Shown piece by piece: positions 1 through 64,000 of a DNA stretch of 64,000 nt. Below the pieces are notes generated by a model. That model did not search any database. It was not told the DNA's origin and was given only the letters and a program-made list of their open reading frames with translations. The stretch spans positions 13,509,748 to 13,573,747 of the forward strand of contig JAJEKV010000031.1 of NCBI GenBank assembly GCA_021234155.1, written 5' to 3'. The position numbers and the translations under genes were made by a program. Origin of the DNA: Isoetes taiwanensis. Lineage: Eukaryota; Streptophyta; Lycopodiopsida; Isoetales; Isoetaceae. The first letter of the stretch is position 1. Each line of letters opens with the position of its first letter.

Positions 1-283
1 TGACCTCAATTTTGGATGAATTTTAGAGATTGCTAATTTTTCTGGAGGAATCTTCTAAACACACTTAAGTAAGTGCATTTCAACTTAAATGTTAACTTTG
101 AAAAGGAAGGTTTGATGGTTTCTTTTCAGGTTTAATGGGAAAGGATTATTATGGCACAAGCACGAGCTCAGTTATAGGTTTAATGGGAGTGGTTCACGGT
201 GAAAAAGTTATAGGAATTAGTGGCAAATCTCTATAACATATTATTCCCTAGATGTTGTCTAATAATATAAAAAAGATGGCAAG
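1..283. other. Unassigned flank left of the first gypsy element
   Basis: This AT-rich stretch is the flank into which the 289-9643 element inserted. I see no ORF, repeat match or RNA feature in it. It ends in the GATAA (284-288) that is repeated at 9644-9648. Confidence 0.4.
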
Positions 284-288
284 GATAA

Positions 289-896
289 TATTATGAATGA
301 TATGTTGTTCCTGCAAATTTGTCAACTTATTAGAAAGTAAAACACCACAGGGTACTCGATTTATCGCCCAACCGGACCAACTAGAAGAGATGTCACCAAG
401 TCAAGCTACTCCGCAAGACTGTATAAGAATAAGCTCTTTCTAAGTTTCTAGCCACCAACCACTGGTCTTACATAAACTCCTTTTAATGATATGATCAAGT
501 AAGAAACAAGAGAAAATACTAGAAGAGCATGGCTAAGCTCTTCATCAAACATAGAAAGAAGCTGATCTAGTTGTGCAGTCAGCTTAAACCCCTATGCACC
601 TTTCTGGGCATAACTTTCAAACCGTAAGGAATATATGGAAATCAAGCCCAATCTGGAAACTAGACTTCAAGGGCTTTTTAATAAGGTAAGGATCGCTGAT
701 TTACGAGTTGTGGCCCGAGATATCACGTCTCAAAGTTGTCCTTATATTTATAGGTAACACCACCTTTTTTTTGCCTTTTTGTTTTTAAATAAAGGTCAAG
801 ATTTATTTTTAGCTCTCTCGTTGATAATATCAAACTAGATGGCTTTTTTAGTTGATCATATCAATAAATATTGTTCCATGCAAGGCCACTCCCCCG
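289..896 (-). repeat. 3' LTR of the minus-strand gypsy element
   Basis: About 608 bp matching 9031-9643 with many substitutions. It begins TATTATGAATG where the other copy has TGTTACGAATG, so the terminal TG is mutated to TA. It ends CACTCCCCCG where the other copy ends CACTCCTCCA, so the terminal CA is mutated as well. Its outer edge abuts GATAA. Confidence 0.85.
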
Positions 897-2060
897 AGCA
901 CCATATCAATTCCTTCCCTTCTCAAGACTGATCGCCCTCGATCATCTTTCTTAAAGATTTACATCCCTTCTCAAAGACTATCAATTTCTTCCTTTCTCAA
1001 GATTGATCATTCTCGATCGCCCAGACTGTATGTTGGAGCTTCTTGACACCTCTCGTTTCGATTATGCTCAATTATGATTGGGGACGCCTATGATTTTAAG
1101 ATGTCGAATACGAGTTTGCCTAAGGTTTTGATGGTATATCGAGCCTCTATACGGTGAAATACGGGGATTCGAACCTCTACCAAAATAACTCAATGTCCTA
1201 ATACGACTACTTTAACCAATCTAACCAGTGAGCTAATGTGACTATTTTTTATCTTAAATCTATGTTTTTTTTTATAATAACCCATTGAATTGTTTTAGGG
1301 ATATGGTCTATGGTTTCAAGAATTATATCTATATCAAATCCCCCTGGAACCCCCTGTTATTTTGCTACATATTATATCTGAAAAGAAATCATCAAACCTC
1401 CCTTTTCAAAGTTGATTTTTTATCAACCTTTGAAAAGCATATTAGTTCTTCCCTTCTCAGGAATAAACTTGCTTCCTCGAGAAAGCCTCCAAAAACCACA
1501 AGTTGGACATCAACTTAATTTGTCGCAAAGCATAGGTTAGTTTAAAACAAAATGTTTACTAACCTCAACTAGAAGCACCAACTTCTATTCCAGTTTGCAA
1601 TCTCCAGCACCAACCAGAAGACCTGTGAACATCAGGAATAGCAAACATTCTATTCACCTGGACATGAGCACTAACTCATTTCATTCACGTGGACATGGCG
1701 TCAACTCATTCCAACCTTTTGGACATGGCATCAGCTCATTCCAATCACTTGGACAAGAGCAACAACTCTTTCCATTCACCTGGTTTGGATCGTGATCTCA
1801 TAAATAGCGTCAATTATTTATGACAATCACTAGCCTCACTTACAAGGATGCAATAATAATATGTAAAGATTTTAATCACAATCCTTAAACATCAATTTCA
1901 TATCAGAAATATAACAATAAACAAATAGGAAAAGTATGCACTCTAATCTTTAGGAGATAGATAGCCACCCAATTAATTTAAGACATTATTACCATGTTGC
2001 ATCAAACGGTAGATGAAATTTGAACTTAACTAGATACCTTCAATAAAAGGATGTTCGTGT
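897..2060 (-). other. Internal 3' region of the gypsy element, non-coding
   Basis: This lies between the 3' LTR and the end of pol on the minus strand. It holds a loose repeat of CCTTCTCAAG(A)-type units near 908-1022 and the tRNA-like SINE head near 1165-1235. Around 1640-1790 a GGACATG-containing phrase recurs about every 45-50 bp. No credible gene is seen. Confidence 0.5.
1030..1245 (-). mobile_element. tRNA-derived SINE-like sequence
   Basis: On the minus strand a Pol III A box (TAGCTCACTGG, complement of 1225-1235) precedes a B box (GGTTCGAATCC, complement of 1165-1175) by a tRNA-like spacing of ~50 nt. The surrounding bases do not pair as an acceptor stem, which argues for a SINE head rather than a tRNA gene. 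The 3' limit is a guess because no clear A-rich tail or target duplication is visible. Confidence 0.5.
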
Positions 2061-3960
2061 TTCCTTATCTTGGTGCGTAAGTATCTGTTCCGGTTCAACC
2101 ACCGCCTCCTCATCCTTAGTGTTGAAATAATTCGCATGTTCCATTTTCTGCAGGTCTCAAGAGAAATACCACTTCCCTAGTTTGTCGTCAATTTGAAATG
2201 GATCGTAATACCTAGGAGCCAGTTTTATGTATTTATTACCCATTTTCCATAGGCATTTCTTAGGAAGGTGATACTCCAAACCCATTAATCCTTTGTTTCT
2301 TCACAAGTTAGTAAATCATTAGCTCTTGGCTTTTTCGGATATGAGTTTTTACTTCCTAAAAAATGTTTGCAAAGTCCGTTGTTACTTCATCTAAAGCTAG
2401 TACTTCTCTCCTAACTTCGTAATCGGAGACTTCAAAGAGTATTTATACACCACTTCAAAGGGATTTCTTTGGATAACCGAATGGATGGTGTTTATTATAG
2501 GCAAACTACAGAAGATAAAGATACTCTACCCATTGACTTGGCTTTCTCAACATAGGCTCAGGACATGTCCTCAATAACACGGCTCACAACTTCAGTATGG
2601 CCATCCGTCTGAGGGTGATAGGCTGTGGAGAACTTTAAAGTTGTATCCAGATTCTTCATGAGACCATACCAAAATCAATTGCTTGAAAGGCCGTCATGCT
2701 CGATTTTCATGAAAGAAAATGAATCTGTTTAGACAACCTGTCTACAGTTGTCCAGATCTGTTCATTCTTATGAGTGTACTTAGGTAATCCTTGGATGAAG
2801 TTCATAATCATGTGCTTCCAAGGTTTCTCAGAAATTGGCAAAGTGTGAACTAATCTGACAGGCTTGCTAGTAGAGGCTTTCGTTTGTTGGCAAACGACGC
2901 AAACTTCAACATCTTCTTAACAACCATCTCAAGATTAGGCCAATAAAAATGTCTTTTTGCAATAGCCAAGGTAGCTTAAATGCCTCTATGTCCGGAATAT
3001 GGAGGTTCATGACATTCTTGTATCATTCTTGACCTGTATACATCTTTCTCAATTTGTGCATAGGGAACGACAAAAGAAGGATCGATCGTTTCTGTATTCC
3101 ACTTTCGTTATCTCCAAATCGACAACTTAATTTTCCATCCCATTTTTGTACTCAAGATGCAACCCTTCAAAATCCTTTATAGTATCAATGAACTTCAATT
3201 GACGTGCATCGATAATATCTTGACTTTGTATACGTTTCAAGCTCTGTAGGTCAAAGTGGCAATAAACTTTGATCCCATGGAGTAATGTCTCCATTTCTTT
3301 AATGCATGCACCAGAAGAATCAATTCTTTTTCATAAGTGCTATATCCTTGCTCCGATGGTTCTAACATAACCTAATTGACATCTATCTTGCTTGAGCATG
3401 GGGCAAATGGCATTTCTGCTAGCATCAAATCAAATTTCTCTGCTTCTGCATCTTAAACAAAAGGTATATCCCTTTGGAAAAACTTATTGAGGGGAAGCGC
3501 AAATACTTGAGGTTCTTAGGATGAGGCCAACTAATAATAGCCTTCATTCTGTATGATCTATCGTAATGCCAAACAGATGAAAGTTACCCATCTCTGATAG
3601 AAAAGGAATCTCATTGTTTCAAAGCCACTTGTCCTTCTACGTTACGCACTTCAAAGGCCATGTCCTTAAACACGGTAAACATATTCTTCCATTGAGTTGT
3701 GTCCCAAGCACAAAGTGATTCTTACTTCATAGTACAAAAGAAACAATATATCCATGACTTCTATTCAAGTCAAATCTGTGCAGCTTTGCAATTTGCATTT
3801 CCCATGTTTCCTTCTATAGAATCGCTGACTATCACATTCGTCTAAAGTTCCTCTGGAAATTTGACAAGACCAGTATTCTCTAAAGATGTTATAAACCTCC
3901 CTTCTGATGTAGTTACTAATTTACTCCATTCCTCTCATTTGCAAGGGAGATGAATGGTGA
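2061..3960 (-). pseudogene. Decayed Ty3/gypsy pol (integrase and part of RNase H/RT)
   Basis: The minus strand retains pieces of gypsy Pol in several frames with stops. Near 2590-2640 it reads [14 protein letters not shown], the integrase segment before the catalytic Glu. Near 2885-2915 is the C-V-V-C pair and near 2975-3020 the H-E-P-P-Y-S-G-H pair of the HHCC zinc domain. Near 2190-2240 KLAPRYYDPFQI is the GPY/F module after the core. The order on the minus strand is zinc domain, core, GPY/F, as expected. Sequence from ~3100 to 3960 is in the position of RNase H and RT but too decayed for me to assign residues. No function is expected. Confidence 0.75.
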
Positions 3961-4057
3961 TTTATAGCCTCACATAGATTCACTATAGATTCACTGCCTT
4001 TCTGAGGAATGCCATTATGTTTCTAACTGGAAGATGAATTTACTAATGTACCCCATT
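3918..4057. repeat. Left copy of a direct repeat flanking the TIR element
   Basis: The segment with CCATTCCTCTCATTTGCAAG through GGAAGATG recurs at 8016-8113. The left copy carries a small internal duplication (ATAGATTCACT). The end of the left copy leads into a second start (TACTAATGTACCCCATT) that is cut by the TIR element. This suggests the gypsy element already had a tandem duplication here and the transposon landed at the start of its second unit. Confidence 0.6.
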
Positions 4058-7000
4058 GGGTATGTTTTTATTAGTGGTATATAAAAAAACGAAATTTTAG
4101 CACGTCTTCAGCACCTTTTTTTAGCGCTTTTTTTACGTCGCGGGCGAAAAAAAATGAAGGGTGCCGTGCAATTTGAAGGGTTCATGATGGGCTATGAAGT
4201 CGAGATGACAGGTAATGAAGTGTTGGGTGCGAAAAGGCCGTACAGAGTCCATGATGCCAATTATCAAAGAAATCACTATGATCCTGCCGTCAGCAGATAA
4301 TTCAGCCCACAATCCGAGAATCCATTAAGTAGACCAGCTGTTTGATCTCAAATTCGACCCCTTTTGGTGTATTGCTAAAAAAACTGTTATCTCTGTTCCT
4401 CTTCCGCCAAGCGCTATTTCATCTTCTCAGTATACCCGATTTCTCTCCTTCCAAACTTCTGTCCCCAGGGGTCCTTGAAATCCTTCTCAACAACATGCTT
4501 TGTCTGAGTACATTTGAGAATGTAAAAATCAACTTTCTCCTTATTGTCTGCTGGAGCAACAACAACAAAATTCTCTCCAATGTCTATGATATCAGACTTC
4601 CACTCAGCATCACCTTCATACACTGGCCCATCACAAGCTTCTATTTCCTCCTCGATTCCTGGCCTTAATTCTGAAAAACCCATGACCCTATTCTTTCTTT
4701 GTTAATACACTTGTTGCACTTAGCAGACCAACAGTGGTGGCAAAAGCAGGAATAATTCATGTGTACAACCATAGTAGGGTCCTTGTTGTTGACTGGTCTA
4801 ATGCTATGGAACTTGCTAGATCCTACCAAAGTAGCACACTCAGACAATTCATCCCTGCACACATCTTCTTATTTCCCAAAAGAATCTGCAGCCAAATAAA
4901 TGAGTTCATAAATTTTGTTTACAAATACAACTATGAACACAATATTTACCTGTGCTTGTCAGAATTACTGAAGTGTTCCTGGCAAAATATTACAACATCA
5001 TGAGCATTTCTTAAAGGTCTAGAATTCCTCGTTAACATTTATGTGTGAGTGCTCTTTTAATCACTGCCCCTGCCCCATCATGTTCACCTACAAACAAAAA
5101 GAGAAGCTTACTTTGGAGACATACAATTGAAGTAAATCTGCAGTGCTAGCATACCTTTTCCATGGTAAGAGGCAAAGTAATTCCAGTTAATTGGAATACC
5201 AGAGGTCTTAAAAAATCTACTAATGAAGAAAAATATTCTTGCACCCTTGAATTGATGTGAGCAACCATCAGACCACATCACATGGTTGGTGTACTCCACA
5301 CCTTTCTGGCCTAGAAACTGAGCATGCTTATTAAGACAATGTTGAACAAAGAGAGTATCATGTTCTCTGTCATCTGAAACATAAAAGTGAGTCTCTTTGA
5401 TGATGTTCTTCTCACACTTAGACAGTTTTCTTGAACCTCTGCAGCAGTTGCATGTCTGTATGTGATGTGCACCAGTATTGTGCATTGATCATTCCTTCAA
5501 TGCAAACTTTGGATCTCTTGCTGTATTTTGAATGTGTAATTCTCAGCAAAGTCTATTACTGATACAACTGTGTTTTTTGGAAAAGTGGTTAAGCAGTCCC
5601 TGGACTGTTTAGCCTGCCATCTGGCTTCATAGTTGTGAGGAATAAAATCTGACAATACATTCTTTGCATACTCCAAAATATCAGCAGTACTACTTGTCTT
5701 GTAAACGAGCTTAACTATTGGTTTTGGTACTACTTTCAAAGCTCCAGTTCCATCAGGTTCAGTAGATGGTTCGAAAACCTGTAATTTTACATAAAACTCA
5801 TTTACTAATGAGTATGAAAGATTTTGAAATACAACAGCAAACTAAAGTAGATAATACAGCAAGGGTTTACTCTATCAAATGTCTTCCAGTCAACTGTGTG
5901 ACCAGCACCTCTATTCAACTCTTTTGGACACATAGGCAATTTGGAAGGACCACAAATAGCATGCAATTATGTTGATACCACTCATCTGCTATATCTTTGA
6001 CACAAACCAATGATCTCCACATATCACTTGATGACTTGTATGTCTTCAAGTTGGCTTCACATTTAAGGCCAGGACCACTTACAACACATGTACAATTACA
6101 TTCTGTTCCATGAATCTTTGTGTCCAACCTCATCTTGTTAATTGCTTGTCTAACATAATCCAACCTCATGTGATATACACAGCAGCATGTCTCCTGTCCT
6201 TCACTTTCCTTACAAAGCTAGGTTTCAGTGCATGAAAAGCTGAGAAAGAGGCCTCGAATTTTGGAAACTCTCTTCAAACTCTTTCATAAAATGAAACCTG
6301 CATTAAAACCATAAGCATTGTAGGCATGGTAAATTAAAAAAAAAAAAAATAAGAAAGGGAAATTAGATAAACCAACCTCAGTCTCTTCCAAAAAATGTAG
6401 AGCATGCAATATTTTATTGCCTTGGCAATCCTAATTTTAATCACATGCGTCTTGCATGGAGACACTCTTGAATTATTGGTCCAGAACTCAACCACAAGCT
6501 TTTGTTGTTGATGAGTAAGTTTGTCAGATCTGGTTTGTCTCTTAAACATTGACCAGGGACCTTCACCAATTTTTGCTGCTGCTCTTCTATGTACTGCTGT
6601 TGTTACATATTTTCTACTCAAATTCAAACATTCAGATAGCCTTCTACAGTTGGTTTTTTCTGAGGCAACAGCATAAACCATTGCTGAGGTTCGAACTCTA
6701 ACCACATCAGTTTTCCTATCATACTTATGTTGAGCCAAAGATTTCCTCAAGTTATCCACTATTGTTGACATTGTTTTCACTTCTTTCAATTTCAATACCT
6801 GGTATTCTGGCAGTCTTTTAGCAGCACCTTCAAGAATGTCTTGCTTGAAGCATTTGCACATACCTTATTATTATACAATGCAATTTCTTTTGAAATTTGT
6901 TGTTTTCTTCTCTTGCTTAGTCCATTGCTGGAGCCATCTTTCTTTAAGTCTGCTTCTCTTGCTCTTTTCTTTGCTCTTCTCCTTTTCATTGCATGCAATT

Positions 7001-8013
7001 TTCTATAGAGTGATTCCTGATCTTCAAACCCATGTTCATGCTGGACCTCAACATCACCTTTAAAACAATTAGCAAACTAGTATTTCAAGACTGTTTAACA
7101 TTTAAAAGCAGTTTTCAAGCACTTACTAGAATTTGTAGGTAGATCACAAAATGCCTCAAAACTATCACATTTTATTTCAAGATTGGATGCCTTTGGTGGC
7201 TTTGATTCAGTGGTAGCATCACAAACATGAAACTGAGTGTTCAATCGAAATTCCTCTTCACAATTTCCAGTTCTTTCACCAACAACAAGATTCCAATTGT
7301 CTGTTGGTCCGAATTGACTATTGGCCTCACCTTCATCTGAAAAATCAGGTTAACTTCTTAGCTATCATAACTTGCAAGCAATTGATCAGTAATTCAAGAT
7401 ATTACCATTGTAAATACTGAAGATAAATTCCCCCTCAATATTTCCAGTTCTTTCGCCAGCAGGAAGAAAAGAATTATCTGCTGCCTCCACAACAGGGCAA
7501 TTTTCAACTGACTGGAGAAAATTACCTTCTAAGCGGGAGCATAAGCATAAAAATTCCTCGGATTGTTGTTCTAAATTCTGGATATAAAAGTTTTAGCATC
7601 AAAAGTGACACTATGCTTCAAAGCAGATTGGAGAAATCTTTCTTCCCAATTCATGGCAAATTCACCAAAAGAAAGCACATCAATTCTGAAACAGTATAAC
7701 TGTGGAAGCCCGCCATTCTCTCTCAATTGCCTGCCAATCTTTCCACTGACTAAAAATTGAAACCATGATTCTCCAGCAGCAAATTCGGGATCGATGAGAT
7801 GGATTGATGACATGGCTTGAGGATTCCGGTTTGCTGAGATGGCCTGCTGATCAACCGTTCCGGATGATGGGAAGGAAATCGGCGGATGATCAGCAACTGT
7901 GATGGGCCTTGAAAAAATAGGTGACGGGCGTGAAGAAATTCGATGAAGTGCAAAAACTACCTCGCCAGCACCAATGTCGCGACATATGTTTTTGTATACC
8001 ACTAAAAAAAACT
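4058..8013 (-). mobile_element. TIR DNA transposon, Mutator-like by target duplication, nested in gypsy
   Basis: The ends are inverted repeats. The left reads GGGTATGTTTTTATTAGTGG and the complement of the right reads AGTTTTTTTTAGTGG. Both continue as TAGTGGTATA then an A-run, with 16 of 17 matching around TTAGTGGTATAYAAAAA. A 9-bp direct repeat TACCCCATT lies at 4049-4057 and 8014-8022, the size typical of Mutator-like elements. The element is ~3.96 kb and carries a multi-exon minus-strand gene. Superfamily is uncertain because the transposase motifs do not look like a standard MULE transposase to me. Confidence 0.7.
4410..7990 (-). CDS. Multi-exon transposase-like gene of the TIR element
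   Basis: Minus-strand blocks read in order as one protein interrupted by introns or decay. 7571-7990 is a possible first exon. 6792-6998 is very basic (MKRRRAKKRAREADLKK). 6334-6861 is a helical DNA-binding-like region ending VVEFWTNNSRVSP. 5915-6169 is Cys-rich (CNCTCVVSG). 5497-5739 contains IDFAENY. 5108-5485 contains WSDGCSHQFKGAR and later YHGKG. 4665-4862 has HSIRP and SCFCHHC, and 4414-4683 is the C-terminus (FYILKCTQ). Asp residues in IDFAENY and WSDG are plausible members of a DDE-type catalytic triad, as in a family of eukaryotic transposase-like proteins sharing these phrases. Splice sites are not resolved and some junctions may be frameshifts. I infer it is the element's own transposase. 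Confidence 0.6.
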
Positions 8014-9013
8014 TACCCCATTCCTCTCATTTGCAAGGGAGATGAATGGTGATTTATAGCCGCGCATAGATTCACTGCCTTTCTGAGGAATGCCATTATG
8101 TTTCTAACTGGAAGATGTTTTATTTGTAGACATAGTCTTGCAGTGGTACTGCCAGCATTTATACTATACCATATATTGGCATGCATCCATGCTTTCGCAA
8201 TCCCAAAGGAGGAATTTGAGAAACTAGATTCTAATATTTTGTTTGTCCATTTTAGATTGGTCGACAACCTTTTCTTTTTAAATGGCACAGCCTTCTAAGC
8301 ATTCCAAGCACTGATATTCCACCAAGGAACTTCATACTTCAACCAATTTCCAGTCAATTCTGGCCTGTTGAAAAAAAACCTTCTGGCCCAATTTCAGCCA
8401 TTTGCACCATCTTTGATTCACATGTCATGCTTTAATTCTGTCTCTATAATTTTGGGTCAGGCTCAGCTATTCCAGCCTGATACAAGTATGCCAGCCAGGC
8501 ATTTGACGAGCTACAAAGATGATTTTCCCTTCTCAAGCAGAATCCGCCCATCTATTCTAACGATGCCAATGCCGCAATTTCCGGCTTCACAGAATTTATC
8601 CCTCAAATTTCTTTAAGCTTTCCATTTGGAAGGCTAATCTGACTCTGGGACAATTGCTATAGAAAGTCGGCAAGTCGGTAAGACCCAAAACTATTATCGC
8701 TGGTCCACTTCTAATCTAACAAATCTTTCTTTTCATCTTCATCGGCTATGGCATACTGGATAGCTGAGCAGGGGATCTTATCTAAGCAGTAAGAGCACTC
8801 AGAAACTGGGGAAAAACTAGGATGTGGCTGGAATCGACTATAGCAAAGCCTCAAAGCAGGGCGTCTGCTTCACAGTCGAATACAAAATCTGGAAGTTTCA
8901 TGTCTCATTGCAAGTCTCTAGAATTCCTAGTTCCGGCTAGTTATAAATGATAGGACAGTTCATCAGGTCTTGCCCACAGGTTCCAATGTCTTTGAACCTA
9001 GTGTCTTTGAACT
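8014..9013 (-). other. 5' internal region of the gypsy element, gag decayed
   Basis: This begins with the right copy of the flanking direct repeat (8016-8113) and runs to the primer site. It should have held leader and gag on the minus strand. Only short open stretches remain (for example 8013-8288) and I recognise no Gag motif or zinc knuckle. Confidence 0.45.
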
Positions 9014-9015
9014 TA

Positions 9016-9028
9016 GGCTCTGATACTA
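9016..9028 (-). other. Primer-binding site, tRNA-iMet type
   Basis: The complement reads TAGTATCAGAGCC, 12 of 13 matching the plant tRNA-iMet primer site TGGTATCAGAGCC. It lies two bases inside the right LTR and so fixes the element's orientation as minus. Confidence 0.85.
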
Positions 9029-9030
9029 TT

Positions 9031-9643
9031 TGTTACGAATGATCTGTTGTTCCTGCAAATTCCTCAACTTATTAGAAAGTAAAACACTATAGGGTACTCG
9101 ATTTACCACCCAACCGGACTAACTAGAAGAGATATCACCAAGTCAAGCTACTCCGCAAGACTGTATAAGAACAAGCTCTTTCTAGCCACCAACCACTGGT
9201 GTTATATGAACTCCTTCCAATGATATGATAAGTAAGAAACAAGAGAAAATACTAGAAGAGCAAGGCTAAGCTCTTCATCAAACATAGAAAGAAGCAGATC
9301 TAGTTGTGCAGTCAGCTTAGACCCCTATGCACCTTTCTGAGTATAACTTTCAAACCGTAAGGAATCTATGGACCATCAAGCCCAATCTGGAAAGTAAACT
9401 TCAAGGGCTTTCCAATAAGGTAGGGAACGTCGATTTCTGAGTTGTGGTCGCCGAGATATCACGTCTCAAAGTTGTCCTTATATTTATAGGTAACAACACC
9501 TTTTTTTTGCCTTTTTGCTTTGAAATAAAGGCCAAGGTTTATTTTTAGCTCTCTCTTTGATAATATCAAGGCTTAGACATACTGGATGGCTTTTTTACTT
9601 GATCATATCAATAAATATTGTTCCATGCAGGGCCACTCCTCCA
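9031..9643 (-). repeat. 5' LTR of the minus-strand gypsy element
   Basis: About 613 bp, plus-strand ends TGTTACG and CTCCTCCA, followed by target duplication GATAA at 9644-9648. It matches 289-896 with scattered substitutions and small indels. Confidence 0.88.
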
Positions 9644-9648
9644 GATAA

Positions 9649-9972
9649 TATTAAGGAATAATTCCTCTAAAAGCCTATTGTTATTAAAAAGGGCAATGTA
9701 TATCTTAGAAATGACATTACCTTTTACAAGGACCAACTATTATAAAAAGAAAGGCCATCTGAATGTCATATCTCTGCAATAGAGGTGATTGAGGCAATTT
9801 TTACTTTTCCAGAACTATCTTGGATAGTTTCCAAATTTGTAGAGTCTAGTTTCCAAATTGGGGCAGCATTTTCGTAGTTCATTTGTAGGAGGGAGCGATG
9901 GCCAAAAATATGACAAGGGGTCAAAAATCTGCGCGTGCAAATAGAGATTAACACGTGGAGATCTGCAAATAA
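9649..9972. other. Unassigned sequence between gypsy element and pectinesterase relic
   Basis: AT-rich, with short minus-strand open frames only. I see no motif, repeat or RNA feature. Confidence 0.35.
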
Positions 9973-9996
9973 AGATTTCAATTCCTGTTGAAGACT
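9973..9996 (+). repeat. 24-bp direct repeat, left copy
   Basis: Starts AGATTTCAATTCCTG and is identical to 14281-14304. The two copies bracket the pectinesterase relic with its nested TIR element. It may be a long target duplication or a repair duplication. Confidence 0.7.
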
Positions 9997-10355
9997 CCCC
10001 CGGATTTTTCTCCTTTACGCTTGGTCGTCTCGGTTTTGTTGGCTTTTTTTTTTTGTTGAAATTAAGTGGACCGTTGGATAGAGCATTTTTTTTGCCAAAG
10101 ACTTATTTGAACGATCTGATTTGGAGCAGCCGGAATTGGAATGTCCGAAAAGGGAAGAACTTGCAGCATACGTTTTTCCCACAAAAAGGCTGGAGGAGCT
10201 CTGTCTCATGAAGGAGCCGCTGGAGGAGCTCCGAGTCTGCAAATTCATGGTGGCCAGGCTTTCGACCCATTTCACTCTGCCGTAATTCTTGGATACCTGC
10301 ATGGATTGTTTTGCTCCTCATTCTTTAAGCTTCCTCCATTCTTTTATTTCCTGCA

Positions 10356-10416
10356 TTCTGTTGTGCCAATAGCTTTACAGAATGCCCCTGAACCTAAAGC
10401 TATTGGCACAACAGAA
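10356..10416. repeat. Perfect 22-bp inverted repeat (hairpin)
   Basis: The arm at 10356-10377 (TTCTGTTGTGCCAATAGCTT plus TA) is the exact complement of 10395-10416, with a 17-nt loop. It sits just upstream of the pectinesterase coding remnant. Function unknown; the perfect arms suggest a recent origin or a small foldback element. Confidence 0.7.
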
Positions 10417-11562
10417 AAGATGAGGTGGAGTACAGATTGATGCCACGCCCATTCTCTGCGCCAACTCTACAGAGAATGCATCATCTATGGAACGGTCGAT
10501 TTTATATTCGGCAATGCTGTAGCGGTGTTCGAATCCTGCGCCCTAAGGGCACTTTCAGACCATTGGTTATGTTATCTTAAAAAATAGATTTTAACCCCAC
10601 TTTTATTATCTTAAACTAAGGTTAAGATAACGTGTCTTACACACCCTTGGTTATCTTAATATTAATCTAACGGATTATGTTAAAACTGAATACAGACTGA
10701 AACTGTTATGTTAATTTTTTAATATAACAGAATCCGTTAAGATGCATGCACACCTATTCAGTTATGTTATATAATAACATAACATAATTGGTTAAAAACG
10801 CTCACGTTACTGTTCAAAGTCACCTTTTACTGTTCAATCACCTTACTCTTCAAAGTCACGGGCCCATTTTAGATACACTTTCAACACACTGTAAAAATCC
10901 TAAGCATTCCTTTGCTGTATGCCAATTAACTCATCCTGTGTTCAAAAGTGCAGAAATGAAAGGCATTGCAATTGCCATACCATAGCCAAATGGTTCGTCA
11001 AAATGCTGAAAGATATATGCTACATTCATTATGCAAACTAGTCAAGACTGCAATATGCAAGAAGTGCACTTTAAAACCTTTTTGCACACAAAAAGAACTA
11101 TTGTGAGTTTTCCTTCAGCATTAATAAGCAAGCTAATACCAATTGAATATTCAACCTGCAATATCATCAGCTATTATTTAGCAGGTTGTACATACTTAAG
11201 CAGAATGTGCCATTTAGACTACATAAGCCAATTATTAATTACTTCGTCTTGAGTTCCAGTAATGCATATGAACCCCTTCCACTGTCAGTTTCATCATGAT
11301 TCTTAAGGACGACTTGTGCATACAACCTGTGGAGGCAAAAATCTTGTCATGCATAAGGAAAATCAGCGTATTCTTAATCTAGATTCAACAAGTTAGTGGA
11401 AAATAAATTTTCAACAACCATCATAACCTTGAGAACAGACAATGCCAAAGAATGTTTTGTCATAAGAGTTTGAAGCATATACAAGATAAAGGTATACATA
11501 GGGAGCTCATAGTTTCTTATGCCCACGTCCAAAATGGGGTAGCAAGATGGAGGAACTGCACC

Positions 11563-11754
11563 CTAGCATGGTCTTAGATTCTGGGCTGAGGCAGTTCTTA
11601 CAGCATCATACATCTCAAGCAAGGCACCAATGAAAGCCTTGACATTGAAAACTCCATTTGAAGCAACATATGACCTGAAGCCAGATGTTTCATGTTTCAA
11701 GGGATTAAGTGTGTTGGGTATGCAGCCTATGCTAGAGAAATACTGCAGCAGCAA
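11563..11754 (-). pseudogene. Unrecognised exon-like fragment inside the TIR element
   Basis: The minus strand has an open run containing VFNVKAFIGALLEMYDAV that looks like real protein rather than random translation. I do not recognise the family. It may be an exon captured with the bHLH fragment or a degraded neighbour of it. Confidence 0.25.
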
Positions 11755-12884
11755 GGAAAACTGTCCGACAGATTGCTAAAAATTATCATCATGGGTTATG
11801 CTAGCAACTAGAAAGCTTGATGGTGTTACGACCCTCTCACAGTAAAGCCTTTCGTTTGCAAAGCATGGAGTTTGTGCAAGATACAGTATACTTCAATAAA
11901 CCAAGTCTCAAACAAATTACAATGAAGTTAAATGTACAACCTTTTTGAGAACGAACATTCTGCCACTATCACAGAGGCACTCATTCTAGTGGTTCTTACT
12001 CCAACTACAAGTACCATCACAGCTCTCTCTCATCCAGACCATCATGAAGCAGACCATGAGGAATCAAACTGGGGTTTAATCAAGCTGATATACAGGACAA
12101 GGACACACAAGGTTCTGAGATACAAAGTGTGGCAGATTCTCTAGCAGAACAGCAGGACGTTTTGTCAAATGAAGAAGATTCGGAGGACAATGAGGAGCTG
12201 CATCTTAACCAGGTTCTTTTGAGCATATATTTCAAAATCTTGTAGTAATGAAAGCTTGGGTTAATATTAAAAAATGAGTAGACTCTTTGTCCTTTTTGCT
12301 ATAACTCTGCAAGTTATTACCGTATTCCATATCTGCAATGGGCAGATCCCGGTACTTAGTGGTTGTTGTGCTCACAAGCCATTTGAGGAAGGATTATAAT
12401 AAGTATTCACAGGCATTTTTGCTAACTTCATCTGAATCCATAAAGAGGCCACCATCTTTGTTATAATTCGGCAATGTAAATCCCCTATTTCATGTTGCAT
12501 TTAGCAGATCCTTGTAGTAATGGCTGATATGCTGATGTGCCAATTGTGGATCCACCTTTTTCCGAATCCATGAAGATTCCACCAGCTTTTATTCTGCATA
12601 AAGTGGTTCATATGCCTGATGCTTCTTCAGTTTTCAAGCGCCTTTCACTGAATTTGAGGAGCAGCAACTTAACCAGGTCTTTTTTGAATATGTAATTTAA
12701 AATCGTGTAGCAATGGAAGCTTGGGTAATTCCTAAAAAATGAGTAGACTCCGGTTCTCTTTGTTATAACTCTGCACACCATCTTCCATTTCTACATTTAG
12801 CAGATCCTTGGGTTTAATTGCTGCACCGCGTTGCATCTTACAGGTGTTCATTCAGAGGGCATTTGGAATCAAGCATCAGATCTT

Positions 12885-13442
12885 ATGTTTATAGATGGAA
12901 TGCTTATGTTTATAGATGGAATGCCATTTGGAATCTGCTCCTTTGTGAAGAATCAAGCATCAGATTTCACGAAACTGTTTGTTAATTTGGCTATGGAGGA
13001 CTATTGCTCTAATCTACTGCCTGCACTTGTTCGGCTTTCCAGAACTGCAGAAATTCTGAGAACCACTGAGCGTTATAAGGCCATAAAATATGCTGCAGAT
13101 TCTGCCCTTGCACTCAGCGCAGAGGGTTCTGGCTGGAGCAAAGCTCTCAAGGAGCAACTAAGAAAATCCAGTGCAAAGATTTGTACAGGATCAAGGTTAA
13201 GAAAAAGCCAGAGGCCACAGTTTAGGAAGGCCAAATACCCAAAAAACATTCTGTCTTGTTTTCTCAAACGCAGGCTAAGGAGCAGAGTCTTTGGTGAATT
13301 TGAGATCAAGAATAAGAAGAGATTGTTTGAATTTAAAGTGAAAAGACTTCAGGGTGTAATTCCGGGAGGGAAACAGATGGACATTCCCTTTCTGCTGCAT
13401 GAGACTGCTGGCTATTTGACTTTCAAACTAAGAAAAAAATGA
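12885..13442 (+). CDS. IBH1-like atypical bHLH protein (captured, possibly partial)
   Basis: From the first in-frame ATG at 12885 the frame is open to TGA at 13440-13442. An upstream TTACAG at 12837-12842 could be a splice acceptor, so an earlier exon is possible. A segment like the N-terminal conserved part of IBH1/AIF proteins (RYKAIKYAADSALALSAEG then WSKALKEQL) is followed by a C-terminal helix-loop-helix (FKVKRLQGVIPGGKQMD and LLHETAGYLTFKL). IBH1-type proteins lack a DNA-binding basic region and repress growth-promoting bHLH factors by dimerising with them. A 19-bp tandem duplication around 12885-12925 repeats MFIDGM. The ORF lies inside a TIR element, so it is likely a captured copy; expression is unknown. 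Confidence 0.5.
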   Translation: MFIDGMLMFIDGMPFGICSFVKNQASDFTKLFVNLAMEDYCSNLLPALVRLSRTAEILRTTERYKAIKYAADSALALSAEGSGWSKALKEQLRKSSAKICTGSRLRKSQRPQFRKAKYPKNILSCFLKRRLRSRVFGEFEIKNKKRLFEFKVKRLQGVIPGGKQMDIPFLLHETAGYLTFKLRKK

Positions 13443-14280
13443 AAGACACGAAATACTGCTGGTGTTTACTGAGAAAATGGAATGCAAAGAAAAAAGGATT
13501 CAAAACATATCTGGAGACGAAAATAAGACAAAAGAGAAGATTGAATGGCTGGAGAGATTCGGCCGGACCAGCTATGGCGTCGTCGCCATTGTCGCCGTAA
13601 CAGCCTTAACCGTGCTCGACAGGGGGGGATAAATTTACAACCTATTTTGTTAAGAATTTTAACCTGCTGTTAGGGTTTAGCATAACTAAAACGTGTATGA
13701 ATCATGATTAAATTAAAATTTAACCTAACCAGCTACGTTAAACCTTAACACCTTTGATTTTAACGGAAATGATTAACGAGACAGGTATGAACGCCGTTAT
13801 CTTAAAATTTTAACTTTTAAGCTAAGATAACCATTGGTGTGTAATTACCCTAATTGGCAGAATTCTGTTGTGGAATCAACAAGTCCTCTCTACACTGCGC
13901 AGGGAAGAACAGACCCAAATCAAAACACTGGATTTTTGTTTCATGGCTGCACCATAGATTCTGTGATGGAATTAAGAAGCCTAAAAAATCAGATTGGCAG
14001 CTATTTGGGTGGCCATGGAAGAATTACTCGAAGGTTGTGTATTCAAGTTGCGCTGAATCTAGCAGCAGGAAACCTGCAGGGTGCAGGGTGGCGTCCATTG
14101 AACTAAGATTTCGGATTGAGTACTTTGTTTGTTGTAAGAGTATTCTTGCCAGGACCGTAGATATATTTGATGCCACGTGTACGGCAGTGAATTTCTTATT
14201 TCAAGTCCATGGTTGAATTCAAGGGCTCAGATTTTTTACTAAGGGAAAAAACAAAGCGATTAGGATAGGATGGGGTATAG

Positions 14281-14304
14281 AGATTTCAATTCCTGTTGAA
14301 GACT
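14281..14304 (+). repeat. 24-bp direct repeat, right copy
   Basis: Identical to 9973-9996; closes the segment holding the pectinesterase relic. Confidence 0.7.
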
Positions 14305-14356
14305 TGGTACTATTATCTCCTATCTTTGTGATTTCGAGACTGCAATATAGCAATGT

Positions 14357-14396
14357 TAATCATATCCAGTTGCCAGAATCATATCCAGTTGCCAGA
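14357..14396 (+). repeat. Short tandem duplication
   Basis: ATCATATCCAGTTGCCAGA occurs twice in direct succession. Probably a slippage product. Confidence 0.6.
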
Positions 14397-14607
14397 AGCC
14401 AGTTTTGTAGCTTTGCCTGTAGCCTTTAAGAGGTGGATCCGATTGGGCAGTTAAGTATTGTGCAATAACAAATTGTCTTGTTAAAGTATTGTGCCATAAT
14501 AATTGTTATTCAAGATCCAAATTGTCCCGAGTACTCATGTTTCTCTATCAAAGCATGGAATCCGTTTGCTTCCAAGAGTTCGAGTACCCTAAATCATATC
14601 AGTCCCA

Positions 14608-14859
14608 GTGGTCTATCCTGACGCAAACCACACAAGCCCCTTTGCCGGCAGTCCAACCAGATTCATGCATGGGTTTGGATGCTTTGGATGCACAGATGCA
14701 ATGCTTTCCACCTGCAGGTCTAAACAAGATTCAGAGGATTTGGTCAGACACAACTATTACAGGGACCTTCGTGCTACTGTCATTAAGCAGATGGACATGC
14801 TTTTGGAGCTAACAGGTGCCAAAGCCTCTGCAGACCATATTTCAGAGAAGATAGCCTAA
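14608..14859 (+). CDS. Unrecognised ORF fragment
   Basis: An open frame ending RATVIKQMDMLLELTGAKAS then TAA has protein-like composition (helical, acidic/basic balance). No ATG with a clear context is seen. It lies downstream of the pectinesterase relic but does not resemble the pectinesterase C-terminus. It may be an exon of something degraded. Confidence 0.2.
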   Translation: MVYPDANHTSPFAGSPTRFMHGFGCFGCTDAMLSTCRSKQDSEDLVRHNYYRDLRATVIKQMDMLLELTGAKASADHISEKIA

Positions 14860-17800
14860 CCATTAAAGAACACTACAGAGCCCATAAAGCACACTACAAA
14901 TGGCAGACTAAATCTGTGACCTGTTCAGTGCATTGCTTCCGGTCTGTAGTTCCATCTATTGCTTCACCTGTGCATTGCGTCTGCTTTGATTTCGAATATA
15001 TTCAGAATATACATTTCTATGCATCATTGATTAGACCATGCACGCGAATTTGCTGAAACATTGCTGGGACCATGACGACATTATTACTTAGCAGACGTCT
15101 GCTTAGAAAGCTCCAAACGAGTCACATTCAACAAGGAACATAACCGTCAAAACTATATAGGAATTTTAGAAATATTAACATTCCTGCTTATATTATGTTT
15201 TGACAATCATGATATCAATATAAACTGGAAAGCGCAAAAAAGAGTCATTGATTAAGACTGCCTATAAACTAAAAGTCCTGTTTGAGTTTATAAGCAGACA
15301 AACATTTCCCTTTCATTTTGCAGCGACCAGTAATTAAAGTTACGGAACTAGTTAAGTTTCTGCTACTGGTGGCATCTTCTGTCATGTAAACCTTACATAT
15401 CAATATGACATAGAAAAGTAAGACTTATCTTGGAAGCTGAAGGAAACCACTAACTTAGCCTTCAATCACTGCAGCACACTACACATCAACTATCAGCTTT
15501 CATATGAATACCATCCGAAGCGGGTTCTTCAGTTGACCAGTATCTTCTTCAGCTCGTTTCTTCTCGTTGACCCGCATCTTCTTCAGCTCGTTGACCAGTA
15601 TTCATGACTGCGCTCCTCATGCCAGTCAAATGCGCTCCTCATGCCAGTCAAATGCGGCGTAACTTAACTTGAGCCACCTTTCATTGTTGAACTCGGTCAC
15701 TATACATCAAGATCAAGATACTTTGATAGATGTATGTCTGCGACCGAGTTCTCTATTCCAGCCAAAGCACACTTAACTTGAAGCACGTTTCAATGTATGG
15801 TGATTAGTGGTGGGACCAATGAACAATGTCAGTGTTGTGTGGTCTAAATGGATAAGTGCACAGAATTCTTCTCTCTTCACTTCTTTTTATTTATTACTGC
15901 CAACAGATGCATAATAGTATCAAACAATGAAAACCCTGTCAAAAAAAGATTTAAGCCGCAGAAAGCGATTTCTTTACCAAATAACAAGATCTCGCTTTAC
16001 CAAATAAAAAGATCTTTCTCAAGATATATATGACAGTACTAGATACCATGAGAAACATGCATTACAATGCCATGTTCTACAATCTCTATTAATGCAAGCT
16101 AACATCTGTTCCTGTAGAACTTTCCAAGTAAAAATGTAAACAAGCACGTGCTCTTTTGTTTGTTGCCAGTGCTTCAATCCAAACAAGTCAACATTCGTGT
16201 CGCAGATGTTGTGACTTAGAGGCAGACACTGGTCAATAAGCAGCATCAGGGCTGTTTAACCTGTAGGCTGATTATGTGGTACTCAAACATGCACAAATTA
16301 TGAGTATAGTCACAAGGCCATTAATTCCTTTCCAGCTGCATGTCATGTTCAAAATAGATTTTTCGTAGTATTTGTGAATCAAATCTCTTAAGTTTATGAC
16401 AGACCTTGGTAGTTGTAGTTGGCAGATTTGTGGCTGAATCCCAACTTGCACTTTTGTATGGCAATGAGGGCTTAACTTTGGGCGAATCCCATAATTTTCT
16501 AAAGATGCTTTCCTGATTAGTGAAAATTATCTGTTTTTTCCTCTACATTACGCAATTTGTTTTCCGCACGAGTTTGTCCGCTGAAAATACAACTGCTATA
16601 AAAATGACGAAGTTCGCTTTACAACTGTTATTTTCTTTCATTTTAGGCTTGATAATAGGGGCATTATTCCAGGTCACCTTGCTAAAGAAAGAAATGGACC
16701 ATGGAATTAAACATAGCAGTGCTAGAGGACCTCCTATTGCCTATAGTTTTTTATTTTGCTTGCCCTTACGACTTTTTACTTCTTTTTTGAACTACATTGC
16801 AACCTGCAGAGTGAAGCCTGTGCCAATTTAAGAGCAATATTGCTTGTAAGTAAGTACAACGTAGAACGGTTAGCTGTGCGATGCTTTGCTGATATGATAA
16901 AAGGCCATTGGCACTTCAAGTTCTTAAAAGTGCACGCCAAATCTTTGCATACTTCAACATGTTGTGGTAACTTTTTGATTAACCAGAACTATATAGATCA
17001 TTTTGTCTGCTGATGCTACCCTAGTTTGATTTTAGTGATTTCATTTGGAAGGCGTTATGGCTATGGAACATTTCCCTTTTATTATCTGGCCTCCTGGAAG
17101 GAGGACATCTTAGTTTTCGACTGCATAGAAAATGCAGTCTGATTTCTAAAGAATTTGTTGTAACACTGGATGTTCTTGAACGCTGTCTTCCAAAATTATA
17201 TTTGAGAAATTGTAAGCTGGACTGAACTGAATCTATATTCTATGAAGTTACTAAGGCTGCAGCCGAGGCTCTTTAAAATTATGGTAAAGCTCAGAAAAAT
17301 CCGATTTTTTTATACCCAGAACAAACCTTTTTTGCAAACTCACAAATAAAGAACCATACCAGCCACTAGTCGTGTCTCCAAATCGAAAGAACTACCTTTG
17401 TATTTATGTAGCAAAGTGATATTGGAAACAACAAGTCCCTAGAAAATCTTATATCTTGTGTTGGGATTAACATGTCGACAAATCCAGCATTTAATATGAT
17501 GCATAGATATGTTAAAAGGTAGTAGTTAGGAAAGCAACAACTTAAAAGATGGTGGCCAGAGATATGTTAAGGAAGTTTCAGAGGAGTTGTTAGAAAAGCA
17601 GCAACTTGACCAGTAAATTGAAATAAACAAATGGATGGGCAATAGGAAGAAGATCTGCTATCTAGACACCTAGATACTGATACAAGATTGTCAAGCAGGA
17701 AAGGGACAAAAAAATGAGCAGAAATTGACTAAAAAGGATCTGAATCTGAAGCAAATTGCAGGCTTACTTGAATAAGAGATCGACATCTAAACGCCATCGC

Positions 17801-17957
17801 CTTTTGCAAAAGAGTTCGACGAAAACAGACTTATCAGCAACAGGCCCTACCTGCCAGAATGTGGGGCTAAGAAAAGCCGACGTGGAAGTGAGGGTCCAGA
17901 TCATTCAATAAGCTGGAAGAGCATAAAAGAATGGAGAATGAAATTATTTTGGAAACG
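14860..17957. other. Unassigned intergenic DNA
   Basis: Only short open frames occur, including one at 16520-16831 with a hydrophobic stretch (LLFSFILGLIIGALF) that could be a chance signal. I see no recognisable domain, LTR, TIR or RNA. Repeats near 15.5-15.75 kb are listed separately. Confidence 0.4.
15540..15752. repeat. Cluster of short direct and inverted repeats
   Basis: A 22-bp unit (GCGCTCCTCATGCCAGTCAA plus AT) is tandem at 15610-15631 and 15632-15653. CTTCTTCAGCTCGTT recurs just upstream. ACTCGGTC near 15692 pairs with GACCGAGT near 15743, with partly complementary flanks (ATACATC and GATGTAT). Function unknown. Confidence 0.5.
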
Positions 17958-18245
17958 TCACCGTCTACCAGAAAAGTGGTTTGTCTTTCTTTCTTTCGTT
18001 TTTTTTAACTTAACTTTACTTGCCTTTGGTCCCATGTGTGCCTCCTCTATATAACCTCCTCTCTTGAAAAGATTGTGCCCTGTCTCTCCTTCTAGATATT
18101 GATATTTCTGATCCATGACATCTGTGTTGCTCTTATCCAAAGATACCCTGCCCAATTGCTCGGCATATTCCTTCATTTGCTCATCTACCGTGTACCTTGT
18201 ACTTGCCTTTGACAAATCTATATACCCAAACCAACAAACCAGCAC
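17958..18245 (-). pseudogene. Unrecognised minus-strand ORF fragment
   Basis: An open frame includes YTVDEQMKEYAEQLGRVSLD and later a Lys-rich tail. It is hydrophilic and protein-like, possibly one exon. No family recognised, and neighbouring sequence does not extend it convincingly. Confidence 0.2.
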
Positions 18246-18670
18246 TTATACCTCTGTTTCATATTGTAAGTCCTAAACTACTACCAATAACCTTAAATGC
18301 ATCGTCTTCTATAATTGATGCACAACAAAATTTGATGGTCACTGCAAGTACTTCCATTATAACAACATATGCTTATATACATGGAATTTCCCTCTAGCGT
18401 GAGATGTCTAAATCTCAACATTTTCGTGGGCACTAAAATTCTATTCAATTCAATCTTGGGGATCAAGAAGAAGAAGAAGAGATTTTAACGTCACGCCACA
18501 AGGCAGCGGACTATATGCCAAGTCCCTTAACATCAATATGCACAAAAGTATCTGGGGTTGTATGGGGGGTTTCAATCTTGCAATGGGTGAAAAGTTTGTT
18601 CAAAGTATAAAGATTTGAAAGGGAACACAAAAGAGATTAATAAGGGATAACTTGACATTATTGTTTAATT

Positions 18671-19114
18671 CAAGGGAAAATTCCAAATATACCTCTCAAG
18701 TTTGTGAAAATTCCAAACATACCCTCCAAATGAAGAGCATTTTCGGAAAAATGGTAATAAATTTTTGTTGCTCCTCAAATTCATAAGTTGTCTTCACAAA
18801 CATTATAGTTTAAGATAAGATCTTCCCAACAAAATCAAATTCATCTAGATTGAAGTTGAAATTCGCAAGTTATGCTCATATACATTGTTTTTTATAGCAC
18901 TTACTTAAAACACTATAACTTAAAGATTCCAACTCAGTTTTAGATGATTCTACTGCTATTGGATAGCTTATTCTCATGTACAAGTTTTATGAAAGGCGCT
19001 TTTTTAGTTGGTTGATCACAAGAAAGCTATTGCCATTCGAGCCAAATACCCTGTTTCTAGGGGTATTTTTGGACTATTTGTAAACTTGAGGGCTATATCT
19101 AGAATTGTCCCTTG
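18671..19114. mobile_element. MITE-like element
   Basis: About 444 bp with long imperfect terminal inverted repeats. The left begins CAAGGGAAAATTCCAAATAT and the complement of the right begins CAAGGGACAATTCTAGATAT. Similarity runs ~55 bp at roughly three-quarters identity by eye. Flanks are ATT on both sides (18668-18670 and 19115-19117). It has no coding capacity, and the superfamily is not decided. Confidence 0.6.
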
Positions 19115-20489
19115 ATTCGATTCAATACGATTCAATTTAGATTGCATTCAAGCATTTTTTTTTTTTAATTGTATTAGCTTAGCAAGGTCCTTTAGCAAAC
19201 CAATAACGGCGAGCTATACCCAAACAATGTGTAATAACTTGCTCAACAAATGTAATAGTTATGGGGAGGAAACTATGGTCATATAGCGCCAAAATGACCC
19301 TCATATGTCACCTAATGTGACAAGGATGAACCATAATGCTCTATAAGGTTTGAAGTTGATACTTTGACTATTTTATGTGCTGACCAATAAGCCTGCATAA
19401 AGAGGGACATCATTGGTTCCTCTCAACTTGCTTAGAGTCTAGCAACTAGAAAGGAACAAACAAACATGATAAGTAAGGTACAAAGGCATATCCATCTTAT
19501 TCCAACAATGAGCAACAAATTAAAAAAACGAAACACGAAGGCACAAATTTTTTAGAGGAAAAGCTTTATTCTGGGGCAAATTTTTTGTGTCAAATTTAAA
19601 GCACTTGGTCTATGAGATGCCCGTGATCTCAATCCCCTACTTAATGGCATATGCATCAGGCACAATGAAGGCTCTATTAAGGTTAAGAAAGAAGAATTAG
19701 AAAGTGGCTTCTTGAAGATATGTGCTTGTAAAATGGCTTTGCTTTCTTCATCATATAGGGGCAAAGGAGGAAGGGAGCCTCTCTGCACTATATGTTGACC
19801 ATGACCTCATCATCGAAAAGAGCTAGCATGTTCTAGGGATATCCAACGCACTGGTCCATGGCAAGGTGCGGGTGTTTAGACAGCCTTACACTGAGGTCGT
19901 AGATGTGATGCATAGGGTTGCTACAATCCCTCGCGGTGCTGCTCCTGGAGCTAGTGCTACTGCTGCTGTTGAGGCTACCACTATCACTACTACTTCTACC
20001 GATGTCTGATGTTGCTATTGCCACTCTCGCTTCGCCAGTTGCGCATAATATTACCCATCGGGCTACTACTACTGCTACTGGTGCTCCTCTAGCTCCTATC
20101 CGCGCTCAGATACTGCCCTTCCTCCTGCTATTACTATGACTCCGTAAAAGTCTATGTCTGACACCCTAAATAGGAATTGTACTTGATGGTCTCCTGGATT
20201 GTGAGGACTTTCTCTGGCAGAAGGGGGGTAGTCTCAAATTCATCGCTGTGGATACGGATTTCATCTTCCTTATGGAGATCTGGGAACATGTCGGGCACAG
20301 GCTATAAGATCTATTGGGCTATCGGCACTTCTCATTCTTATATCACAAAAAATGATTCATCGTCCAAAACATATAGTTATATGATTATTTTGCTAAGGTT
20401 TTCATATGATTGTGCTTTGTATTTGCGTGTGTGTATAGTAGCGGTATTTACAGAGCGTGCCATGTATGTTTGTTAAGTTTTGTGCTATG
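19115..20489. other. Unassigned sequence with low-complexity stretches
   Basis: Contains a T-run near 19157 and a CTACTGCTGCTG-type stretch near 19955-19990. Open frames on both strands here are short and compositionally biased (poly-Leu/Ser). No gene supported. Confidence 0.35.
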
Positions 20490-20670
20490 AACCATCAGTT
20501 TGGTTTGGTGCATGCATGTTCTTGGACATGCATGCATAATATCTTCTGTGAACCATTGATTTAGTTCGGTGTATGCGTGTTCTTGGACATGCATGTATAG
20601 TATCTTCTGTGAGCCATTGGTTTGGTTTGGTGCATGCATGTTCTTGGACATGTATGCATAGTAGCCTCTG
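20490..20670. repeat. Three-copy 61-bp tandem repeat
   Basis: Units start at 20490, 20551 and 20612. Each holds ACCAT..TTTGGTTTGGTGCATGC-like sequence, GTTCTTGGACATG and a CTTCTGTG end, the last copy diverging. It keeps open frames on both strands because 61-bp steps change frame, so those ORFs are not evidence of genes. Confidence 0.8.
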
Positions 20671-20679
20671 CATGGAGGC

Positions 20680-21173
20680 CCTTGCCTTGTTCCGCGATGG
20701 CTGCCCTCAGCTCCTGCACCTTCCGATCTCGAGCTGTGGAGTTATGCTCCAGGTTCTGCAAGCGAGAGTCCAGCGTAGGTTTCATTGCAGATGAGGCTAC
20801 TTCTTGTGTCTCGACCCTAGTTTGAAGGGCTCTCAATTGTCACTGGCTGCTTCTTGTGTCTCGACCCTAGTTTGAAGGGCTCTCAATTGTCACTGGCTCT
20901 CTTCAAAAGCGATCTGGACTTTTCGCATCACAGTAGCAGCCTCCTCAGCCTCTGATCGAAGGCGGGAGATGTTGCCATTGTCTCCTGCTCAACACGTTGC
21001 TTGTCATGTGTCATGGTTTCAATGGCAGTGGACAAGGAATCCATGCGGGCCTGCATGTCAGTGAGACTCTTCTTGTCCTTCTGCCTTTCAGAGTGCACTA
21101 GGCGAAGGCCATCCTCTAGGTGCTGTGTGCGGATTGTCCAAGTGTAAGTGATGGAAGGGTGATGGAAAAACAA
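20680..21173 (-). pseudogene. Coiled-coil protein fragment, minus strand
   Basis: Two minus-strand stretches (20928-21173 and ~20680-20836) have heptad-like patterning, for example LTDMQARMDSLSTAIETM and LDSRLQNLEHNST. They are interrupted by a frame change and by a 50-bp tandem duplication (20801-20850 and 20851-20896). The composition resembles the coiled-coil segment of the third ORF of Tat-type elements seen at 51.3-51.7 kb, but I cannot show homology. It ends at the 5' break of the copia element. Confidence 0.4.
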
Positions 21174-24140
21174 TTAGTGCTACGACTGTGATGGGAAAGG
21201 TCACGCAGCAAATTGCCCGAGTTCAAAAGGGACGTTAGGAAGAGGTAAGGGCAGAAATGTTAGAGGAGGGTATTCAGGAAGAGGGAAGGTTGGTTTCAGA
21301 GGAAAATCAACCTTGATTGTCCGAGTAGCAAAAGAAAGTGAAGAAGAGGAACAAGATGAAACTATTGAGGTAAGATCTGCCGATATTTTGTCTGCTTCTT
21401 GTGAATCTAACAAATTAGATAACAATTTCTTGATCATAGATTCAGGAGCTGAGAAAACAGTGACTTGTAGACCAAGTTTACTTAAAAAGGGCAAGAAGTT
21501 AGCAGCCGGACATGTTCAACTAGGAGACGGAGGTCTACAGAAGATAGAGGGCACCGGAATTTTGGAAATATTTGATTTAAACGGAAGAGCCATAGAACTT
21601 AGAGATGTTTTATGTGTACCTACTTTGGTTAGGAATCTAATACCAGTCTGTCAACTAGTAGACCTTAGATATAAGGTTGTATTTGAGAAGTTGGAATGTA
21701 AAAATTTTCTAAACAATGAAATAAAGTTTATTGGAAAAAGATTTATGGATTTTATCATAAACTGCCTAGTATGAATCTTGTCGAATGTCCATCTTTAAAA
21801 ATGTTCCATCACAGAATGTGCACACAAATGTTGGAAACATTGAACTCTTGTTAAAGAGAGGGCTGATATCTACAAATAAAGAAAGAACAAATAATTTTGT
21901 ATGTGTAGGGTGCATTCTTGGTAAGCAAACCAGGCTTCCATCCAAGAGGTCATTGAAAAGAGTCAAAGGAATCTTAAATCTGGTTCACACAGATCTTTGT
22001 GGTCCAATTAATGTCATGAGTATAACAGGAAGCAGATACTTTATGACCTTCATAGATTATTTCAGCAGAAAGGCAAAATGCCATTGCCTCAAAACTAAAG
22101 ATCAAGCCTTTGATGCATTAAGAATGTATGTAGCTGAAGTTCAGTGAGAAACAGGTAGAAAGATCAAGTGCATACACTCGGATTGCAGAGGTGAGTATTT
22201 GTCTTATGGGTTCGAGAAGTATGTGCTAATCTTGGAATCAAGACAATTAACCGCAACAAAACGGAGTAGCGAAAAGAAAAAACAGAACACTGTTGAATGC
22301 AATAAGGTCAATGTTGAAATACTCTGGCTTACCTAATTACCCGTGGGATGAAGCTGTAAAGGCAGCAGTATATGTGCAAAATATTTTGCCATCTGTAAGG
22401 ACAAAAGAAATGGTTCTTTAGATGTTATGGTCTGGTAAGATGTCACTCTATAATCATTTGAGGGCATATGGATGTCTTGCATTTGCCCATGCTCCTGAGG
22501 AGATGAGAATGAAATTGGATGACCGAGCTTACATCACTTATATGGTGGGTATGATCCTGCTCAAAGAAAAATTATTGTAAGTAGAGATGTAATTTTTGAT
22601 GAAGAGCAATTTTATAAGGCAATTCCTAAGATAGACACACAAAAGGAGTTTGAAAAGGAAAAGCAACTTCTTGAAGAGGAGACGAGTGAAGAAATGACTA
22701 GAGATGTTATATCCGCAAATGATTCTTATGATAGTAAGGATGATGAATCTAACGCTGTTTTGAAGCAAGATCTTGTGCAAAATGATGCTAACAAGGCTGA
22801 TGTACAGCATGAAGAACATGGAAGGGTGCACAACGATCAGCAAAGAAGGAGAGCGGCAAGAAGAACCGAGGCGCAAATTCTGAGAGATGAGAATGATACC
22901 TTAGTGGAACAACTTGGACGAAATGAGTTGGGAAGAAGCAGGAAAATCCAACCTAAAATTGGGAAAATACATAATCTTTTTGATGTCTTGGTTTTGGAAA
23001 ACCCTGAGTTACCTAAAACTTATGCAGAAGCAGTAAGCGGAAAGGATTCTAAACACTGGCAATTGGCAATGGAAATGGACTCCTTCAAAAGAACAGGTAC
23101 TTATGATTTAGTAGATGAACCTAAGGATAAAAATATAATTGGAAATAAATGAGTGTTTAGAATAAAGCCTGGAATTGATGGAAAATCAAAGAAGTTTAAG
23201 TCCAGGCTAGTAGCTCAGGGATTCAAGCAAAAGAAAGAAGAGGATTTTGATGAAACTTTTTCGCCACTTATAAAATTGAATAGCTTAAGAATGTTACTTG
23301 CTTTAGCAAATGCATGTGATCTGGAAATTCACCATATAAACGTCAGTATGGTATTTCTTAATGCAAAACTAGAAGAAGAACTTTGTTTACAACAAGCGTC
23401 GGAAAAGTTTGGAAATTGAATAGAGTTGTTTATGGATTGAGACAATCTCCCAGAGAATGGTACAAATGCATGGATAATTATTAGCAAGGCTTTGAAAAAC
23501 TGAAATATGATGGGAATCTTTACAGATACAGAGTTGGAGATGAATGGTATATAATTACCTTATACATTGACGATAATATAATGATAGCACAAGGTACAAA
23601 CATTCTTAATCTTTGCAAAGATATTCTACATAAACGATTTCAGATGACTGATCTTGGAGAACTGAAAAGGTTTCTGGGCATTGAGGTACACAGAGACAGA
23701 TTAAACAAAATTCTGAGTCTGACACAGCAGACTCACATTGAAAATATGCTTAACAAATTTGGAATGCAATAATGCAATATTGCAAGCACTCGATTCTAGA
23801 ACATAAAATCTCTGAAGAAATGTATCCAAATACTGATGAGAAAAAGAAACAAATGGTGAACACTCCTTACAGGTCATTAATAGGCTGGTTATCTTATGTT
23901 GCAAACTGCACAAGGCCAGACATTGCTTATGCAGTAAATTTGCTCAGCAGATACAATCATAACCCAGGAAAAGGTCACTGGATCACTGCAAAAAGAGTAT
24001 TGAGGTATTTAAAAGGTACCTCAAATGATGGTGTAGTATAGAATTCAATTGAGACAAATGTTAAAGCGTACTGTGCTGCTGACAGGGGCGACGATTTAGA
24101 CCAAAGGAAGTCAACATCTGGATATGTAATTATACTAGGA

Positions 24141-26437
24141 ATAGAATAGAATAGAATAAATTTTTTAACGTCCACGGAAACCAATAGGTCATGGGACCCA
24201 TACAATGGGCTAGTACAATCATTACTACTAGGATTAAAAAACCCCTGCCTCGAAAGGTTTTCAAGGGAAAAACCTTTGCAGTAATGATGATACTAAACAA
24301 TCGGAGATAATACTACTGAGGGCTCAGTAATTGAAGACGTGCATCTAGAATCTCAAGTGTGTATAATGCCAAGTCATGCACAGATGGTGCTCTGAGAAGT
24401 TGTAGAAGCGTGGAATGGAATGCTAAGGTCAAAAAATGATTCCGGATTATCTCAAAAGCAGGGCAACTCAGAAGAGTATGGCTTTCGTCTTCAATAACCT
24501 GTAACTGGCAGCAGGCACATAGTCTCGCTTCTCGTGGCAATTGCGGCCGCTCCCATCTACCTGTCTCAATCCGTAGCCTGTGGGACCCCGTGCGAATTGA
24601 TGCAATAGCTACAAGCTTGTTCCTGGACAATGAAGCAAGCAAATAAGCTTGGGGCCCTGGTGCCAAGGTGGGATTTATGTGTGCATGATAATGACCAGTT
24701 TTCACTTGGGCCAAGGTAACTGCGTCCCATATCTTTTGAGAAAAATGGCCATTGAGATATTGTTGCAAAAGCTCGAGGATCGAATCGGCAAGCATCGAGG
24801 CGGCTCGGTTTACCTGACCCCAAACGGCAAACCATGTAGTGCAATGCTCTTTTCAAAATCGTTTCAAACGCTGAGGAGATTCAGCCATGGCAAGTGCAAG
24901 AACAGGATATCTATCATCATCCATCTGGTGCACCTTGCAGATATAGTGGAGATGGCGCTTCATGGCAGAATGTTGAAGAGGCCAAAAACCCGTCTCTTGT
25001 AAAAGAATAGCATAGGGCACCGTTGTTTTAACTCCGAGGCTGTAGGCGAGAAAGGACTTTTGCACCCGTTCCAAGCTCTCCCAAGCACTAGCACTAATGG
25101 CAGGCCCCACTAAGTGTGTTCTTACAGAATTCTACACCAAGATACTTGTAGCTATCTACAACTTCAACTTCACGGCTATCATAGTGCATAGTGGGAACAT
25201 TGTGACGAGAAGATTGAACTACCAAAAGCTTGGTCTTTTGGAGATTAACACGCAGACCTGTGTTCTCACAAAAACTGTGCAGAGCATGTAAATGTTGCTG
25301 CATACTAGCAGCAGTATGTGTCAGAAGCAAAACATCATCATCATACATAAGTTGCCTAATGATATAGTGTGCCAAATGTGGACCTCCGCCACCATGATTA
25401 TCAAGCCATTCTTCCAATTGATCAATGTACAAGCCAAAGAGTATAGGAGATAAAGGGAAACCTTGACGAACTCCAATATTGCTAGTGATTTGAGTACCTG
25501 ATGCTGGAAATTTAGAAAAAACCCTTTCATAGAGACGATAAACTGCATTTTGAAGATCTTGTGGAACCCAAGTGCCGCAAGCCGCCAAAGAAGCTTCGGC
25601 GTGGTCTTGTATCAAAAGCGTAAGTAAAATCCACAAAGCATATATAGAGGTCTTGTTTCAAACTTCGACTATGTTCAATAAGCATGCGCAATGTGAAAAT
25701 ATGGTCTATTGTAGAATGGCATGGACGAAAGCCTGCCTGTCCTACAGCACGTACACTAGTATGTTCTGCCCACAATGTCAACTGCTTCTCAGTAAGACTG
25801 GCTAAGAGCTTTGAAAATATGGAACTTACCATGATCATGCGATAATTAGAAGGGTCATGCTTATCACCGCTTTGTAAATTGGTACGAAGCCATCGACAGC
25901 CCAAGTTTTCGGCAAGCCTTCTTGCAAAGCTTGATTTAAAAGATTAGTGATGATTGGAAGCAATAGCGGACCCCATTTAAGCAATTACGCTTTGCAAACC
26001 TTGAAGATCGGGGAGACTTGCCATTAGATAGATGCCGCATCCTTCTTTGACTTCCTCCTACGTGAATTGAAGGATATCACCTACCAAGGGAGGCACGTAA
26101 TTAAGGACCCCGGGATGATCATATAAGTGGACCAATCGCTCATCCCATTCTTTGCATAGAAATATGTCCAAGGGTAGGAGGTGGTCGATATAATATTTTT
26201 TCTTAAGGTCCGGTCAAGCACGCGTGGCGATAATTCAAACATTTGCTTCTGATGTTCAGCGACAAAGCGTGCCTTCTTGCATTTCAAAACAGACTTATAA
26301 TTCTGAATGGCATTATGTCGCGTATCTGGCTCAACTATCGTTCGCAAGTGTTTTTTTTTTAAAGCTGCTTGCAGTCTTCATCAAACCGGGCATTTCTAGG
26401 AAAGGATTTCCTACCAGCATGAGCAACACCAGAAGGA
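24141..26437 (-). mobile_element. 5'-truncated LINE inserted in the copia RNase H region
   Basis: The copia reading breaks after ATACTAGGA at 24140 and resumes with GGAGCTCCTGTAGCCTGG at 26438, giving back the expected residues across the join. The insert is a LINE on the minus strand. Its 3' tail on plus is an (ATAGA)n run at 24141-24160 followed by a T-run. AGGA at 24137-24140 and 26434-26437 may be a short target duplication. The 5' end lacks the endonuclease domain. Confidence 0.8.
24313..26347 (-). pseudogene. LINE reverse transcriptase (ORF2) remnant
   Basis: Minus-strand blocks in order: 26081-26347 linker, 25527-25904 RT N-terminal part (NYRMIMVSSIFSKLLA, QAGFRPCHSTIDHI, CFVDFTYAFDT), 25094-25636 RT core (GVRQGFPLSPILFGLYID and LMYDDDVLLL, the YxDD site), 24853-25110 (LERVQKSFLAYSLGVKTTVP), and 24313-24795 with a Cys/His motif (CACCQLQVIEDESHTLLSCP) typical of plant LINE C-termini. 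Frameshifts separate the blocks. Similar C-terminal phrases recur at 54.8, 58.3, 60.0 and 61.2 kb, so one LINE family has seeded the window. Confidence 0.85.
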
Positions 26438-26810
26438 GGAGCTCCTGTAGCCTGGAAAGTTAAAAAGCAAGACTGCATTGCACTATCCTCTGCTAAAACA
26501 GAATATAATTCAGTTGCTCTAACAGCCAAGGAAGTTGTCTGGGAAAGAAGATTGTTGGGTGAACTTGGTTTCTGTCAAAGTGATTCTACAGTTATGTTCT
26601 GTGATAGTACAAGCTGCGTTGCTATGTCTAAAAATCCCGTGTTATACGAAAGGTCAAAGCACATTGAACTGGAAGTTCATTTTGTAAGAGACATGGTAAG
26701 TAAAAATCATGTAAATACTCTGGAGCAGTTAGTAGATCTGTTAACCAAAGCCTTGTCTGTAACTAGATTTCACGACCTTAAAGAGAGGTTATAGTGTATA
26801 GATATTACAT

Positions 26811-27250
26811 GAAGGGGGAATTGTTAGAATATGGCCATGTAATATCTAAGACAAGGGATACAGAGAACAGATGTTATCAGTGCAGTGAAGGCCAGATGCT
26901 AGAATAGCATACAGAATATGGGAAACTAGTAAGAATAACTAAGACCAATGAATTTTATCTTTCAATGGTTTTAATATATTATGTATTGTGGCTTATATGG
27001 TTTCAGTTTTGGAAGGTTAATTATACCATATAGAAATAAAGCGAAAGTAGAAGTTTCAAATTAGGCGGCAAGGACATCTGAGAGCGGTCTGGCTAAGCGG
27101 CCGGATCTGCCTGTTAATGACTTGAAAGAGGATATCTATTTTATATACTGATGCTTTGCAGGATTCCAGACAAACAGGTTTGAAGTGCTTGTGCTATCGG
27201 ATGTATAAAGAGACAAAGGAATAGTGTTTTTTGTTATATCGAGTTTTACT
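26811..27250 (+). repeat. Polypurine tract and 3' LTR start of the copia element
   Basis: Polypurine GAAGGGGGAA at 26811-26820 is followed directly by TGTTAGAATATGG at 26822, a typical LTR start. With no second LTR copy present, the right end cannot be fixed. Confidence 0.65.
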
Positions 27251-28623
27251 GTAGCACATGAACCCTTGAATATTCATACTTTGTTATTTGAATATTTTTC
27301 AACTAGATTTTGAATATAAGGTTCTAGTGCTAGTTCAAAGGGTTGATCTTTAGATTTTATTTCCTTCATGAGGTGCAGCTAGCTTCCCAACACGAGCACA
27401 AAACTTCTTGATTAGTTCATCCCAAGATGTGGTTCGCATAATCTTCTCATAATTTAACCATGCTCTAACTCCATCATCTTTGAAGCATTTTCCAAACTAT
27501 AAAAACTTACATCCTTTCTTCAAGCCATAGCCTCGATAATAATCTTCAAACATTCTCAGAAAGTAGCTAGCATTCATAGTTGAGTAAAAAAAAATAATAA
27601 TGGAACATGGACATTTAACTCAAATTGGTAAGGCGTATTTTGGAGCAAACATGGCAACTAGGTGGTAAAGTACTTGATCCACATTTTGCAGTGTTCTGAA
27701 GCTTCAACATCTTCTAATGGTTCTTGTTCTATTGGAATTCTTTGTTTGGAGCCATGAGTTCTTGAGATCTAGGATGATCTCGATAGAACCTCCAAGATAT
27801 TGACTGGCTTTAAGAGTCAAACATAAAAATCAAACTTGAAAAGTCCAAGTTTGTGTTAGAACCTTCAGAGATGGTCAGTCTATACAACAAAATTCCAAAT
27901 GAAGCTCAAATAGATCAATCATTCATACCTTTCCCATTTCTGCAGGATGGTATTAGTTGATAGATAGATATCACTCTCAGTGATTTTAAGTTTTTAGGGG
28001 ATTTTTGTGCAAATGAGTAGTGAGAACTTGGTAGAAGAAGCTAAGACATCATTTCTCGAGTTAGAGTTGATATCTAGGAGATATTCAAGCTCAAACTCAG
28101 GCTAAAAAATGGTCAAATGGTAGTCAACTATTGCAGACAGAGACTAAAAACTAAGAGCTTAAGTTGGCAGTGGCTTTTTTGAGAAATTCAAAGGGCAAAA
28201 TGTAGTTATTTTTTATGGCAAATGGTCAAATAGTGAATTGGATTACTAGAACTATTTATTTTGCAATGATTTGGCTAAAAACATCTAAATTCTGTGCAAA
28301 TAGAGTTGACTTTTTGGAATTCGATTTTGCAATGATTTTTTCAAGAGATTTCAAAGCACAAATATGCACAATATTGCAATGAGTGATAATCAACATTAAG
28401 ATTGGAATTTAAAACATAAGAAACATCACTATGAAAATGTTTTTGATGGTAAAAGTTGCTAGAATGATGATAGTTCGAACTTTTTCAAACTTGGTAGGGA
28501 ATTTTCTTTGATATATGGTTAAATAATCACAATAAGACTGTGTTAATGCTATTCAAGTCATAAACACAGTCAAAATATGTTGGAAAGAATTTATGAAGGT
28601 AATGCAGTCATGAATATATGTCA
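27251..28623. other. Unassigned DNA with a possible gypsy gag scrap
   Basis: On the minus strand around 27360-27600 a short run reads RAWLNYEKIMRTTSWDELIK, similar to the W..L...F pattern of a retrotransposon Gag domain. It is isolated and decayed. The remainder is AT-rich with no feature seen. It ends in ATGCT, the target of the outer element. Confidence 0.35.
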
Positions 28624-28628
28624 ATGCT

Positions 28629-29218
28629 TGTTAGTCATGTGCCTCCTGGTACAGGACTATTCATGCATTCGACGGACCAAGTCAAGGCCAAGGATCCACA
28701 ACCAGGCACGGGTCAGTCGTCAAAGGCTCAGCAGAAGACCAAGCAGACCACGCAGACAAAGACCATGCCTGGCGTCAACAAGAGGCGGCGCTCAGACAAG
28801 TGACGGCCCGTCACCGCCCGCGTCAGCGTCAGCGTGATTTCAGGCTTTTCAAGAGGCACCGCCAGCATTCCTGCAAATCAGGCCTCCTTCCAGGAGTCGG
28901 CACCGAAATCAGTCAGAATGTCTATATTGGGCCAAAGGCCATTGTACTATATATATGAGTAGGGCTAGCACATGAGTTTTTAGATGAGTTTTGAGTCTTG
29001 TATCTTTTCAGTTTTCTCTCGATTGCGAGAGCTCATGTATCTTCATTGACATCAAGGAAGCTTATTATTGTGATCTCATAGTTCTCTTTTGTTTTTTTTT
29101 CTCTTCCCTTGTTTTTCTTGCAAATCCCGCGTGACATAGTCCCCGGATTCTCCTGTTAGATCCAAGGGTCCTCACAGAGGGCTGTCTTGCAGGAGTTCCC
29201 GAACCCAGACCCCAAACA
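28629..29218 (+). repeat. 5' LTR of the outer element
   Basis: 590 bp, starts TGTTAGTC and ends CCCCAAACA. A TATA-like run TACTATATATATGAG lies near 28945-28960 and probably drives the genomic RNA. Many of the differences from the 3' LTR look like CpG-type transitions. Confidence 0.92.
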
Positions 29219-29219
29219 C

Positions 29220-29235
29220 TGTCGCCGCTGCCGGG
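29220..29235 (+). other. Primer-binding site, tRNA-Asp type
   Basis: TGTCGCCGCTGCCGGG differs at two positions from the tRNA-Asp primer site TGGCGCCGTTGCCGGG used by Tat/Athila elements. One base separates it from the LTR. Confidence 0.75.
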
Positions 29236-29259
29236 TCTGATTTTTCTTTTCTTTCCATC

Positions 29260-31398
29260 ATGTCTGCTCGAGGTTTCACTCCTGAAGAACTTCTTTGCCA
29301 AACGTCGGCTCGACTGGAGCGCCATCAACGACGCGAAGTTGTTCGGGATATGTATGACACTGCTTATGACATTGAGGGAGGTCGTATCCGCTCACGCGCT
29401 CAGTCGGCACCTCTTACCCCTCGTGCTCATTCTCGACCAGGGTCTCCCCCTGTGTGTCGTCATTGTTCACAACCGCAATCTCCACACCATACCCCTGTTC
29501 AGCCCACGCCTCACTATTTCCAGACTCCTGACAGCACCTATATCAATATTCCTTCAGGTCACACCCCTCAGCCGTCCCAACCATCTTCTCCTCCTGCTGG
29601 AATGGGCTACCATCATGTCACCTTTGGCCCTTCCTATGTTCATGGCATTCCAACTTCTCCATCTTTTCAACACGCTCTTCCTGTTTATCAAACCATGGAT
29701 CTCAAGCCAAATGAGGATGGCTCTCAAGGCCCTTCCCCACCATATGCTACTTTTTATGGACCACCGGGTTTTTCAGCCCCACCACCTTGCACTCAGTCTC
29801 AGGCAGTTCCACCTCTCTATGCTTCTGCATATCCTCCACCAAATCCCCCTGTCTATGCTCAAGTTCCGCCTTCATCCCCCACTCATAATTTGAAGCTGAC
29901 TTATCCCACTTTTGGCAACACTAAAGGCAAACCTCTTCAACAAGAGCCCACGGAGTCCGCCCGGGATTTTGCGGACCGTCTTCACATTCTCGTCAGTAAA
30001 CTCCAGGAGTACCCCACGCAAAGCCAGATCCTCGTCTGGTTTCTGCAGGGCCTTCCTCCTGCCATTCGACTCATGACAGAATACCTGCGTCCCAAGTCTC
30101 TGGAGCAGGCCATTGAACTGGTCAATCACTCAGTCAATGTTTCTTCTCGGGGTGTTGCTCTGCAGGAACTCCCTTTCATGCCCCCCGTCATGGTTCCTCA
30201 GAACTCGGTTCAACCTCAGCAAGCAAATCCACAACGCGCTCACATCTGGTGTACTATTTGTAAATATCAAGGTCATCTGGCAAATGAATGCAATGCCTCC
30301 AATGGACCTCCTCATTGTAAAAGATGTAATATGTGCAATCATGCCACGGAAGAATGCACGCGATCTCATCCTACACCTTTTCGTAATAAAATGGTCTTTC
30401 AAGTCCAGACCACCCCTCCACAACAGCCGTCATATCCGCCTCAGCAATATCCACCTCAACAACAGCAGCAATCTCAGCAGCCACGGGGACCAGACAACCG
30501 TCCTCCCTTTGATCCTTCAAAAGCCCAATGTTATCATTGTCATGAATGGGGTCACACCACCACGGCGTGTCCTCAACTGCCTCAAGTTCAAGTTCAACTT
30601 CCAGGATCCAATCAACCGGCTTCTGTCCGTCTCACGGCTTATCAACTCTGGGTGGCCAACGGGCGACAGGGCCCTCGTCCTGTTTTGAGAAAGCCTCCTC
30701 GGCCGCCTCAACAACAGCGCCCTCAGCAAGCTGCGTCTACTTCCAATCCTATGGATCAACAAGGCCAGGAGGAGATTTATCAGGCTCTCAACCCTCCTGT
30801 CCAACAGTCCAACTGGGTTGGTCTTGTCTCGCGTCACACACGGGCTTCACGCCCTTTGACCATTATTCCTCATGACACGCAACCTGCTTTTGCTGTGGAA
30901 ACTGTCCCTCATGACGATGATAAAAAAGTTCACTTCGCACCTGACCTTGACAAACTTATGCCTCACGTCATGCCTAAAGTGAGACAAAGTATTCTGAAAC
31001 TCATGCAGGCTGCGGAAGGTCGAACACTGGCAAATGTTCATGCCACCACGAGAGCTCAGCGGCGTCGGCAAAGACCGTCATCATCCACCGGTACCGCGCT
31101 CTCCGGCCATATCCAAATATTGCTAACGCGAGGTCGAGCTTCTCAAAGAAGTTTCGACTTCTTTACCACGATCCCGACTCCATTGGACCCTGCGGACCCC
31201 TTTTCACATGTTCCCTTGGAACTTCAGGAGGAACTTGCAAAGATCAAGATTCCTTTGAGCCTGGCCACTATTTTGAAACTTTGTCCGACTCTCAAAGATC
31301 AGTTACCTCTTCCACGATTACGGTTTGAGTACATTGCGACTTCAACACCCGGTGCATGCCACGGTGGGCAATCAACATATCAATCATGTCCAAATTGA
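29260..31398 (+). CDS. Gag of the outer Tat-like element
   Basis: ATG at 29260 opens 712 codons. After a Pro-rich N-terminal third, the capsid-like part near residues 225-300 includes SARDFADRLHILVSKLQEYP. Three CCHC zinc knuckles follow: CTICKYQGHLANEC near residue 330, CKRCNMCNHATEEC near 353 and CYHCHEWGHTTTAC near 425. Three knuckles is more than the usual one or two. The protein would assemble virus-like particles and package RNA. The reading frame shifts near 31345, so the C-terminal ~17 residues are off-frame and the protease follows in another frame. Whether this shift is a mutation or a programmed frameshift is open; several other breaks in pol favour mutation. Confidence 0.85.
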   Translation: MSARGFTPEELLCQTSARLERHQRREVVRDMYDTAYDIEGGRIRSRAQSAPLTPRAHSRPGSPPVCRHCSQPQSPHHTPVQPTPHYFQTPDSTYINIPSGHTPQPSQPSSPPAGMGYHHVTFGPSYVHGIPTSPSFQHALPVYQTMDLKPNEDGSQGPSPPYATFYGPPGFSAPPPCTQSQAVPPLYASAYPPPNPPVYAQVPPSSPTHNLKLTYPTFGNTKGKPLQQEPTESARDFADRLHILVSKLQEYPTQSQILVWFLQGLPPAIRLMTEYLRPKSLEQAIELVNHSVNVSSRGVALQELPFMPPVMVPQNSVQPQQANPQRAHIWCTICKYQGHLANECNASNGPPHCKRCNMCNHATEECTRSHPTPFRNKMVFQVQTTPPQQPSYPPQQYPPQQQQQSQQPRGPDNRPPFDPSKAQCYHCHEWGHTTTACPQLPQVQVQLPGSNQPASVRLTAYQLWVANGRQGPRPVLRKPPRPPQQQRPQQAASTSNPMDQQGQEEIYQALNPPVQQSNWVGLVSRHTRASRPLTIIPHDTQPAFAVETVPHDDDKKVHFAPDLDKLMPHVMPKVRQSILKLMQAAEGRTLANVHATTRAQRRRQRPSSSTGTALSGHIQILLTRGRASQRSFDFFTTIPTPLDPADPFSHVPLELQEELAKIKIPLSLATILKLCPTLKDQLPLPRLRFEYIATSTPGACHGGQSTYQSCPN

Positions 31399-33590
31399 TG
31401 GTGGTAGTGCGTCAATCTCATTCTTGATAAACTTCGAGGAAACAATTGGGCATCAAACAATTATCTGGTGCCCCTTATGACATCAAGTTGGCAAATGGCC
31501 ATATCACGTGCCCTCAAGGCGTCACTCCTCTTCTCCACATCAGCATTGGTGATCTCAAATTCCCCTTGAAATTTGGTGTTTGGAAAGCAGGAGAAGATCC
31601 TGGTGATTATGAAATCTTTGGTTGGGCGACCTTTTTCCGCCGGGGCTAAGAGTATTCATTCTTGGGCCCACGGACCAACTTGTTATCACCGATGGCCATC
31701 TCAATGCCATAATGGATCTGGAAACTGGCCAATTGATCTCTGTCGAGAATGCTGAACCTTCAATCTCCGACACTGACTCGGAAGAAGCCCAAAATATTTA
31801 TCATGTTCAAGCTCCTCCAGCGGGTCTACCTCTCTCCTCTTACCCTGAGTATGCTGATCCCTGGGGTGACATGACGCTCGATCAGGACCAGGCCGTGGCG
31901 GCTCTCTTGGACCCTTACCTGGCTTCCTGCCATCGCATTCAACGTCTTGATCATTTTTCTGATCCGCTTCCTTCCTCAGAGACAGTTGATATTCATGCAG
32001 TCATGAAGCAACCCTTGCTTGATGACGCTCAGCAGCCTCTTTTCTTCACGACGCAAAATGCTGCTCCTCCAGTCATGCTTCAGCCTCCTGCTCATCATGT
32101 TCAGGACACGGAGGTTGTTTCTCACATTCAAACTCCAGAGGTGGAAATCATGGACATTGGCAACAATCAACCAGTCCGCTTAGCTGCTAAACTTCCCCCG
32201 ACCTATAAAGCACGCGTTGTGACGCTGTTCAAGAAATTCAAACATATTTTTGCTTGGAGCTACAAAGACCTTCGAGGTATCAAAAAAGAATTGGGGGAAC
32301 TCACCATTCCTACCAAATCTGATGCAAGACCCATCTAGCAACGACAGTACAGGCTCAACCCAAATTACCGTGACCAAGTCAAGGCTGAAATTGACAAACT
32401 CTTGGCTGCTGGCCTGATTTATGAGGTCAAACATTCTGAATGGGTGAGCCCAATCGTCATAGCTCTCAAACACAATGGTAAGATCCGCGTTTGCGTGGAT
32501 TACAGAAAACTCAATCAAGCCACGGAGCGTGATCACTTTCCGCTTCCTTTCACTGACCAGGTTCTTGAAGAAGTTGCTGGTCATGAGATGTACTCTTTCA
32601 TGGATGGTTTTTCTGGGTACAATCAAATTTCTATCAAGCACGAAGATCAACTCAAAACTACCTTCACCACCCCGTGGGGCACTTTTGCCTACAAGGTGGT
32701 CCCTTTTGGTTTGTCAAACTCTCCTTCAACTTTTCAGCGCAGTATGCTCTCTGTCTTTCACGACTTTATGAAGGATAAACCTTTTCTTCAGATTTTTCAA
32801 GATGATTTTTCTGCCTACAGCTCCATGGATGATCACTTGGACAAATTGGAGCTTGTTTTTCAAAAATGTGATGAATCTGGCATTAGTCTCAATCATGAGA
32901 AGTGCACCTTCTGCGTCACCTCAGGTGTTCTGTTGGGTCATGTGGTCAGTAAAGAAGGCATCACCACGGATCCTGCTAAAATCAGTTGTGTACTGAAAGC
33001 TCAAGCACCGTCCAATATCAAAGAGACACGCTCTTTCCTGGGTAAGGTAAATTACTATTCCACCTTCATTCCTGGATGACCCAATTCATAAACTCACGGG
33101 TGATGAATCCACTTGGGCTTGGAATTCCCAAGCGGACGCTGCTTTTCAGAAATTGAAGTTGTTACTTACACAGGGCCCGGTACTTGTTCCTCCTCAATGG
33201 GACAAGCCCTTTCATGTCCATGTTGACGTCTCTGCCTTTGCAATTGGTGTTGTTCTCTCTCAGGCCTATGATGAAACCACGGATAAACCAATCCGCTATG
33301 CCCGGTAGGAAACTCAATCTGGCTGGGCGCAATTACTACGCTACCCGACGAGCGAAGCTTTGGGCTTAGTTTTCTGTGTCCAACGGTTCAGACATTATTT
33401 GTTGGGTAGCCAGATTAAGTTCTTTGTTGATCATCAAGCTCTCCTTTATTTGATCAACAAAGCCACGCCCATGGGACGCATTGTTCGTTGGGTCCTTCTT
33501 CTGCAAGAGTTCACTCCCTTCGAAATTGTTCATAAGGCAGGCAAGTCTCATGTGGTGCCTGATTATCTTTTACGCATCCACCACGGATGA
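31350..33590 (+). pseudogene. Protease, reverse transcriptase and RNase H of the outer element
   Basis: The protease begins with VQIDGGSASISFL at ~31383-31420 (DGGS active site). A linker at 31622-32338 ends in a Tat-type phrase FAWSYKDLRGI and a TAG at 32336-32338; the same frame continues directly into RT. RT (32402-33079) has FMDGFSGYNQI, VVPFGLSNSPSTFQ and the active site FQDDF instead of the usual Y.DD. RNase H has HVDVSAFAIGVVLSQ near 33220 and FVDHQALLYLINK near 33425. Another frame change falls near 33075 and one near 33360. The enzyme set would copy RNA into DNA, but the breaks make it inactive here. Confidence 0.85.
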
Positions 33591-34395
33591 TCGGTCCGCG
33601 TGTTTGAGGTGTTTCGCTCAATTTTCGGGACGCTCAATTGTTCACGAGTCATTTCATCCCCCCCGCCCCATTGGTTTCACAACTTTCAGCAATATCTTCT
33701 GTTTCCCGGTGCTCTTCCTCCCGCCGATCCGGCGCTCTCTCGAATGAAAAGCTTTCAATGATATATGGCTCCAATATGCCACCGTTAACCTTAAAAATAT
33801 GAGGTTTTGTGACTATACCATGGTCGTTATCACTAGACCATTTGTACAAAAAACGAGGCAAAGACATGGTCCTCCGTCGTTGTGTCCTCCCTCCACGAGG
33901 TGCCCGATATCGTTCGGCTCTTCCCACGGCGGGCTTGGTGGTGGTCATTTTAGTGGTGACAAAAATGTGATCTCATTTTTCCTCTAACGTTTCAAAATTC
34001 TTCACGGCTCTTCCTCCTCCATGGCCCGCTCTTCAAAGATGCCCCGCTTTACGCCGCGCCGTGTGGCGGTATACCATGGTCGCGGGCCGGCGTGTGGGAA
34101 CACCCACGCCCGTGACACTCTTCCATTGGCGTCGATTAAGCCCACGCCCGGACATCCCTTCAAACAAATGGGGTATGGATTTTGTGGGGCCCATGGGACC
34201 GGTAGCGCACACCCGCGTGCGCTATATTCAAATGGGGTCATCACGGATTATGCTACCAAATGGGCGGAAGCTTGTGCACTTCCTGACAACACTGTTGCCA
34301 GCACAGCCAAGGTTCTCTACACGCACATCATCACGCGTTTTGGTTGTCCCACGGAACTTGTTAGTGATCGTGGCGTGCATTTTGTCAACCATACG

Positions 34396-35970
34396 TGGCG
34401 TTCGGCCCGATTATCGGTCCCGAGCATTATCTTTATGATCTTTGCCTAAATCGCAGCGTACGCGCCATTCGACCCGGCGTAATGCGCCGACGGATAGCGG
34501 GTAAAGTAGCCCTAGGGGCAACTTGCTAGGGATGTTCACATGTTATTAATGTGCACATATGCACATTAATGTGGGCACACTTTTCCATGTAGGCATATTT
34601 TGCCACCTAGCCATTAAAGGCAAGTGGGGCCTTTCCAATTATCCCACATGCTAAAATGGGTAATTGGAAACCCTAGCCCTAAACCCCATGTCTATTTAGG
34701 GTAGGAAAACCCTAACTTGCTAGTTTTTAGTCCATAGGGTTTTAGAGCTCTGTTTTGGCTGCCCCGGGAGCCAAAACCGCCTCGAGCGCTGCCTTGGCGA
34801 ATCGCACCATCGGTTTTCTGAATTCGATCAGCTCGCCAGAATGGTTGAACTTCGGTCGGGAGGAGCCACCCAAGGATCGGTATTTGGTCAATTTAATAGC
34901 TCAAATCGTCTTCTAGTCATAGAATCGGTAGGTTTAGCCTATTAAAGCGCCCATAGCGACTATCTAGATCTCTAGATCGGACACTAACTAAAGAACCTAA
35001 CTCTATGTTATAGATTAGATCTAGTTCTTTAGTTCTTCCAATGATGTATATGGATGATGTTTCTCTGTGAACTCCTTGTATTGGGAAGGGGGTAGAGGCC
35101 ACGAAGGCGTGTGTAGTTGATGCTCCTAGAATAGCCTCTCTGAGCACTTGTAGATGCGGCACTGTGCACAAGAGCCACACACTGGTTGTGGGTGAAGGGG
35201 CGAGGCGGCTTATAAGGAGGTTAGGTGTTTCGACTCTTGAGCGATCCCTATGGTGTGTTAGTGCTACAGGGGATCATTGTGACTAGGTCTAATGGCTTGC
35301 CAGCTGCGTGTGGGCAAGGCATGGGCTCGACACTTCGTGAGGTGGTGGATCGACCTTCCATTGAGTTCAAGTCGAATCGAGGCGGTGGCCCTCTAGTCAC
35401 CTTGAGTCAGCATGTAGATCTCTGGAGGGAGTGATCCCTACCTGCCCCATCGGAACTGGGGAGATGAAACCCAGGGATAGCCCTTTTGGCTATGCATCCG
35501 GCGGGCTACAGTCAGGTCCCAACACTTTTCAACCTACTCTGCAAGGTGTGCACAGGAGGGGCGGATGGAGTGGACAACCCTATGCCATGTTCTTATGCCA
35601 GCCAAATTCATTGCCATGAATTCTGTCTGCAATGAACTCTGGAGACCCAAGCCGTCAGTCATCCCCTTGAGTCTGAGGCTTGGGTAGGACCTCCTATGTG
35701 ATGTGCTGATCATTGTGTATGCAGATGTTGATGCACCACCCTTCTGGGTGGTTGGAGGATTATGTTGTATACTGACATGTATGTTTACGCTTCTGCAACT
35801 AGGTAGGCCCTGAGGGAGACAGGGTAGAATGACACCTTCACTCTTCCCACTGGGACTCGTTACGGGTGCAGTGATATGTGGAGGGCCCTGTATCAGTGTG
35901 GAGCTGGTATGGGGGAAGAACTCCTGTTTGTATACGGTGCGGGCACCATATGCGAGTAGGGGACGTCACA
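34396..35970 (+). repeat. 5' LTR of the inner chromovirus
   Basis: 1575 bp, starts TGGCGTTCGG (3' copy: TGATGTTCCAG) and ends GGACGTCACA. From ~35420 to 35970 it is nearly identical to the 3' copy. From 34396 to ~35420 it differs at many sites, mostly where one copy has CG and the other CAG, CTG or CCAG. Open frames within it (for example 35431-35619) are repeated in the 3' LTR and are not genes. Confidence 0.92.
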
Positions 35971-35971
35971 G

Positions 35972-35987
35972 TGGTATCAGAGCAATG
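35972..35987 (+). other. Primer-binding site, tRNA-iMet type
   Basis: TGGTATCAGAGCAATG begins one base after the LTR. Its first 12 bases equal the standard plant tRNA-iMet primer site. Confidence 0.95.
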
Positions 35988-36175
35988 TTCTTGGAGACCA
36001 AGAGCAAAGCACTGGCCACCGCTCCCAGTAGTACTAACTTGATAGGATCCTCAAGCCTCGAAAAGTGGGAAAAATTTTTCTCATTTTTGTAGTTTATGCT
36101 AAGCTAGTAACAATTAAGTGAATTGGAACTTAATAAGACTAAAAAGAATGAGCCAAAAACTTTCCAAGTGAGGTG

Positions 36176-36242
36176 GTCTCACAGCTCGCGCCTGGTCGAA
36201 GAACTAAATTTTAGTTTTTGAGCGAGGCGCAAGCTGTGAGAC
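36176..36242. repeat. 67-bp palindrome, copy A
   Basis: The left arm GTCTCACAGCTCGCGCC pairs with the right arm GGCGCAAGCTGTGAGAC with one mismatch. The centre GAACTAAATTTTAGTTTTT extends the stem. Near-identical copies are at 38058-38124 and 38259-38325, with a half-decayed one at 36366-36432. It lies ~360 bp upstream of the TATA box of the histone-like ORF. Confidence 0.9.
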
Positions 36243-36365
36243 ATCGAGCCAAGATCACCAAAACATGATGAATTTGGGAAAAGTAATAAGGTAAGGCTAG
36301 TTCTAAGGTAGGAATTAATTAGAATAACATGTTTTAATTACCTAAACAACCTAGAAATGTATGAG

Positions 36366-36432
36366 ATCTCACACCTTTACTTTGGTCTAAAAACTAAACT
36401 TTAGTTTTTGAGCGAGGCGCAAGCTGTGAGAC
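36366..36432. repeat. 67-bp palindrome, copy B (left arm decayed)
   Basis: The right arm and centre (ACTAAACTTTAGTTTTTGAG and GGCGCAAGCTGTGAGAC) are intact. The left arm has drifted to GATCTCACACCTTTAC, so the stem is weak. Spacing from copy A is 190 bp start to start, comparable with the 201 bp between copies C and D. Confidence 0.8.
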
Positions 36433-36533
36433 CAATAAATAGGAAAAGTCTGAAATAAGTGTAAATTTTAATTAAATAGGTGCCTTAGCATGTTAAATAG
36501 AGCAACTTGAATTTTGACCTAAAATTTCCCAAG

Positions 36534-36543
36534 CTATAAATAG
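36534..36543 (+). promoter_or_regulatory. TATA box upstream of the histone-H3-like ORF
   Basis: CTATAAATAG lies 101 bp before the ATG at 36644, which would put a start site near 36565 and a leader of ~80 nt. The same ten bases and a similar following CCCTCATT occur before the second accessory gene at 38502. Confidence 0.65.
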
Positions 36544-36643
36544 ATGTAGACCCCCCTCATTTCCACGTCCCAGCCCTAGAAATCCGCTCTCCCGCACTTA
36601 GGCGATCTTTGGGCGCTTATATCCGATCGACGATCCGTAAAAT

Positions 36644-37804
36644 ATGGCCCGAACCAAACAGACCGCCAGGAAGCGTCGCCCAGGCGAAACCACCAGCGCC
36701 ACAGATGCTGATATCATTCGGCAGATGCTTCGCGAGAGGCTCGCAAAAGGGGGTCGTTCGCCTTCGAGCGAGGAAGACATCTCAGAAGAGCAGGACACAT
36801 CCGATCTGATTGATGTCTTCAATCAGCAGGTGGAGCAGGACGAGGCCACATCACCAACCTCCATGGATGAGGAGACAAGGGAGGTGTACGAGGAAATAGA
36901 GCGGGAGATCAGGCAGCAGGAAAGAGCAGAAGACCATTCTGATGCAGCCACGGAGATCCTCGGGGACGAGAACCAGGCGGCAGGACTTGAACCAGCAGAG
37001 GAATCAGATCTCGCGAGGTTCATTAAGAAATATGAACGCCGGGAGAAGAAGAGGGAAGACAAAAAGAGGAAGAGGGAAGAGGAAGAACAGAAGGCAGCCG
37101 AAGAGAAGAGGAAGGCGAAGGGGAAATTCGTGGACGGCCCAAGGAAGTTGAAGGACGTCCCACCCAGGAGAAAGCCTAACCCTAAGGTCGTCATCAAAGA
37201 GCGGCAAGCCGACCAACCTCCGAACTTCTCCGACGAATCTTCCGACGAGGACTTCAACCCCAATACTGGAGGTGGAAGCTCTTCCAAACCCCCAGGCGAA
37301 GAGCAGGTAGTACCTGAGCAGCCAGCGCCAGAGCAGACCCAGCAGGATGAAGTGCAGAAGCCCCCTGAGTACCCAGCTTGGGATAGGAAGAAACAGCCAA
37401 GGCCTGCCCGAGAAGCCTACGTCATCGACAAGGTCAAGATATATGAAAGGAAGATGAGGGAGCACGAGGCGTATATGAAGAAGTGGGAGGCATACAGTAA
37501 GTACTACGAAGAACACAGGGTTGCATTCGTCGAGGGAGGGCGACCAACGAAGCAACAGACCTTAAAGCCGCCGCCACCAAAGCCCAAGGCTCCCAAGCCA
37601 CCACCAAAGAAGAAGATCGACAGGAAGGAGGTGGAGAGGAGAGCGCTGAGGGAGATTAGGCACTTCCAGCGCAGCTACGGTCTTCTAATCCCCCGTGCCC
37701 CCTTTGCTCGGTTAGATCGAGAAGTGATGCAGCCCTGGGGGGCGGACTTCGTGGTCCGACGAGGGCGGCTGGCGGCAATGCAGAAGCGGCTGAAGCAAAA
37801 ATAG
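36644..37804 (+). CDS. Histone H3/CENH3-like accessory protein of an LTR retrotransposon
   Basis: An intact 386-codon ORF from ATG 36644 to TAG 37802-37804. Residues 1-10 (MARTKQTARK) equal the start of histone H3, then diverge (RRPGETTS). Residues ~54-106 are acidic. Residues ~127-165 are a Lys/Arg/Glu-rich likely coiled coil. Residues ~258-290 (YERKMREHEAYMKKWEAY) form another helical stretch, and ~306-325 are poly-Pro/Lys. Residues 333-386 align without gaps to H3 from the alpha-N helix: RALREIRHFQRSYGLLIPRA, then PFARLDREVMQPWGADF. Eighteen of the first 31 positions equal canonical H3 by eye. HFQ and LLIP resemble plant CENH3. The ORF stops inside helix alpha-2, so a complete fold is missing. 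It could bind chromatin or H3-tail readers, or assist centromeric targeting; these are inferences. Its own TATA box and palindromes suggest separate transcription. Confidence 0.8.
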   Translation: MARTKQTARKRRPGETTSATDADIIRQMLRERLAKGGRSPSSEEDISEEQDTSDLIDVFNQQVEQDEATSPTSMDEETREVYEEIEREIRQQERAEDHSDAATEILGDENQAAGLEPAEESDLARFIKKYERREKKREDKKRKREEEEQKAAEEKRKAKGKFVDGPRKLKDVPPRRKPNPKVVIKERQADQPPNFSDESSDEDFNPNTGGGSSSKPPGEEQVVPEQPAPEQTQQDEVQKPPEYPAWDRKKQPRPAREAYVIDKVKIYERKMREHEAYMKKWEAYSKYYEEHRVAFVEGGRPTKQQTLKPPPPKPKAPKPPPKKKIDRKEVERRALREIRHFQRSYGLLIPRAPFARLDREVMQPWGADFVVRRGRLAAMQKRLKQK

Positions 37805-38057
37805 TGCAACACCGAAGATTCAACAGCTTTGCTTTGTTCCGCCTGTTTAGTAACCCTCATGCGACAAGACATGAGTCTTGCGAGCCGCATAAAGGGAGAA
37901 CGCCCTTAGAATCTTTTTTTTGTAAATAATTGAAAATTTTGTAATATAGAGCAATTTTGTGTACTTTAATTGCCTGAACTTGATTAATTAGGACAAGTTA
38001 GTAAGTTTTAGCTTTTATTTCAGCAAAATAGGGCATTTGCAGGCCGAAAGGCGTGAT
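37805..38057 (+). other. Probable 3' UTR of the histone-like ORF
   Basis: AT-rich sequence after the stop includes TGTAAATAATTGAAAATTTT and TGTAATATAG near 37920-37945, plausible plant far-upstream and polyadenylation elements. It supports an independent transcript but is not proof. Confidence 0.4.
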
Positions 38058-38124
38058 GTCTCACAGCTCGCGCCTGGTCAAGAAACTAAATTTTAGTTTT
38101 TGAGCGAGGCGCAAGCTGTGAGAC
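38058..38124. repeat. 67-bp palindrome, copy C
   Basis: Same arms as copy A, with the centre AAGAAACTAAATTTTAGTTT. It is followed by a tandem triplet of TTGCCCAAAAC-type units at 38125-38160. Confidence 0.9.
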
Positions 38125-38258
38125 CTTGCCCAAAACTTGCCCAAAACTTGCCCAAATTGACCAAATAAGGGGTCCATTCTATCTGATTTGATGAGCCCAT
38201 CATCTTTTCACCCTTAGTTTACCCAAATTGGACATGTTTTGATCAAAATGGGACTGAT

Positions 38259-38325
38259 GTCTCACAGCTCGCGCCTGGTCGAAGAACTAAACTTTAGTTT
38301 TTGAGCGAGGCGCAAGCTGTGAGAC
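38259..38325. repeat. 67-bp palindrome, copy D
   Basis: Nearly identical to copy A, with centre GAAGAACTAAACTTTAGTTT. Both C and D are preceded by GATGTCTCAC, while the bases after the right arm differ. It lies ~176 bp upstream of the second TATA box. Confidence 0.9.
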
Positions 38326-38501
38326 CTCCTACAATTTCTTCCAAACCATCTTCAACCTGTTGTATAGCATCCTTTTGTAATCCAACCATGTTCAAACACT
38401 TGAGCTAGTCTTCAAATTCCCATTTTGACCTCAGTATAGGCTAGGATTACCCAACCTCAGGAATTTTCCAAGTCATCCAAAAATTAGGGTTTCCCCCTTT
38501 T

Positions 38502-38511
38502 CTATAAATAG
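38502..38511 (+). promoter_or_regulatory. TATA box upstream of the second accessory gene
   Basis: CTATAAATAG lies 114 bp before the ATG at 38625. The downstream GGTCCCTCATTCCTC resembles the sequence after the first TATA box. This supports a duplicated promoter design. Confidence 0.65.
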
Positions 38512-38624
38512 GTCCCTCATTCCTCAAATAGCACCCTACAAGTCTGCTCCTTTTGCTTTCGACCCGATTTCCCAACTCCCCGAGGCTCTTGCAAACCGTT
38601 TGATACCCTCTTTCCAATTAACCA

Positions 38625-40143
38625 ATGGCAACCTCGATTTTTGCGGATGGTGCAGCGCCCAACGCTCATCTTCGCCGAGGCCGACATCGACCAAATCTTC
38701 CATATCTTCAGGAAGGAGGTAGATGTCCAAGCAACCTTGCACGCAACTCCAGCTTACAGTAGAGTCTTGTCTGAGTTCCAAGCTAGGGTAGAACCAGCAC
38801 TAGTGCAGCTCCCCCCTTGCGTAGGGTACTTTGTTCCTAGGCAATCCCTGCAAGCAGCCTTAGGCGATGTTCCAAACATTGCCAAGTACCTGACAAACAA
38901 AGCGCAGCGCACGCCCGAGCCAATGGTCCTAACTGTCAATAGGACCAAATATTTCTCTTTTAACACTGCCTTGGCAATCTTTCTTACCCACCGTGCCGAG
39001 AACACCGTGGGGAACCTCCATTCCCCATGGACGTGGACCCATTAGCCATAGCAAGCAGAGCAGCGGCTCCTTACGCAATATGAGCAGGGCGAGGAAGGAA
39101 AAGAAGAGGACCCGAGGAGGAAGCGAGAATCGGAGGGAAGAGGAAGACTACGTCGAGCTCGACCCAGCAGAGGAGCGGCGACAAGCAGAACAAGAGTGGC
39201 AGGACTTCGAGAGAAGCCGGCAAACTCTTAGAGTCGCGCCACCCCTTGGGCTAGGCATTACAAGCCTAGCCCCCATTATTGTCGGCGCAGGAGTTTTCGC
39301 TTCTGTTTACATCCAAAACCTCCGGAGCGTGGAAAGGGAGTCTGAGACCGAAGAGTTGCCGCACTAACCCGGAAGAACGGACTCGATGACTTCATCGTCA
39401 GGAGGAGCATCCGACTTCCCCCCAAGTAAGGGAAGCCGACACTTACACGCGGGAGAGTCGACCTCCGACATCCAAGCCTCTGAAAACATCGCCAGACAAG
39501 GCCGAGAACAAACTACCGACGGAGGAAGAGTTCCTTGCTCTACAGGAACAGATGGGGATCCGCTATGCGACCTCGAACATCCTAACCAAGCTCTTTCAAA
39601 GCACACCCCCGTGAGAGAAGAGGAAGCGACCTGGGGAGGGCCAAAGAAATCCGAGACTACAGGGAGCTCACCACGGTCGAGGTTGATGATTTTGCGGGCA
39701 GACATAGAGCTGGATACCGAGTGGCCGAGGACCCATCTCGCAACGACAGGTCGTTGCGGTACTACCTTCCCCTGCTGATGGATGGAAGAATAGCGGTAAT
39801 TCACCGCAAATTTACCCCCAGAGGCGAGGAAGGAGTATCGATGCTAATTGCACTCTCAGGATTCGGCCGGCATGCGCGGTTGCCCCTCAACACCGAGTAT
39901 GCCATCCTGGTGAAGAGAGCGGTAGCACTCGATGTTTTCGACTTCGCCATACCTTACAGGAGGCAGGGAAGACTGGCGGTGACCGCAGCTTATACCTCCG
40001 ACCGCAGAGTGGAAGACTTGGCGAGAGCTTTGCAGGGCGGATCTTCAGCCAACGTCCTTAGGAACTTGGGTCATTCAGTGGGAACAGCCCAAGTGAAAAA
40101 GTTCCTAGAGGATAATCCATCCTATCGGCAGCATCAAGAATAA
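38625..40143 (+). pseudogene. Second accessory gene of the chromovirus, frame-shifted, unknown family
   Basis: Protein-like segments change frame several times. ATG 38625 opens MATSIFADGAAP. The better frame from 38647 continues (IFAEADIDQIFHIFRKEVDV to FSFNTALAIFLTHRAEN). 39080-39367 is charged and then strongly hydrophobic (LGLGITSLAPIIVGAGVFAS), a likely membrane segment. 39500-39610 reads TEEEFLALQEQMGIRYATSN. 39640-40143 reads YYLPLLMDGRIAVIHRKF, LIALSGFGRHARLPLNTEYA and so on to TAA at 40141. I recognise no family. Its place between the histone-like ORF and gag, with its own TATA box and palindrome pair, suggests a second acquired gene, or two genes. The breaks indicate it is no longer functional in this copy. 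Confidence 0.55.
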
Positions 40144-40318
40144 TTAGCAGTCTTGATCCCGAAAGTTTTAATTTTGTATTAGCATATTATAAAACATGAA
40201 TATAATTTCTTTTGCACTATAAATGTTTTGTTGATGTATTTTGTGTCCCCAACTATACTAACAAACATAAATAATGCAAGAGAACAAGTAAAACTAACTG
40301 TATAGCCATGAACTACTT
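40144..40318 (+). other. Intergenic spacer before gag
   Basis: AT-rich spacer that may hold the end of the accessory transcript. CACTATAAATG near 40217 is a further TATA-like motif that could serve gag, but the context is weak. Confidence 0.35.
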
Positions 40319-41777
40319 GTGTATGCAACTAGAGGCCTAAGCTCAGGGGAACGACAACGCCGAGAACATATGGAAGAACAGAGTCTGCCCAGGCCACGTC
40401 CGGCAAGGAACCTGCGCGAAGAATTTGGACCCATGACCCCAGAAGAAGAATTATCCCAGATGAGGACGGACCTAGGCTTTGCTAGCCGCACAAGCAGGAG
40501 CAGGTTCGGTGGGTAACGCTCAACTGCCGCAAGCATCAGCTCGGAAAACAGGAAGAGACAAGAAGAGGAGCAAGAGAGGAAGGTCCCCCAGCTCGGACTC
40601 CTCCGACTCAAGCTCAGATTCAGACTCCGATTCCGAGGAAGAAGAAGAGCAGAACCAAGACCGAACAGATGAAAGGCAAAGGAACACCCCGGACGGACGA
40701 CTAAGGGACACAAGAACCTCCGACTACCAGAAGAAAGTAGACTCTGCATTGGGAAATGTTTGGAAGGCCAGGAAGCTCGAGCAATTCTCAGGCGAGAATA
40801 GGTCAGGCATGGAGGCGGAAGCTTGGCTTGACGAGATGAGCGAATATGGCGACGCCTATGGTATGAAGGATAAGGATAAAGGTAGGGTGGCAACAGCGAA
40901 CCTGAAGGGAGCAGCACGCATTTGGTGGAAGGGTTATGCCAAGGCTCATGGCTTAAGCAGGGATGCTTGCAGGTTCAAGAAGTTTGCTAAAGCCTTCAAG
41001 CGCCATTACGTTCCAAGAGAGCACAAGTCCAGCATGATGCAGCAGTTCTACAAGTTGCAGCAAGGCAACAAGTCAGTCCAGAAATATACAGAGGAATTCA
41101 TGAGACTGAGGTTGTATGTGCCAAAGTTAGGTGAGAAGCATGCAGTAGAAAGCTACATTGAAGGTCTGAATGAGGAGATCCGCAATAGAACAGTATCAGA
41201 AGCGGAGTCCAAGGCAATAAGCTTGCAAGGAACGGGACCTCAGAATAGCGGGCAGAGGTAGCAATATTAGCAGGACAAAGGCAAGGCAGCAGGCAGTTTT
41301 AGCCCGAGGATAGCCAGCCCGGGACCAGCTAGAGCCCCATATAGTGGCAATCAGGGGAAGCAGCAGGAGAAGAAGCAGGTGTCCTTCAAAGACAAGCAGG
41401 AAGGGTCAAACTACTCCAAAGCAGTGCGGTCCTTTTTGCAGGCCATGCCCAAGGAAAAGAGACAGGAGTGCATAGAAAAGCAGCTTTGCTTCAGGTGCTT
41501 CCAGCCAGGCCATAGGACAGCGAACTGCCCATACGTCATGAGTGCAGCGCTAGCAGAGTTGGGAGATTGGGACACTCTGTCTGACGACGACGGCGAGGAA
41601 GCCCGCGACTACATTCAGGGTGAGTGTCATATCTTTGCCGCAATAGATACAGAGCAAGCAGAGAGCCAGTATAAGGTAATTTCCACAGTAGGGAAGGCCA
41701 AGACCAAGTCATTCATAGTCCTGATAGACTCGGGAAGTAGCATAACTTTGCATCCCCCAGAATGGTTCAAATGTTGA
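40319..41777 (+). pseudogene. Gag of the inner chromovirus
   Basis: The N-terminal part reads in one frame to ~40510 (EHMEEQSLPRPRPARNLREE), then in a second frame from ~40480. A Ser/Asp/Glu-rich stretch near 40590-40660 is followed by the retrotransposon Gag domain (LEQFSGENRSGMEAEAWLDE, then LKGAARIWWKGYAK). A TAG at 41259-41261 interrupts, and the same frame continues to one CCHC zinc knuckle (CFRCFQPGHRTANC near 41489-41530). It would form the particle shell and bind RNA. No ATG is clearly placed for its start. One frameshift and one stop make it defective. Confidence 0.8.
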
Positions 41778-42250
41778 AGTTGAAACCACTAAAGTCAAAG
41801 CCAAGGCCCGTTGTCTTAGCAAGTGGAGCAGTAAGGCAGACGGCAGGTAAGAGAATCAACTTCGACATCGACTTGCCAGGGATTAATATCCAGATGGGGG
41901 CAGAGGTAATGGGCATTGGCAATTACGACTTGATCATAGGTATGGAGTACCTTGGACCAGCAGGGGCCATTATTGATTGTGGAAAGCGAAAGGTGACCTT
42001 CCCAACACCCGACGGCAAGATCATTGAGATCACAGGTAAAGAAGTTGTTCCCATCATGCAGTGTATGTCTTCTAAACGGCTGTTCAAGTGCATCAAGAGT
42101 GAGCAAGTAGCATTCATCTTCAAGCTTGAGATTGAAGAGCCAGAGTTAGAGGAAAGTGAAGAAGATAAAGTGCTCAACAAGTTGCCCAAGCAGATAGCTA
42201 GCTTGATCACGGAGTTCCACGATCTCTTTCCTGATGAGATCGAGCACCTC
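41640..42250 (+). pseudogene. Aspartic protease region of the inner chromovirus
   Basis: IVLIDSGSSITLHPPEW at ~41716-41766 contains the DSGSS active site. After a frame change near 41765 the frame reads NYDLIIGMEYLGPAGA near 41922-41970, the usual second protease motif. It then continues into the pol linker (LITEFHDLFPDEIEHL) up to the solo LTR at 42251. The reading frame is the same on the far side of that insertion. Confidence 0.8.
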
Positions 42251-43898
42251 TGTGACGCTCCCTGCTAAATATACGGCGCCCGGCCGTACACTCGGCAGGA
42301 AATCCCCCATCCGGTCCATCAACCGCATGGGCCCTCCGTCTAACCCGCACTCTGAGAGAATCCTAGTGCGGGCAGGGGACACGAAGGTGTCTTGCGCGCC
42401 CTTCCCCTATGGGCTCCTATCACAGCGGAAGCATAAACAACGTCAGAACTAGCAATAACAATACAACATACTACCTCGAAGGGTAGTCCATCACATATCC
42501 ACAACTGCAAAGAAGATAATCCTATGCCATAAAACATAAGAGCTCCTACCCATGGCTCAGACTCATAAGGAGGGTGGACCGATCGGCTAGGCCTCAAGAT
42601 AGAGCGGACCGAGTCATAACAATGGCGAGGGCTGGCATAAGACAATGGCTAGGGTTGACCACTCCATCGCCCCCCCTGTGCATACTTTGCGGATGGGCTC
42701 AATCGGGCTCGGCATGACTCTAGCCTTCCTGGGATCACGTAATCCCATGGCATCACCCATCGGGACTACTCTGTGTTGCATCTCCCTGGTCCGTCCGAGG
42801 CAGGAAGGGTTGCATCTCCCCTTCCGGGGTCTAGAGGTTCCGGTGGCGGCTAGAGAATCGGGCGACACACGATTCATACCCGGTGAACCCCCAAAACAAG
42901 AGCCAAGCCGACACTTGCGGCTCTTGAGAGGCGTGGCGACACCATCGCCCCTGGGAGGTGTCGGACCCATGCTCGGCCCGCACAGTGACCGACCATAAGC
43001 CTAGCCCACTATGGGATCCCAGTAGTAGCCCCCTTTCGGCGGGGATCCTCCCTCCGCATTGCCTCTAGCCCCGTTGTGTAGTGCTGAGTCACATCATAGC
43101 CTCCATAGCCCGGTGGGTTCCTATGCACAGGCCGCAACTAATAGGAACTAAGGGATCTACTCTAGGAGCATACTACATATGGCCCTAGGTCTCTACCCCC
43201 CTTCCCAATACAAGAGGAGCAACATGATCAACCATCATCACATAATCATCATATCATGAGAATAATCATAAGAAGAACATCTTAACCTAATCATACAAAT
43301 CTAACTAATGGTTAGGGTTCATTGATTAGGGTTCAAGATGATGCATGAGGGTTCTAGGATGGCTCTACCCTAGATACAAGATACAAACTCATCTGGAATG
43401 TTAATTCCAGATGAACTACTATGACTACTACTCTACATACCTGCTCCTGAAGCACTCCCTCCCAATCCTGGCGTCTCCATGGTCTTCGAAGTGTTCGAGG
43501 TAGCTCCCACTCCTGCTGATGCGCCCACGCTCCGGGGGCTGCTGTGCTAGGCTATGCCACAGCAGACGGTTCTCGAAACGGAGTTTCGAGCGCGAAGAAG
43601 GTTCCCAGATTGTTGGAGCCAGAAAAGAGGCCTAGGGTTAGGGTTTAGGCCTTTATAGGTTAGGGTTCACATGTTTTGCCACGTGGCTCCAATAGGATAA
43701 GACCGTGTGGCGGGTGCCCAATAGGTTAAGGCCACGTGGAAAATGGTCTTAACCTAAGGTTGGCTAAGTTATATGAATAACTTAGTCATGCCCCCTAGTG
43801 CCACAATCTATGGTATACAAGGCTATGAAGATAGACTTGTATAGTGACGGGTCCAGGAATATACGTATTTATAGCGTATATTCCCCTGGAACGTCACA
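42251..43898 (-). mobile_element. Solo LTR, minus orientation, inserted in pol
   Basis: The ends TGTGACG and CGTCACA are inverted and the flanks are ACCTC on both sides (42246-42250 and 43899-43903). The complement begins TGTGACGTTCCAGGGG, similar to the start of the chromovirus LTR (TGATGTTCCAGCACAG). It shares internal phrases such as the TTGTATTGGGAAGGGGG/GTAGAG region (near 43190-43215). It is therefore an LTR of a related family reduced to a single copy by recombination. No genes inside; short open frames are incidental. Confidence 0.88.
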
Positions 43899-43903
43899 AC
43901 CTC

Positions 43904-46750
43904 CCTCCTTACAGGGGAGTCGAGTGCGAGATAGCACTCGAACCGGGAACAAAGCCGACAAGCAAGGCTCCATATAGAATGACAACGCAGGAGTTGTCGG
44001 AGCTAAAGAAGCAGTTGCAGGAGCTGCTCGACCTAGGTTTCATTAGACCTAGTGTCTCGCCATTTGGAGCGCCCATTCTCTTCGTTAAGAAGAAGGATAG
44101 TAGTTTAAGGATGTGCATAGACTATAGGCAGTTGAATAAGCACACCACTAAGAACAAGTATGCGCTCCCAAGATCAGATGACTTGATGGATCAGCTACAA
44201 GGAGCAAGGATCTTCTCCAAAATCGACTTAAGGTCAGGTTATCATCAGATCCGGATAAAGGAAGAAGATATCCATAAAACCGCCTTCAGGACGTGGTATG
44301 GGAATTATGAGTTCACGGTAATGCCTTTCGGCTCATCAAATGCCCCCGTGACGTTCATGAGGCTCATGAACGATATCTTCAGGGAGTTCCTAGACACCTT
44401 TGTGATTGTTTTCTTTGATGACATTTTGGTGTATAGCAGATCCCTTGAAGAGCATGTACAACACTTGAGAAGAGTGCTGGAGAAGTTGAGGAGGCACCAG
44501 TTATACGCCAAGTTGTCGAAGTGCCACTTCGCAACGGAGAAGGTGGAATACCTTGGTCATGTGATCTCAGCAGAAGGCATCTCGACGGATCCCACCAAGA
44601 TTGAAGCAGTAATTTACTCGAAGAATGTGCATGAGGTCAGGAGCTTTCTCGGGCTAGCAGAATACTATAGGAAGTTCGTAAAGAACTTTGCTAAGATAGC
44701 GGCCCCGTTAACAGACCTGACGAGGGCAGAGAAGGTGAAAGATTGGGCAGAGCATTGGCACAAGAAAGCCCAAAAGGTATTTGAATTGTTGAAAGAAGCT
44801 CTGACGACAGCCCCTGTCTTGACCCTGCCGGACTCGGAAAAAGACAAGTTTGTAGCAACAGATGCGAGTAAGATAGCTACAGGTGCAGTGCTTATGCAAG
44901 AAGAGCGTGTGGTAGCGTATGACTCCAGGAAGATGAACGACGCCGAAACGCGCTACCCCACGCATGATCAGGAATTGCTTGCGGTTGTCAGGGCGTTAAG
45001 AATATGGAGGCACTATCTCTTGGGAAGGAAGTTCCAATTGGATACCGACCATCAGAGCCTCCAGTATGTATTCACGCAACCACACCTCAATCTGAGGCAG
45101 CGAAGGTGGATGGAGTTCCTCGAGGAATATGACTTTGAGATAGTCTACAAGCCGGGGAAACTCAATGTGGTAGCGGATGCGCTTTCAAGGCACCCCCTGA
45201 CAACTAGAGTGCATTGCAATGCAATTTCAACGCTCTCCAGCAACTTTGGTAAGAAGATTGAAGAGACCTTGCCAACGGATGTGGATTTCAGGGAAGTATG
45301 GGCAAGCCTCTCCAAGAAGGCTAGAACAGATAAAGAGTGGGAAGCCTTCAAGCATTATAAGAAGGAGGGCAACCTGTTATATCATAAGAACAAGTTGTGC
45401 GTACCCGAATCATCAGGTGTAAGGAAATTGATCCTCCATGACACGCACAACAGCCCAATAGCTGGCCATGCGGGATTCATGAAAACATATTTCAAAGTGC
45501 GCAGCAGCTATTATTGGCCAGGAATGAAGAAGCAAGTAGCTCGCTACATCAGGGAATGTCAGCTATGCCAGCAGACGAAGGCGGAGCAGCTTCGAATTCC
45601 AGGGGCATTAGAGCCATTAGCGGTGCCAAACGCTAAGTGGGAGGTAATCAGCATGGATTTTATAACAGGGTTCCCAAGAATGGTAAGAGGGAAGGATGCC
45701 TTGATGATAGTGGTCGACAAGTTGTCGAAGATGGCACATTTTGTGCCTTGCGGGACCACAGATACAGCTATGGATACAGCAAAGCTCTTCACCAAAGAGA
45801 TCTTCAGGCTTCATGGTATGCCAAGGGAGATTATATCCGACAGGGACCCGAAGTTCATGAGTGCATTTTGGCAAGACCTCTTTGCGACGATTCAGACCAA
45901 GCTATCCATGAGCACGGCATATCATCCTCAGACGGATGGCCAAACGGAGCGGACCAACAGGATTTTAGAAGACATGCTACGAAACTATGTCTGGAATAAG
46001 CAAGGTATGTGGGAAGAGTTTATTCACTTGGTGGAGTTTGCATACAATAGCACCAAGCAGGAATCATCCCAAATGTCGCCGTTTATGATTAATTACGGCT
46101 ATCAGTGCCTAATTCCAGACACTTGGCACAACCCCGTGTCAAAAGTGGAAGTTTCGCAGCAGATGTTGGCCGATATGCAGCAGCTTGTGGAAGAGGTTCG
46201 AGGCTATCTGCTAGCAGCAAGAAGTCGACAAAAGAGCATCGCCGACAAACATCGAACAGTCAGAGAGTTCAAAGTTGGAGACGATGTTTGGCTCAAGATC
46301 AAAGTGAAGCAGGCGAAGCTCAGGATCGGAAATTGTAAGAAGCTTGCTCCAAGGTGGGCTGGACCTTTCAGAATAGTCAAGAGACTAGGTAATCAAGCCT
46401 ACAAACTAGACTTGCCAGCACACCTAAAGATTCATAAGGTCTTCCACGTGAGTTTGTTGAAGAAGCATACTCCAAATCCAGACGAAGTCTTGGACACTCC
46501 AACGTTGTTGGAAATGACAGAAGAGGAGTTGGAGATAGTCCCAGAATTGATTCTTGATAAAGCTTTCAAGAAAACGAGGAGATCAGAATTCCTCCAGTAT
46601 GTGGTCAAGTGGAAAGACTTGCCAGTGGAAGACGCGACATGGGTACTTAAGAAAGATTTAGTTAAGCAGTACCCACAGTTTATGGAGCAATGGGACGGCA
46701 AGGTCATCTCCGAAGAAATCGGCTCAGGCATGTCGATTTGTGTAGATTAA
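43904..46750 (+). CDS. RT, RNase H, integrase and chromodomain of the inner chromovirus
   Basis: An uninterrupted frame (open from 43844 but native only after the solo LTR) carries all downstream Pol domains. RT has [27 protein letters not shown] and the FFDD active site near 44411. RNase H has [14 protein letters not shown] and [11 protein letters not shown]. The integrase zinc domain has [11 protein letters not shown] and CQLCQQTK. The core triad is intact: MDFITGF near 45655, SDRDPKF near 45836 and GQTERTNR near 45940. The GPY/F module is [12 protein letters not shown]. At the C-terminus a chromodomain ([19 protein letters not shown]) lies near 46590-46655. Chromodomains on chromoviral integrases can direct insertion to marked chromatin. 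The enzymatic part looks intact, but Gag and protease breaks and the solo LTR prevent expression as one polyprotein. Confidence 0.92.
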
Positions 46751-47606
46751 TTCTTGTGTAGTTAAGATTAATCCACGCATGCCACCTATGCTAGGTATGG
46801 GTCGCATGCGTTGTTACCGATGATGGGACCACTACGGTGATCTCTAGGGCGTGGTGTAATGTTAATGTAGGCATGACCGCGTTTCCGCTTGGATGAGTGG
46901 AAGGTAGATTAGAAAGTCTACTTCTGTCCCACGGAAGTAGATGACCTCGAGAGAAAGGAGGTCATTAAGGAATGCATTGATAGGAAAGGCACCTTTAGCC
47001 CCATATATGCTTTGATAGGAGGAATCTATCCTTCACGCCCCCCACGCGGGAAGGATATCCTCCACGCTGGGCAACTAGAGGTGTAGGCATGAGCGGCATA
47101 TAGGCATATAGGCGCTGTCTCCACGGCCATTATGGAAGATTCATCCTCTTCTTAGCCATGCATTCATGTAGATAGGTGGGGTGGTCACCATATAACCAAA
47201 ATTTATTAAATAATTAAAATGGTACTAACGTAGTATCGACCTGCAGGCCAATAGAGCGCTCCGGAGGGCAAGGAGGTCGAGCTACGAAGACTTGCAACAC
47301 AAATTTTGTTGGAATGTGTTGCAAGGAACGAAGAGTACCTCGAACAATAATTATAGATATGAAATATTGAAATTTTGTCTAACTTAATGTCATAATAACT
47401 AAGATAGTGAATAACTTGTTTAATGATGTTATGAATTGATAAGTATTCCATAGTATGATGACGTAATAATGTTCTAAAAATATTACCTTAGGGTAATCTT
47501 GGTAAATGTATAAGTATTATATTGTATGCATCACGTTGATTGCAGATTGCAGATTAGGAAGATCCCAAGGTGGGGAGACCCACGATGCTGCGGACAGCAT
47601 CATTTC
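46751..47606 (+). other. 3' untranslated region of the inner chromovirus
   Basis: Follows the pol stop up to the polypurine tract. It has no credible ORF. A CGCCCCCCACGCG-rich patch near 47034-47050 and an AT-rich part from 47340 are the only notable composition changes. AGGTGGGGAGA occurs at ~47569 as well as at the true tract. Confidence 0.5.
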
Positions 47607-47621
47607 AAGGTGGGGAGAATG
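47607..47621 (+). other. Polypurine tract
   Basis: AAGGTGGGGAGAATG directly precedes the 3' LTR start. A second similar tract sits ~40 bp upstream. Confidence 0.85.
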
Positions 47622-49186
47622 TGATGTTCCAGCACAGTATACGGTCCCAGAACATATACTGTACTGCCTCATCACGCGTACACGCCACTCCGACCGACGT
47701 GTACGCCGACGGATAGCCAGGTAAGTAGCCCTAGGGGCAACTTGCTAGGGATGTTCACATGTTATTAATGTGCACATATGCACATTAATGTGGGCACACT
47801 TTTCCATGTAGGCATATTTTGCCACCTAGCCATTAAAGGCAAGTGGGGCCTGCTCAATTATCCCACATGCTAAAATGGGTAATTGGAAACCCTAGCCCTA
47901 AACCCCATGTCTATTTAGGGTAAAACCCTAACTTGCTAGTTTTCGTCCATAGGGTTTTAGAGCTCTGTTTTGGCTGCCCCAGGAGCCAAAACCGCCTCCC
48001 AGACGCTGCCCAAGCGAATCGCACCATCAGTTTTCCTGAATTCGATCAGCTCAGCAGAATGGTTGAACTCAGGTCAGGAGGAGCCACCCAAGGATCAGGT
48101 ATTTGGTCAATTTAATAGCTTAAACCGTCTTCTAGTCATAGAATCAGTAGGTTTAGCCTATTAAATTGCCCATAGCAGCTATCTAGATCTCTAGATCCCA
48201 GACACTAACTAAAGAACCTAACTCTATGTTATAGATTAGATCTAGTTCTTTAGTTCTTCTGTGATGTATATGGACGATGTTTCTCTGTGAACTCCTTGTA
48301 TTGGGAAGGGGGGTAGAGGCCCTGAAGCTGTGTAGTTGATGCTCCTAGAATAGCCTCTCTAGCACACTGTAGATGCGGCCTGTGCACAAGAGCCACACCT
48401 GGTTGTGGGTGAAGGGGCCAGACTGGCTTATAAGGAGGTTCGTGTTCTGACTCTTGAACGATCCCTATGGTGTGTTAGTGCTACCGGGGATCATTGTGAC
48501 TAGGTCTAATGGCTTGCCACTGCGTGTGGGCAAGGCATGGGCTCGACACTCGTGAGGTGGTGGATACGACCTTCCATTGAGTTCAAGTCGAATACGGGCA
48601 GTGGCCCTCTAGTCACCTTGAGTCAGCATGTAGATCTCTGGAGGGAGTGATCCCTACCTGCCCCATCGGAACTGGGGAGATGAAACCCAGGGATAGCCCT
48701 TTTGGCTATGCATCCGGCGGGCTACAGTCAGGTCCCAACACTTTTCAACCTACTCTGCAAGGTGTGCACAGGAGGGGCGGATGGAGTGGACAACCCTATG
48801 CCATGTTCTTATGCCAGCCAAATCCATTGCCATGAATTCTGTCTACAATGAACTCTGGAGACCCAAGCCGTCAGTCATCCCCTTGAGTCTGAGCCTTGGG
48901 TAGGACCTCCTATGTGATGTGCTGATCATTGTGTATGCAGATATTGATGCACCACCCTTCTGGGTGGTTGGAGGATTATGTTGTATACTGACATGTATGT
49001 TTACGCTTCCGCAGCTAGGTAGGCCCTGAGGGAGACATGGTAGAATGACACCTTCACTCTTCCCACTGGGACTCGTTACGGGTGCAGTGATATGTGGAGG
49101 GCCCTGTATCAGTGTGGAGCTGGTATGGGGGAAGAACTCATGTTTGTATACGGTGCGGGCACCGTATGCGAGTAGGGGACGTCACA
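47622..49186 (+). repeat. 3' LTR of the inner chromovirus
   Basis: 1565 bp, starts TGATGTTCCAG and ends GACGTCACA, followed by target duplication ATACC. Compare the 5' copy for the uneven divergence. Confidence 0.92.
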
Positions 49187-50018
49187 ATACCATTAAGGCG
49201 CTGACGGATTATCTTCACATCCAACACCGGAAGAGTACACCCTATTATCCTCAAGGAAATGGCTTGGCTGAAAGTACCAACAAAACACTTATCACAGTTC
49301 TCAAGAAAATTTGTGAGCTTCACGCACAGATTGGCAGGAAAAGTTGCCTACTGTTCTTTGGGCTTACAACACTAGTTTCAAAATAGCTACTGGTACACTC
49401 CTTTCAAACTGGTTTATGGTCAAGAAGCTCTCATGCCTTTTGAATATATTCTTCCAACTCTCCGTTTTCAACTTGCTACCAGCCATAATCCCTCTGCTGC
49501 ACTCAAGGAAAGGGTTTATCAATTGGAACAATTGGATGAACTTCGGCGCGATGCTTACATTCGTGTTCTTCATGGACAACGGTTGCAGAAATCATTGCAT
49601 GACAAACGACTTAAGACAAAAACATTCACAGAAGGCGATTTGGTTCTTCTTTATGATTCTCGTTACAAAAATTTTCCGGGCAAGTTAAAGTTTCGATGGC
49701 TTGGTCCTTATCAAATTGTTCAAGTGGTGCAACCCAGCGCTTTCAAGCTGGCTGAATTAGATGGCACTCCATTACCTACACTGGTTAATGGCTTTCGCCT
49801 CAAACAATTTCATACAACAGAAAGTGACAATCATCCACCAGATGCTGTTCCAGACACAGACACAACAGATAGTGACTAACAAGCGGCATATTTATATTAT
49901 AGAGGTGAAATTTTTACAAAATGTGAGCAGAGCCCATCTATTTTCCGCTATGGGCAGAGCCCTATTTACAAAAACGGGCTGAGAGCCCTATCTACTAAAT
50001 CCTAAGGAGAAAAACCCT

Positions 50019-50285
50019 CTACTCCGGGTTTGGAGCAGAGGTGATACGCAGGATATGGTACCAGTTGTGCTCAGGGTCCCAGCGCAGGTGCAGAATCACC
50101 TCCATCCCGTTGGTGTGGGGATCAGCATGCTCTGCCATCCCGGCACACCACCCGTCCATCGCAATGCCACGATTGTGGCACCGCCAGAGGTCCAGGCAGT
50201 CTATTTTACAAGTTATCCACTCCAGGCAGTTAGACGGCATAGTGCACTTGTCGTGCCGTCCAGCAGCAGACATACTGAGCGCCAT
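50019..50285 (-). CDS. Antisense ORF downstream of integrase in the outer element
   Basis: On the minus strand an ATG at 50285 opens ~88 codons ending NPE and TAG at 50019-50021. The product is rich in Cys, Trp and His: CLEWITCKIDCLDLWRC, then GWCAGMAEHADPH and LRWDPEHNWYH. Its regular Cys spacing and lack of low complexity suggest a genuine protein, perhaps metal-binding. Antisense ORFs between integrase and the 3' LTR are known in several Tat-lineage elements of plants. This one has its own TATA box at 50315-50323. I do not recognise the fold and cannot assign a role. Confidence 0.6.
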   Translation of the reverse strand: MALSMSAAGRHDKCTMPSNCLEWITCKIDCLDLWRCHNRGIAMDGWCAGMAEHADPHTNGMEVILHLRWDPEHNWYHILRITSAPNPE

Positions 50286-50314
50286 CGGGTGTCTCAGCTT
50301 CAACCCCTGTTTCT

Positions 50315-50323
50315 CTTATATAG
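50315..50323 (-). promoter_or_regulatory. TATA box for the antisense ORF
   Basis: The complement reads GGCTATATAAGAGAAAC, a strong plant-type TATA context, ~30 bp upstream of the ATG at 50285 and 40 bp before the next in-frame ATG at 50273. With a start site near 50290 the leader would be very short, so translation may use the second ATG. Confidence 0.55.
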
Positions 50324-50807
50324 CCAACCGAGGACCTCCCTGTCGACGTGGACCAATCAGAAAATTTGCCAACGTGTTTGCAATGCAAGGCTCTTTCTAA
50401 TTCCAGAATCTTTCTCCCGCCGCATATCTAGCCATGGTACCTTCTGACACCTTCGTTTTAATGATATCTCACTTCGAGTTGCCAGCATTAAATGACATTC
50501 CTTCTTTTCACGCCTAATGTGCGTCCTTTTGCCAGCTGTCACATCCGATCATTCTCTCACGTCTCATCTCCACCGTTCCTTGCTTCTCCCTTTACCGTTT
50601 GGGGACTTAGCCAAAATTTTGCCTTTCAATCGCCCACTTAGCATCTGTCGCCACCTGGCATCATCCACGGTTGCTGGTTTGCCCTCATCATGCCCCTTCG
50701 CCTGCACTTGCGCGCCCTAAAACCTTTTCGTCTATCTGCGCCTTCATCTTCTGTTCTCTGCTCTCCGCCTTCTCCAGACACTTCCTTCTGTTCCGACGCT
50801 CTTCGCC
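50324..50807. other. Spacer between antisense promoter and third ORF
   Basis: Pyrimidine-rich towards its right end (50580-50800), resembling a leader for the downstream ORF. No gene supported. Confidence 0.4.
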
Positions 50808-53134
50808 ATGGCTGCACCCAAATTTCCTACTCTTCAAGCTTCTGCTCCAAGGGATGCGACTCTTTTCGAGTCTGTGTCTTTCTCGACGACCACCTTTCGC
50901 GAGGCCCTTGTTGGTCCGAGTCGGGAAGTAGCGGAACACCAGAAGCTTTATGAATTCTCCCAAATGGAGCTCCCGGCCCCAAATCTGGAGCAATTGAAGC
51001 AGTTCGTCGCTCACATCGTCAACAGCCCAGAAGGCCTTGCTACGGTGGTCGATGGCACCACCATTTTACTTACTCAGCCTTTGATTTCTGAGGTATTCCG
51101 TATTCCTTTGCAAAAACCTTCTGTCTCTTGGGCTGCTTTACAGGACATGGACGTCACTCAGTTTGGTGCTCCTGCTTATCAAGCCAACCAGCATCGCCTC
51201 ACAAATATTGCCAAGTCACATGACAATTTTGTGAAGTTTCTGTGGCACAAATTGCTTGGGTATTCCATAAGGCTCAGCTCCAAACCACAATTCAGGACTT
51301 GTTGGAGCAAAACCAGACAAAAGACACCCTCCTGGGTGACAAGGAGAAAGATATTGCTAAGCTCGACACCTTGTACACGGAGCTTTCTCACCAATACCGC
51401 ACTCAAGTTCATGACCTCACTGAGCGTGACGCTAGACTCACCTCCCTTGAAGCTCAGATTTCCACGCTGACAAATCAGTTAACGTCCATCCAGACTCAGC
51501 TTTCGGAGGCTCAGAAATAGAAGGTCATCGATGACGCAGAGATTGCCACGCTTCGTCTCAATACTCCAGGGCAATCCTCTTCACATGCCACGCTTCCTAT
51601 TAAACGGGTCCGTGATCAGTCCCGTCTTTTGTTAGAAAAGGAGAATCGGATCCGTGACCTTGAACATCAGCTCCAGCAAGCAGTTCAATCGGCTGAAGAA
51701 GCCCAAAACAAACAGGAGGGATATATCGACATTGCTACCAACATCCCTGTGGACTTCTCTACTCCTTCCAGCTATCTTGACTATGTGGTGGCCCAACGAC
51801 ACCTTTTTATTTTGAAGTGGTACGCGGCCAATGGCAATGTTCATCAACAGCCATTCAAAAGTGCGGATTTCCTTCGGATCTGGCCGGATCTCTCTGTGGA
51901 AGACAAGGGTTTATTTTGTGCACTCTTAGTCTTTGATCAGCTCAATTCTGACGACCCCGATTTGGTCACTTTCCGTGTTGTTCAGCCAATGGCTTATGTT
52001 TTTCATGACTTCTACCTGGCGGATCTCCATGATAAATTCCGAGATGAGGCCCATTGTGTTTTTCGAGGCAACTCCAATGCTGCTTGGTTGTTATCATCAA
52101 CCAACCCATATTTCAAGGATCCTGCTCAGTCTCAGACTTTTGAACAGGAGTACATGCCTGAACTTGCTCAGCACTTACCTCTGTGGCAGGCTGAAACATT
52201 GGAACAGGTAAACAAAAATTTGGCGCATCCTAATGATCTTGAGTTCGCCCAGATTTATATGCAGCACTTGGGAGGCTACAATCAACTCCGTGGCCTTCTG
52301 GAAAGCAAGACCATCCCAACGGGTTGGGTAAATCCTCCTGTATATCAATTACTCTCTACTTCAGAGTGGGACCATTGGTGTCGTGCTCTTGATCAGAATC
52401 TTGTGCGAGCATTCCGGGACATGGCTTTGCAACCCACGCATACGGGCCTGCTTCCCTATCTATATGCTTCCTTAGGAGTCCCTCCACGCCCACGGTTCCT
52501 CTCTTCTGACTGGCGTCTTCCCTTTTGGACGAAGGTCATGGATGGTCACGCTGGGTCGACTCCGCCTCAGATCTCGACGGATCTTCGGTGGGATCCCCGA
52601 TTTGTCAGACGCTCCAATTGGGAGGATAATGCCACCTTGGACACTACTGAGAATTGGCTTTATATCGCTAATGAGCGTGGTTGGCAACGGCCTGCTGATG
52701 CTCTGCATGGCCTTGATACCTTCTTGCAGAATGCCGCCACCTTCCGTCCACCGTCAAGCTGGTTTCTGTGCTGCTCTCAAATGCATCCTGGTCAGCTCTT
52801 TAAATCAGCAGCGTCCAATCTTTTACTGCAATTCGAATGCCAGCGTCAGTGCTTTCGGTCTCCAGACCTGCCTTCTCATGGAGTGCCAGTTTGTTCCTTC
52901 AAACGCACATGCTGCCCTGGAAGACATGGTGCGCTCTCACTTCCTCATTGATGCCGATCCTGCCCTTGGGCTCAACACTCCTGACGCCCTTCAAACACGC
53001 CAGGACCTCATTGCTCATTACCATAATGGCGCCCGTCCTCATTCCCGTGAGGATCACTTTCCGACTGCTGGTTTCCCGCCCTCGGAAGCACTTCCTCCTT
53101 TTCTTCAAACTGAGTGTCGTTTGGTGGGGGGGAG
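50808..53134 (+). pseudogene. Third ORF of the outer Tat-like element
   Basis: ATG 50808 (context GCCATGG) opens MAAPKFPTLQASAP. The N-terminal ~150 residues contain LKQFVAHIVNSPEG and ILLTQPLISEVFRIPL, reminiscent of the plant mobile domain found in plant transposons. A frame change near 51240 leads into a long coiled coil (LTSLEAQISTLTNQLTSIQT). A TAG at 51518-51520 is followed in frame by more coiled coil (NRIRDLEHQLQQAVQSAEE) and a large C-terminal domain to ~52760 (FLRIWPDLSVEDKGLFCALL). The last ~120 residues read in another frame and end in the 3' LTR. Total ~770 residues. Tat/Athila elements often carry an extra ORF here (called env-like in Athila); I see no signal peptide or membrane segment. 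Role unknown; two frame changes and one stop disable it. Confidence 0.65.
53121..53134 (+). other. Polypurine tract of the outer element
   Basis: TTGGTGGGGGGGAG abuts the TG of the 3' LTR. Confidence 0.85.
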
Positions 53135-53725
53135 TGTTAGTCCTGTGCCTCCTGGTACAGGACTATTCATGCATTCGACGGACCAAGTCAAGGCCAAGGA
53201 TCCACAACCAGGCACGGGTCAGTCATCAAAGGCTCAGCAGAAGACCAAGCAGACCACACAGATAAAGACCACGCCTGGCATCAACAAGAGGCGGCGCTCA
53301 GACAAGTGACGGCCCGTCACCGCCCGCGTCAGCGTCAGCGTGATTTCAGGCTTTTCAAGAGGCACCGCCAGCATTCCTGCAAATCAGGCCTCCTTCCAGG
53401 AGTCGGCACCAAAATCAGTCAGAATGTCTATATTGGGCCAAAGGCCATTGTACTATATATATGAGTAGGGCTAGCACATGAGTTTTTAGATGAGTTTTGA
53501 GTCTTGTCTCATTTTCAGTTTTCTCTCGATTGCGAGAGCTCATGTATCTTCATTGACATCAAGGAAGCTTATTATTGTGATCTCATAGTTCTCTTTTGTT
53601 TTCTTTTCTCTTCCCTTGTTTTTCTTGCAAATCTCGCGTGATATAGTCCCCGGATTCTCCTGTTAGATCCAAGGGTCCTCACAGAGGGTTGTCTTGCAGG
53701 AGTTCCCGAACCCAGACCCCAAACA
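53135..53725 (+). repeat. 3' LTR of the outer element
   Basis: 591 bp, starts TGTTAGTC, ends CCCCAAACA, followed by ATGCT. Differs from the 5' copy at about a dozen sites. Confidence 0.92.
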
Positions 53726-53730
53726 ATGCT

Positions 53731-54775
53731 GATGAGTGCGCATATATCTTCGAAATGTCAGAAATTATGCATAACAATTCTGAAAAGCATTTCAACATGT
53801 CTAGGCCTTTGAAAATCTGTTTTATCGGCCACCCTGTTTATAGTTTTGAGGTTTGGAAGAACCATTAGTTCATTACATTTTTCCAGCATCCTTAGCTTTT
53901 GTGAGAGCTGGAATTCAAGCATAGACACATTATTACAGCTAGAATAGCAAGAGGGAAGGTAAGATTTAGGCCAGATTTCTTGGTTTTAAGGATTCTCGGA
54001 CTCTTTTTTGTGAAAATCTTTGACTTTTTCTTTCATATTTTCTTGGTATTTTGTCGTATTTTGGTATTTTGGATTTTTTATCAATAGTGCGCAGGGCCCA
54101 ATGGATTAATATATGTGATGTTCTTAGAAATTCCAAAGATTCCAAACTATAAGGAAGATTGAGATGGCATAAGAATTTTTTTCAATTGCCCTTCTTTGCA
54201 AAGCCCTTAAACCATGGTTATAAGGTCCAAAAGTAATGGGTGAAAAAATACGGAAGTTGCAAGGGAAAGGTACGGGAAGATAAAATTTAAATAGGGCAAA
54301 TGGCTAAGAAAATAAGGCAATAAAGTCCAATGATGGTATGAATATAAATGATGTGCTGGTTTAAGGAAAATTTTGAGGCAAGGTCATGAGAAACTCGCAA
54401 TGTGATTAGGGTGAAGATTTCCAAAGTAAAGTGCATGGGAAAATGGCTAGGGGGGTTAGATGGAAGCTTCAAGGCTATGATATATGGCAAATGAACAAGA
54501 TAAAATATAAATTGGGGATGGAAATGGAAAAGATGAAAGGTGAAAGATGAAAAAATTCAATAGAACGACTTCCAAACTTCAAATAGACATCTTCCAATCT
54601 TCAATTATCCCAAAGTCTTCTAATATATAGTTTGACCATTGACTTCAAAGTAAATACTTCTTCCCAAGCTTGACTTCAAGCGCATTGCCTTGACGTCAAA
54701 AATGAGTAATCTTTGACCTCAAGATCAATATTCCCTACTGGAGTCTTCAAAATAGAACTTAAATAAGAACCAATG
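53731..54775. other. Unassigned AT-rich DNA right of the outer element
   Basis: Continuation of the sequence that ended at 28628. TTTGGTATTTT-type repeats occur near 54040-54080 and GGAAAATGG/AAGATGAAA repeats near 54520-54560. No gene seen. Confidence 0.35.
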
Positions 54776-55560
54776 ATCAGTATGTTGCCCAGTGGGGGCA
54801 ACATGGAATGGTTTGGAGTGTGTGTAGAAAGCCTTCCTAGCTTGGGCAGTTGGGGTAAACTCCACAGTCCCATATCAAAATCTTTCTATAGGAGGTCTCT
54901 TGCCTCTTCGGAGGACCACACTGGACCGCCATTTCATCTACTTTCTGAAGTGGTCAATGTGGGCAATGCTCTTCTCTTCAACATTGCTTATACGATGGCA
55001 ATGGGTCCACAACACCTCAAAGCCTGCTAGAAGGAAAAAACGAGCTCAGTGGTTCTTCAAATGAAATGTCAGGAGCACGTGTAGACAGGTACAAACTGAA
55101 GAGGATCACCACACTTGAGATACTACTTCATGCTCTCTTTCTTAGCAAGCTTTAGGATGTTGATGCCTTGAAATAGATCAAGACAGTGCACTATCAATGC
55201 TAGATCAATCCCATGATTGAACGAGATCCATAATGCTACTTCCATACACATTTTGCCTATGAAGCAGCACAGACTGATAGCTTCCATTTTCAAAGGTGCG
55301 CATCGTCTCAAAATTGAGATAGTTAGATGGATCTAGTAGGCACGAGAGAACATGCCTTGCCAGTGTTGCCAGTTGGGAGTCATTGAGGATGAGTGTCACA
55401 TTCTTTAGAATTGTTGCAACCATATCCGTGCATCTCAATGGCTTTAATCTCTGTCAAGATTTCTTTCTCCTTAATACCAAAAGAAGTGGCAAGAAAGCTA
55501 CATACAACCTGGTTAATTGGCCTCTAGCCTGCACCACTTGCACACGATCCTACTACTTTG
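54776..55560 (+). pseudogene. LINE 3' fragment
   Basis: Plus-strand sequence near 54810-55025 corresponds to the post-RT region of the LINE family (the path from V.S.P.L...K to AMGPQHLKAC). At 55300-55400 a decayed Cys motif reads CQCCQLGVIEDECH, matching the C-terminal motif of the 24.3 kb LINE. It is heavily mutated. Confidence 0.6.
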
Positions 55561-55568
55561 CAAAGGAT

Positions 55569-56200
55569 TTAAGAGCCTAAGAATAACAACAACAACAGTC
55601 GTACCACCAAAACGAGAGAATTCATGAGACCAGGCATTCCTAGAACCTGTAATCCATCCTTCAAATGTTTAGTATTGAGCTTGAAGTAAAATTTTTGTAG
55701 CTCTTCGGTAAAGAGGTTGTCCAATAGAGAACCATTGAGGATTATGATCTGATACTGCACTATCCAACAAATTAGTTCTCTGCAATTGAAGAAACCAAGC
55801 ATCTATAATATTATAATAGCTTCGATCATGTCAGGCATAAGCTCTACCATTGCATGTCCATCCATTGCACCAGGTGAAGGTTTGATCTCCATCAAACTCC
55901 ACAAAACTACAATCATGGAATAGATGTTGTCGTTGCTTCCGCTCAAATTCCTGAACCATCTGCGATCTCCTGCTACACCTATTTGTCTCCATTTTAACCA
56001 TATTGAAATCACCAGTAAGCAATCATGCTACACATAGGAGAAGGTTTCAGAGGCCTAGATATCTCTGAAGCCTCTGGCATCTCTTGATTTGAATGATTAG
56101 AAGTAACAACACTCCCTGGTATGCTGAAAGATATATCATCTATACTAGAAAGATATCTGAGGGAAACAAAACAAAGAATCAAAAGAGTAGAAATCAAAGC
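55569..56200 (-). pseudogene. LINE endonuclease-domain fragment
   Basis: The minus strand reads LTGDFNMVKMETNR near 55985-56022 and AVSDHNPQW near 55735-55760, two active-site motifs of the apurinic-type endonuclease of LINEs, with TFTWCNG between. Frames are broken. Its orientation is opposite to the LINE fragments on each side, so it is a separate insertion or an inverted piece. Confidence 0.65.
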
Positions 56201-56900
56201 ATAATACCAGGCAAAGTCCTAATCATAGCTCCAGGGGTCTAGGATTAGAGGCAATCTAGGTCGGCCAGCTTCCACAATCCAGGACTAGATACAATCACTT
56301 TCAGCCAGTTCCAAGCATCCAAACATGCAAGCATGCCTTATCTAGAAGAATTGGATCTAATGCTTCTAAGCAAATATATAGCAAACCCTAAATTTGATTC
56401 AAAAAAAGCGTCTCTCCAGCCGCACATGCACCAACTCATCAAATAATTTGTCTTAATAAACTCCTCCTATGCCATGTTTGCCCTAAAACTAGAATAAGGA
56501 AGGTTAGTATACTACTTGGAATATAATAATTGATATATTCCTTTAGCTCTGGGAAAGATATTGCCCAGAATACAAACCCTAAACTTTTATACTACCTAAA
56601 CCATTGAGAATTTACCCCTCTCCCCAACTCTTCCGCATTATCAACAGATAGAGATATAAAGTATCATTGCAAGGAATTTTGTCTAGCATCATGCAAAGTT
56701 ACCTACCTATATTCCTTTCAGTCTCTAGATCCTCTCTACCCTCTCTTCTCCAGTCCTAATGAAGTAAAATTTGATTAAAATTTGCTTGAATCGAGCTCTT
56801 CTAAAGGTTTTCATCTATCCCGGGCCCTTTTTTTTCTCTTTTCATTTACGAGTTAATGGAAATTCTGCAGCTTCCTCCATTAGTGCAACATACTGATAAG
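56201..56900. other. Unassigned sequence between LINE fragments
   Basis: AT-rich; includes a TTTTTTTCTC run near 56827. No gene or structured feature seen. Confidence 0.35.
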
Positions 56901-59215
56901 CTGGCCACAGTCCTTCTGAGTACCAGAGAATGATGGTTTGGAAGAAGAGACACAAGAACGCCTTCATGTTCAGCAAGATTTCCTCGAAATTAGGTGGTCT
57001 GATGCTCAGTGCAAGGAGCTTAAATGTCAGCTTGGGCTAGTAATTGATCCTACTCTCAAGATGCAGACGTTCAAACAATACAAAGGTTTCCTCAAGGCCA
57101 AGAAGGTACAAAACAAGGCAGAACATCAAAGCGAATTCTACCTCCTTGGTCATCACTCCAAGACATTTTGGAGAAGAGTGCTGCAAAAGCCTATGCAACC
57201 TACTGGAAATATCTCACAAGAATAGTGGGAGTGATATTACATCTTTATTAGTGAAGTGCCAACACAATAGGCCCCACACTGATTATAACAGAGGTAGCTG
57301 TCACTAAAGGCTTGGAACGTCTCACAAATGACAAGGCTGCAGACTTAGATTGCATTAAACGGCAGATTGTCTCCGTCCTTCTGAAAGGCTTCCCCTCACA
57401 TTGGCCGGCCAGCAGAGTGGTTCCACCGCATATGGACAATCCACACTGCCCTGCCAACTACCATACAATCATGATCAGCTCAATGTTGGCAAAACATTGG
57501 CCGGTATCCTTGATCAACAATTGGTAGCATGGGCAGAGGAAATAGAGGTACGCATGACGCCATCAGACATGGTTTAGGCCTAAGCACTTCACTATAGGCC
57601 ATATTTTCATATTGCACACCTTGATAAAGGACATAAAAACAAACGACAAATTCTGTATTGCTGCTTTCTGGACTTTGCCAAAGCTTTCGACACAGTCCAT
57701 AAGGAGAAGATGTGAGAAAGATGTATGCAGTTGGGAGCCTCTAGGAATTGCAAAATGCAGTATACAAGCTCTATAAAATATGCTTAACTCGAACGCCACC
57801 CTTAAGATGAGTTATCAATAGTATAGTAGTATTAGAATCCACCAAGGGTGTCCACCTCTCCTATATTGTTTGGATTGTATATTGACTAGCTTGAGGATTG
57901 GCTTGCATAACATGGAGATGGGCAGGCCAAGCTCGCTTACGATATTCACCGCAACTAATATATGCAGATGATGTGGACATTTTAACTTACACCTCAGCGA
58001 GTATGCAGCATCATCATCTGGACGCATTGAGTACTTTCTGCGAGGCCACTTGAATGGATGTCAATTTGGACCAAACCTGATGCACGTGGTGTCATCTTTA
58101 AGGCAATAGAGCCGGCCTTGCTTCACTTACAAAAATCAAGATGTGGAAGTAGTACAATACTTGTGAGTGGAGTTCACTACGACTACATATTGGGATACTT
58201 TTATTAGGCAATGGGTGATGAGAGACTGGAAGGTTTTCTATGTAACATAAAACAACAGTCGCAGAGCAAAGCTTTATGACTGCTCACATCAATCCCACTT
58301 GTTCAGGTTGTTGATGACGCCGGTGCTTTTATATGGAGTGGAAGTATGGGAGCCAATGATATCACTTACCACTTTGGAGGACTTGGAACGGGTACAAAAA
58401 GCCTTTCTGACTCGAGTATTTAGAGCCAAGTCCATGGTCCCAATCAAAATCTTCTGCAAGAGACCAGGTTTCTATCTCTTCAAAGAGCTACTATGGAATG
58501 TCACATAATATACCATATATTGTCAAAAAGTGGTAAACATGCAAGCACATATCTTTGAAACCTCGCCCACTCAATGGCCATGGGTCCATAATGCCTTACA
58601 ATCGGCTGGAAGGTTCCAGACGGAATGTTCAGAAATAGGGGTGTATATATAGGTGCATAACAATGAGGTTTAATCAACTGAAACAGTTGTGACAACAATG
58701 CTTTGGAGTTGGTAAAAACATTTCACTACGAAAATAGATTAATCATATGCTTGCCAGGTGTCCACAATGGCACCTATTAACACATGTACCTATCAAAAGA
58801 TCTAAGAGTGATTGTGTCCATTCGAATAGGAGCACACCACCTCAAAATTGAGATAGCTAGATGGGCCCGGAAGAGCGAGAAAACTGGGTATACTAATGCT
58901 GTCAGCTGGGAGTTATGAAGAAGAGTGCCACACTCTTTAAACTATTCAGCATTTGCACCTATCCAGGCGCGATATGATGGGTTAGTTACATCTAACTAAA
59001 CTGCTATATATGATGATGAACACGCCTTTGGTAGGGGCATTGGCATCTTATATTAAATAGATACTAGACATGCAGGCTCAATTACCCCTCTAATCATTAC
59101 ACTAACATGTACAAATGTACATTTTATCAACAAGTCTATTATTGCTTTGTTTGCTTGTTTAGGCCCTATAAGGCACCTCGTCTCTATGGATGATAAAAGC
59201 CAATTTAATTCAATT
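56901..59215 (+). mobile_element. Degenerate LINE, plus strand, 5'-truncated
   Basis: Pieces of one LINE ORF2 appear in order in different frames. The pre-RT linker is near 56940-57230. RT reads PANYHTIMISSMLAKHWPV near 57450, CCFLDFAKAFDTV near 57660 and QLIYADDVDIL near 57955 (YADD site). LLYGVEVWEPM and LERVQKAFLTRVFRAKSMVP lie near 58330-58450. The Cys motif region is decayed near 58880-58940. The 3' end may be the AATTTAATTCAATTTC tail near 59195-59215. Clearly of the same family as the 24.1-26.4 kb LINE. Confidence 0.75.
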
Positions 59216-59990
59216 TCTTTTTTGATGGCAAGTGGAATGCCTTTTTCGGTGGATGGTTGTAATAAATCTTAGATGGAGCTATTGTACTTGTAAGTATGAT
59301 GCGGAGCGTGTGATAACCAATCGGATGAAGTTTTTATAGGAGAGAATCAGATTTTGCTTGAAAGAAAAACCCAGCTAATTGACCTATAAATGTTTTCTTA
59401 ATATTGGCAAGTGAGGGCGCTTGGGCGATTTTTTAAGGTTATATTTAGCTCAGACCCATAAAGCACATTGATTTTCTTTCGCGCCATCTTTATGATGATA
59501 CTACGGAGAACCTGAAGAAGATAAACATAAAGACAAAGAGAGGATGATGTTTTCTCTGCGCCAAAAATACGTCTCCTTTTTGACACTCATTGGCTGCCCT
59601 AACGATGCACATATCACCACTTAACTGCCCTCCCTTGCCATTATGGCTATAACCTTTATATCACAACTTTGAATACCATATTAACGATAGCACGTGAGAT
59701 TAACATAGCTTTTTCGCTTACAGTATGCAACGACATTGGGACGCACTTAATAGTTTCTATCAGAACACTAGAATGTGATTCACTTGGTCAAGATCTTGCA
59801 AGGTTCTCTCGATATCCTCTCCTAGGCAGCATAGAGAATCTCGCAGGGTCAAAAGGTGGAGGTGGCACAAACATACAAATACTTTGAAATGGAGATTACA
59901 ATCACCACATATTGGTACACCTATATCCAACAATATGTGACTGCAGGCTAGAAGGCTTTGTATGCCATGAAGAATAATTACCACAAATCA
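59216..59990. other. Unassigned DNA
   Basis: AT-rich with short ORFs only. Part of 59880-59990 may belong to the LINE fragment that follows. Confidence 0.35.
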
Positions 59991-60780
59991 ATGCTTTGTG
60001 ATTGCTCCTTATTTTCGTGGAGCCAGTTCCTCTATATGGGTGGAAGTATGGGGTCCAGTGATATTACTTTCCACTTATAAAGACTTAGAAATACGTCCAG
60101 AAAGCCTTTCCAACTCGGGCTCTTGGAGTTAAGTTCACAGTCTCGTATCCAATCCTTCTACAAGGCACATGATCCCTTGCTCTTCAATGTGCTGGCCGAG
60201 AATGCCAAAACTCTACTGTTAAAAGGTGATCAACATGGAGGGCACTCGACTTCCAAACTCTACCTGCAAATGACCATGGATCCACGACGACTTAAAACCT
60301 GTTGGAAGGAGAACATACAGGTTGGTTCTCTGGATGGAATGTGCAAGAACATGTGTGTGTACGAGTGGATAGCAATGAAGAACACACCCGGTTGAAGCAG
60401 TATCTAGATGCATGCTTCCTTAGTAAGCTTTGGGATGTCGGTGCCGAAGATGGTCAAACAAAACACTACAAAAGTCAGATTAATCTCATAGACCATATGG
60501 ATATTTGTTAGCACATTTGCAACGAAAAGGCATAGGCCAATAGCATAGATTCACATAGGTGCATATCATCTCTAAATTGAGATAAGCAGATAGTAAAAAT
60601 AGGATATGTCAATGTTGCAAAATGGGAGCAATTGAAGACGAATGCCATACTCTTTAGATTTGCCCAACGTTTGTGACTATTCGAGCTCTCATTCGATTAT
60701 ACCTTCTCAACCACTATATGGGTTTTTGCACACGTCTATAGTGACGACACTAGTAGCTTATATCCTAGAGCTTTTTGACT
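59991..60780 (+). pseudogene. LINE 3' fragment, second plus-strand copy
   Basis: Reads EPVPLYGWKYG near 60018, then KAFPTRALGVKFTVSYPILL near 60098-60155 and AIEDECHTL near 60630-60660, the same order as in the 24 kb LINE. MTMDPRRLKTCWKEN near 60270-60315 matches AMGPQHLKAC in the 54.9 kb fragment. Many stops. Confidence 0.6.
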
Positions 60781-60953
60781 GACAAACCCCAACTGTGTCT
60801 GCCTTCAACACATTGATATGTATATATTCTTGCACTGTGACTCGCATGAAACCAACAACAGCCCGATACCAGAGAACTTCAAATACTAGATCCGAGGAAG
60901 GAAGGAAGGTTCTTTTATCATCCGCGGAGGTCGATCGGCCTATGGGACCCAAA

Positions 60954-61374
60954 TTACACGGGTGCAGTAAGCCCGTTGCTACCCGGATTAAACCCCCCGT
61001 CGCAGCAACAAACCTGCTGGCAGTTGTACAAATATACATATATACACATATACACATGAACTCCCGGCACCTCAGGTAGGCGCCCGGGGGCAGAGGTGAG
61101 TCCGTAGATCCAAAACCTCCTGGAGGTAGGAGCCAAGGGATCGAACTGATGGCGTTCTGAGTAGCTTATGCAGGGGCAGACCAGGTCGCACCAAGAGAAT
61201 GTAGCGAGCCCGAATCTGACTATAGGCTGGACAGCTCTGGAAGGCATGGCTTTCATCCTCAACAACCCCCAGCGGGCAACACTGACAAAGCCTGTCCTGG
61301 CGCGGCTCTCCAACACACGGACCCATCTCAAGCCGAAGATGGTGGGCCCTTGTTCGAATGGACGCGATAATCAC
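60954..61374 (-). pseudogene. LINE C-terminal fragment, minus strand
   Basis: Minus strand 61072-61374 reads IIASIRTRAHHLRLEMG then LCQCCPLGVVEDESHAFQSC, an almost clean copy of the family's C-terminal Cys/His motif. It is better preserved than the neighbouring plus-strand copies, so probably a younger insertion. Confidence 0.7.
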
Positions 61375-64000
61375 ACTGACCCCAATTTTTGGTCCACAGT
61401 TGTTTTTTAGTTGTACGGAAGTGTTGTTTTATGCCAAAAACAACACCAAAATGGCCCCAAAAGTCCACGTGGCCCGTTTATCCGGATTTGCACAAAGGGA
61501 CAGTGGTTTTTGGCAAAAATTTCCCACCATGGTTTTTCTGGCCTTTTTTTTTTTTTTTTCAACGTGTCTTTTTTTTACTATTGTTTTTAGCGAATTTTTG
61601 TCAATGTGTGGTTTTTTCTTGACTGTTGTTTTTGGAGGAGCCACACGTTGTTTGTCTTCTAAGTAACACACGTAGGTTTAGATATTACTACACGTGAAAA
61701 ATAAAACTACAACATCAAAATAGGATGGTTTTTAAAAAAAAATTACATGTTATTTAGCAAAGTACCACTAGCTATTATTTTTTATGCTATTAACTATTGT
61801 TTTTGTGAAATTAGGACATATAGAAAAGCATTATTATGACATGTTGAAAAAACGAGGTGTTGTTTCTAATGTGCTTTTTAACCAATGAAATATTAACACG
61901 TGGCATACTTTTTTAAATTATAAAATATTATTTTAACTAATGAAATGTCAACACGTGGCACACAATAAAAAAAAAATAGTATATACCAAAATTTAAAAGT
62001 CAAATATATCATAAATATATCATGAATTATTTATTGATTTTGTTTATTTTAAAATTAGGAAGCCTTTTGGGAATCGAACCCAAACAAACCCACAAGGCAT
62101 AAAAATCCAAATTCTAAATTCTGTCACTAATTTATATAAGAAGGTAATCTAGAAGATGAGGCTTGTTATTGTTTTGGGAGAAAAACTCAGAAAACATAAG
62201 ACAACACGTTGCCAATCTTTGCATTATTTGAAACATTAAAATTCTATGGTTTGCCTATTATTAAATTAATAGACATCTAAGTGATGTACAAAATTGTCTG
62301 ATTTTATAGGATCTGCGCCACCATCCAATAATCTTTGCTACAACACTTTCCTCTATGTATTTCGACCAAAAATAAATCTTGTAAGAAACTATAACAGAAA
62401 CAAATTTCACAGGCAAACGTGGGTCTTTACCTTACATTCACAATATGAATCATATGTACAAAAATTTGGGGCCATGGCTTTACAAAGGTTGTTGGTACTG
62501 TGGAAGATCAAGCGAGTGCTTTGCCATCGTCGTCCACGTTCTCCTCTTCAAACAAAGATCTGGGCACCAGGAATCGGATCATGTTTTTGCAAAAAGATTC
62601 GACGGAAATGAGCACCTCTTCCAAAGACATGGCCTCTATTTTCGATAACGTTTCAATCGCTTATTTTGCAAATTCATCATAAACACCCCGCTCCAACAAA
62701 TAAATACTTATTTAGTCCTTAATCCCTTCATTAATTTGCGCTTAGATCTTCCTAATCGCATCGGATTCAAATACTTACTCTAAGCGCATCGAAAAGAGGT
62801 CCCCAGCGTTCCACTCTGTTATCTCCTTCAAATTAGAGTGGAAATATACCCATACCAAAGCCTTGTCTAGCTCTGCCAATCAAAACACTGTCTATTTAGA
62901 AATATTAAATCTGGATTTCCTTTGCAATTGAGGAGGTTTCGGATGATTACTGTGGTGTCTCGGGCGAGCTTGATCGCCATGTCCGAAAAGCTTCTAAAAC
63001 CCGCAACGTGGGTTTAATTTAGGATTCAATTTGTAGTCAACAAATCACGCCTAGTTTTAGTGATCCTACCACTTTGGTAGCTCCTTTCTCAAGATGTAGA
63101 ATCGAACTTGGCTATGGCGTGCCTAGAAGCCAATGGCCCCACTAATATGACAAAGGGACATGTAGAGACATCCGCCCTTTGCTTTTTCTTTTCTCGCAAG
63201 AACATCTCTGTAACCGCTATACCAGCCCATGATCTGCAAATAAAATAATTTAAGCTCCAATACTAGCAGAAATCCCTTGCAAAACTCCAAGAACAGCTCG
63301 GCTCCTTTGCATGCTAAAAAAAGAGGGAGCAAAAGTGTCAGGTTTGAGGTTAAATCAGCTTAAATCAAAGATAAAAATAACAAGAAAGGGGTGAAACATC
63401 TCACGCCTTGGAAGCTTGAAGCTTCCATTTCGATCTTAATCCTGGTTTCGGAGTGGTGATCGTAACGAGCATTGACGGCAACATTGGATCTTTAGGCCTC
63501 CAAAGCTTCTAGCTTTGATTTTTGAAGAATGAGCCATCGCCACCGAAAGCGCCTACCATCGCCATCACCAAGAAGAAAGCCATCGACACCGCATTAGGCA
63601 AAGGTTTAGGGTAATCGCGTGGCACAGAAAGCGTGCTTAAGGACGAATCGGCAAAGCATAAGGTAGGCGGGAAAGTAGTAAACCAATAGGAACACACTAC
63701 CAAGATCACCATCTCGACCGTCCATCTCAACCAAATCTGGACCATTGTTTTCAACCATTTAATGGGGCATTTTTTTCCAACGTATTTTAATTCTCATCCT
63801 TATGATAGAAAGGGAAGGGGTCACTGCCAAATTTTGGCGTGGAAGGAGCCTTGTCGATAGCAATCCATTCCACGGGCCCTCGTGACGGCTAGAAGCATTT
63901 CCGCCAATAGGGATTTTAGCGATGGCGTTGCTTGATTTTTTGGCACTTGGGAGCAATCTCTCACGGATCGCGGAAGCGCCGCATATTCTTGCATTCACTC
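61375..64000. other. Unassigned right-hand region
   Basis: No gene recognised. Around 61880-61960 a phrase AACYAATGAAATRTYAACAC followed by GTGGCA occurs twice ~56 bp apart. T-runs lie near 61545 and A-runs near 61735. Minus-strand open frames at 63123-63332, 63509-63754 and 63759-63998 are possible but have no motif I recognise. Confidence 0.35.

What the first reader, a model, noticed from the sequence alone, without database searches (positions are those of the whole stretch)
36644..37804. Retrotransposon accessory gene that begins and ends like histone H3
Seen: an intact 386-codon ORF inside a chromovirus starts MARTKQTARK, identical to histone H3 residues including the Met. It ends with 54 residues that align ungapped to H3 from the alpha-N helix (ALREIR, Q.S..LLI, PF.RL.RE), 18 of 31 identical at the start by eye. 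HFQ and LLIP resemble plant CENH3. Roughly 320 charged, proline-rich residues separate the two parts. Known: LTR elements occasionally capture host genes; I know of no described chromovirus with a histone H3 gene. Inference: a captured H3/CENH3 gene re-shaped by insertion, or a histone-mimic protein. It could act in chromatin targeting, centromere association, or binding of H3-tail readers.
Basis: partly seen in the sequence, partly recalled or inferred. Interest (0 to 1): 0.96.

Follow-up and report, generated by a model that had tools for sequence, protein, structure and literature searches.

The report
Retrotransposons carrying their own histone H3
A large family of jumping genes in this (probably plant) genome carries its own version of histone H3, the protein that DNA is wrapped around, and selection has kept that histone's sequence in many copies, so the element may shape the chromatin that normally silences it.

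Summary
The 386-codon ORF at 36644-37804 starts MARTKQTARK and ends in an H3 fold (Pfam Histone 33.3 bits, cut-off 26.4). H3 homology runs past the TAG to the end of H3 at about 37909; this copy is damaged inside alpha-2. The same 1.66-Gb genome holds the gene in 107 scored places. Of 40 fetched, 24 have complete ORFs (403-451 aa); two intact ones score 96-98 bits as H3. Over those 24, median dN/dS is 0.10 in the fold and 0.22 in the linker. The tail tip and the H3 residues that touch DNA and the second H3 are kept. In 8 of 8 contexts the gene precedes a second accessory gene, each with a TATA motif and hairpins. A related chromovirus lineage in the genome (at least 100 places) carries another H3-fold gene at the same position, 84% identical to H3, without the tail (dN/dS 0.05). 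hAT DNA transposons with captured H3 are known in fungi; ten text searches listed no LTR retrotransposon with an H3 gene. Function is inferred: a nucleosome-competent H3 variant with a rebuilt tail, most likely against silencing.

The parts
34396..35970 (+). 5' LTR (TG...CA); flanked by target duplicate ATACG (34391-34395) against ATACC (49187-49191)
   Evidence: self-alignment; ends read
35972..35983 (+). primer binding site TGGTATCAGAGC
   Evidence: sequence; TGGTATCAGAG also in 7 of 8 family-A contexts and 2 of 2 family-B contexts; that it matches initiator tRNA-Met is recalled
36176..36243 (.). 68-nt hairpin, copy 1 (upstream of the H3 gene)
   Evidence: repeat family D2; RNA fold z -9.5
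36366..36433 (.). 68-nt hairpin, copy 2, partly degraded
   Evidence: z -3.9
36534..36543 (+). CTATAAATAG, TATA-like motif 110 nt before the H3 gene's ATG
   Evidence: 2 matches in window, 0.12 expected; CTATAAATA 105-120 nt upstream in 21 of 23 genomic copies with a start found by pattern
36644..37804 (+). H3-like accessory gene (H3L) as open in this copy, 386 codons
36644..36673 (+). codons for MARTKQTARK, identical to the H3 N-terminus including Met
   Evidence: H3 sequence from P0002; residues 1-10 98% conserved over 24 copies
36674..37639 (+). linker of ~320 residues: acidic first part (11-130, net -20), then basic and proline-rich (131-330, net +14)
37640..37909 (+). histone H3 fold from alpha-N to the H3 C-terminus, interrupted in this copy by the TAG at 37802
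   Evidence: complete copies
37743..37836 (+). damaged loop 1/alpha-2 stretch of this copy (partly in another frame), approximate limits
   Evidence: excess of differences from a complete copy
38058..38125 (.). 68-nt hairpin, copy 3 (upstream of second accessory gene)
   Evidence: z -9.8
38259..38326 (.). 68-nt hairpin, copy 4
   Evidence: z -9.0
38502..38511 (+). CTATAAATAG, TATA-like motif before the second accessory gene
38625..40143 (+). second accessory gene (aORF2), broken here; 508-515 aa and open in 8 genomic copies examined; no known domain
   Evidence: dN/dS 0.13
40476..41777 (+). gag (PF03732), then in the same frame behind stops a region with a weak CCHC match
   Evidence: CCHC below cut-off
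41741..42268 (+). protease part of pol
   Evidence: RVP_2 18.2 bits, just under cut-off 20.3
43835..46750 (+). pol: RT, RNase H, integrase, chromodomain (residues 899-951 of the ORF from 43844)
47620..49186 (+). 3' LTR

Best explanation
Shown by sequence: a chromovirus lineage carries an H3-derived accessory gene between its 5' LTR and gag, and in complete copies the gene encodes the whole H3 fold behind an exact H3 tail tip (ARTKQTARK) and a long charged linker. It is multi-copy, has its own TATA motif, and is kept by purifying selection. Inferred: it came from a host H3-class mRNA, and its product is a nucleosome-competent H3 variant that pairs with host H4. In family A the H3 tail beyond K9 (K14 to K36) is replaced; in family B the whole tail is. 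Nucleosomes with this variant on the element's own DNA could not carry the usual K27/K36 marks (A), nor any ordinary H3-tail mark (B). The most likely function is therefore to keep the element's chromatin from being silenced, in cis or by titrating H3-tail enzymes and chaperones. Steps shown: homology, copy number, selection, architecture. Steps inferred: H4 pairing, incorporation, location, effect on silencing. The confidence below is for a nucleosome-competent H3 variant as a working part of the element; for the anti-silencing step alone I would say about one third.
For: Complete copies score as full H3: L009 Pfam 98.2 bits, PDB E 2.9e-26; family B L058 140.8 bits, E 2.2e-52. Median dN/dS over 24 complete A copies (of 276 pairs 262, 218 and 250 passed the dS filter 0.05-1.5): 0.10 fold, 0.22 linker, 0.25 first 35 residues, with median dS 0.68, 0.92 and 0.72; family B, 6 copies, 15 pairs: 0.05 fold, 0.12 N part. 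In residues 1-15 third codon positions differ 0.31 per site against 0.06 and 0.05 at positions 1 and 2. All 19 A copies with a fold of exactly H3 length keep R49, R52, R69, R72, R83, C110, H113, K115, V117, D123, L126 and I130; R116 and T118 in 18 of 19; all 6 B copies keep all of these. Architecture alike in 8 of 8 A contexts; TATA 105-120 nt before the ATG in 21 of 23. Many copies: 107 scored candidates, 117 rows, for A; 100 rows, the scoring cap, for B.
Against: No expression, binding or localisation data. A has diverged at H3 positions 53, 63, 64, 65, 84, 85 and 128, and R129 is kept in only 14 of 19, so H4 pairing is not certain; 5 of the 24 A copies have a fold shorter or longer than H3, and several have altered ends. 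The one structure model was poor (pLDDT 53, made from the broken window copy) and Foldseek found no histone. An anti-silencing role is argued only from what the tails lack and from general biology. dN/dS was measured on copies chosen for open frames (24 of 40 fetched, themselves picked from the listing), which biases against stops though not against missense changes; pairs are not independent. Family A keeps K4 and K9, so it could still be methylated there.
Confidence: 0.55

Rival explanations
1. Centromere or heterochromatin targeting: H3L is a CENH3-like variant that steers integration of the element, or its intasome, into H3L-marked or centromeric chromatin.
For: A-type folds carry LLIPRAPFARL and VTLMRQD, which I recall as plant CENH3-like; two unnamed H3 relatives share parts of these (P0008, P0009); pol carries a chromodomain; CENH3-directed integration of a plant retrotransposon is in print (Tsukahara 2025, seen only in a reference list).
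Against: 19 of 24 A folds have exactly H3 length, so no longer loop 1; the 60 PDB rows shown are all H3; family B is 84% identical to canonical H3 (two copies measured). Genomic positions of copies were not compared with centromeres.
Confidence: 0.2
2. Histone mimic without nucleosome assembly: the ARTKQTARK tip and fold act as a decoy for H3 readers, K4/K9 methyltransferases or histone chaperones.
For: Tail tip conserved at protein level; the long charged linker could display it away from a nucleosome.
Against: A decoy tail does not need the fold, yet the fold is the most constrained part (dN/dS 0.10) and keeps residues that by recall contact DNA and the second H3; family B has the fold but no tail tip.
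Confidence: 0.15
3. Packaging or capsid role: H3L condenses or binds element RNA/cDNA in the particle.
For: Basic linker and fold; gene lies upstream of gag in the 7 of 8 contexts where gag is in reach.
Against: H113 and D123 and the methylatable tail tip would not need conservation; the gene has its own TATA motif rather than being fused to gag.
Confidence: 0.06
4. Passive passenger: a captured H3 fragment copied along without function.
For: This window copy is broken; in P. fijiensis all captured H3 copies in hAT elements were inactivated by RIP (PMC6710886, abstract).
Against: Median dN/dS 0.05-0.25 at median dS 0.3-0.9; H3 gene in two diverged lineages at the same position; conserved TATA motif.
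Confidence: 0.04

Closest known systems
H3L of a hAT DNA transposon in Pyrenophora tritici-repentis (PMC3538342, passages read)
   Same: A transposable element carries a multi-copy H3-like gene with insertions in the N-terminal tail, next to another ORF of unknown function; it matches neither H3 nor CenH3 fully; ESTs seen there.
   Different: DNA transposon in a fungus with 26 very similar copies; here an LTR retrotransposon with deeply diverged copies under measurable purifying selection, a ~320-residue linker, own TATA/hairpin modules, and a second H3-bearing lineage.
H3 capture by hAT elements in Pseudocercospora fijiensis and five other fungal genomes (PMC6710886, abstract and section list)
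   Same: Host H3 captured and amplified by a transposon.
   Different: All captured copies in P. fijiensis were inactivated by RIP; here many copies are open.
Plant LTR retrotransposons with additional ORFs (PMC7264820, passages)
   Same: Accessory genes beside gag-pol, some nuclear.
   Different: Those are most often between pol and the 3' LTR, and the antisense ones have no clear similarity to known proteins; the word histone does not occur in that paper. Here the genes lie before gag and one is H3.
VANC anti-silencing proteins of VANDAL transposons (PMC5735166, abstract)
   Same: What H3L may work like: a TE-encoded protein against silencing.
   Different: That VANC is not a histone and belongs to a DNA transposon is recalled; no shared sequence was tested.
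Plant chromoviruses with group II chromodomain (PMC3350952, passages)
   Same: RT-RH-IN-chromodomain pol; by eye W45 present, Y24 and Y48 absent.
   Different: No H3 accessory gene described in the passages read.

Membership tests
Histone H3 (core histone fold) | Significant match to the core-histone profile over the whole fold | tested here: met
   Two complete family-A copies 96.0 and 98.2 bits, one family-B copy 140.8 bits, cut-off 26.4; window copy 33.3 bits, N-terminal part only
Histone H3 (core histone fold) | H3-specific N-terminal tail | tested here: inconclusive
   Family A keeps MARTKQTARK then a long linker; family B lacks it in 6 of 6
Histone H3 (core histone fold) | Assembles with H4 into nucleosomes | not testable with these tools
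   Contact residues (by recall) conserved; structure model of the broken copy unusable
CENH3 / CENP-A | Longer or altered loop 1 relative to H3 | tested here: not met
   Same fold length as H3 in 19 of 24 A copies and 6 of 6 B copies; the feature itself is recalled
CENH3 / CENP-A | Groups with CENH3 in a tree | tested here: inconclusive
   A next to P0009 with weak support (84/73), long branches, no named CENH3 included
CENH3 / CENP-A | Localises to centromeres | not testable with these tools
   no cytology or ChIP
Chromovirus (Ty3/Gypsy with chromodomain) | gag, PR, RT, RH, IN and C-terminal chromodomain between LTRs | tested here: met
   protease only sub-threshold (18.2 against 20.3)
Chromovirus (Ty3/Gypsy with chromodomain) | Clade by RT phylogeny | not tested
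   no protein search left for pol
Retrotransposon accessory gene (not a chance insertion) | Present at the same place in many copies | tested here: met
   8 of 8 family-A contexts; an H3-fold gene at the same place in family B, 2 of 2 contexts with LTR piece and PBS, 1 of 2 with gag-pol in reach
Retrotransposon accessory gene (not a chance insertion) | Purifying selection on the protein | tested here: met
RNA polymerase subunit RPB6 (considered for aORF2) | Significant sequence match | tested here: not met
   E 0.27 single sequence, 0.86 with an 8-sequence profile; no Pfam hit

The most novel reading that the evidence does not exclude
These retrotransposons encode their own nucleosomal histone H3, with the modifiable tail replaced, and use it to build chromatin on their own copies that host silencing marks cannot be written on: the first histone-encoding LTR retrotransposons with the histone as a working part of the element.
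Probability: 0.35. Interest if true: 0.96.

Novelty: new variant of a known kind. Interest (0 to 1): 0.88.

Why it matters
Core histones are thought of as host property that transposons must live with. Here a retrotransposon lineage has kept an H3 gene through deep divergence, in two versions with different tails. If the product enters nucleosomes, it is a natural test of which parts of the H3 tail silencing needs, and a new kind of counter-defence by transposons. It also gives a genome with at least 200 natural H3-fusion genes in which constraint on the H3 fold can be measured.

Tried and rejected
Rejected: that the protein is a short histone mimic of 54 fold residues (the fold continues past the stop, and complete copies have it). 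Rejected for lack of support: an RPB6-like domain in aORF2. Not supported: homology of the family-B N-terminal domain with aORF2 (hhalign probability 0.2). Led nowhere: protein searches found no close relative of the gene (six proteins, all holding whole H3 domains, from a capped 8000 candidates, none of 67, four weaker H3 relatives of 43); two viral-contig scans; Rfam (none); AlphaFold of the read-through fold (pLDDT 53), Foldseek on it (best E 7.5), AlphaFold of part of aORF2 (pLDDT 36). The apparent paradox that the inner element's LTRs differ more (94.4%) than those of the element it sits in (97.6%) is probably local damage or sequencing error in the window's 5' LTR, which is the odd one in 89 of 106 discordant columns against three other copies. 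32 of 44 discordant clusters touch CG or CNG, 11.6 expected by random placement; that control leans towards the result because a change can itself create a motif.

Literature: ten text searches of the open-licence PMC library. Judged by the titles and abstract beginnings listed, none was about an LTR retrotransposon with an H3 gene; subscription papers and preprints are mostly not in that library, so absence from print is not shown.

Full report
What is in the window. The finding lies in a 14.8-kb LTR retrotransposon (34396-49186) inserted into the integrase gene of another Ty3-type element. The LTR pair is 34396-35970 and 47620-49186. A 5-bp target duplicate (ATACG/ATACC, one mismatch) flanks it, and the outer reading frame resumes across the join. 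Pol has RT, RNase H, integrase and a chromodomain, and gag is PF03732, so it is a chromovirus. [quoted passage not shown] That points to a plant host; no tool names it.

The ORF. 36644-37804 encodes 386 residues beginning MARTKQTARK. Pfam Histone matches residues 308-381 with 33.3 bits, cut-off 26.4. The H3 homology does not end at the TAG. The next 34 residues in the same frame match H3 106-135 (counting the Met) with a score of 62, against a maximum of 39 in 2000 shuffles, and a single tblastn alignment to H3 runs through the stop to the end of H3 (62 bits, E 8e-15). The middle of alpha-2 reads in another frame. The window copy is therefore a broken copy of a gene that encodes the whole H3 fold. 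The base-level quality of this copy is doubtful: its 5' LTR is the odd one against three other copies in 89 of 106 discordant columns, and the fold stretch has an excess of differences from a complete copy (25 in the worst 100 columns, 2-15 in the other bins).

Other copies. The genome search answered this request at the ninth attempt: the genome G000 has 1,658,258,908 bases, and the gene gives 117 matching rows from 107 scored candidates (ten rows are second pieces of one gene), 58-100% identical for the long matches, many with open frames of 400-490 aa. The tool calls such counts lower bounds. I fetched 40 of these places, chosen mostly for coverage and open frames. 24 of 40 have a complete ORF by my criteria (start MA[RQ]TK, at least 400 aa, VTLMR or VILMR present; 403-451 aa); the other 16 are cut, frame-shifted or start elsewhere. 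Of the 24, 19 have a fold of exactly H3 length; five are shorter or longer, and a few have altered ends. Complete copy L009 scores 98.2 bits to the end of the profile and E 2.9e-26 to H3 in the PDB; L054 scores 96.0 bits.

Selection. Over the 24 complete copies (276 pairs; 250, 218 and 262 kept by a dS filter of 0.05-1.5), pairwise Nei-Gojobori medians of dN/dS are 0.25 (residues 1-35), 0.22 (linker) and 0.10 (fold), with dS medians of 0.72, 0.92 and 0.68. Column conservation is 0.98 in residues 1-10, 0.67-0.85 in parts of the linker and 0.93 in the fold. In residues 1-15 the third codon position differs at 0.31 per site against 0.06 and 0.05 at positions 1 and 2: the tail tip is kept as protein. 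Pairs are not independent and copies were chosen for open frames; both are limits of these numbers.

Histone chemistry. In the 19 A copies whose fold has exactly H3 length, R49, R52, R69, R72, R83, C110, H113, K115, V117, D123, L126 and I130 are invariant and R116 and T118 are kept in 18 of 19. By recall these include the main DNA-contact arginines and the H113-D123 contact between the two H3 copies. Positions 53, 63-65, 84-85 and 128 differ from H3, and R129 is kept in 14 of 19. So the fold looks able to enter nucleosomes, but this is inference.

Architecture. In 8 of 8 ten-kb contexts the order is: hairpin(s), CTATAAATA, H3 gene, hairpin(s), CTATAAATA, second accessory gene. CTATAAATA occurs exactly twice in each. 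A PBS is seen in 7 of 8, gag in 7 of 8, and an LTR match upstream of the gene in 6 of 8 (L050 and L052 lack the LTR match, L050 also gag and PBS). In the window CTATAAATAG occurs only at 36534 and 38502 (0.12 expected); in 21 of 23 fetched copies with a start found by pattern (of 40) the motif is 105-120 nt before the ATG. The four 68-nt hairpins fold with z between -3.9 and -9.8. The two accessory genes therefore look like separate transcription units with a repeated control module.

Second accessory gene. aORF2 (38625-40143) is broken here, but 508-515 aa and open in 8 other copies picked for that, with dN/dS 0.13 over 28 pairs and 150 places for its C-terminal part (the cap). It has no Pfam domain (one copy); a weak RPB6 resemblance did not strengthen in a profile search.

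A second H3 lineage. Canonical H3 searched against the genome gave 15 canonical genes (96-98%) and 135 further places at 71-86%, 150 being the cap. Six of the 135 were fetched and 6 of 6 are ORFs of 407-418 aa with an unrelated N-terminal domain, no MARTK start, and an H3 fold, 84% identical to H3 in the two measured. Two contexts show an LTR piece of about 155 nt, 80-82% like the inner LTR, a PBS, the H3-fold ORF and a second ORF with 34% identity to aORF2 over about 58 residues. In one of the two (L063), gag (56-59%), protease and pol (64%) follow; in the other (L064) they are not found within the 9.8 kb. No TATAAATA was found in either. So family B is a related chromovirus with the same gene order. 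Its median dN/dS is 0.05 in the fold and 0.12 in the N part (6 copies, 15 pairs). A search with L061 gave 100 rows, the cap, of which I count 65 without stops. A and B folds align end to end (43% identical over 151 columns, hhalign E 4.8e-26), but in a tree of 21 rows (10 of 24 A copies used) A and B are separate groups and not sisters, with weak deep support. One capture followed by unequal divergence, or two captures, are both open.

Reading. Best reading: an H3-class host gene captured by RNA (no intron in the ORF), kept by the element as an accessory gene, whose product pairs with H4. What A and B share is the fold; what both have lost is the H3 tail from K14 to K36, and B also loses K4 and K9. 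A histone that enters chromatin but cannot be marked in the usual way is the simplest explanation for keeping the fold and changing the tail, and element silencing in plants runs through such marks (recalled). I put the H3-class identity at above 0.9, a working nucleosome-competent variant at 0.55 and the anti-silencing role at about one third. Centromere or heterochromatin targeting is the main rival.

Against what is known. H3 captured by hAT transposons is known in P. tritici-repentis (26 very similar copies, with tail insertions; passages) and in P. fijiensis and relatives (inactivated in P. fijiensis; abstract). A review of plant aORFs and one of plant gene capture have no occurrence of the word histone in their main text (passages). 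TE-encoded anti-silencing proteins are known (VANC; abstract) but are not histones (recalled). Hence: new variant of a known kind, with a strong claim to surprise because the histone is under purifying selection in an LTR retrotransposon.

Noticed in passing
38625-40143; L049:2141-3685: Second accessory gene, 508-515 aa in open copies, under purifying selection (dN/dS 0.13), no recognisable domain; its own TATA motif and hairpin pair.
   Followed up: partly
L057-L064: Second, related chromovirus lineage with a different, near-canonical H3-fold gene fused to an unknown ~300-residue N-terminal domain, at least 100 places in the genome (cap).
   Followed up: partly
36176-36433 and 38058-38326: Four similar 68-nt hairpins in pairs upstream of both accessory genes (one partly degraded), also found in the 8 other contexts; purpose unknown.
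   Followed up: partly
28629-53728: Outer Ty3-type element (LTRs 97.6% identical) with a 712-aa gag-like ORF and further ORFs after pol (50721-52951) without a convincing Pfam match; the H3 element sits in its integrase.
   Followed up: no
42270-43830: About 1.5 kb between protease and RT with reverse-orientation stretches about 75% like this element's LTR: probably an inserted related LTR, so this copy is not intact.
   Followed up: partly
34456-35400: Window 5' LTR carries clustered substitutions and indels, many at CG/CNG sites, mostly absent from the 3' LTR and from three other copies; damage, hypermutation or read errors at methylated sites.
   Followed up: partly
P0008: Unnamed 130-aa H3 from public contigs with a canonical tail but LLIPRAPFARL and AAEAKMV in the fold, the best-scoring relative of family A outside the genome.
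   Followed up: no
G000: 15 canonical H3 genes 96-98% identical to the H3 query taken from a Nymphaea record, four of them on contig C1025 and two on C445.
   Followed up: no
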